Shown piece by piece: positions 1 through 64,000 of a stretch of DNA of 64,000 nucleotides. Origin of the DNA: Paralichthys olivaceus (taxonomy: Eukaryota; Chordata; Actinopteri; Pleuronectiformes; Paralichthyidae); assembly GCF_024713975.1 (NCBI RefSeq), contig NC_091099.1, positions 11,823,501 to 11,887,500 on the forward strand, read 5' to 3'. Both the position numbers and the translations under genes were made by a program. Positions within the stretch are counted from its first letter, which is position 1. Every line of letters starts with the position of its first letter. Below the pieces are notes generated by a model. The model did not search any database and was not told the DNA's origin. It saw only the letters and a list, made by a program, of their open reading frames with translations.

Positions 1-115
1 CAATAAATATAAAGTGTCTCTATAGCACTTACATGGCTGCACTTTGTCTTACATGTTGCCACCAACTCACCATGGACTCTGTAATTTGAATGGCCCTGTG
101 TCTGTTTTTCTGCAG

Positions 116-235
116 CTCGAGCAGGAGCAACAGAAAAACGAGGAGGAGCAGGAGAACACCCCCGAGTTTGTGAAGATGAAAAGCAACCTGCGCCGGACCA
201 AGCAGGAGACGGATGGGGAGGAACGAACCACCTAA
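116..235 (+). CDS. Last coding exon of an unidentified gene (partial)
   Basis: A clear acceptor (pyrimidine tract ending tctgcag) precedes 39 codons and a TAA at 233-235; the rest of the gene lies outside the window. The reading frame is highly charged: a Glu/Gln-rich stretch that looks like the end of a coiled coil, then TPEFVKMKSNLRRTK and an acidic tail ending ERTT. The segment EFVKMKSNLRRT resembles short basic C-terminal motifs of cytoskeletal or scaffold proteins, but I cannot name the family. The exon phase is assumed from the only open frame. A 3' UTR of about 850 bp with AATAAA follows, so this is a genuine gene end and not a chance frame. Confidence 0.6.
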   Translation, partial: LEQEQQKNEEEQENTPEFVKMKSNLRRTKQETDGEERTT

Positions 236-1107
236 AAAACCAGCAGGGGTGTCTGGGTCTGGCTGATTGTGCGCGTGTTTGTGAGCGCCGAGACATCAGG
301 AGTGTGTGTACAAAAGAGAGAGAGAGAGTGTGTTGTCTGTGGTGACCCGACCGTGGTCCGGGACAAACTTTCTGGTCTTCCCAACCCAGCTGTTCCTTCC
401 TGCAGTGAGGAGTGAGAGACTTTACTGACTAAAGACCCCCCTCTTGTCAGCCTGCCACGGACCGCCAGCACTCGCCTCTGCTCCTCACTCCCACCCAGCA
501 GCACACAGCACCCCCTGCAGGAGGGACCCTAACATAGACATGTTACACATCTTTCAACGTGGGGGCAAGCAAGCTTCCAATGAGCTCTGATGGAGAAGCA
601 ACACAACCAAACGCACACACACATGCAGGAGTTTTCAGCCCCTCTGTTTTCACTCCTCTCTCCACAGCAAGCTGTCGTTTCTCTTTACTGTTATTGGTGT
701 TGTTCTCGTTGTGTTTTTTGTTTTTGTTTTTTTTCTCTTCAGAATCAAATAAGGAAAAGTGGACACTGGATAGACTCTCGAAGCTGTGTAATGTAAAAGC
801 CAAATAAATGTGCTTTTGTTATTTATGTTCTTAGCTTTTAGCCCAGGTGTAGTGGAGGACACTTTTAGTCGTTCTGTATTTTAGTTTGTTTTACAGTATA
901 GCTTATGAAGCCAGAACAGGACAAAGGGAGTGTACGGTTGTGTGAAACACTTGTTTTCTTTTTTTTTTTTTAATTTTATTATTGTTTTAAACATGCCATT
1001 TCCTCAGCTAATGCAATTTTGAGCAATAGTAGAACTCCCCGGCATGAGAGTGACATTTTCTTTATATATTCTGATGTTTTGTATGAATAAAAATGTTACA
1101 TAATAAA
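236..1107 (+). other. 3' UTR of the first gene, with poly(A) signals
   Basis: Non-coding sequence follows the TAA at 233-235. It becomes AT-rich after about 700. AATAAA occurs at 1086-1091 with a second copy near 1102, and the sequence then changes to ordinary spacer. No other gene is seen on either strand here. Confidence 0.55.
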
Positions 1108-2299
1108 TAATTTAAGCTTTTTTTTAGGTTGGTCTATAAGAAGAAGCTTGAGCCCTGTCTGATTAGTCCTTGTGTATGTTTTACTATCAACAGGACCAGA
1201 AATATATCTGAAAGTTTTCACTTGTCGGCCACCTGTCATGTAGGGAGACCTGCTCCTGAAACAACTCTGATCTGATCTGTCCTGCAGCTTTTATCACTCA
1301 ATTATTTTGTCTTTATTTACAGTTGAGCTGTAAATGTTCAGACAGTTCATTCAAATCAGTGAATTAGAAATAAAGTGGGTGTTACCAGCAAAACTATTTA
1401 ATATATGTTCCCATCACCACACACAAATTACAATTGTTACACAATGTGAGAAACTGTGATTACTTTTTTAATATTAAAAGTCAGGTTTAGTGATTATTTC
1501 AAAATCACACAAAATATTATGAGTCTAAAATTCTGATTTGTTGGTCTCTAAGAGACAAGGGATATTATCATCATGACATCAAAGTAACCCTGGTTGCCTC
1601 CCCAGAATCTTAAAATAATAATAAAATAAACATAATTTTAACCTGTTCCATTTCTTTTTCTTTATTTGGAGTTATGCCGCTGCTGGACTGGAGTGGATCT
1701 CTCATCCAACCAAGGCTTTACTTTCCAAATGGAACCGTGATGTAAAAATAACAATGCAGCAGTGGGCCTATCTAACAGTCATCACTTTGATAAGCCCTGT
1801 TTATTTAGTCTGGAGCTGATGTTGGTTTTGTTCACACACTGCTGCAGTCACATGTCTAGACAGAGGGTGGTATTTGGAACAGAACCTGCATATCTGGAAA
1901 ATGGTATATCAGAGATTTCAATTTGTTTGGTTTCACATAGAATCCAGCAAAGTAATCAGACACAATACGTTATAATGACTTAGGTGAAGGCATTTTAAGT
2001 GAATTAGGTGAATGGGCTTAAAAGAGCAATACATTTCAAATTCAGCTACTGTATTGCTCTGAGGAGCAAAACACCAAAAGTCTGCACAGCTTCTCCAATG
2101 ATATGGTTTTAATAGAGAAAAAGAAAAACATGTCAAAGTCTAGTTTATTTTTAAAATGAAAACATTGAATTAGAGGTTTTAATGGGTAAAGTGGAAAACC
2201 ATGGTGGCCTATAATTAAAATGAGCTCAGGACGGCAAGGACAAAGATTTCAGACTAAAGTGTTGGTTTAAAACCAGCATTTTAATAATCAATCCGAATC

Positions 2300-2512
2300 T
2301 CTTTCTCTCCTCTCTCTCATTTCTTTCCTTTCAACCCAACTAGTGGAGGCAGACGGCCGCAAACCTTGAGTCTGGTTCTGTCAGAGGTTTCTATTAAAAC
2401 TGAATTTTTCCTCTGCACTGTTGCCAAGTGCTTGCTCAATGTGGGAACTTTTGGGGTTTCAACCTTTCTCTGTAAAGTGCCTTGAGATAGGTTGTGATTT
2501 AACATAATATAA
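2300..2512. repeat. Dispersed teleost repeat fragment
   Basis: The segment contains phrases I recognise from an interspersed repeat widespread in teleost introns and UTRs: a part reading gagtctggttctgtcagagg, then gccaagtgcttgctcaatg, and an end reading gtaaagtgccttgagatag followed by an AT-rich tail. I recognise the consensus from general knowledge and cannot name the exact family. There is no coding capacity. Confidence 0.5.
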
Positions 2513-2778
2513 ATGGAACTGAAATGAAACTTGAGCCATTAAAAGACTTTAGCTTCACCATTGTGGTAATATCCGTTTTGACCGAATAAGAGTGCAACAA
2601 GAAACAAACATATTGATTAGAATCAAATATTTATCATATAAAATGTTGTCATTTTGATTTCAAATGGACATGTACTACTAATAATAATGTTTTTGTTTTT
2701 GAAAAAATGAAAGAATGGAATGGATGCAAGGATGCAATTCTCCTCATAGGGCTTAAAAATCTGCACAAGCCTCTGTGC

Positions 2779-3122
2779 TTAAAAAAGTAAAATTCATCAT
2801 CTACTCGTCACTATGGTGATGGAGGGGTGGTTGAAGTGTTTGAGTCCACAAAACACTTCTGGAGTTTCAGGGGTTCGAATTTGAATGTCGGGGCTTACAG
2901 ACACTTGGCTGAAGCCACAGGAGCAGTACGGAGGCATGTGTTTTTTTAATGTTGTTTTTATATGTTTGAAGAATCGGTCCCCAGTTACTTCAATGGTTCT
3001 GGATTTGGCTCCAAAGTCCAAAAGTGTTATGTGGACTCAAACACTTCACCCACCCCTCCATCAGTATAGTGGTGAGGAGACAACGAGTAAATTCTCTTTT
3101 TTGGTCGAACTTTCCCTTTAAT
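2779..3122. mobile_element. MITE-like element with long inverted ends
   Basis: The left arm at about 2807-2858 and the right arm at about 3022-3075 are inverted copies of each other over roughly 45 bp with few mismatches; both contain gaagtgtttgagtccaca in opposite orientations. The outer edges also pair loosely: the right edge reads tttccctttaa, and its complement ttaaagggaaa resembles the end of a common teleost element. There is no transposase, so this is a non-autonomous DNA-transposon relic. Short frames inside it are not genes. Confidence 0.65.
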
Positions 3123-3255
3123 CTGAGTAAAATGAGGAGACATTACAAAAAAAAAACATCTGACCTTGATCAGCAGGGGGCAGTAGAGCGCCACCGATGC
3201 CTCCAATATCCACGAAGAAGACGGCCCACGCGCTCATCATCACTAGGCGACAAAC

Positions 3256-6200
3256 ATGGCTGCCTGTGGGCTGTTCCGCTCCCTGTCTTCCAGCGTTGCC
3301 GCCGTCCTGCCTCTTCTCGCCCGCTCGGCTCCTCTCTCCCCTCTGAGGCTGGCATGTAAACCTTATGTCCGCAGAACAGTCGCCTCTTGCAGCCGGTTAT
3401 CAGCAGGTATTCACCGCCCTCAGTGTGTTGTTACTGTCGCATGTTAGCTGACATTCCCGGTAGGTAACATTAGCCTGAGTTTGAGGACACGGGGGGGGGG
3501 TCCTGTTGTTGTCACAGTGAACGAGGATTATACTCGGACACTTTACTGTATGAATACTTCCAACTGTAGTGACTGTGTGTGTGTTCTGAGTCTGTTGTGT
3601 TTTCTCTCAGCTCTTAAATTCACAGACAAGCACGAATGGATCCGAGTAGAAGATGGAGGAATCGGGACTGTCGGTATCAGCAACTTCGCGCAGGTAAATC
3701 CACACCAGCCCTGAAGCCTCACTGACACGAGCTGGCGAGGGAGTGTGAGAGGCAGCGGAGGCTGAGAGTTGGTTAAACATGAACCGGATGCCACCTCACA
3801 CCATAACACGTTTCTGTGGCAAGCTGAGGAGTTTAGTTTTTTTGTTTACTTTCTTCAAGTCGTCTGACATCTTCAGAAACAGAATCAGGTTTTATGTTTG
3901 TGCAAGTATAAATATATAAAATAGCAAACTAAATTTAATATAAAAAATACTAAAGCACCAGGGGAGGGATCAGGGGTAATTTTAAAATAATCAATTGACT
4001 CTTTATTGAAAAAATTGCATTATTACACATAAATAAATAGAAGGAACAACTACACATCTTCTTCAAACTCCACTTACACACAGCATTTTTTTTAAAACAA
4101 CTTTATTTATACTAGAAAGATAAACAGAATCCAACAGTTATAATAAAGTTTTCTGTCCAAAACAGAATGATAAGTCCTGAGAAAAGATGTTTTCAGTTTA
4201 TACAGAGGCAACATTCAACCATCAGTTACTCACATAAATAAACAACAATACAGATTTAACTGGAAATGAAAATAAAACAAACAGGACTGAACTGTTGAAA
4301 TAATATAATAATGTGAGGAAAATAAATAGAGAAAACCTTAAACAATTTGAGTAAAAACATTGTCCATTCCACAAGGAGATTCAAAGAATTGTGGGGTGGC
4401 ATTTTCTCCTTTCCTCTCATAAAGGATAGTCCAGTGTTTCCAGGAATACACAGTCACTATGTATCTTCAACACAAACACTACAGCAAATGTTTAAACTCA
4501 TTATTACTTGTGACCTTTCTTCCTGCCACGTGCAGGAGGCTCTTGGAGATGTAGTTTACTGTGGACTGCCAGAGGTGGGGACACAGCTGGCTCAACAAGG
4601 TATGTCAGTGTCTCTAGCTGATAGAATAGCACTGATATTAAAGCCTGATGTGAAATACCCCATTCTATCTTATATTAGTGTCAGACTATGGATTTTTTTT
4701 TTTTTTTGTGGATTGATACTGATTTTAGGATGAAGAGAATGTCTGATACTTAGATTTTGGTATATTTAATTAAAAAGATGGGCTATGAAGTCCAAAATGT
4801 CGTTATCAAAACCTAAGTAACACAATTTTGTCTTGATAGTGTAACCATAAACATTATCATCAATATTAATTATTATGGCAAACATATAATGCTGATACTG
4901 GTCGTACTAAATTGACATCGGCACAAAGTAGTTATATTCACCAGTGCCTCTTGCATGGATACCAGTCTTCTGAAATAAAGAAACTTTTATATTGTATTTT
5001 GTTCTAAACTTCACTGTCACAGATGAGTTCGGAGCTCTGGAAAGTGTAAAGGCAGCCAGTGAGCTCTATTCCCCTTTGACTGGAGAAGTTGTGGAGGTCA
5101 ATACACTACTGGCAGACAACCCTGGGCTGGTCAACAAATCCTGCTACAAAGATGGTAAGCACACACAGTTTCTCCTGTCCTTGTAGATCCTTCTATCACA
5201 TGGAGACGGCATTGGAACTGAAAGAAGCATAATAACTAATGTGAGAATCTAAACAGGTGTGACCTGAATTATGCCTGAAGTACTTAGATTATATTTGACT
5301 CCATTACCAACCACAGTCATTTCTAAAAATTGTATATTGACACTGGTCTTTGTTTACTGTGGTTATCCTTAGCAAGCATATCTCATTATCGTATCTTGCA
5401 ATTTGTTTAAAGTCAGTACATAGGGAACAACTACAAATCAATTAGAATTAAAAGAAATGAAAAAGAATACACTTTTATGTTGTTTTTCATCTTTGTGATA
5501 TTTTACAGGTAAATTTTTTGCTTGTACTTTTTATGGCATTGTTTGATAAATGAACACATACTGATTGAGTTTAACAAATCATAAACATAAACAACATCAT
5601 GCATCATTAGTTTTTGGACAGTAGAGGGCAGTAATGCAACACAAAATAGAACAACGCCTCTGTGGGATTTCAGACATCAGGCTGGTTATGTATGATTTGA
5701 ATTAATGAATTAATTAATAATCTTTAAATTCATTCATCTGTAAAGCATCCTTTTTATCTTAAAAGTATGAAACACCTTTAATCTACACCTGAACCTATGC
5801 GAGTGGTTTTGCAGTAGTTAACTTGAAACTATTTACGTCTATGAACACTGTCTGCTTTTGCTGTTGTCAGAATTAATTAATAATGCAGTTCATTATCACT
5901 GCATTAGAAAAAGGGAAATTATTAGAAGAATTTGCAGTCACAATAGCTTTACTGTGCATTTATAATGTACATTTTTCAAACTAAATGATCACTGTGATGG
6001 GTTTTGTAACCTATGGTTCTTTTCTTGACAAGTTTATTTTGATATTGATGGCCACTGGGGAAATAGTGCTTTGCTCATTTAAACATGTGACTTGTGATAA
6101 AGGGACTTAGATGTGAAAAAAACCTGGCATGTTCTTGACCCACAGCTTAACCTGATTTCAACCTGTTCAAATATAGGTTGGCTCATGAAGATGACCATCG

Positions 6201-6274
6201 CCAATCCTGCTGAGGTCGACGCTCTAATGGACGAAGCAGCCTATGAGAGATACATCCGCTCCATTGAGGACTAA
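3256..6274 (+). CDS. gcsh: Glycine cleavage system H protein, mitochondrial
   Basis: Lipoyl carrier of the mitochondrial glycine cleavage system: it shuttles the aminomethyl group from the P protein to the T protein and is re-oxidised by the L protein. Exons: 3256-3406, 3611-3693, 4536-4599, 5023-5154, 6177-6274. All have GT/AG borders and in-frame phases, giving 175 aa (human about 173). Residues 1-50 are Arg/Ser/Ala-rich without acidic residues, as expected of a mitochondrial targeting peptide. The mature part begins [15 protein letters not shown]. The lipoyl-lysine motif [19 protein letters not shown] places the modified Lys at residue 109. The C terminus [11 protein letters not shown] is typical. 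The start is the only ATG that reads through the transit peptide. AATAAA lies at 6718-6723. The introns (204-1,022 bp) hold nothing recognisable. Confidence 0.96.
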
Positions 6275-6717
6275 CCTAACACCTCCTAATAAGTGCTATG
6301 CTCCCTCTCTCCCTTTTTAAACACTGTTGGCAGGGAGATGCACAAGATGTGCCTGTGTCAGGAACAACACTTTACTTAGCATCCACCAGTGGAGTTCATG
6401 AGCTCCAGTTTGCTGACCTGCCAATATTGTAGAGCTGTGAGTGTTAGGAATCCTTTATCCACTGTTAAAAGACTGACTTACAGGGACATCTGCACTGACT
6501 GAACATTCAATGTTGAGTTCCTGCAGCCTCAAAGCCCCAAAATGAAGAGACTGAACCTTACAATTCTTGCATTTTAGTCAAACATAAACTTGAATTTCTG
6601 TCCTAGGGCATTGTTAGACTTCAAGAAGCACTTTGGTCTTTATGGTATTATTAATTATGTTGGTCTACATTACATGTATGACAGCTACACTGTAGACACT
6701 GGATCTGTACAATAGAA

Positions 6718-6723
6718 AATAAA
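6718..6723 (+). promoter_or_regulatory. gcsh: Poly(A) signal of gcsh
   Basis: Canonical AATAAA about 445 bp after the gcsh stop, just before the AT-rich junction with the convergent cryptochrome gene. A cleavage site some 15-30 bp downstream would fall near 6740-6755. Confidence 0.7.
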
Positions 6724-6758
6724 CAGTTCCTTACACATTTTCATTTGTTTTCTCATTC

Positions 6759-6764
6759 TTTATT
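6759..6764 (-). promoter_or_regulatory. Candidate poly(A) signal of the cryptochrome gene
   Basis: TTTATT on the plus strand reads AATAAA on the minus strand, about 760 bp past the cryptochrome stop. If used, the two convergent transcripts would end within tens of bases of each other. Other AT-rich sites nearer the stop cannot be excluded. Confidence 0.4.
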
Positions 6765-6925
6765 TCCCAAAGTTAAAAAATAAAAATAAATGTATCATAT
6801 TTCACTCAGGTGATATGCATGATACTAGGTCAGAGTATGGCACAGCATAAAGGTAACTTGCACGTTTGATAACTTAAATAAAAATAAATACAAAGAAAAC
6901 CTGCAGTCAACCAAAATTTCGAGCA

Positions 6926-7296
6926 TTAAAGGTACAGTGTGTAGAATTTAGTGATATCTAGTGTTGAAATTGCATGTTGCAGCTGAACACCCCTCACCTC
7001 ACCCTCCCCTTCCAAACATGAAAAAGAACCTGTGGTAGCCTTTAATTGTTATAAAAACTCAAAAGGTGTTGTTTGTCCAGTCTGGACTAATGTAAAAACA
7101 TGGTGGCCTCCGTAGAGAGGGTCCCCTCGATGTAAATATAAGTATTTAAATATAAAGGGCCTTTTCTAGGTTAAAGAAAACTACAATTCATACAATTTAG
7201 ATGAAATGAACTAGTGAAAACATCATGAGGATTATTCTACATCAAATTTTTGCCAATAGTTCCCTTTCAACTAAATCTTACACACTGGACCTTCAA
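6926..7296. mobile_element. MITE with 26-bp terminal inverted repeats
   Basis: The left end reads ttaaaggtacagtgtgtag and the reverse complement of the right end reads ttgaaggtccagtgtgtaag. The match runs over about 26 bp with a few mismatches. The 371-bp element has no coding capacity and resembles a common teleost non-autonomous element with these ends. It lies between gcsh and the cryptochrome stop and would be inside the cryptochrome 3' UTR if the distal poly(A) signal is used. Confidence 0.75.
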
Positions 7297-7523
7297 GTTA
7301 GAATCCATCTGACAAATATTTACATAACAGTGGGTTTCAGAGCATAAGACTTGAATCCACCAACACCTCCAACTTCACATTGAAAACTAAATCCCAGCTT
7401 TTCTGATATTCATTTCCTCACACTTAAAGACTATTTCCTGTAACATTTTACATGTGCATGTTAAGGCACGGTCTGGGTTTTTTTAACCTGTAAACTGTAA
7501 GTCTTGATTTCTTGATCTCAGGG

Positions 7524-10500
7524 TCACCTAAGAGATGTGACAGCCCCACCAGGCACTACAGAGAACCGGTCCTTGGCTTTTGGAGTCCGTCTGGCCCTGC
7601 CCTGAGGTGCAGGAGGCTGAGGGAGTCCCTCCATTCTGCGATAGTTGCTCTCCAGCCTCTCCTTTCTTTGCACTCCTTCGTGCATCACACTGGCAGTGAA
7701 GTCTCGCTCATTGAGGAAAGCAATGGTCTCGTCCCTCTTGCGGCTCACATACCCCTTGAGAACAGCATTGTAGGGATTTGAGGCGCCATCTGCGTCCGGA
7801 TCTTCTTGCTGGTGTTTGAATTCCATGCGAGTGATAACAGGCAACAGGAACTGCTTCCCTTCTGTCACCACACCACCATTCCTATGTGATAAGCCCAAGG
7901 CTTCTGAGACGAGGCGGGGGGGCAGAGGCACCAAGTCACAGCCTGAGCGTTTGTCCACATACTGCCCAAACTCTCTCCTCACCACAGCAACATCTTGCAG
8001 AGACTGACTCCTTCGCTCCTCTAGGTCTGTAACTATTCGATCAGGATATGTCCGGCCAAATACCACACCTTAACAATGAAGATAGCAAAGAAAGCATTAA
8101 AAGTAGCATATGATCTTTTTTTATTTGACAAACTTGTTTTAGAAAGATGTGAACCGTTCACCACATGGCCTCGTTTCTCACCTGCGCGCCGAAGCATTGA
8201 CGCAGGACATTTCCAGGGTTTGTGAATAAGCTCATCAGGCACATCCGCAAGTTCAGGACACCATCTCCTTACGTAGCTGCCATAGGGGTCACATGTCATC
8301 GCTGCATCTACAGGGTGCATGACAAAGTTCCAGTGGTCCAGACCACACATGCCCCCATTCTGCCACATCATGGCATCAATGGCGACATCTGCATCCAATA
8401 GGGTGTCCTAAACACAAGTTAACATTAGATACAGGCAGTAAATTACTGTGTGTTGCTATACATGTTACGTTTACAGGTGCATTTTGTGCCTGCATGCATG
8501 CACATCTCACCTGGAACCAACGGTAGCCTTCTTGCCAGGGCAGGTGGAGATATGCTATGAGGAACGATGCCACCACATGTCTCATGTAGTTGTTCATCCA
8601 GCCTGTCAGCCATAACTGCCTCATGGCTGCATCCACCAGAGGGAAGCCAGTTCGACCACGTTGCCAGGCCTTCAGGTGGCCACGATCAGTGCTCCACCGC
8701 AGAGCCTAGAAATACACAGAAGATGAATAATGCTCGATAATAAACTGCTTTACTTCGTGTGATATGGGCTTCTATATACTAATGATTTTGTTTTGAGTAA
8801 CAATCAAAGGTAAATGTTCCTACCTTGTATGGAGGTCTGAGGGACTCCCAGGGGAGGTCAGGAAACAGTGTTAACTGCCAATAGGCCAAATCTCTCCAGG
8901 CCAGCTTCCGTTGGAACTTTGGGGGACGACATCGTGCCCCTTTGGCATCCCACAACAGCCAGCGTGGGCTGAGCTGACCAAAGTGAAGGTAAGGAGACAG
9001 AGAGCTGGTGTTTGGAGCATCCGCCCTGCCCGACTCTTTTTCATACCTATACACACCTAGGACATGTGGAAGTAATCATAAGGTACTGTTAACTCAACGC
9101 TATGTTTCTTATGAATATGTGTACAATATTTTTTATGGTATTTAAGGGATGTTACATAAATTGAACAGGAAAAAGGTTTGCCACCACTGGTTTACAATGA
9201 GTCTCACCATCATTAAGAAAAGCCTCTAGCTGCGCATGTGCTCCTTCTTCACTGAAATCCCAAGACTTCCGAATGTCACCTGCCCAGTCAATCTGAAATG
9301 AACACAAGATAATCCACATGATCTCATTGTTTTCCATTATGATTGTGGGCTAAAGCTTGGTCAAAGACTACAGCTCTGCTGTTGACACTGACCGTTGTGC
9401 CGTCCTTCCTGCGAGGCATGAGTGCCAACTCTAGAGCATCTAAAGAAACACCCTGAGGCCAGTGGGCAGGTGTGGGGAGAGATGCAGGCGGGTCCAGTGG
9501 AAGCCCTAGTGCAGATTCTGGGTTCTGTTTACAGCAGCTCATGAAGTGAGACACTGAACCTATCCCTATATCAGAGAAGAAAACAGACGTTCTCAATAAT
9601 GGCACAGTGCATTTCAGCTTGGATTGCTTACGACATTCAGTACAGTGTGGTCACCAAATTGTGACTTACCTCTGAGTCCCACACCCTCCGTGCTAACAGA
9701 GTAAGGGTCTCTGAGACAGTAAGAGTGGAACATCCTGCATTGAACACCAACTTTCTGCAGAGCGGACACCACCACATCGTCCCTCTCCTTTAGCCAGGGC
9801 TCATACAGGGCATTAGCCAGCACTGCTCTCGCCCCAGTCTCCTTTACCAGCTCCTTAAGGGTACGCAGAGAAGATCCCACCCCATTGCCCACCCCATTTG
9901 CCTTGAGGAAGACAAGATGGCTGCCAATGCGCTCCAGAGATGAAGAGAAACAGGACAAAGCTTGATGAAGCCAGTATTTGCCTGTAAAGAGAGACAGTAT
10001 TTTTGCAAACTGGTTATAAAACCTGTGAAGCCACAATAGAGAGCAATGCCTCGAGGGGTAGTTATGCACATGCTTTAACAGAATGCAACTTACAAGCTCC
10101 TCCCATAGCCACAGTAATTCCTGGTCCCTCCTCTTCTTCAGGGCTCCAGATGAACACAGGGATGACAGGTGCCCCATTCTCCAATGAACCAATGAGAGCT
10201 GGATTGTCACATAGTCGCAAATCCCTCCTAAACCACAGAAGTACGGGTGGTGGTGCTGATGGAGAGGTGGGCATACCTACAACCTGCTGGCCATTCCCTT
10301 CCCGCCGCTTTCTCCTGTTCTTAGAGCGTTTTAGTTTCTCCGATTGATTGATTGAATCTCCCTCTTCTGTCGTTTGGTCACCTTTTAAGACTGCATCTTG
10401 TTTGAAAAATGAAGTATATGGTTTGGATACACACACGCTTTGACTTGTCCCTGGTGTCTCTTTATTACATTTGTCAACATGTGTGCTCTTCTGAAGCTCA

Positions 10501-12438
10501 GTCTCTTGGGTTGTCTGTGGTGGGCACATCACGCCCCAGGGTTCTTTTTCCGATGAGTGGTTTTTTTTTCTCCCGCCACCTACATCTGCTCGCTGGGTGC
10601 GGCTGCTGCTTCCCTGAGGCTGAGATGCTGAGGTCAGTTGAACAGAGCTGCTTTGATTTACTTTGGCTCCAAGCTGCTGAAGTTTGTATTCTTCACTACA
10701 GGTTGACGGCTGGTGATCTTTAACATCCAGTACAGACAGCGCCAGTGCAAGTTCCAGGTCATCATTTTCTGTCTGCAATTAAATTAGAACAACCCATTAT
10801 TATTACCACCGACTGTTGACAGCTTAGTTGAGGAGACAGATATCATGAGCACTGGTTGCAATTACAGGTGAAGATAATTCAAGCATAACAATTGTAAGAA
10901 TGCACGTATTTGTTTTTAGCCACATCAATATGTGAACATGAAAAAAACCTATGCAGAAACGTGGCTTCAAAATTTAACTGAGTTTAGACTTTTGCAATAG
11001 ATAGGTTATTAGATATTGTTTGGTGTTTTAAGGCCCTCCACAATGCTCCAAAGGTTTTCTTTCTTATTTGACCAGATTAGACGTGTTGTTGCCATTCAGT
11101 TGGTGATAGATTTATAATGTAAGATGGATGGTATACTACTACAATTTTTTTAATGTTTATTTTAGCAACACGTTGTATTTTAGACCTCACTTTTCTTCAC
11201 AGTGCTCTGCTGTAGAGGTGTGATCAGAAACTGAAAACAGGTCCTAGTGTAGGAGTGATTATGAAAGGTAACTTTATAAACACGTGTTTATAATAAAAGG
11301 ATTGGCTTCATATTTTGATTGTATTTGTTTGTTTGGTTGATTGACCTTCATTATATTACATTGAGTTTAACTGTTAGCTGTTAGCCAGTGTGTACATAAA
11401 GCGAGAGCTGCGTGGATAGCCTTAGCAAGAACTACCAAGCTAACTTTTTATACTATTCGATAATTACACAAATTGCATGTTACATTATCGCATATGTTAT
11501 TACATACGCTGTTGGTGTTAGAAAATAAGTTTTAAAAGCCTAATAGCTTGAGCCCAAACCCTTGACTTTTGTCTCACTTGAAAACTAAACATGTCAACAT
11601 TGGGTTAGCCGCTGCTAGCACAGCAGCTAACGGCTAACACGAGCTTTCCTGGCTCTGCGGGAACAGGAGGAAAGAACCGTGGAGGAGAGAGTGTTGTGTT
11701 TCTCAGAGGAGAAACTAATGGCTGAATATTCAGTGTAAGAAGCAGTGACATTTCACGTGTGTCCAGTAAGATGTGTGTGTCCACATGTGTCCGTTCTGCC
11801 AAAGTAAAGGTGAGTTAATTCCACCCACTTACCTGGTGGCTAACACGTTAGCCATGACAGTTTCCCCTTCAAGCTGAGTTTGTTTAGATTTTTCATGTAG
11901 TGGTCAACATCACTGAATTTAGCTCGAATTAAAAAGTGAAATAAAGTGATCAGCTGCCATACTTATAATAACAACACAAAGTACAACACATTACAGAACA
12001 TGGATTGTTCACCGCTCTCACTTTAGGATTATTTTTAACAACCTTTATTGTCATTATCTTCTTTTCAGAATATACAATATTATATTCCTAAACATAATCT
12101 ATACACATTATATCTTATCTGTGTGTGTGTGTTGTGTACTTCTCAACCCATGTAATAAATTATTGAGGCACAAGACAGTAGTATATCATCGACAAACACT
12201 GACTGACCTTAGAGAAATATTCCAGGTAGATGGAGGTGAGTCTGCAGTGCAGGGATCTGTTGGCCGAGGACAGGGGCTGGATGAGGGACTGGAACTGTGT
12301 GTGGGTCTCCTGCTGCCCCAGGACGGACACACACATCGCAAAGAAACCCTCTGGATCCTCTCGACCCACCAGCACTTCTCTCAACAACTGTCTCACCAAG
12401 GCTTTGCTGTCCTCTGCACCAGCCGCTGAAGGAGGCAT
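7524..12438 (-). CDS. Plant-like cryptochrome/photolyase-family flavoprotein with a UIM-like motif
   Basis: Exons (transcript order): 12438-12208, 10772-10094, 9981-9670, 9565-9393, 9292-9208, 9056-8824, 8705-8511, 8407-8182, 8068-7524; 892 aa, every junction in phase. Residues 1-77 are a helical segment of unknown type. Residues 79-93 (ENDDLELALALSVLD) match a ubiquitin-interacting motif. Residues 223-235 are Lys/Arg-rich, a possible nuclear signal. The photolyase fold starts near 252 (VLLWFRRDLRLCDNPAL); the FAD region has TSSLSPYLHFG (510-520) and WQRGRTGFPLVDA. Trp575, Trp628 and Trp651 keep the 53- and 23-residue spacing of the classical electron-transfer triad. Asp647 sits four residues before Trp651, where plant cryptochromes have Asp and most photolyases Asn. 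Exon 9 adds a tail of about 155 aa. Light sensing or signalling is plausible; DNA repair is not shown. Intron 1 (10773-12207) holds nothing recognisable. Confidence 0.9.
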
Positions 12439-15400
12439 CTTCAAGTACAAGGTGACGATATATCTTGTAAAAAACGTGACTTCTGATCGTGTAACACAGT
12501 CAAAGGCTCTTGCACGCACCCCCTCTCCACCGGTTACCAAACAACAGCTGATTTCGAGTTACACAAGCCATGTGTGTTTTTTTTGTAACCTGCAGAAACG
12601 AGGGGTTGTAATGGGTTCGTATGACCAGTAGGGGGCGTACAAGTCTAATGAATAAGAGTCACAATATGTAGGGAGGATAAACTCCATTGGTGCTTGGCAT
12701 GAGAGTAACAGTTGCTTCAATGTTATTATTTTTAATATCAAGGTAGAGAGAAATATCTGTCTGTTGCTCAATTGGACCTAATGTAAACATGGCTGGGCGA
12801 TTTCTTCCTCAAAATAACCACTTGAATATGGTCTTTTTCAAGTGCACCCTGTGAGACTGAAAAACAAGGAGACGGTGAACCCAGCTGTACATTTTCAGTC
12901 ATGGTCTGCATTCACATTATAGGCTTTTTTCAATGAGACCATACATATATTTCTGAATGTATGTAGCAGGGAACAGTGGTTTCTGACACTTTTGGGTCAA
13001 ACTCTTATCACGCTTTGTGTGGTTGAGCTCATCCTATGATATTGTATTACAGACTTCACGCCAAGTCTTATTTTGTTCGTGCCAAAAGAAATATACAAGT
13101 ATTTATCTAAAATGTGACTACATGTACAAGAACACGCCGTCTCAATTATTCAGGCTTTTATGCGAGAAGCCAAGTGTATGAAGGGAAGATGTGTTGAGAG
13201 CTGTGGTATATGGAGGGAGAGAGAGATTGAGAGAGAGAGAGGAAGAATCAATAGTGTTTAGACAGAGAAGTGGAGTCTAAGTGTGTGATCAATAGAGAGC
13301 AGAGAGGAGAGATTAGCTGCTTTTCTCTCTCAAACTAACACTGACAAATTGGTGAATTGGTGTATCGGCCCTTGGGCTAAACGGATTGACCTGCTGTTTC
13401 CATGTTCTACCGTGTACTGTCAATAAAGATCTGTGTTCGTTGTGGCTCTCAATGAAGAGAGTGAATGAAGCACAAGAAGACAGCAAAAAAGGGGAAATGT
13501 GAGGGAGCGAAATGGAAATGTGGAGAGGGTGAAAAATCAAAGTGCAGCTCAGGTGCCCATGTTGCCTCGATCCTCACAAAATGTCCACACCTCTGTCTCG
13601 TTATCACAACCGTGCACTCACGTGTGCATCCTTTTGCACACTGTTATAAAACCATAATAACGTCTCCAGGAAAATTAATGGAAAGACAGATTAAAAACTA
13701 AGTGAGGAGAAACGGGCCACTGGTGTAGCTATTTGCAACTCATAAATCATTCTGACACACCCACACGCTTGTAGACACATGCATAGACACAAACACACAC
13801 GCACACATGCACACATACTGTAATTAACCACAGGCTATTTACTCTCTCCTGCTGTAAATTAGACATGCAGACACAGTTATTACATTAGGGGGATCTGCCA
13901 TGCAGAATACTAACAGGAGGAGGAGGGGGACATGCGTACGCACAACAACTCGCCCAAATATACAAACATAAACACACACACACACACACATACACGTACA
14001 CAAGAAAGAGGGTTTGGAAGAATCATAGACTGACGGGAGTGAAAATGAAGCTGCAGCACAGAGAATAGGGGCCCCCAGCTCTTTGTTCCCTGCTGCATTT
14101 CATTATCTGAAACGCCAGCCAACACACACCACACACACGTATACACACACATACACACACACACACACAGAACGCACCTCCCCCTTCCCTAAAGCTGTCT
14201 GCCTCTACTCCATGCACACAGCACAAAAAGAGAGGAAAATAGAGATACTGCGTCAGTGCCATTCACTGGCATCTGGACTCAGTCATGACAAGTATGTCTG
14301 CATGGTCATCCTGAGCTGATTAGCCGGTCCAGACGTTGCTCTGAATCTGGCAGAAAGCACATGAATTCTATTTTAGGCAGAACAATAGGTGATGAGGACT
14401 TGATTAAAGCAGGTATTGATACTCTGTCTTTGGTGGCTTGTCTCCATTTAGTTCATCTGTAGTTTTTTTCTCCTGGCAGTCCACCTCCTGTTTGTGTGTG
14501 TGTCCTCTGGTTCCCCCTACCTCTCTCACCCCTCTCTGTCCCTCTGTTTTCCCACGGTGATCGATAGCTCATTACAATCATTGACTGCAGCTCATCAGCA
14601 CCTGTTAAGGTCTGAAGAGAAAGAGAGAAGGTGTGTGTGTGTGTCTGAGAGTGTGTGTTGTCTGATGCAAGCCTGTGGATAAATATAAAAGATTGGTCTG
14701 GAATGAGTCATAGTTCAGGTTTGAAATTTGAATGGTTATTTTCTGATTCACATTCATTGCTGCAGGTGTCTAGTTTGTCGCCGCTTTATGGTCCGTGGTC
14801 TTGGGGAACATCTTATTATGCAACTCACGTGGGTACCATGGATTGTTGCTATGGTGATTGCCAAAGGAGCCATAGTATTATAGGTGTTTATCCTCGACAG
14901 GAGCAATGCTACTCGCCATCTATCAGGACACGCTTCAATTTACCACACAGTTTGGACCACACATCAAGATCAACACAGTCATAGAGGAACAAAGGGAAAA
15001 AAACAGTATGCAACACTGTCAGTTGTTCATGTGATTTTGTGGATAGACTGTTCAGTATTCGTATTCCTGGAAGAAAGACCTTGTTCAAACACTCCGCAGT
15101 TGGTTTAATGCGTCACTGCAGGGTTTGTTTTTGGAGAGGACGGGCTGTGAGCGGCAAGAAGCAAACAGAAAAAAAAGAGACTCTGAGAGGATATTAAAAA
15201 CTACAAACCATGGTTAAAGGCAAGAAAAATTGTAAAAAAGGCACAAAAAAAAAAGTGGAACCTCAAGAATTCCTCCATGGATTAATTCACAGGATGTGGT
15301 CTCAGAAAAGAGAAAAATTGCCATAAAAGTGTGACGTTTTAAGGAAAAGGGGATGTAGAGTGAATACAGAGGACTTAAAGGGAACAAGTCTCTCAGCCTA

Positions 15401-15802
15401 TGCATAAATTACACACATCATTTACATATTCATTATGTTTTGTGTACTAATGAGAGTATTTGCTTAATGGCTCCACCACCACTGGCAGCTTTTGTTTGAC
15501 TTGAGAGCTTTTACAGAGGAGAAGAGAAAGAAAAAAACGTGGAAGAAAGGGTCACTTTGGTGAAGAGGGTGAGGTTAATGGTACACAATCGATTTTACTG
15601 ATAATCGGATCAATAGTATTGCTGTATGGTGGATGTGAACAAGCATGCCTGCACAGGGCTCCCAGAAGTGTGAAGTGAAGCACACATGGGGGGTTGGTAA
15701 AAGTTAATTAAAACAATACAAGCTTTCTCCAAACTCAGGGCTCTCTTCATCTTTCTCTCCTGTCTCAGTGGAATAAGTAACTGCTGCAGTAATTACCTAC
15801 AG

Positions 15803-15851
15803 GGCAGTCACTCACACCATCCCTTCAGGTGGGATGGTGTGAGTGACTGCC
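15803..15851. repeat. Perfect 21-bp inverted repeat with 7-base loop
   Basis: Bases 15803-15823 (starting ggcagtcactcacaccat) are the exact reverse complement of 15831-15851, separated by ttcaggt. No mismatch is present, and pairing stops at the edges. It is not obviously a terminator, MITE end or known microRNA: the arms are perfect and the loop is short, unlike most animal pre-miRNAs. The function is unknown. Confidence 0.85.
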
Positions 15852-17399
15852 AGCAATGATTTGCGGTGTGAATCTAAGAAATGAGAAGTTGCATATGAGT
15901 CAATTAAATTAACATTGTGTGTGTGTGTATATATAAACGCATACTGCATTTAATACAACGAAAGATGGTAAATGATTCAGAAAGTGGATGAATGAAGTGA
16001 GAGGAAGAGAGAAGGATGTAAATGTAAAGACAGGGGGAAGGGCAATGGAGGGATGAGCTACAAATGAGAGCGATGGCGTTGGCAGGTTGGCACAGTGCCA
16101 TCCAGTCAGCACTTGAGCGGGGGCGGGCATGGGCATGGGCAAAGGGGCGAGGAGAATAAGAATGGAAGAGGAAGGGAAACAGACCTCCATACTGTTGTCA
16201 TAGTGCCACCTTGGCACATGCAGGATGGCGCGAAACAAACAGCAGAACGGGCAGAGAAAAATGAAGATATAGAAAATATCAGGAGGACAGCGAAGCATGG
16301 AAGTGAGCAAGATGCCAGCAGACAGAGGATGACTCAGATAGATGGACGAAGAGGAGCAGGAAATAATGTTCAAGAGGGAAATTATGAATACTGCAAAAAG
16401 GTGCAACTCTATGAGGAACTTTGATCGAACAAAGAAAAATGACGGCGGAAAATCCTACTGTTTTTCCATTTTCAGACTTTTCTTTCCTTCCATGCCAGTC
16501 TCTGAGCCCAGCGGGCACTGAGCCAGCCTGCAGTCGTGGCGTACGACTAAAAGCGATAAAAGCGGTCAACGTAAAACTGTCTTAGTCGAAGACAAGCAGA
16601 CTCACCTCTGAGGATTTCCCGCGAAACATCGTTTGTTTGCTTTGACAAAGCCAAGAAGAGGTGCCCGGGCAACGGTTGCCAGCGATTCAGTGATGGCATC
16701 TTTTCAGGGGCGGTAAGGGCACAAGGAAAGATGGCACGCTGCCAAGACAACATAACACAGACATTTGTAAACAGAGACCTCCATACGGTGAGCAGAACAT
16801 TTTGCATGCCTTCGCCGTTTTTTTGGCGAGGGCATCCCCTCAAGGGAGACAAGAAACAGAGATGGCACCATGCCAAACGCAAACAAGGAGGAATTCGCAG
16901 GCGCCATCAGAAGCTGTGTAAAAGCGTAGTAAATGTGGACACAAAATAGTTGCAGTTAGTTGCAACCAGAACCACAAATACAGCTGTGATGGAAGTCTGG
17001 AGAAAAAAAAACATTTCGTCAGTGCCAACTCATGCCTGCTCAGTGCCAACTGCTGCACTCGAAGGATGCTGCTGCCCATTACAAAGAACTAAGACGAGGG
17101 ATCGTACCATTACACTATGACGAGGAAGAGGATTAATGAGCAAAATGAATAAAGGATATAGAAGAATAAAAAAGGGGAACCTTGTGCTTAACGATGAACA
17201 GTGGGAGTGTGTGGACAAGGATGATGAAGAGCCTCTTTCCTGCACATGCACACCTGGGATGTTCTTAAAGGGATATCCCCTCAGACTGCTGTGTGTGTGT
17301 TAAGGGAGGGATGTGTTGGCATCATCTCCAGTGTGTCAAGCTGTGTTTCTCTATTGCCAGTCAGGGAGGGTGCTGCAGTCGTCAGGGGCGGGCAACTGT

Positions 17400-17660
17400 C
17401 TGGGCATCTCATCTGCAGCTAATTAACAGCCACACACTAATTCTAACAGCCGATCATAATTAGCGATTTAATCGCTCGTCAACGCTTTTCTCCCCCCTTA
17501 AATTGTGCCTCCTATTTGGACACGTGCGGATAAGCTAAGGAACGTCGGATTCCCCCTCCCCTCCTCCTCGTCCTTCTTTCCTTCATCCTTGGCTCCAGAC
17601 TCCAGTGGGATCTTAATTAAGCTTGGGCTTCATTATGCAAATGGAGTACAATAAACGACA
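17400..17660. promoter_or_regulatory. Candidate enhancer block rich in homeodomain/POU words
   Basis: The block contains ctaattaacagcc, cataattagcgatttaatcg, gatcttaattaagcttggg and cattatgcaaatgg (an octamer-like word). These AT-rich transcription-factor words sit in complex, non-repetitive DNA about 6 kb past the ZFHX stop codon. This fits a conserved non-coding element, but conservation cannot be seen from one sequence. Confidence 0.3.
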
Positions 17661-18064
17661 GCAGAGGTGGAGCTGGATCCAGACTGAAACCGAACGGTGG
17701 GAGGGGAGGCAAGCGGAAAATGAAGAGATGTGGAAGGTTACCGAAATGGTCTATGTTACCATGTTACAATAATTGTATATTGTTGTCACATGCATGTCTT
17801 CAGTGTACAGCTACAACATGGTCTGTGACAACCAACATTTCATGTTCTGATGCTCCATCCCTACTACTACTGGAAAAACTTTTTTGTGATAGCACCGGAT
17901 GCGCAGAATGTCGTCTCTCTCAAAGGAAATTCATAAGGGAATGGCGGGGATGGGGAACCTTTTAATATCACCAGTTGGCCGTTGTCGTGGATACGAAGAA
18001 AGATGGTAGAGATAGGGAGAAAGAAAGGAGGTAGACAGAAACACTGACAGTGGCAACAGCATGG

Positions 18065-18310
18065 CAGCTAATGTCATCTCAGTTTAATCATCGCATGGGA
18101 TCATGGGGTTCATGAAAATTCATTTGCATATCATTAAACTGAGAGAGGTTATTTGGTGCGGGCAGCCAAAATGGGATTGGATGAAGGGAGGAGGAAAAAA
18201 AGGCAAATGGAGGGGCTCGTTATTAAATGCAATGTTTTATAGTCCGCCAGCCGATTCATTTAATTTGGGCGTAATTAAAAAGTGTCAGACTCAATCAATC
18301 ATTCCAACGG
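18065..18310. promoter_or_regulatory. Candidate enhancer block with an inverted pair
   Basis: The sequence holds ctcagtttaatcat at about 18078 and its near-inverse atcattaaactgag at about 18131, flanking tcatttgcatatc, an octamer-like word. Further on come ttcatttaatttgggcgtaattaaaa and tcaatcaatcattcc words. Non-repetitive AT-rich DNA of this type near a homeobox gene suggests a regulatory element. No direct proof is visible. Confidence 0.3.
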
Positions 18311-20699
18311 GGATACTATCAATGTTTCAGTCTGGAAAAAAAGACTAATCAGTGGATATGCGGTCGGACATTGTCCAATAACAATCTAAATGCTTTAGTG
18401 AGGTCGACCAATCCGCTCTTTTTTCTCATTTATCTGAAGGGGTATATCAAAACATCCACTGTGACCTATACAGATGTGTCGAAACATGTCTATCTCTGAC
18501 AGGTGGTGATACCACCCTGTGTTAGTCAATAAGAGGATAGCGCACACTGTCTTTTTGACCTCAGCACTAAGCTGTCACTAGTGTGTATGCAAGTGCGTGC
18601 ATACGGGCATTTCTCATTTGCATAAGTGATGTAATTAGACCGCCCTTTCACATGCAGATCAGTTTGACAACATGGCAATCACTTTAACACACACATACAG
18701 CCATACACGCATAAACTCACACACACACTCACAACAACACACGCTTACTGGCGTGACCACCCCCATATCATGGGGAGTCTGTTGTCTGTGAGCAGAGAGT
18801 GTAAAGATTAACATAATCCAGCTAATAAGTGTGAGTAATATTCACACAGTGACGCGTGGCGTAGACACTGTCCTGCTGATGCGTATTTGTATCTCATTAT
18901 AGATGTAAAGTACCGAAGGGGGGCCAACGGGGACATGCAAGTGAGGATGGGGGATGGTGAGGGGGTCACAAAAAAGTGAGGGCCTGGATGTAAAGAAAGC
19001 CAAAAATGACAAAAAGCAGCAGTATAATCTAATGTTATAGTCTGTAAAGTACAGATATGAAATAAAGACAGAGAATAAAGGGTGTATTGAAAGCAGGATG
19101 CTGGATATTGGACTAGGAAGTCTTTTATGTCTCCACAAAATCAGACAGACACTTTCACAGATTTTTCTGTCCATTTATAGTTCTAAGCAGGCAGAGAGTC
19201 AGATTTTGCAGCAGAATGTAGGAATTATAAATAGAGTGTATTTGCGCTCGCAGGCTAGCTCTGCCACATGATTGATTAGGATGGGCTGACGACCATTAAA
19301 AAGTCATTTAAAAGATGGATAGGGACCACATTTCCAAATAAAAACCACTTTATACCTGATGAAGTGCTGAACAAACTCTCCTTCAAAGACATTTACTGAT
19401 TACTCTCTGTGTATGAGTGAGTGTAGTGTGGGGAGCGTCCGTGCACTGTGTGGAGCTCTGCATCAGCTGTTAAAGATACCCGAGCAATCATCAGGACACA
19501 GCATGGTGATGCTAACATTTATAAAACTGTAGTTAGATACATTTTTATGATTAAAAGAAGAAGAGGCTGGGATTTTATTTGGACGGAGGTGTAATCCATC
19601 TGCATAAACACAAGTAGGCACAGACAGATGCGTCAATGCCACAAACAGGCCTACGCAACACACAGTGATTGAAATGTATCTGATAGCATAGCGTCGCTTG
19701 GACTGAAGCCTTATCCAAAGAAGCAGAGGTGTGTCTAAATGTGCGAATGTATTTCAGCTCTGTCTCTTTAAGTCAGGGCTCCACCACGGCAGCATGCTTT
19801 GGGATTCATGCATAAACATGAGCTGGCCTTTCAGCTCTCTCCTCACATAACCAATCTAAATCTAAATGAGCCCCCACTACAGATACACCAGCAGGCAATG
19901 ACATTACACCCCCCCACAGCCCCAGCCCAACCCCCTACTCTACCCCACTACCCCCAGCGACACATATACACCAGCAGGCAATAATTTCACGCCATCCCTC
20001 AAAGCCCCCCCACCACCTCCTCTCCACGTAGTCACTCATACCCCCTTTTGCCGCAACCCCACCAGCTGCACAGTACTCATTTGATTAAGAGGGGGAGGAC
20101 AGGGAGAAGGAGAAATGGTGGGGGATCACTTTATCAGGATGACTTTCTAAGATGGCTATCATCAGCTATGAAGCTATCTCAAGCGCTCTTCTGTGTTTAC
20201 TTTGCTATTTTCTTTACGTATGTTTTTCATCCCTTTTATTTCAGTATCACAGCAATGGTCCCTGTTGCCATATCTCTCTGTAATGGTTAGGTGAGTGGTT
20301 TTTTGCTGAAGAAATCACAAACAAACAAGATAAAAGTTTTTTTCTTTTCTTGAGGCCCTTAATGATCACACATTCCTGTGTTCATATAACTTTTTTTTGT
20401 CTGGTAGATTTTCTCATGAACCTGTAGAAAGTTCAACACAAAAAAGAACAAAATAATAAAAACTGCTCAACCAACCTATGCTGTGGTCTTTGAAATGTTG
20501 CATATGAAGATCTGCATGTCCTAAATGTGCTGTAGTGTGCAATTTTCCTCCCCTCTCTCCCAGAGTCGTAAAACACATTATCATCATCAGCAGCAGCAGG
20601 AGCAGCAGTGTAATTCATCCAAGGTCGTTAATATTCATCATATCATTTAGTCACAAAGGAAACTCATCTGGCTGAATGTCACAGATGTAATTAATGAAG

Positions 20700-20714
20700 T
20701 GACCCTAGAGGTCA
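20700..20714. promoter_or_regulatory. Candidate nuclear-receptor everted repeat
   Basis: TGACCC-tag-AGGTCA is an everted pair of AGGTCA-like half sites with a three-base spacer. It is preceded by ttaatgaag and gttaatattcatcatatc words, about 3.1 kb past the ZFHX stop codon. It may be a binding site or chance. Confidence 0.25.
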
Positions 20715-20922
20715 CGGCTCCATTCACCAAACGCCTTACGTGTTACACACACACGGTTGCACATCAAAACCTTTCCATCCAGACACGCTACTACCGCATA
20801 TACGACCTGGAATATGAAACACGTTAATAACAGGCAGGCACGCTCACATACCACAACATTCACAAAATGGCTTCTCTCGGTTACACCAAAGGGATGACAC
20901 AAAAGCGTGCACCAAAGCAGAC

Positions 20923-23830
20923 TTTATTTAGCTCAGTGGAGTTTGGGGAAGGAAGAGAAACACACACCAGTAAGGGAGAGCTGGGGGAAGGAGAGAATAG
21001 AGACACACTAAACCACTGGAGCAGGACATAAGGACAGGTGCACATCACAGGTATCTTTTTGGTCATCACTATGGCAACAACATATCCAGAAAAAATGAAA
21101 AGAATACTTTTACCTACAGTAAGGATAACAGAGTCCCTTCACCATAGAGGACCCCAATATGTACATCTTACAGTCACTAAGATCAAGAGAATATGAGAGA
21201 AATGAAATTGAAAATAATCAGTATACAAAAAAACTGCCTTTGTGGTATTTGGAATGCACATTTCTGTACAGAAGAAAGCTCATTGGTATTGTCGTAAACA
21301 TTGGTTAGTTTAAGAACAAAACATGACAGCGTTATCAGCCAGTCTAAATCCTTTGGACGGTTGGCTGGGATGTCAGTCTGAGTTCAGCAAAGCTGTTTTC
21401 GCTGGACAAATGGACAAGAGACATTGCAACACAGAATGACTGACACCATATTAGTGGAAGGTTTGGGGCTGAACTCCTTCAAATAGCTATGCAGTATCTC
21501 CACATGTATTGAGGAATTAATGCCCCAAGCAGGTTTCTCTGGAACTGTAAAGTTGAAAAAAAAATCCTCGATTTACGAAAGCTATTTCATCTTCTGGGTA
21601 TGGGCAGCCAACAGGATACTGAAAACAAACTTGATGGAATTGAGCCCCACATTTCCATTTATTTTCAACAGAGGAGCAGTTTATCAACAGCATCACAGGT
21701 ATCATTACAGTTTGTAGTCATTAAAGCCTAGTGGTAAAGCGATCAGAGCATGCATCTTCTACAGTATTGTTAAAAACTACAGTACATTAGCAGCAAACTG
21801 GACATCCTTAAGGGCTGAAGTTCAACACTATGGTAAAAAAAGAAAGAAAAATAAACTGCAACGTTTCTCAAGAGAAGTAAAACTCTTTAACCGCTATATT
21901 ACAGACTGCCATGGCTCTAGTTTGGGGTTTTGGTTACAGTCTCCAGTGTGCTTATGAGAGGCAGAAAACAGTAGCTTAGATATAGGGACTCCTTCCTTCT
22001 TTAAAAACAGCAGTACATCGTCAAGTAAACAGTAGCGCTTATTTTTGTAGGTCATATGGTTAAAGTATTATCACGTCTTTGGATTTTTGTCTTAAAGCAT
22101 TAATTATTGTTTAGCTATTATTGTTATATTATCATTATTACAGTTAGAATAAGGACTGGTTGCAAATGAACAGAGGAAGGAAGGTAGAGAGAAAAAGAGG
22201 AAAGCATGTAGGGAGGGAGAAAGAGGGACAATAAATTAAGTATACAAAAATAACATCAATAACATCCAAAGTTTTTTTCTCAGCTTTGCGCAGTAGCTCC
22301 CTATCAGCAAGTGGAAAAGGGAGCTATGTCTCAAACATCCAATGAAGTCTTGAGTCAACCATACAAAAGCTAAATACTGTACATTTACCCCTCACACTAT
22401 TAAACACTTTAGTTTTAATAAGGTTTTTGTAACAATCTAATACTCAAAGGTGAAAAGCTCAGATCTTTGAAATTCAGAGATGTTTTGTAGATATCTTTTA
22501 ATACTTAGTCCAAGGTTAAACCATGCTTCTTCTGTTTTAGAAACAGAAAAATACAGTATTAAGATCTTATTTGAAGTGAAGCCATGTTGAGCTGTTGACC
22601 TGAGCATAGAAAGCTTTACATTAATCACATAACATTGGTAAGCCATTGGTATAATCAAATAGAACGGAAAGGCCATAAGACACCTCGCCTGAACATATCA
22701 AAGCTGTCATAATCTTTTCATAATCATGACACTATTATATTGGAGCAAGACAGTTTATCTCAATCCATAAGATTTATATTAAGAAACTATTACTAAACAC
22801 ACACAATGTAAATTTGAGTTTGGTTAAAGTTTTCATATACAGCATAATGGTTGAGTGCTATAAAAATAGTTTGCCCCTTTCAGGACAAACTGGCCTTTAC
22901 GTTCTGTGCTATTTGGGCTGTTATCCACTAAAGGAACATAGAAGGTGTACATGTACAACAGAAGACTCATCATTGGCTTGTGGAGGGTGAGGCTGCTTCC
23001 TAGCACGGTATCAGTCTATTAGTACTGCTCTTACCAGTGCCAGCTACAAATCTCACCCATTCACCGTACAGACGTAAGCTCTGCTGTTTGTTATTGAAAA
23101 CAAACATGTTGAAACTAAATCCACAGACATGTAAAATTTTGGTTACGAGCTTTGGAATCTGAGTCAGTCTTTACAAAAGCTCTATGCGAATACCTCCGTC
23201 TATTTCAAAGATATTATTCCTTTTTTTGTCCTCCTTTTTCTTCTTCCACTGTTAACCGCTTTGTTTTCCTTCAAGTTTATCTTTTGGAGCTCTCTATTTA
23301 CACTAAAATCTCTTTGACAATTTCTTTTCCAGTCTTGTACAGACTGGCACTACATGCTACACAGCTAGTCATCTAGCACAGTCTGGTGGAGGACCCACAG
23401 TGAGTCTGTAATGCAGACTGAGAGGTAGACTGCAGGTCTAGCTGGGCAGTGAGGTCACATACTTGGAGAATGCTCTTTGGCCTCTGTGGCATCTGGTTGG
23501 TTTTTTAACAAGGTGGTGTTTGGTTGTAGTAAGGTGTCTGACAGAATAGGGAGAGGAGCTCTTTTCAACAAGATAGGACAGACCAGGGAGGAGTTTAAGA
23601 ACAATATGAAAAGAGGAAAGCTGTAGTAGAGAGGACTTTGTTTAGGATCTCTCCTATTTTCAGTTGAGAGTTTCTCTTTGGGCCGCTGTGGCTCTGCATC
23701 TTTGGGGTGTTCAGGTTACTGGTTTGGCAGCAAAGTGGACATGGTATATGTTTGGAGGTCGACAGCCAGTGCAGGAGTGGTTTGTGGGAAAACATAGTAG
23801 AAGGAAGCAAAGGGAACTTGGTCTGCCTCT
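20923..23830 (-). other. Probable 3' UTR of the ZFHX gene
   Basis: After the TAA at 23831-23833 (minus strand) there is about 2.9 kb of AT-rich sequence without coding exons or introns of other genes. TTTATT at 20923-20928 reads AATAAA on the minus strand and is a plausible distal poly(A) signal. Long 3' UTRs are usual for this family. No remnant of the C-terminal zinc-finger region of ZFHX3/4 is visible in any frame here. Confidence 0.5.
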
Positions 23831-26800
23831 TTAAGCTCTGTCTCTCTCCCCTGCCCCTGCGGACAGCTCAGCCTGCTCCCTCTCCGCAGAGTCAGAGCTT
23901 AGGCTCCTGGCCCTTTTCTCCTTGGCTCTGGCGTTCTGGAACCACACCTGTTAAAAAATTGAATAAATATTAGCTTGTGCCCTTAAAAATTTAATTTGAA
24001 CATTTACATTTAAACAGACCAAATTGCATTTTAATCAGTATTAATTATAAGAATGGGTATTTGTAACATTTACCTGCACCACGCGATGAGGCAGCCCCAG
24101 CTCCTGGCCTAGTGCCTCACACTCATGTCGGTTTGGTGTACGATGACTCCTGTAGAAGTCTCTGAGCTGCAGTACCTGGAAGTGGCTCATCTGTGTCCTT
24201 TGGCGCTGCTGCTGATGGTGGTGGTGTTGCTGCAGAGTTTGTGTCTCACCCCAATCAGAGCTTGGACCCCCAGATCCCTCAGGACTAGGAGACTCTTGGT
24301 CAGCCATACTGGAACCCTCCTCACATGGATACTCTTCATCATCCTCATAGTCATCATCCTCCTCTGGGTTGTTCAGATCAGTGGTTGAAGACAAAGAGGT
24401 CACAGGTGGCCTCCCAGTTAACTCTTTGTTGCTGATGACATAACCATGGTTTGGGATAGGGTTGGAGGTGATAGATGGGCCCGGTCTATCCATGACAGAC
24501 AACACAGCCATCCCAAGCTGCCCACTGGATATATTACTCATTGATAAGTTGTAGCCTGCTCTTTCAGCCTCTGCCCAGTGACGTGACCTCATATGGGCAT
24601 CAAGAGCACTCTTGACCTTGAACAGAGCCCTGCAAAATGGGCAGCGCAGGTGGTTCGAACCCAAGCTGAAAGTGGATCCAGGCCCCATCGACCGGAACTG
24701 TCCTTTTCTCTCTCTGGCTCGTGTGTTCTGAAACCAGACCTGTGAAGTCAAAACCCATGTTTTTTAAAAACTGAAACATAGAGGGTCATTATTAAATGTT
24801 CTGCTATTTTATCTCTCTCAAAAATTCCAATTAATTTAAACACAACAAATAAATTACCTGAACCACACGTCTTGTTAGGCCCACATCTCGTGCAATGCTT
24901 TCCAGTACTCCTCTGGTGGGGTTAGAGTCCAAGCTATAGCGCTGATATAACACTTCAAGCTGCTCTGGGGTGATGGTGGTTCTCTGGCGCTTATCCCTTC
25001 TGTGCTCCTCATCAACTTCTCTACCACTCCGCTGGCCTTCAAAACTGGTTTCTGATATAAGCTTTGTATTCTGCTTCGTAGGTGTCAGGGAACTTTGAGA
25101 TAGGCTGGTGAGGGTGTTACTTGAATGATCAGAGATTGTGTTTTTAATTTGTATGCTGTTTAAATGTGAAATCATAGAATGTGCTGGATTAGGATGAATC
25201 TGGGACAAAGCACCTGAAAGCATTTGGCTGGCCATCAGGGTGTGGTTGGGGTGAAGCATCATGTAAGGCATGGTTCGGTCTGTGAAGCCAGAATGCAGCA
25301 GTTGGACCTGGGACTGAGCTGCCAGGAGGTGCCTGGTCTGATGCTCCTGCCACAGCTGGAATGTTGGCAAGGACATTGGACAGACACCGCAGGGGAATTG
25401 AGCCTGTGTTTGGAGTTGCAGCAGATTTTGTGGCTGGGTTTCACTGGGTAGGCTTGAGGTGGAAACAGGCAGCCCTGTGTGGCTTGTTTCAGACTCAGAG
25501 GCAGAAGGGAGGCTGGGTGATGGATCAGCAGGCTTTTCACAAGCTTGATCTGAAAGAGAACTTTGCCCCTGGCTGCAATGAGACATAGATGGGATGGTGG
25601 GTACGGTCTTTTGTGAAGAGGAGGAAGAACAAGGATGAGATCTTTCTGGAGTACTTTCTGGCTGAAGCTTGGGCACGAGTTTTGAAGAGGAGCCTGTTTT
25701 CATGACTTTAACCTTTTCCTTTTGATGGATGTTAGCATCTGAAATTCCATTCTGAGTTTTAACCAGAGCTGGGCACTTATCAGCATGAGAGGACATTGTT
25801 TTGTCTTCTTGTTTCCAGGTTACAGGTGTCATTTCTCCATTGAATGTTTGCGCTTCACTTTCTGTGTCTTGAGTGGAAGAATCAAGCACAGGTGAGTCAG
25901 GTTGGGTGTAATACTCATAAGTCAGATCCATGGAGTTTTCATTCTGACAGTCATCTTGTCCTTCATCACCACAGCTGTTATCCTCACTATCTTCATTATT
26001 CTTGAAGCAGCCATTTCTCTGTCTGTGAATGTTGTCAGGCGGGTTCTTTCCCTCTAATCCATCATCTGTCCCCTGTCCACCATCTTGGTTTTTGCGGGCC
26101 CTCTGTCTAGCATTTTGGAACCATACAACAATGACTCTGTTAGGGAGGGACAACAGAGCCGACAATCTGTCATATTCTTCCTCTCTGGGGTAGGGAGTGG
26201 CCTCAAACACCCCCTGCAGGGTCTCCAGCTGTTGCTCCGTGAAGCGGGTGCGGGAAGAGCGCCGACCCCTATGGGGCTCTCCTCTCTGGATATCTGTTAT
26301 CTGGGGCTGTGGAGAGATGTTGGCTGGGAGGGCTGGGGATAGTGGACATGGAGAAAGTGTCGGAGCTTGAATTTGTACTACTTCCTCTCTGCCCTCCTCC
26401 AGTGATGTGGTTGGAGGGTTGTTAAAATTATAAGGAGAATCCTTGTCTCGCTGGCGCTCTTTAAATAGGGTGTTGCGGAACCAGTGTTTGATGACTTTGT
26501 GAGGCAGTCCAGACAGAGAAGACATTTTGTTGATCTCGTCATCACTGGGGAGGCTGTTAATATCAAAGTGTCTCCTCAGAACAGTAAGTTGCTCCTCTGA
26601 GATTCGTGTTCGGGTTCTCTTACCCTGCTGCTGTTCAAACGTTGATGGACTGACTTGAGGTTGCTGTCCTGTTTGGATAGGACTGAGTTGGGATGGTTGA
26701 CCCAGTAAAGCAGAATTTAGTTGTGAAGTCTGACTCAGCAACGCTGGACTAAGCTGTGGCTGTTGCCCTAGCATTGCTGGATTGAGTTGAGATTGGTAGA

Positions 26801-29800
26801 GTTTTGCCAACTCAGGGTTCATACTTAAGTCTAACCAAGGTTGGGTCTGGAGAGTCACAGACTGCATCATAACAGGAGAGAGGAGAGGTAGTTCCATGGG
26901 AAAAGGAATGGGGGGTAGGGAAAGCTTAGGTAAATGCAGTGGGGGTATAGGAAGCTGGGGCAAGGGCAGAGAGAGCATAGGTATTTTAGGTATGGATTTA
27001 GCTGGAGATGTGGTTTGAGAATTACCTGCAGCAGATGTGCCTGGTATGGGAATTTCATGTTGTGAAAATTCTTGAGGTTGCAATGGTGATGGAGGAGAAG
27101 AAACAGCAGGGGCAGTTGGTGGTGGGTCTGTAGTTGTAGCAGACATTTTAGTAACGAGATCTGAAACTGAGGATACAGGTGAGGGTGCAATGGTTTTGAC
27201 TTGAGGTTTAATTGGCTCTTGTGGTGTTTCTGATTCAGAAGATGTGGCTGTGGTTGAAACTGCAGCGTGGGGGCAAGTAGTTGAATTCTCCATAGATTTA
27301 GGCTGGTTGAGGGGGTACATCTGGTCATATTGCAGCCTGTATTTTCTGGAAAACCTCTCCAGTACAGCAGTGGGAAACAGCATTCTGTGAATGTATTCCT
27401 GGTGGGTTTTTAAAATCAAGGCATCTGAAAATAACTTGCCACAGTCTTTGCACTTTTCTCCTCCTCCACAGCATCTTTTCTCTTCATTTATGGATTCTTC
27501 ACCTTTGTTTTGATTCTCTGGCCATAAGCTGCTATCTCTGTCTCTATTGCCATTAACTACTTTGTTATCCTTACTGCAAACTACCACCTGTCCATCCTCT
27601 GTTTCATTAAACTTATTTCTTTCCTCATCTAAGCACACAACCATCTTATTGAGATCAGAGCACTGTTGTTCATCCGGTATCATTTGAGTTGCAATCTGCT
27701 GCTGGTGTCTATGTCTACTTTGTGTATATTGCATTGCCAATTCATAGCCATAACTCTGTAGTAGGGCTCTGAGAGGCTCCCCATTCGCAGCAGCATAGGG
27801 CACTCTGGGAGGAGGACACTGCAATTTAAGTAGATTAAATGAGGGAGAATTAGTTTCCTCCTTTTGAATCTCATTTTTAACATTAGTAACATGCATTTCT
27901 TCTTTTTCTTTCTCAAGACAAGTATTGCTGTGTTCTCTTTCAGTGTGGTTGATGGAGGATCCACTGCGGACTGCTTCCACTTTGGTCTGAAACTGCACAT
28001 GATCCTTAAATTCGCTATCAGCTGAGTTTGAGCTTTGTTTCTGGTTTTGTTTCTCATCAGTTTTAAGTGGGGACTCAGTTTTAGCTTCTACCTTAACTTG
28101 TTCTTTTGGGACGCAGTTGGCCGATAATAACTGACCAAGGTCAAGGCTCATGTCGAGTTTCATGTCTCCTGATAAGTAAAATGGTAGGAGAAGTTGTTGC
28201 TGCAGGGACAGAAAGTTGTCTGGAGTCAGGGGGAAGTGTTGTTTAAGGAGATTCTCTATCCCTAAGGGAAGGTGCTGCAATGCCTGGGACTGGAGCAGAG
28301 CTGTGTGTTGTAACTGAGCTTGGGCCTGAGCCTGAGCCTGGGCTAACTGCTGCTGCTGTATTAGCATTAGCTGGTTTCGAGATGCTATAAGCTCTGCCAC
28401 TTTCTTTTTAGCTTGCTGGCTATCAGTTTGGTTGGAGAGGGTTGGTTGGACCTCTGTTGTTAGACCAGAATCTAATAGTGAAGAGACGGAGGAGCTTGCT
28501 TCATCTAGCCTCTTGGTGAAAGGCAAACTCTTGGAAATGTCTTCTCTGGTGGCACCAGGCGGAGTAGCAGTAGTGGAGACTGTCAATGGGACAGCTACAG
28601 TAGATGTTGGGGTCTGTGGAGCTGGGTTCTTGGCAGCACGAGCTCTAGTCTGATGAAGGACAGAACGAAGATGTATGTCCAGCGTGGAGCTCTGGCTATA
28701 GCCTACTCCACAAAGTCTGCAGCGATAGGGTCGAGAATCTGGGCAGCGGGGAGCCTCAGGGGCGGCAACACCTGTGCCAGAGTCTTGTAGGGCCCGTCTG
28801 GCCCTGTGAAGATGGGACACAGAGTTAAAATGAACCAGAAGAATGGTTTTCTGAGTAAATGACTCTGAACATATGGTGCATTTATAGGGCCTGGATGGAT
28901 CCAGATAGCGGTCCAATGTTGGGTTAGAGCACTTTTTGACAAGAGAGTTGGAACTAGGTTCTGATATCATCTCCTCATGTGACCCTTTCTCTGGCTCAGT
29001 TAAATCCTCCTCAACTTTATCATCTTCAGCAACTGTACCCTTCTCCTTCATTTGAACTTCTTCTTGTTCCTCCTTTACCTCAATGCCCAGTGCTTCTTCT
29101 TCCTCTATCTCTTCATACTCCCCTTCTCCTGCCTCTTGACCCACTTGTGGTGATAAACTAAACTCTTGCTGAACAGAACTCTTATTATGCTCCATGTATT
29201 GAGTAGTATGGGGTGGTAAGAATGTACTCTGCCCCTGTGTGTTGTCCAGCTGTGAATGTGTGTTTTGCATGTGTCTCTGCAGGGCCTCCTGACTGCGGCA
29301 TTGTCTAGAACAGAGGGGGCACTCTGTTGCCGCCCTCATGGCATGGTACTGCCAGTGCAGTTGGAGCTTCTCCTGAGTGGGGAACGCCAGGCTGCACCTG
29401 CTGCAACGGAACCGGTAACCATGGCGATCAGAGAGAGAAGGGGGATCGCTAGGTGGGGAGGTGGGTGAGGAGGGGGGGATCTGAGTTGGGGACCGAGGAG
29501 CCAGTCTGCCATTGGAAGGGTGAGTGGTGTTTTCTTCGAGGGGTGGGGTAAGTAGAGCTGTGACATCTTTGGGTGCGGCTACATCTCCCTCAGTGTTTGA
29601 AACTGAAATACCTGAAAAATGCACAGTAATAGTGGTTGTGAATTTATTAAGTTGAATTTTTCAATAACACCAGGCCAACAAGACCATCTGTCTTCAACAA
29701 ATATTTTATTAAAAAACAAGGATGTGGTCAGTTTTATCATGCATACCTACCTTGGTTTTTCTGTGAATCAACAGAGGCAAGGGAATCAGCGGTATGGGAA

Positions 29801-31922
29801 CAATTTGCATTGTTATTCTTGGCGGTTTTATTTTTCGGATTCTCATCTGTCCACAGGTCTGTTGGTAGTTCCATCTGCAGTTGAGGCAGTTGTTCCACTG
29901 GTGGTGCAACCTGGAAGAAAGAAAGAAATGTTTTTTTCTTTCCTTTATTATTTTCATTTCATAATAGATACACTCAGTGTTGTTTTACCAATTCAGAATA
30001 AAAGAAATATGGGATTACCATATTTTCTCAATCCAATATTATGAATAAAACATGTTTAATTGTATGGCATAATAGCAAGCAAATATCAAGATGTATAAAA
30101 ATGGAGTGCCTGCAATCCCTTTCCTAATATCATAAAACATTAACTTGTGAATCTGGGTTATTAGATTTTGCAGTTGCCTGCAAAGCAGAATGGGCAGCAA
30201 GGCACATTCATTTGGTAATAAGTATATATGGTTAGAGATATGTGGGTTTGCCCTTCAGCTCCTACGACACCCTTCAACATGCCCCAAGGGTTTAATAAAA
30301 CTTTACTGAGGTGAATAATGAATTTATTTAAAATCATTCTTCATATTGAAAACCTCAATCTCCACAGCTTCAAGCGCTGAGAGCAAATACTATATCTACT
30401 GTATGTGAACAGCTAGCTACCCTAAGGAAAGGATGGACAACTAAGGATGAGATTTACATGACAAGAGTTTTCTCTGCATAACAGCTTCATAAGAGAGAAA
30501 GAGAGGAACAACCATGCATGCATACGCACACACGCGCACACACACACACACTGCAGAGAAAACTGAAGGTCAGGCTTAATCTAGAGAGCGTAATTGGAAA
30601 GCAAGGTACATAATGGCCATCATCACCTCAGTCTGAATTAATGAACCTCAATTACTATCAGAGAGAGTGAGGGAGGGGTAAGGGGAAGGAGGGAGGATGA
30701 TGGTTTTGGGGGGGTAAGGGGTGTAGAATATGAAAAAGAGAGAGAGAGCAGGAAGAAGGAGGGAGGAAGTATGGGGCAATGAACAAAAAAAACTGCTTTG
30801 GAGAGAGAGCATGGGTAAGGGAGGGGTAACTCATAAGAAATTGAGAGAGAGCTTGGGAGAGACAGAAAGGGAGGGGCAGGGACAGAGATTGCAGAATAGG
30901 AATGATAGGAGTCGCTGGAGGGGGAGGGAGGGACAGCAGAGGGGAGAAAGGGTGAAAAGCAGTCAGTGAAGTGGAGGCGAAGAGAGCAAGAGACAAAGGC
31001 CACTTAGCATACGGGCCAGGGAGATGGAGGATGGTGATGTGGATAGATGACCAGTCTTTGTTAGTTGGAGAGACACAGTAAAAAGCATGGGGGCCCCTTT
31101 TTAGCTTGACTGCACTTCTGGTAATAGAGGGCTACTTAAACATGCATTATAGAAAGACTGGCTTTTCCCTCACACTCTCCGTCAAACCCTCTCTCTTCCA
31201 CTCTAAAAAACGCACATACACAGAATGCACGGCTGCATCAAAGATGATAGCGAGGAGCTACTTAAACATGCATTAAAAAAAGCGCTGCCTCTCTCTCTGG
31301 TGCCTTCTTAATGGAATTGTCTCCCTACATTTCACTCTCCCCCATCCCCCATCGCTTTGCCTTCTTTCTTTCTTTTTTATTGCATCCCGACGAACGTAAA
31401 TACAACAAATACACACTTGCATACTTATACTTACTGTGCTGATGAGCTTGTCCACACAGTCTTGTGCCACACTATGCAGATGTGTGAGATGCTGTCGAAG
31501 GTGTGTGTATGGGACTGTAACCTGGCACAGAGGGCACTGGACAGTCTGAGTGTAGAGAGAGGGGGAAAAAATGCTTCAATTAGAAAGCAACAAGCGAGTA
31601 CAGGTGTGCGTGGGTTTTTGAGATAACAGGAGGAACTGCCATGTCTTCGGGTCCCTGCATCCATTCATTCATCATGGCCATTTGTACAGTTTATGTGCAC
31701 ATGTGCATATTTAAATTATTCAAACGTGTGTCATCAGCTCACCTGCTGGTTCTCATTTTGCTGGTGTATTCTGGGGCGTTTGGTTTCAATGGGGCTTTCC
31801 ATCTCTCCGTATCCAGAGGATGGACGCTTGACGGAGCTTAATGACTCCTTTTCTCTTTCCTCCCCACTAGTTTCTTCTTTAAGTAAAAAATTTAAATAAC
31901 ATGAAAATAGAGTTTTATTTAG

Positions 31923-31955
<33 letters not shown>

Positions 31956-34900
31956 GTTATATATATGATATATGTTGCAGAGTGCTTGACTTATTTTCCA
32001 TCTAGAAGCAGCCATACCTGTCTCCTCGGAAATCTGCTTCACCCCCAAGTTACATGTGTCTTTGGTTGTTTCCAAAAGACCACTGGTCTCACTGGAAGTT
32101 TCCATATCATCACTGAGTTCTCCTGGGAGGGGACAAGACAAATACTTAACGTTATGCAAATACAGTGACCGTACAATGTTATCTCTCAAACTTTTCCGCT
32201 TATTGCAGTTTATATTATTCTCCAGATAGCATCCTTAAAGGCCAGTGTCTTTTAACCACACCTCATTTTTCCTTGCCTCCATTCACTATTTATCAAGTAT
32301 TGATTCTCCATTAGATTCTCCTCAGAGGTGGAGTAGAGGTAATATGGACTTACAAGACATCAGTTCGCCTCAATAAGTCTTAATCCACACAGAGGCAAAT
32401 CAAAGGATAGAATTCATTTACAACTTAAATGTTGAACGACTCATTGTAGATGTTGGGAGTCTGCTGTTCACTCACTCCGGACCATGTAATTTCAGTGTTT
32501 TACTTTGCACAGACTGGCGACTGGCCTCCACCTCCCCCATTCTTGTTCACAGGATTTGTATTGGTTCATTGATTAGCAGGTGCTAGTTAGCTGTTGTCAG
32601 GGGTGATTGGGGATATAACAAGGATGTGTATTGACTAATCAATTTACTCAATCAATATCTCAGCAGCAGCCATTACTCATTTTCTCACTCTTTTCATCTC
32701 AAACCCCTGACGGCTGCTCTTATGTCAGCAAGCACGCACACACCCACACAGTTTGTATTTTCACCTGTGACGCCATCAGGGCTCTTCCTGATGGTAAAAA
32801 TGGCTGCCAGCTCCTCTCCACCCATTGGCTGCAGTTGTAGAAGCTCTTCCCTCTGCTGATGGGTTGGGGTTTGACTGTGTTTCAGTACTTGGAGTTTAGA
32901 GGAGGAGGAGTGATTGCATAGGAGGCAATGGAACAGCCACGAACCTCCATCAACCTCACAATCATACTGCTGCAGGAACTAGAGAGAGAATGTTTGATAT
33001 TATTATGGTTGGAAAACATGACTCACATCTGCTATGACTAATGCAAATTGTTCAAAAAGGTTCTATGGTTAATTTTGAGAATGTACTGACTCTGTAAACC
33101 CGGACGCCAGCCTCATGGTGTGAACCCAGGGAATGTCCTCGTAGCTTCTCAAAACTGCTGGTCACATAGTCACACAGGTTGCACCTCAGCTGGACGGGGT
33201 TGCCCTTAGCAATAAGGGCAACCCCCTCCTGACCCCTGTCTCCTCCCTCCTGGATGTGAGCAGTAAGCTGGTAACGGGTGCGGTGTCTGTCAGTCTGGCA
33301 GTGTAAGGAGAAGTTAGCCCTCAGTGGGGTGGTGTAGCCACACAATCTGCAATGGCAGCCACCAGCAACCAGGGAGCACCACTCAGACTGGGGTAAGGAG
33401 CGAGGGGCATTCAGGTGCTGCTCCACAATCTCTAAGCTGTCAGATGAAAAGCAGGAGCAGACAAGGCATTGGAACATGCCTTGAGAGAGTGGTCCAGTGG
33501 GGGACAGAGATGAGGCTGGAGGGGGTGAAGGAGAGGGGGAGGGAGAGGGAGTCAGTGCAGACCCAAGGGTGACTGGCGGTTCTGCAACTTGCTGACTGGT
33601 TAGTCGCATGTTCAAGGAGAGCTCAGCACCTAATAACAGAGAGAGAAACCCCTTAAGAATCAAAAACCTTCAACTTGGATGACAGGAGGAGGGCAGAAGT
33701 GTTACTCACCTGTGTTTTGTAGGTGTTTAAGCTGTGGAGTGAGGCTCCTGCAGTGAGATAGATAGTAGCCTCTCTGGAGCCGTAGCATGTTATGTGTGTG
33801 TTTCTCGCTGGTGGTGTGTATGCGCAGGTTTCGGGCAATGCTGGTCTCATAGTCGCACACGTCACACCGCCACCGTTTACCATGAGAGTGAGAGTGTGCA
33901 GGTGGTGTGAGCTTGATGGGCTGGGTTGTAGGCGTTGGAATAGAGAGTGGGAGCTTGTATGCTGGCTCATCCACTGTGTGACCATTGGAGGAGCTGCTGT
34001 TGTTGGTAATGTGAGAAGTGTGCACGTGGCCATTGGAGTTTCCCCCATTTTGAACATTATTAAGGTGTTTATCTGACTGCATGTGTATGCTGAGGTTGCC
34101 TTTCGATGAAGTAGCATAGTCACACACTTCACAGCGGTACGGCTTGTAGCCGCAGGCATAGGTTTCACCACGGGCCAAGCGAGGATGGGGTTTCCCCGAA
34201 TTGCAATATCCACAGACATCTTGTGTTGCACCACCACACACACACTTTCCTCCTGATGCGCCACACACACAATGGCCCCCTGTCTCTGGGTGTTTCTCTT
34301 TCATGTGGACTTGCAGTGTATGCTGGGACTTGTAGTGCCAGTTACATTTTGGGCATTTCAGGGTCTTGCAGGAGTTGCGTGAGTGCATTATGGTCATGTG
34401 ACTAGTCAGTGAATTAGAAGAGAGGTCTTGGTTGAGGTTTTTAAGGACAGCTTCTCTCTGTTCTCCTTCTTTGTCTCTCTCGTCATCCACTTCTGTGTCT
34501 AGCTGGTTTTCATTTGGTTCTGGAGCTTTGGCACCATCTCCATTGGTAATGGAAGAGTGAGAAACCCCTGCCGGCCCACCATCCTCAGCAGGTGTGCTGG
34601 CAGGTTCCGTACCTGCCAGTGGAAAAGCCAGAGTAGACTGCTGGGATTTAAAGCTCTGAGGAAACCCAGAAATCCAGCCCTGATCTCCCTTAATGTCTTT
34701 TACCTCTGTCTCACTCAGCAGGGCAGAAGAGGAGGATGGACCAGTGAAGTGCTTTGGAGAGGTGGCAAGACAAGGGGAGGGCTTTGGAAAGGGGCAAGAT
34801 GTGGGGGAGGGCTTTGGAGAGGCGGCTATTTTGCTGTCGAGTGTGCCACTGGCCTTTGCAGTGCTGGAAGAAGAGCTGTGCTGGCTCTGTTGAGGTAATA

Positions 34901-35384
34901 AAGAACATTTGGATTTGGTTTGGCTTTGGTTTGAGATGGCCTCCTCCTCTTCCTTCTCCTCTTCTCCGCCTCTGCTGCTAAGGGCTGCTGGGAGGCCCCC
35001 TGTAACTGACGCCTCTCCCACATCTCCCACACGTACATGCACCTCCCCTTCTTCCTTCCTTTGCCCTGACAAATATCCCTCCCCGAAGTCTTCCCTCATC
35101 CCCTGCTTTTGACATGCTTCATTCTCCCGTGTGTGTCGGCCTCCGTCTTTCCGATCACCTCCCTGGGTCTCTTCTCTAGCCTGGGACCCCTCTGCGCCCT
35201 CCTCCTGCTGAGGCAGGGTCAGGGGCTCTTTGGCAGGGGCCATGGCTGAGGTATAAGAGGATGACCCCTGCTCTGGAATGACCGCCAGGGTCAGGAGAGG
35301 AAGAGATAAAGCCTGGGGACTGAGGTCAGCATCTCTCTCCTCTCCTCCCCCTCCATCCCCTCCTCCTCCCTCACCGCTGTCCAT
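23831..35384 (-). CDS. ZFHX-family zinc-finger homeobox transcription factor (ZFHX3-type, short form)
   Basis: Exons: 35384-33710, 33629-33091, 32978-32765, 32122-32018, 31876-31743, 31545-31435, 29910-29751, 29611-24858, 24739-24074, 23947-23831; 2,824 aa, all phases consistent. I recognise about 15 C2H2 fingers, for example [36 protein letters not shown] and [20 protein letters not shown]. Four homeodomains follow at about residues 1976-2036 ([13 protein letters not shown]), 2092-2152 ([13 protein letters not shown]), 2520-2578 ([16 protein letters not shown]) and 2741-2798 ([12 protein letters not shown]). A Gln/Ala repeat lies near 28,320-28,370. ZFHX3/4 are nuclear regulators of neural and muscle development. 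Four homeodomains argue against ZFHX2, as mammalian ZFHX2 has three; linkage to gcsh favours ZFHX3. Compared with ZFHX3 (about 3,700 aa) it lacks the long N-terminal region, the finger after homeodomain 2 and everything beyond homeodomain 4 except about 26 residues. Confidence 0.93.
31922..31950. repeat. (TA)n microsatellite in a ZFHX intron
   Basis: An almost pure TA run of about 28 bp, followed by more TA-rich sequence, in the 141-bp intron between the exons ending at 32018 and starting at 31876. Confidence 0.9.
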
Positions 35385-37730
35385 ACCAGAGGCTACAGCT
35401 GCCGCACATTACTACCCCACCTGTGTTTGAGACAGAGAGAAAAAAGAAGATGGCAGGACAGACAGAGACAGAGGAAAGGGGAAAGGGAAAAAAGAGGAGA
35501 ATTGAAATACAAGAGTCATGTAAATAATATTGCATAACAGTGGAGGCCATTGATTAGAGTCCCTGGATAGCATCTGTTCAATACAGCCTTCACGGAGCGC
35601 AATACAGAGGCTGGTTACTCAGGGGTTAGCGTTAGCCCTTAATGGGAAAATCAATAGCATGAACACTAAACTAGGTAGAGGAATGCGGGTATAGGCTACG
35701 CAGGAGGTCTATAATATTCCTCAGGGGATAGGATTAAATAAAGTACTGAATGATTCTGAGCTAAAAGGCTTCCACTAAATTGCCACACTTAGATAAAAGC
35801 AGATAAAACAACAGTTTTTTAAAGCCCATGTATCAGTCTCTGCATCTTTTGCTCCACATTAGTACAGAGGTATTATGTGAACACAAACCATTTTACGACA
35901 CATAGTGCAAACACAATAAAAGCACCTGTAAAATCTAATTCAGTCCAAGGTACACCAAATAATTGTGATACTTCTACAATTTTTATTTAGATTTCAGAGG
36001 GTGTTCCTTGAAATTTGTGGTAATGTTACAGACAATAGTGTGTGATGTTGTAGAGCAGTGTGTTATATTTTGATTTGTCCCCGTTGTATGTAATATATAA
36101 TATTGTGTCCCCTGAGTCTCATTGCTTTTACAGCAAAAACACACCCATATACATGAACATCAATGCAATAATGTGTATTGTATTTAAAATTCAAAACTTA
36201 AAAATATGAACATGTTCACACTGCACTTCCTCTGCTTTTGAGATCACGAGCTGGCATTTCATCACATAGAAATGATTATTTGTGGATAATAGATAAACAA
36301 TCGAGTATATCATGAAAAAAAAGCTTCACTACAGAAGCTTCCTAAAAAAATTAATCTGGCCTCATCTTGTGTGAGTGACGGATTGATGCCAGATGAGACA
36401 GATACATCTCTCTTACTCTGTGTCCCACAATCTCATTACTGACCTTTTTTAATCAAGGAGAGACCTTAATGTACCCTTTCACCTTCTCCTTCAACCAACC
36501 CCCTCCTCCTTCAGCACCCTCTCCCTCTCTCCTGGAGCCCCCCCCCCCCCCCCTCGCTCCCCTCTCTGCAGCTTAAAGATATATGGCTCATATCGGCACT
36601 CTGATAGTGCTTTAATGTACTGTGTTTATGTCACAGGCCATAGACCCTTGCCCACTGCAGCTGTCCACTGTCCTGCCAGAGAGCGCTGAGAGGCTGAGCC
36701 TGGCTGCCAGCAGCTGAGAACACTCTCTAATCTGATAAAGATTTTCATTTACACTGCAATCAATAACCTGGGTCTATCGGCAATGTAACTATTTATACAA
36801 GCATTCCTGGCTCCCCATCGATCACAAGTGCGGGAAACCATCATTTAACAAGGCGTGTGTGTATGTTTGTGTGTGTGTACATCTAACGTATGTGTGTCAT
36901 AATGTGTACACATCCTGTTGTGCACTGCAGACTGATTCTGATCATGTCAATCAAACACACATACAGAGACAGAGCACATGTAATCTAGCAGGCATATTAT
37001 ATGTTTGGAAAAATTTTAAATACACAAAACATATGTTGTTATGGAGGTGTGCATGGTACTGGTGTAGCAGCCTGAAATCAGGTGGAAAGATCTTACAAAA
37101 AGTGTGTGTGTGTGTGTGTGTGTGTTGGTTAAGAAGAGAGAAGGGAGAGAGACGGGTGTGTGAAGGGAAGAGAGAAAGACACAGAGAAGTGTTGTGTGGC
37201 TATACTTTAGGATAATACATTTTGTTAGTGATTGTATAGGAGGACAAACACACTTGGACGCGGACAAACGCTGCTTTTTAACGCAACTGTTTGGCGTGAG
37301 GACCCAGTGGACCGCACACAGACTGTTCTCCAGAGTCAAGGTAATAGCACTGAGCTGTGTTCTTTCCGTTCTTTGCACTATTCGAGGGTGTTTGACTAAA
37401 CGGCGACTTGAATAGTTCACTCCCTAGTCTCGGTCTGTGTTGTCAAGCTTGCTGACCAACATCCAGCCTCCAGACTATAGCCCGGCCTTTGTTTACAGTG
37501 GACCGCACCACATTACTCTCCGCGTTCCGCAAAAACCAAAGAGTGATCGCGTTCAGTTTCCAGTAACAGGTGACTCAATGCACAAACACACGTACAAAAG
37601 ACTGACGATCTGCATGAAATGACCAGGCAGCGCTGACCAAACACCCTCCTCCTCCCTGCCACCGCCGCCGGATCGCTTCCTCCCAGCTCCCCCTGTTTCT
37701 TTCAATATCGTAAACAAACGGCACACTTAC

Positions 37731-37850
37731 ATTTCTGCAGCGGCTCCGGCACAAAGCTCCGTATGCTGAATGTAAAGTAGTCCACAAAACAGTCGTATAG
37801 AGGGACCACTCATTCCTTATGAATGATCCTCTGCGTGTTTTACGGAGCCA
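37731..37850 (-). other. Probable non-coding first exon of the ZFHX gene
   Basis: On the minus strand a strong donor, AAAT|GTAAGTGTGC, has its exon edge at 37731. A matching acceptor sits at 35420 (ctcaaacacag before GTGGGG), 36 bases upstream of the ATG at 35384-35382. The upstream end is not defined; about 37,850 is a guess. The region just upstream (37.85-38.2 kb) is purine-rich with GA runs and could be the promoter. Another first exon further upstream is possible. Confidence 0.45.
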
Positions 37851-39909
37851 GGAGGAGAGGAGAGGGGAAAAAAAGGAGGAGAGGGAGAGAGAGAGGGAGC
37901 AGCGGGGTCCAAGTTGTTACCAAACAACAGTGTAATTAAAGCTACATATAGGCTGTAGTAAACAGAAGATGGGGGGACGGAGGGGTTTGTGCGAGCTCCA
38001 GAGGTAGAATGAGTTCTGATCACTGTGGGGGGAAAAACACTTGGCTCTTTATTCCTGCTAATTAGTTTCCTTCAAAAAATGGCTGAGATTACGCCTAGTG
38101 CGCATGTGCGTAATTGCGCAGACACCGCTAATTAGCCCGTTTGGATCAATAGGATTCCGCGAGAGGGAGAGAGAGAGAGAGAAAGAGAGAGAGAGGGAGG
38201 GGGAGCCGACCGGGGACGCAGAGAAAAGACGAGGGGGAGAGGAAAATAGAAATAACCGAAATGTTGAATTGTATTTTTATAAAATGGATGAAAGATTTCA
38301 GAGAATGCACTTGAGGGGGATTCTCAGTTGAACCTTCGCTTATATATAAGAAATATAGACATGAAACAATACATCCGAAATTGTTTGATTTCATATTAAA
38401 TCACAATAAAAAAAACACGAAACACCGCATCATCTAAACAAAGTTAATTTTATATAATCGTGACAGGATCTTTAGAGGAATATTGTTGGTTATTGCAACA
38501 AAAAAAAGTGCCACAAAATGCGACACAATCACCGTGATTCACTGTTGAGGAACAAACACACTCAAAGGCCCTTGAGGATTATTTTATAAAAATCATATTT
38601 TCTTTTAAATAAATCACGGATTATAAACGTGTATATAGATTATATTCCACACTTGAATCGTAACGTGTTTTATGAATTCTTGTAATTTCTGTCTGATAAA
38701 TCACTTGCTTTTGAAAAGTTGTTGCTCACAAACACCGGGATTAGACAGGCTGATATTTCCCTCAGACAAAGACATTTAAAAAAATGAAAGATTAAATCAA
38801 AAAAGAAAAAAAAATCTCGTCTGAATATGATTGTATAAGAAATTACACCTTCCACCTTTGTTATTTAACCGAGCAGGTAGACGCTGCAGGTCTGGCAGGC
38901 GGATGTTAACTTGCAGTTTAATTTTCTTAGATGTTTAAGAATAAGAAATATATATATATTGCAGAATGAAAAATGACGTGTCCATCCTTGTGTTTGTCAT
39001 CGCACATGCTGGACCTTCAGGGGGGGTTTCTGCTCCGGCCGTCCCGTCCTCGCCACTCGGCTCCATTGTTATGATAATACTATTGTGAATTTAACGCTGG
39101 ATGTGCAATCTGTCGGTCGTCCATATTTAAAAAGGTGAAAACAACTTTTATTTGTAAGATCAAATACAACTCTTTGATCAGACTTCGATTTACTAATCTG
39201 GCCTCCTCTTTATTGAAAAAAAAGATTTAATACAGGATGCAGGGTTGCAGCAAAAGCTCCCTACGCAAAAAATATATGAATATTAGTGTTTCCACAGGAG
39301 GATAAAAAAGGAAGCCGAGTATTATGCATTAAATGTTATAGCGGTTACTATCAGCTCACTGTTGCGTGAAACAACCGCACTACAAGGCCATATCGGAATA
39401 GAACATGAATATTAATGATATTTCGTGATGTTGGTTTTGAGTGCACTGGCATTTAGAGTTTGGTTTTTCTTGCATTTGTGCATGTACAAATGTGTAAAGA
39501 ATCGATGCATTGGACTGTAATTAAGTGCTAAATGATTTGACCCACGTTTGCAGTGCATCTAATAATTATTTTACGATTCAAAACGTGGTCTGTCTGGCAC
39601 ATGCCACTAAAGCAAAGACTGCAGGTTATCACAGGCATAAATCAGGGACTCTTCAGTTTTTCTTTATGCCCATATGGGTGTTTTTCTGTTGTTATGGCTG
39701 CAGTTTGAGAATAGTGACGATTTTATGTGATTTTATGAGTAAAATCACAATGACAGTGAGTGGTGATATAATTCTAACGTCAGTCCATATATAGGTGCAG
39801 TACCAAGGCTTTTCACCTCTCATTCAAGAGACTCAAGCACGTCCAGTTGCCTTTGTGTAGCACTTAGAAACCCAACCATGACCTAGATGACTGAAAATCT
39901 TCACATCTC

Positions 39910-39911
<2 letters not shown>

Positions 39912-39953
<42 letters not shown>
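39912..39953. repeat. (TG)n microsatellite
   Basis: A near-perfect TG run of about 42 bp. It produces a false His/Thr-repeat frame on the minus strand. Confidence 0.95.
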
Positions 39954-39954
<1 letters not shown>

Positions 39955-42063
39955 TGTGTGACAGTAGGTCCATCCCTGATTTTAAAAGGTTTAATAAAAT
40001 GAAAAATGTTAATCGAAGCAAGTAAGATTGAGATTAACAGCAGGTTTATCTGCTTATTCTCGTGTACCTATGATATGAAAAGAGAAAATTACCTCTGATA
40101 ATTTTGCTTTGATTTTAAACTGTATGTAGGCTATTTGAATTTCATCACACACAAATTATCACCACTGCGCTGTGGAAGAGTAATAAAACATTTTCTAATA
40201 ATCCTTGGTATTATTTGCATCAGTGGTTTTTGATGTAGATTTCCATTTCCATTTGAATTTGTGACTGCATTTTATAGGCCCCATCTAAAACAATAAAAAG
40301 GCAGGTGAATACACATGTACGATGTTGTGTGTGCGGGGCGTGTGTCATACAGCCCACTGCCTGTTTGTGCCTCACAATTAAATAAACAGTCTTGTGCCTG
40401 AAAAACAATTTCACATTTCTCACATTAGTCAATATTTTCCACAATAGAGTCATTGTAAATGTTCGCCTGGAGAAAGTTCAGCACAGACACGAGAGGAGAC
40501 AAACCCCCAGACTGATACTGTGAGTTCATTTCCGTAGTAATAAATATAGAATATTTTACCAATATTAAAGCTCTCATGTGAATGTACATTTTCATCACAA
40601 ATCGCCACTCGCACTCTCTTTTGCATACACACTTTAGCATGCACAGGCCGTACTGTAAAACACACCATGGTCTCAATGCCCTCAGGTGTATGCCAGGGGT
40701 TGTTGTTTTCATTGTAATATATAGTTAGCCCTTCCACCAATTTACCCTGTCACTACTAATGGGGCAATTAACCACTCAGATACCCCCCAGGCAGAAGGGA
40801 GCCAAAAGCTCCCCAACTCCAAACTTGTCTTTATGACATTTATATGACAAAATGTGAGGGGGGGTGGAGGTTAGCTGGGGACCCATCTGACACCTTGGAG
40901 GGTCCTTAATGTCACTCCCTCCCGTGCCCCCCGCCCCTTTCTGCCCCAGGGTATGGCGGTGGGGTGGAAGTGTAATACATCATATACTGGAGGGGCTTGG
41001 GCCTCGTCCAGGAGGGAGCAAAAACTTTGCTGTGCATCCAAAGATGCAACGAGGCAACTCTGACATACTGTGTCCAGCTGTGAATGATTATGAATGGGAC
41101 CAGGCTTCACAAACACAAACACACTTCAAGCTAACACACTCCAACTTGACCTCTCCCTTCATTTGAGGCTTCTTGGTGTCTATAAGTCCCTCTATCTTTG
41201 TCTCCACACACATTCCCCCTGTCCTTCTTACATCCCCAAGGAGGCAATAACCTCCCTAGCAAGTGCTTCCCCTTGAGCCGTTGTCATAGTAACTTGTGGG
41301 CTGGTCGACATGACAACCCCACCATGGTCCAGAGATAGATGATAGGCCAGAAATGGGGAGGGAGACGGCTCACGGGGGATTTGCACCCCCTTTAATTTGG
41401 TTTGTCTGATTCTGATTCAAAATGTTGTTTTTTTTCTCTCTCTCTTTGAGGCTGAGGCGCCATCAGCATCAATCTGCTTTACATTTACACAGGTATAAAC
41501 AACCTATTGTCAGCCTCTGAGCTGCTCCGCTTAACAGTCACCTGCCTTGTTCTATGGCACCTGGACGTACCACTCAATATTCTCAACCTCATTCTATAAT
41601 CTTATCAATAAAAATATTTTCTGTAATGCTAGAAATAAAAAATGATATATTGAGCTATGTTCCTGTCTTATATTTTTACAATAGACTATAAAGCATAGTG
41701 GTTAAATATTAAGTCCAGAGAATAAGAAAAAAATTGGAATTACATTTTTCCCGTTTTGATGACAAAATCCACATTTTACTATTTATTGTTATCACAAAAT
41801 CCACAAAGAGAAAAACACAGGAGTGAAAACATGCTTTAATATTAACCCCATTTCCTAAAGATTGAAACAGCATTGTGACCGCCCCAGCACCAAGATCTAT
41901 CTGTGCCGTTCAAACAAAAAGCAAGAATGTAAATGTCACAGAAGAAATATCGCACATGTGTAAAATGCACTTGATAGTAGATGATTAGATTTTCATGAAT
42001 ATATTTCATTTATTTATCACATCTTCTGGTTATTACAACCTGTTTTTCACTTTCTTCCTTCAG

Positions 42064-42122
42064 GTGGACGACTCCGTGAGAAGAATCGTCCAATCGTCCT
42101 GAGCACGATGATGAAATTTTAG
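42064..42122 (+). other. Weak candidate terminal exon
   Basis: A good acceptor (ttcactttcttccttcag) is followed by an 18-codon frame, GRLREKNRPIVLSTMMKF, and a TAG at 42120-42122. An AATAAA-like signal (caaataaatat) appears about 190 bp on. No upstream partner exon is recognised and I cannot match the peptide to a family. It could be the end of a non-coding RNA, a gene remnant or chance. Confidence 0.15.
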
Positions 42123-42989
42123 CCGCCTTCAGAGGTGCTGCCCCTCCGCTGACCCTGATCTCTGACCCCTGTGTACTAGAGGCAAGAAAAGCGATATTTC
42201 TGTAAGGATTAAAAAATAAGTATGATTACTGATTAATGACTGTTAAACATATTGTATTACAAACTGTATCCATCTCTATATATAATGAAAATATATAGTG
42301 TGTGATTTCAAATAAATATATTTAATTGTTCTTTTTTTTTGCCAAACATTTTGTTTGCGACTACATTCAATGAATAAATTACACACAGCCCTTAATGAAA
42401 CTGATAAAGCTTCTTTGTTTAATAACAAAACATCTTTAGATTATGAATTACATATAATCTAAATTAAGTTTCTATTTAATTCATATTGACAACATTTTTT
42501 GTTATAACAGAATTTTAGGTGGATTCTTACCTATGATATGCGTCTACACAATCAGGCTTTTTCAGGCACTGGCCTATACCTGTATGATATTTTACAATCC
42601 ACAGTCAGCAAGGCCCCAAAGTCCAAACAGAGAATATTCTCACCTCAGACTCTCACATGTATGTTCATATCACCAAGGCTTTTGTTCTTAATATCCTTTC
42701 CTATTTGTGCACCTTGATTATAATGTAGTCATAGACATCTGTACCAGCCCTGTCATGTCACCTCAAATAATCACAGTCTGTGTCCCTTCTTGTCTCACCT
42801 ATTTTGTCTCTTCTTGCTTAATAAAAAAAAAACCTGATTCAGTCAGACATATTCTAAAGTCTTTGATTTATTAGTGTTTGTGACCTGGCGTCTTGGTTGT
42901 GTGACTGCTTTTTTTTGTTGCTGTTGTTTGAGAAATATGTTTGATGTGTGCGCTTCTTTTTTGTTTTTGTTGCCTCTGCCTTTAACAGA

Positions 42990-43045
42990 TTCATTTCTCC
43001 TCAGGGATCAATAAAGTGTGTCGTCTCATTTCATCTCATCTCATA
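42990..43045 (+). repeat. LINE-like 3' tail
   Basis: ctcctcagggatcaataaag followed by short direct repeats (catttcatctcatctcat) resembles the 3' end of a non-LTR retrotransposon, where gggatcaataaagt precedes a simple-sequence tail. The rest of the element is not recognisable. Confidence 0.35.
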
Positions 43046-43158
43046 ACTCGGGTTATGGCCTCCTGCAGGTCAGGAGAACGTTAATAACATTAATGTTGCA
43101 TGTAGATGAGTCTACCTACAGGTAGACAGTATTTACATCCAGTCATACTCGGACAGAC

Positions 43159-43286
43159 GTATGGATGGATGGATAGATATATATATAGATAGATAGATAG
43201 ACAGACAGACATATGGATAAATAGATAGAAAAATTGAAAGATGGATGGATGGACCAACAGACAGAAAGACAGATAGACAGACAGAC

Positions 43287-43322
<36 letters not shown>

Positions 43323-43526
43323 GGATAGATAGACAGACAGACAGATAGATAGATAGATAGACGGATAGATAGACAGACAGACAGATAGATAGACAGACAG
43401 ACAGACAGATAGATAGACAGACAGACAGACAGATGGATAGATAGACAGACAGACAGACGGATAGATAGACAGACAGATGGATAGATAGACAGACAGACAG
43501 ATAGATAGACAGATAGACAGACAGAC

Positions 43527-43557
<31 letters not shown>

Positions 43558-43686
43558 CAGACAGATAGATAGATAGATAGATAGACAGACATACAGATAG
43601 AAAGACGGATAGATAGACAGATAGATAGATAGACAGATAGATAGACAGACATACAGATAGATAGACGGATAGATAGACAGACAGAC

Positions 43687-43729
<43 letters not shown>

Positions 43730-43793
43730 TAGACAGACAGACAGATAGATAGATAGATAGATAGATAGACAGACAGATAGATGGATAGAAATT
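43159..43793. repeat. Long GATA/GACA tetranucleotide satellite
   Basis: About 635 bp of interleaved (GATA)n and (GACA)n with sparse ATGG and ACGG variants. Because four is not a multiple of three, the minus strand stays open and gives a false protein of repeating Ser-Ile-Tyr-Leu-Ser-Val-Cys-Leu units. It is a large minisatellite-like block, likely polymorphic in length. Confidence 0.95.
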
Positions 43794-44025
43794 GCTTAGT
43801 TATTAAACATGTAATTGTAAAACTGAGCAACAGTGCCCCTCAATGGTCTGACTCTGTAACTGAAGGCAGCTGGGACTCAAAACACTGGACCAACGTGTCC
43901 TCGCGGACACCGTACATTCGCGGAAGTAATCGAAGACATGCTGCAGGATAAGAGAGGTTCCTCTTGATAGTATTTGCAGCACTCAATGCTTTAATTGATT
44001 GTGTTTTTATTCCAGCACCGTGAAC

Positions 44026-45751
44026 ATGGACGATGAATGGGAAGAAGAGGTATGGAATTAAAATTATTGGATAACGATAACAGGAGCGTCCTGTAGCTAA
44101 CTCGTTAGCTCCCGGTTAGAAATGATAACTATAGGTTGATTTCAGCTTGTTATTGTGTTGACTTAAAAACTTGATGAGAGGTTTGGGGACAAACTACTCA
44201 TCAAATGTTGTTTTGGTGTGTAGCGAGTGTTTAAGTGAATCCCACTCAAATCGAATTACTGTGTAAATAGTTATGTTATGATGTTTTTGTATTTGTTTCT
44301 CTGTGTGCTCTGTTCACCTGTTGATCATGTGTTTAGTTATGATTAAAACCCTTGTGTCTTATTGTGTGTGTGTTTGTGTGTTTGTTAAGGAGCAACTTGT
44401 TGTGGTGGAGCTCTCCGGTATAATCAGTAACGACTTTCTGTCCAAGTGTCGAGGCACATGCAAGATACTGGTGAGTTGCAGGTGTTGTGTTATTGTGCGT
44501 GTTCTGTTCATGAAATTGACATTAACATCACTGTCAGTCTCTCGCTGCAGACTCACTGGTTTTATTTTTTGTTCAAGGACATTGACAGTGACAGGCCCAT
44601 GATGCAGGTTGGACAGTATGTGTTCGCAGGAGAATATGAAGGTAAGGAGGAACCTTAAAAAATAAAAAAGATAAAGGCACATAGTCTACATGTGTGTGGT
44701 CCACCTTCCCCTCTTCTTGAAGCAGGTTGCTGTGTTGAAAACATCACTACACAACCTCGAAAGACTCCTAACCTGATATGCAGTAACTCTTTCAATTGGT
44801 TGTTGTATTATAAATATCTATTTCTTAACTTCATGTAATTAATTTCTATGCCTATTTCTCCCTTAAGCATTCAATGGTCTTTAGCACACACTCACTCTTT
44901 GTATTCTCTAATCCTGACCGACTCTTCAGTTTAATCTTTTGTGTAACACATCCTAAACACTTCACTCAATGTCTAAGGATGTTTTTTCCTGCAGTGATGA
45001 CAAATGTGTGCAAACTGCACCTTAAGAAATCTGAAAATAATAAAAGCACTGCTAATATCTTATAATGCAGTAGATGGATCAGATGGAGAAAGATTTTTGC
45101 GATGCAGCATTTTCAAATAATACGTTTAAACATAAGCAAATCAAAATTGTGGACTATATTAACCAGCACTGAAATAGCCCAATGCAAAATTATGATCTGT
45201 ATCCCTCCCTCTTGAAAGACGCTTTAGGAACTTGTGTGCTGTTCGAGGAGGGACCACAGACAGGTAAGACATACAGTTTCAGTGTTTATTGCAATGTTCA
45301 GGTTAGGTTGTACTGTTGTTTTTCTTTTCTTATTCTTTTCTTCCGTCTGGCATGTGTGTGCAGGACAAGGAGACAAAGCTCCAGAGCTCAAGTACATGTG
45401 CCACACTGTGAAGAAGCTGATGATGCAACGAATCTTCCTCACTGAAAAGAAGGAGGGTGAAACCAGCACAGGTCAGCCAGAACAGCTAAACTCAAAATGG
45501 TGCAAATCTCTTGTGATCACTGTCTTTTAATGATATTAATATTGCTTGTTGTTTGTGGCGCATACGTTAATATATTGCTACTTTTGTTAAAAATCTAAAT
45601 ATGGCTGGTTTGCGATGTCTCAGCAGGAAGTGGCGATGGTGGTGAACAGCAAGACACAACCTCTCAGTCCAATCAAGAAGAAAAGGACAAACAACAGGGG
45701 GAAACAAGAGAAGAGATCGAGAGCATAAATTTAGACTCAGCAGTGGGTTGA
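44026..45751 (+). CDS. gtf3c6: General transcription factor IIIC subunit 6 (TFIIIC35)
   Basis: A subunit of TFIIIC, the nuclear complex that binds A and B boxes of tRNA-type promoters and recruits TFIIIB and RNA polymerase III. Exons: 44026-44049, 44390-44470, 44578-44641, 45219-45263, 45364-45471, 45627-45751; 148 aa, phases consistent. After the acidic start MDDEWEEE, the conserved core reads QLVVVELSGIISNDFLSK, then MMQVGQYVFAGEYE, LGTCVLFEEGPQTG, KYMCHTVKKLMMQRIFLTEKKEGE. This matches human GTF3C6 closely through the triple-barrel-like core. The human protein is about 213 aa; the difference is in the C-terminal acidic tail, here only some 42 residues rich in Gln, Glu and Asp. The last acceptor is a CAGCAG tandem, so a one-residue splice variant is possible. 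The introns hold nothing recognisable. Confidence 0.93.
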
Positions 45752-46739
45752 GTGGCAGATGCTTCACTACATTATGACTTTGCAATGCAATTGTACAAGC
45801 ACCAGCCTTTGTGAGGCTGTGAGGAGACTCTTCAAAGACAGTTAGGTGTACAGTAAATCAGTAACAAGGAGACTTGTCAGTAGAACGATAGGGCTTGTAC
45901 AATATGTCACATTCCTATTGCCGTCTCTTCACTGAGCCTCAGAATCAGTATAATTTACCATGCAACATAAATATGACAAAATTTTACCTGAAGGAAGAAA
46001 TAGACTTCAACTATTCAAGATGTAAAAGCATCTCTTTCAGATCTGCATAGTAAGTAGAGTCTTGGGAGGGGCAGTTATAGACATGTGGTGAGTAACCTCA
46101 GTTTAGTGGTAGGAAGTGCAGTCATTGTGTCTGTGATTAATTGATGGGCAACTATGGGATTTAGGACTTTTGTTGGGATAAAAAAGAGAGATCTGTAGGA
46201 GCTCAGTAGGAAATACTAGTATTTACTAGAAATACAAGTATTTTTGTACTGTTTTGATTGTTGGATGCAAAATAATCAATGAAAAATCCAGTTGCAGCCC
46301 TAGACATAAATCAGCTTGAACTGCTTCTACAGAAGAGAAGTGCTCCTTTAAAAAAAAACAAGTTTGGAAACTTGACATCAAAGTATGAGGCCACATTTTT
46401 TCTGATTTGTGAGGAACTGATTCCATTGGCTCTAAGCAACAGATTCACAACACGAAAAGAAATACAGTTGTTTTATTTGTTGTTCTGTCATGTGTTTTTT
46501 ATTTGTAGAATCTTTGCTGCACTGTTGTGGATCAAGCATTTGTTTACAACTCGAATGTCAGTGAGGCTCAAATCCCTTGTATGTTTTGAAAAGCTGTGAT
46601 TAGATTAAATAACACTGAAACTTCTCGATGCTTTTTCTCTCTGACGATGAGTTTGTTGCTGGTTTGACTGCGCATCTTACTCCTGAGTCGGTGTCAGATT
46701 TATGAATGAACGGGATTTTGTTGACTTTGAGGACGTGGC
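45752..46739. other. gtf3c6 3' UTR and spacer before the calumenin promoter
   Basis: About 1 kb without a recognisable gene. The first few hundred bases are presumably the gtf3c6 3' UTR; no unambiguous AATAAA was found close to the stop. The remainder is unremarkable AT-rich DNA. Confidence 0.4.
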
Positions 46740-46916
46740 GGTTTTCGGCCAATCCAATCACCGATGTTCCCTCGGAATGGACCAATCAGCGCGCGACATC
46801 GCACTCGCCTGGCCGCAGCCTGATTGGTCGGTTGGCCTTTTAGCGCAGGAAGTGCTTGGGTGTGTTTCCGAGGGGCGGGACTAAGACTGCAGCGACGAAC
46901 TTCCCTGAAGACACCG
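46740..46916 (+). promoter_or_regulatory. calu: Calumenin promoter and non-coding first exon
   Basis: A CpG-rich block has CCAAT at 46749, 46754 and 46782, an inverted CCAAT (ATTGG) at 46823-46827 and a GC box ggggcggga at 46872-46880. A donor ACACCG|GTGAGT ends a probable non-coding exon at 46916; the next exon begins near 48306 and carries the ATG. Several CCAAT boxes with a GC box and no TATA fit an NF-Y/Sp1 housekeeping promoter. The exact transcription start is not visible. Confidence 0.6.
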
Positions 46917-47420
46917 GTGAGTTGCCCTGCTTAATGTCGGCGTGAAACACAACAACAGACCGTAAGTGTGTCTTCTGTGGTCAGGCTGGAAACAGACACG
47001 ACAGGAGCAGGTCTGTAGCTGCCTGTTCGTCCTCTCGTCACGACTGAAACAGTAGCGGTATGCTAGGTTAGCTGCTGTGTTCGTGGCTAACCTTGGCTGT
47101 GGATTCTAACGGTGCTAGTTGCAGATAACTTTCGCTCTGGTGTGATTTATCTCGTTGTTAAGAAGATGGAGTTAAAGTCGGTGAACGTGTCACGGTAAAG
47201 CTGTAAATAAAACAGTGAACGTGACGGTAGCCAAACGCTTTTCTCCGTCTGATACGTAACTAAATATTTAATGACAGCAACGTTAATGTCTGTTATTCCG
47301 CTAAAAGCGTGGTTTCGTTGTTTGCTGCCAGGTTATTGGTGAATGTTTGAGAGAAGTGAGTAAATCCAGTTTGTGTACGTGTCATTGTTGGAGCAGTGAC
47401 TGCACTGGAAGAATTAGTTG

Positions 47421-47652
47421 TAGGGCTGGGCAATTAAACGAATAAATAATGATCACAATGTAATTTTCATTACATGTTCAATGTATATCAATGTATTGTG
47501 TCAGCACAGTGAAGAGATATAAAAGAAAAGTGTTAAACTCACTCAGGAGCCCAAATATCTCCTTTAACTTAATATTAACAATGATAACCAAATGATTATC
47601 GATATCGACTGATTTGTCTTGATAAAACTTTGACCATATAATCCAATCCTAA
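47421..47652. mobile_element. MITE-like relic in calumenin intron 1
   Basis: Begins tagggctgggcaattaaacg, has an internal ttatcgatatcgactgattt, and ends accatataatccaatccta, a weak inverse of the start. It belongs to the same family as the better-preserved copy at 59445-59767. It has no coding capacity and is degraded. Confidence 0.5.
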
Positions 47653-48327
47653 TGAACTGAATATTTTCCTATTAATTTACTATTTTTTTCATGTTTATTA
47701 GCTTCACCTATGTCAAACTAGTGAAGTCTGATCATAGTCATCATTATTTGTACAGCACCTTTCTTGGGTTTATTTTGAAGCTATAGTTTGTAGTGCTTTA
47801 AATTGTATTGTTTTGTACTGAGAGTTTTTTTTATCAGAGGTCAGATAATATATCTCAGTAAAATACAATACAATCCTTCAACAGTCTTTTAAAACGTCAA
47901 ATCAATGTCTCTGAAACAGCCCAAACATAACCTGAACATTACAACTTTTATGAAAGGAGGATTTGTTGCAGGGTTCTTGCATCACACTGTTTTAGCTGGT
48001 TGTACCTAACAAACTAACAACTGAGTGTAGTTTGTCATCTAGTTTGATGAGATGAGTTTATGTTAAAGTTTTGAGTGTTGCTGAGCTCCTGGTTGTTAAA
48101 AATGTGGGATGTCAGCTGCTACAAAGTGACAGAAGTGAATCAAATGAGGGCTTCAGTGGCCTGGAACAGATCAGCTTAGCACTTCACCTCTCATTGCGTC
48201 ATTGAGTATTTCCTTGCACTGTGACTCATACGCTTCTAAACTAGCATGTGGAAAGTTGAGTAGCTCCAGGTTAAAAGCATTTTTGTTTTATTACTTCTTG
48301 TCTAGAAGGTGTTTGGACACATACATG

Positions 48328-49203
48328 ATGGAGCTGCGGCCGCTTGTTATGTGCTTTGCTCTCTGCGTGGTTTACGCCACGAGCAAACCAACAGAGAAGA
48401 AAGACCGTGTTCATCACGATGATCCCCTCAGTAACCGAGAGCATGATGATGCCGAGAGCTTTGACTATGACCATGAAGCATTTCTGGGACAGGAGGAGGC
48501 CAAGACTTTCGACCAGCTCACACCAGAGGAGAGCAAGGAGAGGCTCGGGTAAGTACACATGTCAAATTAGTGGGCATGGCAATAAGATTTTTGCAGAATA
48601 CATGCATCATACTTTATGCATTCCTGTGGTAATGACCTAGTTTGACCTCAGGGAGCAGAAACGTTCATCTGAGATGACATCACTAGATGTTAGATACCAC
48701 ATAAACATTTTCCAAATGTCTCTGCAGCATGTTGGTTGAACGTATAGATGAGGATAAGGATGGCTATGTAACAGTTGAGGAGATGAAGAGATGGATCAAA
48801 CACGCTCAGAAGAGGTGGATCTATGATGATGTGGATCGACAGTGGAAGAGTCACGACCTCAACGGGGATGAAGTGGTGTCCTGGGACGAGTACAAGAACG
48901 CCACCTACGGATACATTCTGGGTATGGTTGCAGATATATTTTTATTTTGTATACTTGTATCCCAGCAGTATCACCTGCCTACTTTTCCAAACTTCCACAT
49001 GTTATTCAAAGCAGTGACCTTTGACTTGCAGATGACCCTGATCCCGATGATGGTTTCAGCTACAGGCAGATGATGGCTCGCGATGAGAGAAGATTTAAAA
49101 TGGCTGACCAAGACAATGACATGAAAGCCAACAAGGAGGAGTTCACAGCCTTCCTTCACCCTGAGGAGTATGACCACATGAAAGACATTGTAGTGCTGGT
49201 GAG

Positions 49204-49276
<73 letters not shown>

Positions 49277-50358
49277 TTAGATAATGACTTTAACATTGTA
49301 TCCTTTACATCCCTCTCACCGCCGGGTGTTCTTTTTCTTTTCTGTAGGAAACAATGGAAGACATCGATAAGAATGGAGATGGTTTAATTGATCTTGATGA
49401 GTACATCGGTGAGTTTACAGCTCAGTGTCTAATAACTATCATCAGTTTGTGAAACATGTTTCTAATGTTGTTATTGGTGACAAACCAAGATGGATAAAAA
49501 AAACACAAAGCTGATTTAGCGTATAGGTAAATATTTGAGGAAACAGTTTCAGTAACCCTCATGAAACATGCCTCTTTTGAAGAATGTTAGGCCTCTGCAA
49601 ACATTAAAGCACTTTTTAAAAAAGCCCCCATTTCTTACTCAGCATGCTCATCGCTTTTTTTGTCTTCTAGGTGACATGTACAACCAGGAGGGAGACTCTA
49701 CAGAACCAGAGTGGGTGAAGACAGAGAGGGAGCAGTTCACTGAATTTAGAGACAAAAATAAAGATGGGAAAATGGACAAGGAGGAGACCAGAGACTGGAT
49801 CCTGCCCAATGACTACGATCATGCTGAGGCCGAGGCCAAACATCTCGTCTACGAGTCGGATTCAGACAAGGTATGTAAAGTGAAAGCTTCAAATGATTTC
49901 ACACAACATAAATGCATGCTTCTCATAAATGTACTTCCTGTCTTATTCTGTGTGCTATTGGAAAGAAGGGGAATCGTAGATCTGACCACGCATTAATTTA
50001 TTAGTGCTCTTATGCAGGACAATATTAGATTTTGTGCTTTGTCAGAATTTATGTGGGCGGTTGTGGCCGAGGGGGAGAGAGGTCGCCCTCCAACCAGCTG
50101 GTTGCAAAAGTTGCTTTGGATAAAAGCGTCAGATAAATGACGTAAGGTTCAGTGACACAATTGCGAATCAGATCAATAAAATACCTAAAGCAACACATTA
50201 GGTACACTAATGCCTAACAAGGATTATCATGTTTGTTACTGTTTATCCGATAGGATGGCCTCCTGACTAAGGCAGAAATCGTGGAGAAGTACGACCTGTT
50301 CGTGGGCAGCCAGGCCACCGACTTTGGAGAAGCTCTGACTCGACATGATGAATTCTAA
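48328..50358 (+). CDS. calu: Calumenin, six-EF-hand calcium-binding protein of the secretory pathway
   Basis: A CREC-family protein of the ER and Golgi lumen that binds Ca2+ with low affinity and modulates SERCA/ryanodine-receptor function and gamma-carboxylation. Coding exons: 48328-48548, 48728-48921, 49032-49198, 49348-49408, 49671-49870, 50254-50358; 315 aa, equal to human CALU. A signal peptide ([17 protein letters not shown]) is followed by [16 protein letters not shown]-hand loops include [52 protein letters not shown] and [13 protein letters not shown]. The protein ends HDEF, the calumenin ER-retention signal. Of two tandem ATGs (48325 and 48328) the second has the better context (A at -3, G at +4) and aligns with the human start. 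The 149-bp intron 4 contains a long CA run. A SINE-like fragment sits in the last intron. Confidence 0.97.
49205..49272 (+). repeat. (CA)n microsatellite in calumenin intron 4
   Basis: A pure 68-bp CA tract starting six bases past the exon edge at 49198 and filling almost half of the 149-bp intron 49199-49347. Confidence 0.97.
50053..50150 (+). repeat. tRNA-derived SINE fragment
   Basis: The head gcggttgtggccgaggggga resembles a degraded tRNA-like promoter region. The tail ctttggataaaagcgtcaga followed by taaatgacgtaa is the familiar 3' end of a teleost SINE family. It lies in the last calumenin intron (49871-50253). Confidence 0.6.
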
Positions 50359-50716
50359 CATCCTCCACCTCCTAAGACTTTGTGTTCATTTTGTGTTTTC
50401 CACCTTACTCCTCCGACGGTAGATGGAGTGTTACGAACAAGATGAGTTTGCCTAATCCAACGCCACGGACAATAATTTATTCTACTTTTTTTTTTGTCAG
50501 GGAATGTGTCCCATTGTACACACTAACATTTTAATTAATGTGTACTGTTTGGCTAGGGTATTGTTATGCTTAGCTGTGTGTAACTTTGGGATGTATCACC
50601 GGCCTTTGCTCTGCTTCCACCAACTTTCCCTGTCTTGTCTAGGTTAGGCAAAAGAACAAACAGTGTTAGATGACACTTTATTTTGATTGAACTCATGTTT
50701 TTTTAAAAATGAAATA

Positions 50717-50753
<37 letters not shown>

Positions 50754-53578
50754 ACCCTCGACCGAATAACAAGTTTAGGTTTGCAGTATACACAATAGTT
50801 GGTCATTGCATTTTTCTGCAATGCACTGGACTGAGAAGAGTAAAGCTAAATTCTAGCCATCTGTCGAATTACGTCATCGAGCCCAGACTGAAAAAGACTA
50901 GTTGCTGATTCATTTGAACAATTTTTTTTATGTCTATTGATCATTTATTGCGTAGTATAGTATGTTTGGAACAAAGAGTAAATAATAAATTCCAGTGACA
51001 ATGAAGACAATTTGGACAAGTGCAATACAGTATCATCAGTGGAACCATGCTGTGTTTGCTGTACTTGTGGTCCCCTAAATGCAGCCATGTTGAGACGAGC
51101 AGTGGCCCCTCCTTTATGGCTGGTTGTGCTGTTGAAGGAATCAAGATGTTTTTAGGGACTGATGGATACTTTGTCGTTGAAGCTGCTTCCTTTCTCATCA
51201 CCTCAACGGTTTGTGTGTGTGTGGGTGAATCTGTGTGCGTACACATTATCCTGATGGCTGACTTCCTCTATGTTTCAAGTTTTGTTTGATTCAGCTGAAC
51301 TTACAAAGTGTTTCATATGTGTGCCAAGCAAAAATATCTTCATACCTTTTTTTTGTAAGATTTAAAATTTCTCTTCCCCTTCCTCCAAATACGTTTGTTA
51401 TGCTTATATTCTCACTTACCCTTCACCACCATTTATAACCACTGTTGATACTTTTTATCATATACTGTAATGTATATGACAAATGTTTTTTTACAGGCTC
51501 ATTGCAGCAACAAACATTTCACGAGTGACTTGACTGTAAATAAGTTGTTGGTCTGCAAACTGAGCACTCTAACGAGCAGGTCCACTTTTTGTGATTGAGA
51601 AGAAAGTCTCAATTAAAAAAAAAAATACAATTGGAACTTCTTGTCTGTTGTGTTCTTTTGACTTGATGTGCTAGTTTAGATTTTTCTGTACATAGTAATT
51701 GGTTTTACAAATGATATGGTATCATACTCTGCAGCCACGCTATTTTCTGTAGAGAGCAAGATATCCCAACCAAGTTTAAAAAAAAAAATAAAAAATCTGA
51801 AGTTTTAAGTCGTTAAGTTAAAATGTGTCTGTGTTGCATTCAAATCCCTTACAGCTATCTAACATTTTCCCCAGCTTTCTGCTTCTATAGGAAATGTGCC
51901 GTTTCCTGGTTTCCTTCAGGCAGTTGACCCGCTGAACCTCCGGTTGTTATTTCAGACTTGTTTCTTCTCACCATTCCTTTCAGGAAGGACACAATCACCC
52001 CACAAAAACATCTGCAAACACCCAAAAGTATCACAACTGAATACATATATAATGCATGTGGTCTATATCAACTGAAGCTTGGGGCTTTTTTACCATCCTA
52101 TATCTCGTTGTGTCTGTATGACGTGTTATCTTTGTTTTCACACCTAGATAAAGTGTGATGAGCATCCATGCAGCTCTCCCTTGTTAATCGTCCATTTAGA
52201 AGCTTCAGTCAAGCTGTCATCCTTGTTTTTTTCTTTCTTCTGTTGACTAATACAATTCATCAAGAATGTTAAAGTCGTCACTTTGTGTTTATGTTGTTTG
52301 TAAATGTGTAAAGGTGTTAGAAGAAGTCGCATAATCTGCAGGAGGTGAGAAGCTAATGTTGCATCATCAGACCTTCTGAAATGACAGATTGCACATCTAC
52401 TCTCGGTCACACTCTGCAGGTGTTTAATAATCACACATATTCACTTTGTTGATTCCCTCATCGTTTGCCTCCATCGGGTCATATCTTCACTTTGTCCAAA
52501 CTGACAAATGATTGCTAAATTATTGTTCCTGTCAGCCTGATAAGTGCTGATGTGGATATATTATGTCAGAATGATAACATGCAAACAAAGGTTAGCATCA
52601 AGATACATGGGACAGTTGTCACAGACTTCTGGACCCAGCTGTATCAGCTAATGCTCCTGAGTTCTATCTGAGTCACAGAGCTCACAGATGCTTTAAAACC
52701 TCCTTTTTCTACCAATAGGACTTTTTCTTAAACTTAATGAAACAAATTTGATTGGTATTCCTAAACAAAACCATCTTGAAGCTTAAAACCTAAACCACCT
52801 GGTTTAAAATGACATATCTACCCACTTGAATTACTTCTCCTGGTTCATTCAGTCAAACAACAACTTTCACATTCAAAGAAAAAAAATGGAGGCAGATTGT
52901 AGAGTAGGCATAATTAAGAAAATAACGATGAAGTACCCCATGTTTAAGTACTGAACATACAGATGTGCAGCTACTTACATGGTAACCCTAGAGCCACAGG
53001 GAGCAAAGAGCTGCTGGACGTTTCTCTGTCAAGGGTTACACGTGACTCCATGATGTCAAAGCAGGTGTTGTTCCTGTATACGGCTGAAGGAGTGTGTGGT
53101 CAGTCCACAGACTGTATATACAGTCTATGACTAAAGACAATATATAATGTATGTGTTAAATATTCTAACTGCAGAGATGTGCATTTCTCTGTGATTTTGT
53201 GTGGATTTACCCTGGGACCAAGAAGTCTTATTATTCATAAACAAAGAGAATAATATATTCATGGTGACTACATTGATGAATATGCTGTATTGTTGACAAC
53301 AATCAAAACGTATGTCAGTAAGTTTAATTTAAAATGTTTGCGTTTTAATCTGTGCCTTGTGCGTCATACCTGTCAGCTCTCCTAAATGTGTGATATGAAT
53401 GTAACACTTTTTAAATTCATCTACATTAATGTACGTTAAGTGGCTACAATCAGTACAGTGTGTGAACATATGCATGTGGTGCCTGTGCTGTCTTTACAGA
53501 AAGCTGTCCTCTTCCATGACTCAGCAGAATCAGACCTCTCTGTCGTTCTGTCCCGTCACACTCAATGTCTTAATAACA
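50359..53578. other. Calumenin 3' UTR and spacer to the convergent cdhr5-like gene
   Basis: The calumenin 3' UTR starts after the TAA at 50356-50358. A poly-T run of about 29 bases lies at 50720-50748. Candidate poly(A) signals are AATAAA near 50984 and ATTAAA near 51612, the latter preceding an A-rich run. From about 51,650 the DNA is AT-rich spacer without a recognisable exon. A short palindrome (agactgtatatacagtct) sits near 53107. If the last cdhr5 exon in this model is spliced onward, a further short cdhr5 exon could lie here, but I did not find one. Confidence 0.4.
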
Positions 53579-56500
53579 TCACTTACTAAAGGTGATAAAA
53601 ATAGGGTTACATCGAGCCATCACTCTCAGCAGCTCTTCTTCATCTGGCTCTAACTCATCCTCACTGTTCTTGTCTCCATCTTCATCTCCCAGAAAGCCAT
53701 CGTCATCCTCGCCCCCCACCCTGTGACGGTCCTGGGTGTTTCCTGAGTCCACTGAGGGCCTTCTGTCCTCAGATGGACTGCTGGCTTCTGCACCCGGCTG
53801 CTCTGGTTGGTCAACCTGGTCCAGCGATGTGGACGGTTGGTCTTCCTCTGGGCTTAGAGTCATGGATGTTTGCTGTGGCGTCACTGGAGGCGTCTCAAGA
53901 GGTGAAGTATCTACGTGGACCAGCTTGGCTTTGAAAGGTGCCTGCTCTGGGGTGAGTGGGGGTGTGCTTGTCTGCTTGGGGTGGGATGATGACAGTAAAG
54001 GTGAATATGGGGGCGTCTTCACGCGAGATTTGCGGAAGGGTTTGTCTATTTCTGCCGAAGCAATGCGGGTGTGACTGCATGGAGCGCTGGATTGAGAGGA
54101 GGGGCTTGTGACAAGGTCAATGGTGTCATCATTGGTGGTAGTTTGAGAGTCGGGACGGAAATAAGGTGTTGTGGGGCTCGGACTGCTGTTAGGAAGTGCT
54201 GCAGGAGGTTCCAGGGGTGTAGCAGGTGGTGAGTTAAGATTTTCTTTGGATGGCACAGCGTCTTGAGCCATGTGTGTAGGCCTCGAATCCACAGTGGCTG
54301 GCTGAAGGGTGGGTGAGCTAGGGGAGCCTTTGGTCGGTGAAGAAGCATTTTTATTGGAGATCACAGGGCTGCACACGTTCTCAGGGGGCATGAGGCCGCT
54401 GTTGGGTGCAGCAGTCACTCCAGGTGCAGCAGGTCCTCGGCAGTAGGGGAGATCTTGGCGGGTGTAGATCGCAGTTTTATCAGAGAAGCTGAAGGATGGA
54501 TTGCAGGTTCCATATTCTTCACTGTTGTTGGGAACTTCCTCCATGTTTGACATGGCACTGCGGTGACTCACCTGAAGATAAACCACCGTCTTTGAGTCAA
54601 TATTTGGAAAAAATGTTGTGAGACTCAATATAAGTAACCAAACAGTGACCATGCTAACACGATGATGTTTTACAGGTTTTACCGTGTTCACTGTCTTATT
54701 TTAAGGCTTTCGCTTATAAGGTCTTTCGTTTTTCAGATTTTCCTTCATAAACCAAAGTGTAAGCGCAAATGTAATGTCACTAACAAGAAAAAGTAAGATT
54801 TAGAATAGCACTCAGTAGAGCGCACACGTCTTCCAATCCTAGAAATAATTGTCTCTTCTTACAGTAGAAATATAAAGAAAAAAGGGAGTGGTCTAAATAA
54901 CCATTTATTTGTCGTAAAACATAAAACATCCTAAACATAGGAAAATCCAGATCTGCTCATTGTTTACTGTAATATTAACAAAAATGTAAATCCTGGATCT
55001 GTCCCTTAATTCATATCGGCTCCAATATGTAAGGAATTCTTCCCAGGATTATGCTCCATCCCTCTAGCAACACTGGCAGAAATCTGTTTTATAGTTTTTG
55101 CGTAACCCTGCTAACACACAATGAAAACCTAACCTCCTTGCCAGAGGTAATAACTGTATTGCAGAAAGGAGACTAGTGAATGATCTCAGTAGGATGTGTC
55201 GTGTAGAAGCCAGGCTTCCCAATAACTATTAAGGGGACGTATTAATGAAAGAAATGAATCAATCAATCAATAACCGAGTCAGTGTGTTACTCTCCCGATT
55301 ATGAGGTACCTTACATGTTCTAATCAAATAAAGTACATTTATAGAGAGACATCAATTCTACAGTAACTAATCATAGAATTAATGTTATATACAGTTGTAG
55401 TTTATGTAGGAATGAAATCGAAAATCAGGACAAGCTACAACAAGAGAAAATAAATAACTCACCAGATGGAACCACCGCAAGCTCTGTGAAAATACAAACA
55501 GTAGGTGATATCTGAGAACGTATTCACAAACAAACAGGCTGACTCTGAACGTAGACTAGAATCATACTTGTCCTCACCACATTGGGGTGTTTTCCCTGGG
55601 CCACACAGCCTCTCTCCAGTGGGTCCCTCTTTCCCCTTCGTTTCCTCTTCATCCACATCACCAGAGACAGAACACATCCACCCGTAGTCATGAACACCAG
55701 GCTCAGGAAGAATGCTTTGCCCACAGTACAGCCTGTCAGGCGGTCATCTCCCAGTGGACTGTGAGGAACTGAAGTGCACACAGCAGACGCACAGAGTTAA
55801 CGTCAGCAGGCTCCTCAGTAATGAGTGTGTTTGTCAGAGTGTGTGTCCTCACTTGATTGTCCTTCCATCAAAACCTCGATCACGACAGTAGTAAAGGTGG
55901 CATCACCTGACTCTTGGTCACTGGCTTTTACCTGGAAATAAGTGTGACTGTTTATCACATCATCTTCATTATGTTTTTATTTATTATAAGATTTTGATGA
56001 AAGACAAAGATGTTGTACAATCCAATGATCTGGCTTTGCTAAGAGGTGCAGTAATGTAGCCTATACATATCATTGTTTTACTTGCTGCACCCATGTTGCA
56101 CCGCTTTAAATATCAGCCTTGTTTTTGGTAAGTTTAGGACAAACAAAAATGCAGGGGAAACAAACTGAACACATGCATCTGATTACGTAATTTCTTGTTA
56201 CTGGTCTAAACCATGAGCACTCACCAATATATGGCCAATAATACGGCCTTTCAATCAAACACTTCATTACTTGTATGTTTTGTATGTTTGAGGCTCACCT
56301 CTAGTGTGTGTTTCTGTTTTGCTTTGAACTGGTTGGTCCTGGCGATCAGAATGCCCTCCTGTGTGAGCTGGTAGATGTCTGTGTGGTTGGATGTGTGACT
56401 GAAGGTGAAGCAGATCCTGGGGTTGAGACCCTGTCAGTTTGTGGAGAAAAGGGAGTGATGGTGGGCAACAGAAAACAAAACGAAAAACAAATACAGAGAC

Positions 56501-59500
56501 ACATCGTTCATGTAACCGTGCACATACCTGCTCAAAGTCCTGGTCTTTCACATGTAACGTCAGCACTTTGCCACCGTATGTGTTGACCAGAGAGGCAGCA
56601 CTCTTGCCCGCAGTTACAAAGCCGTGATATTCAGCCTCATCAAACACTGGATGAAAGTGGTTCACTGCCAGGATTTGGATCAATGCTGTGGCGACAGAGT
56701 ACTTCCTGGGGTCATCATCCTGGTATGCCTGGGTGAGAGGCACACAGAGAGAGCAGGGAGGATGGTTTTGGGAGTAAGAAAGAAATGTTAAACCTGTCAT
56801 CAACACAGAGCAGGTTAGTCTTACCAGGATCTGAAGATGCAGCATTGGAGTTGTGAGTCTGTCCGTCACCGCCTGAGTCAGTTTCATCTCCCCTGTCACT
56901 CTATCGATCAGGACACGGCCATCATCATTTCCTTAGCACACATGAAAGCACACGGCATATATTAATATGTATGTGTTTGTGTGTTCTTGTACAGCTATCT
57001 TTGTGAGGACCGGTTTTAGCATTTAACCTATGAAGTCAGGATATTTTTAGGAAAGTGAGGACATTTTGGCCGGTCCTCACTATGTGACCCCCCCTTTAAT
57101 GGACTGTTTGGGGGTTAAGACTTGGTTTGATTGGAGGAGTACCTGAGAGAATGGCATAAGTGAGTGGAGTGCTGAGGCCTCTGTCTCCATCCACTGCATA
57201 TATAGGACCAGGAGAGAAGTCCAGCACAATGTCCTGCAGCATAACACAAATCCAACAACACACAATACAAACCATAAATATTAAGACAGTAGCCTAGGTC
57301 GTCTGCAACTGAGATACAGATTTGGCAGAAACTGAACATGACAAATTTTCAGATGATCTCAGAGTTAGAACTTGCAATGACAATACCAGACTCAATACGA
57401 ATACTACAAATCAGGAGCGCATCACAAGTGTGGCAATACATTTTATAATTTCAGATATAATATAATCACGCCTATGGTTCCAGTCAAGATTGGGATTTTC
57501 CACCTCTGTCCTTAAAAACCGTTATAAATCCATTGTATTATCTATAGAAAAGCATCGTGATAAAGCTTTAAATTAGTTAAATAATATAGAAAACACAATC
57601 CAGGATGTTATAAGCACATCCTCCAGTATATAATACTCCTAACATTTGTGAGCTTCAGCTGCTGACCTCCTCCCCCTCCGTGACATTGACTGTGTACACA
57701 GGACTGGTGCAGATGTGATTGGTCTCATCTTGGAACAGCAGCGTGCAGGGCAGGAACTGTGGGTACTGGTCGTCTCCATCCAGGACGTTGATGGTGATGT
57801 TGGCGCTGGTGTTGAAGCGCTCAGCGGTGCTCATTTCCTGAGATAATGACAAGGCAAGTTGTCTTTGGAGAAATGGATGGATGCATGAACTGATGAATGG
57901 TTTGTCTTTTGTAGTAGTAATTGTCAGGAGCAGCGGGGAATGAAATCTGGACGATAGCAGTGTTAGAGGGAATGTGCAGAGCATACCGAGGCGTGGATGG
58001 TAACAGTAAGCACAGGTTTAGTCTCGTAGTCTAGAGGCTTGGACAGGATCACTTCTCCACTGTTTGGGAGATCAATCTTGAAGTAATCTGCATCAGGCTG
58101 CAGAAAACACACAGAAACAGTACTTCAGTGACACAGTGCACAGTATGTTTCTCTCTTGTGGTGGAGGTATGCACCGTTCTTAGTGCCATTCTTTGTAAGA
58201 GTGAAAAGAGTAAAACTCACTGATGTCTGGTCAATGGAGTAAATGATCTTGTCGTTATCTGCATCTGTGGCCAGGACAGTAAAGATCACAGTGTCCACCG
58301 CAGTCAGCTGGAAATCCCACAAACAGAAACACAGAATGGAAACAGTTTACACAGTAGTAGTGGCAGCTTAATTATTTCTGTTTTGTGCATGTACGCACTG
58401 ACTTGAGCACGTGTTTATCAAAGTGTCGTACCTCACTTATAATAAGAGAATAGGTGGTGTTTTCTGCAAACGCAGGCGAGTTATCATTCTCATTAACAAT
58501 CTCCACCATGACCCTGTACACACACTTCAACAACAGTGGATGAAAAAGATTCAGACATGTTTAAATGAAGGACGACACATGAAATCGTGAATAAGATGAT
58601 GTGACTAAGACTACCTGAAGTACTTCGTCCTCATTGCATAACAACTCAGCCATCAGGATGGGACCCTGGGCCTGAGAGACAAGAACAGACAGGGTATGAA
58701 AAGAGTAATTTTGATTAATATGATACAATGATTCAACACAAATTCTATGTACTAATACTTGACCCATTAAAATCATAATTACCAAAACAGTAAGAATAGG
58801 CTTGTGTCAAGGTAGTGACACAAAAACCCTCCAATTTTCTAATGTTCTACTCCATCAAGTCACTAGAATGAAAGTATTTTCAATTTATTTTCAAAAACTA
58901 AATAAAGGGCTTCAGGAATTTATTGTGCGCTCTCACATTTGTCTCCTCTTGAAATATCTCATTTTGTGCCTGTAGTTGCTAAACAAACTAAATGTCATAG
59001 TGTCAAGTGCATCTTTTATTTATTTATTTTTTATAATTTTATTTTTATTAAGGAGAAATATAGAAAGTCATCTCAGCACCATTACACACATACAGAGCTG
59101 AACAAAAAAATGTATTTGGACAATTATGCTAACATATTCTCCAAACCATTGCTCTCCTTTTTCTTTTACAATGTATAAAGTAGGAACATTTGAACAAAGG
59201 AAGTCACATTTTTTTCCATCAAGATTAATAAACTGGTACTTCAAGCCATGTACTAGAGGTACTTAAAGCAGTTCAGGTCTCCATGATCTTATGCATCTGA
59301 TCCATTTTGACCACCAACTCTTAAATTTCTCAGACTGGAATTTTAGAGCGAATGTCAGTCTTTCCATGATGTAGATTTCGTGAATAGTCCCTTGCCAGTC
59401 TTCCCAAGTGCATCTTTTAAACATAGATAAATGTAATATTATTGAGTTGGACTGGGCAATAAAACAATATCAATGATTATCGCTATATGATTTTCAGTAA

Positions 59501-60746
59501 TAGCAAAATATCAAAATGTTAATGTATATTAATATAATGCTCCTGCATTGTGTTTCCACAGTGAGGAGATTATAAACCATAATTGATTGACCTCAGATTT
59601 GTAAAATATTTAGCTGTTTATTAAGTGTTTGTGATGATCATTAACAACAGTTTAAAACTACAACCATCACTCTGTTGTAGTCTTTAAATAAGATAAATAA
59701 TAATGTTATATTATCATGGTAATTATCGGTATCGACTCGGCCATATCAGCATATTACCCAGCCCTATCATTAAGTTTAAAATTCTTGATGTTGATCATGC
59801 AAGATTGCATGTACATCAAAAAAATATAAAAACCACACTTTGTTTCTTGTTCTTCTCTAACTACATATAAGAATCACCTCCCAATGTTTTATTAAAAAAG
59901 GACACTGGGAAGAAGGAATCATTTCTAGAGGGAGACAGCCACACACTGAACTGACTCTCTAAAGCACATTGTGTTGAGAATGTGTAACGTTGAATCTCTT
60001 TAGTTAAGCAATATTTTCATTTTAGGGATCGAGTGACAGAAACAGACAGAGAGAGAGCGAGACTCTTTATCTGGTCGACCCGTGATGTAAGACAGCTGGC
60101 TGCGAGGAGGATGACGGTGATGGATTGTGTTTGGTCCAAGAACAAGGATGTGAAGTTCAATGTCTGATAGTTTGTTCTAAACATACGACTCCCTCTTTGT
60201 AGCCGCACACTATTGCAGGCCTTCCTACAGATCCAACAAAATACCTTTTATAATCTTTGGATCATATTTATAAAGTCTTCATTATAAGAAGTCTGTAACA
60301 CTCAGATCAGATAAGTGGTTTATCCTGAATCATTACCTCCCGGTCAAGAGCCTTGTCGGCTGATGTGTTCAACCGGATGTATCTTTCATCCAAGAAGAAC
60401 CAATCAGCGTCTTTTCCATCCAGGGTCCACTGAACCCCCTCCATTGTGGTGTCAGACATGAGCTCAGCAACAACTTCTCCTGGACGGCTGTTTTCTCTGA
60501 CCGAAACAAATACATCGTGTCCATCCAAACACCCGCCCCACCCTGACATTCCTGTGCAAACGTAAACACAGACACATAGGCAGTACGTTTACAACCCTGT
60601 TCATTCTGGCCGAGTACCACACTCTTAATAGGATCAGATGTGAATTGGCTCTAACCTTTGGCTGTGTGCAGACATAGAAGGACCAGCAGCGACCAGACTG
60701 GAGCCTTGGCCTGAAATGAAGTCAGTTTGAGTTCAGGGAGGGCCAT
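53579..60746 (-). CDS. cdhr5: Cadherin-related family member 5-like transmembrane protein
   Basis: Exons: 60746-60656, 60551-60337, 58671-58615, 58524-58432, 58307-58221, 58097-57987, 57837-57667, 57233-57143, 56931-56825, 56728-56528, 56430-56299, 55931-55853, 55768-55578, 55483-55463, 54571-53579; 879 aa, in phase. In mammals CDHR5 joins CDHR2 in the intermicrovillar adhesion complex of brush borders. A hydrophobic signal (VWSLLVLLCLHTA) precedes four cadherin repeats with VNENDNSPAF, TDADNDKIIYSI, LDGDDQYPQFLPCTLLF and SPGPIYAVDGDRG; the PQFLPCT and GPIYAVDGDRG phrases are CDHR5-like. The membrane segment is about 497-518, then KRKRRGKRD and a Pro/Ser/Thr-rich tail of about 360 aa ending in acidic residues. 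No extracellular mucin repeat is present. The stop overlaps a possible donor (TTTA|GTAAGT), so the true C terminus may differ. Confidence 0.88.
57002..57080. repeat. Short foldback repeat with gtgaggaccgg ends
   Basis: tgtgaggaccgg at the left and ccggtcctcac at the right are inverted copies around a 55-base centre. Elements with these ends are common in teleost introns. It lies in the cdhr5 intron between exons 8 and 9. Confidence 0.6.
59004..59419 (-). mobile_element. 5'-truncated LINE-1-like insertion with target-site duplication
   Basis: Exact 15-bp copies of caagtgcatctttta lie at 59004-59018 and 59405-59419. Between them, on the minus strand, an A-rich 3' tail adjoins the left copy. 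The 5' part reads like the C-terminal end of a LINE reverse-transcriptase protein (WEDWQGTIHEIYIMERLTF), followed by further Trp-rich residues and a stop. The 386-bp insert is therefore a 5'-truncated retrotransposon copy in the cdhr5 intron after exon 2. The undamaged duplication suggests a fairly recent insertion. Confidence 0.85.
59445..59767. mobile_element. MITE-like element with gggctgggtaat ends
   Basis: The left end is ttggactgggcaataaaac; the reverse complement of the right end is atagggctgggtaatatgc. Internal gattatcgctatatgatt and attatcggtatcgactcgg are also partly inverse. It is a non-coding element of a family common in teleosts, with a second degraded copy at 47421-47652. It sits beside the LINE insertion in the same cdhr5 intron. 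Confidence 0.65.
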
Positions 60747-62300
60747 TCCTGGGCTCAGCGAGGCCTCAGGAACTAGTTCTGTCTGAGAAAAGAGCAAAGT
60801 ATATCACAGATGCTTTAAGACCTTGAGACACTGTCAGATTGTGGGAAAGGGGCATGATATGTCTCCTTTGACATAAGGTTTCATCTTCTACATGAGTGGG
60901 TTAGATTGAGCTTTACTTTGTGTCTTGATAGCTACACATAAAGACCCAATCCTTATCTAAAACTGACACACATACACACACGTATATTCTGTGTCCTATA
61001 ATTCCCTTTAATCTCTGTACCTGGATTTACCTGGTCTATCACAGTCTGAGAGAACAAACCTGTAGAATAGTACAATAGTCATATACTATCGTTCTTCTCT
61101 TCATGCTTCTCTTTAATAGTTGATCTCCTTTTTTTATTTTCCTTGTTTAGCTCCGCGGACTATAGACCCATTATTTTATATAGGCACAAAACGATGGTGT
61201 GATCATGAACCCTTCTAAAATCAACTGTAGAACTTGATGTTATGTTCTAAAAACAAAATGCTACTTCAGATATTGTATATTTCAAATCAGCTGTGTCACT
61301 CCATTTCTATCATGCTCTTTGTGTGTCTCTGGGTTCGGTTTTGTGTGTTGGAGCATGTGTTTGAATTTAGAGGGGGAGAAAGGGGTGGGGGGGGTGGGGG
61401 TTAACAGGGCCTGGGGTCACATCCTACTAGAACAATAACTCTGCAGCTAATGTAAGGTAAACAGATGTATAAGCTTTCTGTTACAAACTCAACTGAGTCA
61501 GTGTTATAGTCAGTATGACCGCAGATCATCTGTGGATTTGCTCAGCCGACTGACCTGTTGCTGTCAAATCCTCTGCGGCTCGTCCATATCCTCCTGACTT
61601 GTGACGGAAGCAGCATCTCTGATTCTCAGATACAAAAAACCCCAGAAAAGTCACTCAAAAAGACTTTAGGAATAAACAACAACAACAGGATGACACAGGC
61701 TACACACACACACTGTCGTGCACACACTGACCCCCCTCCTTGCACACATTAAAAAGCAGACAGCAGCTTATGGTGTGTATCCTGGGATCAACGTCAGCTC
61801 AGTGGCTGAAGCTTCAGGGTGGGGCTTACCTGGTCAGGGACGGAAAGTGAGCCAATCAGATTTTAGATGGCAAGAAAACTGATGGTGAGATCAGAGACCA
61901 GGGTCAGATGTGAATTTAGGGGATTTGTCTGGATCAAAGACACTTAACCTTCATCAGCAGAACGTCATGAAAATCAAAGCTCAACAGTCTGAGCGTCCAA
62001 TCAGCACTCGTCACAGAGCAGATCCAGAGGTATAATTTAACTTGGCTAAAATCAGGTCCATGCAACTTGTATCATAATTTAAATACATGTGTATTTTACG
62101 GTATTGTTCAGGTTGAAACTTGAGTCTAAGCATGTACTTTGGCTACACAGCTTGTGCTCTTGGATTTGCTCAATTAGCAATGTGCACTGACTAATTGGGC
62201 CTGACAAGGGATTAGCTATCAAACATTGGTTGTTCGCCTTCTGAAGATTAACCCACATCCTTCTTCACTCTTGTACCAGCATGCACAGGCACAGGCACAG

Positions 62301-62340
<40 letters not shown>
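62301..62340. repeat. (CA)n microsatellite
   Basis: A perfect CA run of about 40 bp preceded by three imperfect cacagg units. Confidence 0.95.
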
Positions 62341-62343
<3 letters not shown>

Positions 62344-62844
62344 GACACACAGTGAGGAGTGTGTGTCCACATATCTTCAGGGCTTCTGTGATGAAAGAAA
62401 TTGTCTGGCTCCATGAGAGATGTTTTGGTTAGTGCAGCCATGTGAGTGGTTTCCATTGTCAGAGTAGAGCAGGAGGGGGAGCAGGAGTGTTTAAAGACTA
62501 AAAAGTGCCTCAGGGGGGAAAAGATGAACACTATGCAGTCTGTGTTTTGGAGAAAGAGAGTGGAGGACAAGCATTTATCAGACTGAGTAAATGTTTAAAG
62601 ATGGTATTTCAAGATGCACTAACCATAGTGGAAGTAATAATCTGTGAGTGTAATGTTGTTATGATACTCCGTAGTTAACAATATTTGAAAAGACTCATCT
62701 CACAGGCTGGGTGAACAGATCTGTGCTGTTTTTATCCGCTGTGACTGGACATGACCACTGGATGTCAGCAGAGAGGTTGTTAAAGAGGATAAAGTTGATA
62801 GATCACAGCTGACATCTGCATCATCAGAACATCTGTTTTTCCAG

Positions 62845-62850
62845 AGTGTG

Positions 62851-62889
<39 letters not shown>

Positions 62890-62897
62890 GTGTGTGT
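62845..62897. repeat. (TG)n microsatellite with CG interruptions
   Basis: A TG run of about 53 bp with two gtgcgtg interruptions. Confidence 0.95.
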
Positions 62898-64000
62898 TTC
62901 GCTTTTTCTTATAATGATGTTACTGAAAATGAAACCCATACAAACCTGAAACGAACATTTGTTAAGGACTGATTCCACTAAAGACAGACGTCTCACGAAA
63001 TCAACTCAACTACTAAAATTCACTCACGAAATATTTACACACATTTACTACTTTATGCATATGGAATGTTTGCTGTGTGTCATTATTGTATTTGTGCACA
63101 AGATAACATTTCCTAGACAAAACAAACTTTGCATGATGTACCGATGGACTTTTGCATGTACTGTACATAAATCTGTGTATGTTAATAGCAATGGAAAAGC
63201 AGCTCAGGGTGAGGACAAACAAACTGAACAAATAAGTTAAAGAATGGTGAAAAAAAGGTTGGAGAATATGTAGTATATTGGAAACACACAATAGAGGTAT
63301 ACACCATGTACACAAGTAAAATAGCTCTGTGTGTTGTAGACAGTACAAGTTTTGCAATGAAATAAATACTTTATTATTGTAGTTAGTATTACTGTGATTT
63401 GTACATTATTAAATATATTATTAAGTAGAATGACACTTCATGAATTCAGCAGGCTGATTACTTTTGATTTTCTTGGGACAAAGTTGTCCTGCACATCCAC
63501 CAAACATTGGGTTGCATGGGTATACAATCTCCTTTGCAGATAAACCAGGTAGGATGCACAAAAAGTTTTCTAACTTCCCTCTGCACCATAGACTGTTTAT
63601 AAAAATGTCTGCACACGTTCAAGATGCAAATAATAAAAAAGTAACAGTTTATTGTTGAACTGCTGAAGGAGTACTAGGGATCATTTTGAGGTAGGCATCA
63701 CCACAGGCCATTACATACAGACAGGTTTAAAATGGAGACTGCACTTGAGAAACTAACACACAAGCCGTTAGATCAACTTTATGCTCCTGTCTGAGTTTCT
63801 CCTGAAGGCATTTCAGGATTGTAGAGACTTTAAGGTAAATCACTGTCTCCGTAAAGTTCAATTCTTCATTAAAATAACAAATCCCTCAATAGAAAATGCT
63901 GCAGCATGCCTGTAGTTTCTACAATTAGCCCTCTCAGCCCTAGAAGGGCCATGCTGCCATCCAGAGGGACTTGGCAACCAACGGAGGAAGTCCTGCGGGA

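Follow-up and report, generated by a model that had tools for sequence, protein, structure and literature searches.

A cryptochrome 6 gene with a changed CPD-repair pocket in the fish Paralichthys olivaceus

What kind of flavoprotein is encoded by a gene with a photolyase/cryptochrome core in the fish Paralichthys olivaceus? The original prediction, made from the letters of a 64-kb stretch of contig NC_091099.1 (positions 11,823,501 to 11,887,500, hereafter the window), was of a plant-type cryptochrome from an under-described animal lineage, distinct from CRY1/2/4, CRY-DASH and repair enzymes, and able to form a neutral-radical flavin state. We found that the gene is real, intact and correctly read, yet is an ortholog of an already published family.

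Results

Gene structure

The cry6 gene lies on the minus strand (12438-7524), from a start ATG at 12438 to a stop TGA that ends at 7524, and its nine coding exons encode an intact protein of 892 amino acids (aa). All eight introns of the model have GT...AG borders, and the phases agree. Strand, coordinates and residue numbers had been predicted correctly, with W575, W628, W651 and D647 all found in the 892-aa translation. A Pfam search of the protein found DNA_photolyase at aa 254-402 (E = 2.1e-30) and FAD_binding_7 at aa 541-737 (E = 4.7e-67, 225.8 bits); judged by these E values, the photolyase/cryptochrome core is far beyond chance. The part encoded by exon 9 (aa 712-892), searched alone against Pfam, gave no match at E <= 10. 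The features of the gene are:

Exon 1, 12208..12438, minus strand: aa 1-77, N-terminal helical domain of the N-terminal extension (reading frame, donor GTCAGT, AlphaFold2 model)
Exon 2, 10094..10772, minus strand: aa 78-303, UIM-like helix, linker, basic cluster and start of the antenna alpha/beta domain (Pfam DNA_photolyase from aa 254)
UIM-like motif ENDDLELALALSVLD, 10725..10769, minus strand: aa 79-93, strict UIM pattern with a weak Pfam UIM match
Basic cluster KRSKNRRKRRE, 10299..10331, minus strand: aa 225-235, [RK][RK]x[RK] matches at 225, 230 and 231
Exon 3, 9670..9981, minus strand: aa 304-407, antenna domain, VGLR (pl1 motif) at aa 404
Exon 4, 9393..9565, minus strand: aa 408-465, exon 4/5 junction matched by a pufferfish Cry6 primer (19/19)
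Exon 5, 9208..9292, minus strand: aa 466-493, exon 5/6 junction matched by a pufferfish Cry6 primer (19/23)
Exon 6, 8824..9056, minus strand: aa 494-571, FAD domain, K544, WRDLAY (pl2 motif) at aa 547
Exon 7, 8511..8705, minus strand: aa 572-636, FAD domain, W575 and W628 of the Trp triad, N610, Y611 and H614
Exon 8, 8182..8407, minus strand: aa 637-711, FAD domain, D647 (flavin N5), W651, N653, MWQNGG (pl3 motif) at aa 650
Exon 9, 7524..8068, minus strand: aa 712-892 and stop, end of the core followed by the C-terminal extension

Primer sequences published for Cry6 of the pufferfish Takifugu rubripes (PMC5394683) matched the model at 19/22, 19/19, 18/20 and 19/23 bases, a total of 75 of 84; at primer level the pufferfish gene is thus close, not identical, with 9 mismatches in 84 bases. 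Because two of these primers cross exon junctions 4/5 and 5/6, both junctions are supported from outside. One of four Xenopus Cry6 primers matched the model above background (16 of 20 bases). Contamination by plant or bacterial DNA was considered and set aside, given the nine spliced exons and the pufferfish primer matches across two junctions.

Other features were seen elsewhere in the window. On the minus strand, large frames at 24041-35408 encode homeodomains (three stretches in 24834-29660 and one in 24044-24763) as well as C2H2 zinc fingers, of which one is ZFHX3-like, as in a ZFHX-type zinc-finger homeobox gene. Frames resembling exons of an EF-hand protein lie at 48148-49996 on the plus strand, with EF hands confirmed in 48705-49070; we take this gene to be similar to calumenin/reticulocalbin. 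A GATA/GACA tandem repeat of about 600 bases at 43164-43789 is open in three minus-strand frames and accounts for the long open reading frames there, which are artefacts. Finally, three frames lie at 53579-58017 (minus strand), one of 373 aa rich in proline and serine and two that look cadherin-like to the eye; none of the three had a Pfam match at E <= 0.001.

Family identity

Comparison with solved structures placed the protein nearest to class III photolyases and plant cryptochromes. A PDB search gave 51 sequences at E <= 0.001, among which the class III photolyase PhrA (4u63) scored best (298 bits, core 39% identical), and plant cryptochromes scored 240-247 bits, with cores 34-35% identical for CRY1/CRY2. 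The class I photolyase 1dnp scored 158 bits, animal-like, (6-4) and animal cryptochromes at most 155 bits, and CRY-DASH proteins 93-140 bits. CRY-DASH, CRY1/2/4, (6-4) and class I photolyase were set aside on this score gap, the family motifs and two of the trees described below (30 and 29 rows). That the protein is not CRY1/2/4, (6-4) or CRY-DASH, as had been proposed, is clear from the scores and family motifs; the tree tests are weaker.

All three motifs published for the PCRY-like subfamily (pl1 VGLR, pl2 WRDLAY and pl3 MWQNxG; PMC9498864) are present in the fish protein, at aa 404, 547 and 650, in a comparison made by motifs only. The same source reports MWQNxG in 100 of 103 PCRY-likes and in 0 of 2144 others, and describes the subfamily from Neopterygian fishes and frogs.

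The N-terminal extension is about 250 residues long, compared with about 200 reported for Xenopus CRY6 (PMC11520951). A KaiA/RbsU-like four-helix N-terminal fold was one mark of CRY6 membership that we looked at. A single-sequence AlphaFold2 model of the exon 1 region predicts four helices (6-23, 29-40, 46-59 and 61-76; mean pLDDT 79); this domain had no PDB match at E <= 0.001, KaiA/RbsU not being among the chains listed. A strict UIM pattern occurs once in the 892-aa protein (aa 79-93), where the Pfam UIM score is 16 bits, below the curated cut-off of 21. This putative motif has the core DLELAxALS in common with the DI-UIM of Xenopus CRY6, 4 residues apart in numbering (PMC11520951). By its pattern, the basic cluster at aa 225-235 would be the counterpart of the CRY6 NLS/NoLS. 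As read from the sequence, the N-terminus has the CRY6 layout: a helical domain, then a UIM-like helix and then a cluster of basic residues. Together with the plant-CRY-like core and the C-terminal extension, this layout resembles CRY6 of Takifugu rubripes and Xenopus tropicalis as described in PMC5394683 and PMC11520951.

Our combined findings thus indicate that the gene is almost certainly the fish ortholog of cryptochrome 6 (CRY6, PCRY-like, animal CryP). The likeness to CRY6 was assessed by primers, motifs and layout. These three lines settle the family; the trees alone would not rule out every alternative. The idea of an under-described animal lineage has to be given up, fish and frog members having already been published as CRY6 (PMC5394683, PMC11520951) and as PCRY-like (PMC9498864).

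Phylogenetic placement

We inferred four trees: one of 11 rows and one of 29 rows from the FAD half, a 30-row tree, and a tree with a lone (6-4) row. The 30-row tree combined 20 of 89 relatives with 10 other rows, including the fish protein; of four plant sequences it omitted one, 6lz7, and three of its rows were about half-length. These three rows and L009 were dropped from the tree with the lone (6-4) row, and L009 from the 29-row tree.

The 30-row tree grouped class III CPD photolyases, plant cryptochromes and the fish protein with support of 97/92, leaving class I, DASH and animal/(6-4) proteins outside, and the 29-row tree recovered the grouping of class III, plant cryptochromes and the fish protein (96/90). 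The 11-row tree left the fish protein unplaced beside class I, class III and plant cryptochromes (53/60), and in the remaining tree it joined the single (6-4) row, which has a very long branch (77/78). The fish protein's own branch is also long (1.34-1.9). The placement with class III and plant cryptochromes, supported in two of the four trees, therefore depends on sampling and is not robust. A clade of the fish protein and plant cryptochromes alone was not recovered in any of the four trees.

In AU tests of the 30-row tree, joining the fish protein with DASH gave p = 0.008, with class I p = 0.013, with plant cryptochromes p = 0.046 and with animal/(6-4) proteins p = 0.091. In the tree with the lone (6-4) row, neither plant cryptochromes (p = 0.14) nor class I (p = 0.262) were rejected as partners. 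In the 29-row tree the p values were 0.033 with plant cryptochromes, 0.070 with DASH and 0.155 with animal/(6-4) proteins. Two of four trees group the fish protein with class III and plant cryptochromes, and it lies apart from animal/(6-4) proteins in three of the four, the exception being the tree with the lone (6-4) row; a DASH grouping was rejected in one of two trials and an animal/(6-4) grouping in neither of two.

Flavin site and repair pocket

The classical Trp triad had been read correctly: W575, W628 and W651, with spacings of 53 and 23, align with W306, W359 and W382 of E. coli photolyase. Since E. coli photolyase has them too, the triad and its spacings are, by this alignment, generic to the photolyase/cryptochrome superfamily. 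The alignment also bears out an Asp at the N5-proximal position, with D647 falling on the N5 Asn of E. coli photolyase (N378 in the literature numbering) and on the Asp of four plant cryptochromes. Asn occupies the N5 position in all 89 relatives examined from prokaryotes and viral contigs (the best 80 among the matches listed and 9 from viral contigs), versus Asp in fish CRY6. Plant CRY1/CRY2 resemble the fish protein in both the N5 Asp and the Trp triad, whereas PhrA, unlike the fish protein, keeps the N5 Asn and the repair residues. The phrases DTLLDAD and YVRRW, which had been read as typical of plant cryptochromes, are only partly diagnostic, as PhrA has DTLVDAD and YVRRF at the same places.

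For the CPD-repair pocket we used a list of contacts, E274, W277, N341, R342, M345 and W384, in the E. coli literature numbering. Two of these six residues are kept in fish CRY6, W277 (W547) and N341 (N610); in the alignment, E274 is replaced by K544, R342 by Y611, M345 by H614 and W384 by N653. The relatives came from 90 loci besides L001, one of which had no reading frame passing the filter and was left out; among the resulting 89 (prokaryotic, the best 80 among the matches listed, plus 9 from viral contigs), E274 is found in 78 (Q in 11), R342 in 89, M345 in 88 and W384 in 89. The four replacements argue against CPD repair, consistent with the proposal that this is not a repair enzyme, and fish CRY6 probably does not repair CPDs; with four of six contacts lost, the pocket therefore points to a sensor rather than a repair enzyme.

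In the four plant cryptochromes W277 is replaced by Leu, N341 by Asp or Asn, M345 by Val and W384 by Tyr (Asn in the fish protein), and R342 is kept, so that in the alignment their pocket changes lie at partly different positions from those of fish CRY6. Because of this difference, the loss of repair residues and the gain of Asp may have happened twice, although the tests are weak. Asp647 itself may have arisen by convergence with plant cryptochromes, given that none of the trees unites the two (AU p 0.03-0.14). We consider it conceivable, though doubtful, that CRY6 and plant cryptochromes arose as sensors from separate class III photolyase ancestors, each losing the repair residues and exchanging the N5 Asn for Asp independently.

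Discussion

The best overall reading, to which we assign a probability of about 0.7, is that this CRY6 ortholog is a blue-light flavoprotein sensor whose extension binds ubiquitin. Blue light would excite FAD in the core, and electrons hopping along W651, W628 and W575 would reduce it. Asp647 would protonate the flavin anion to give a neutral radical, and the changed flavin state may in turn alter the C-terminal and N-terminal extensions. With the UIM-like helix of the N-terminal extension binding ubiquitin, light would thus change the handling of ubiquitinated proteins. The gene model, the family, the N5 Asp, the Trp triad, the changed repair residues and the motif layout are observations of this analysis, whereas for the proposed steps we draw on relatives: the Xenopus CRY6 motif pulls down K48 polyubiquitin (PMC11520951), under constant blue light pufferfish Cry6 mRNA stands 4.17-fold above its dark level (PMC5394683), and diatom CryP contains a neutral flavin radical on isolation (PMC8591175). 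By analogy with these, the full route from light through flavin to ubiquitin output in fish CRY6 is a tentative proposal, with the odds somewhat against it. Several observations speak against this reading: in Xenopus the full-length protein was found in the cytoplasm, though the basic peptide alone went to the nucleolus, and the mRNA showed no difference between ZT0 and ZT11 (PMC11520951); in the fish protein the Pfam UIM score is below the cut-off, the placement with class III and plant cryptochromes varies with sampling, and W277 and N341 are retained.

The predicted neutral-radical state is plausible for fish CRY6. In plant cryptochromes the flavin radical is protonated via the N5 Asp (PMC10940379), and diatom CryP, isolated with such a radical, is placed by a review in the same plant-like group, which occurs in both algae and metazoans (PMC8591175). 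Diatom CryP, which we compared by description only, binds MTHF and is reported there to have a C-terminal extension of about 70 residues. Our literature search, thin on subscription journals, found no paper recognisable as photochemistry of an animal CRY6, and PMC11520951 names chromophore binding and photosensitivity of CRY6 as future work.

Other explanations account for parts of the evidence. A working class III CPD photolyase kept by a fish would agree with PhrA as the best-scoring solved structure (298 bits), with prokaryotic relatives of up to 42% identity among the matches listed, and with the retained W277 and N341, but it is very unlikely given the replacement of E274, R342, M345 and W384 and an N5 Asp where 89 of 89 relatives examined (the best 80 among the matches listed and 9 from viral contigs) have Asn. 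Nor do we favour a true plant cryptochrome (PCRY) that animals kept or acquired, sister to Arabidopsis CRY1/2. Despite the N5 Asp, the 240-247 bits to plant cryptochromes and the orthology with plant Cry genes suggested by PMC11520951, the fish protein joined plant cryptochromes in none of four trees (AU p 0.046, 0.14 and 0.033), and PCRY-likes are reported to be without any PCRY-specific motif (PMC9498864), which leaves this origin improbable. The original prediction of a plant-CRY-like protein with Asp at N5 holds, but the tree results and the missing motif make the label "plant-type" a loose one.

Finally, the N-terminal extension could do the work of a light-independent ubiquitin adaptor, with the flavin core a relic scaffold. 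The UIM-like helix and the basic cluster are present, the Xenopus peptide binds polyubiquitin, and Xenopus Cry6 mRNA is highest in testis and ovary (PMC11520951). Against a relic core, the protein has kept the Trp triad, the N5 Asp and a complete FAD domain (225.8 bits), and we regard such an adaptor as unlikely.

Already published but with few measurements to date, CRY6 is a candidate vertebrate flavoprotein in which light sensing and ubiquitin binding may be linked. The present model adds one more intact fish CRY6 sequence and names the pocket residues K544, Y611, H614, D647 and N653, which bear on whether CRY6 senses light in the manner of plant cryptochromes or in a mode of its own. If Asp647 is convergent, the CRY6 pocket, with Lys, Tyr, His and Asn at the positions of E274, R342, M345 and W384, would represent a distinct photochemistry coupled to a ubiquitin-binding extension.
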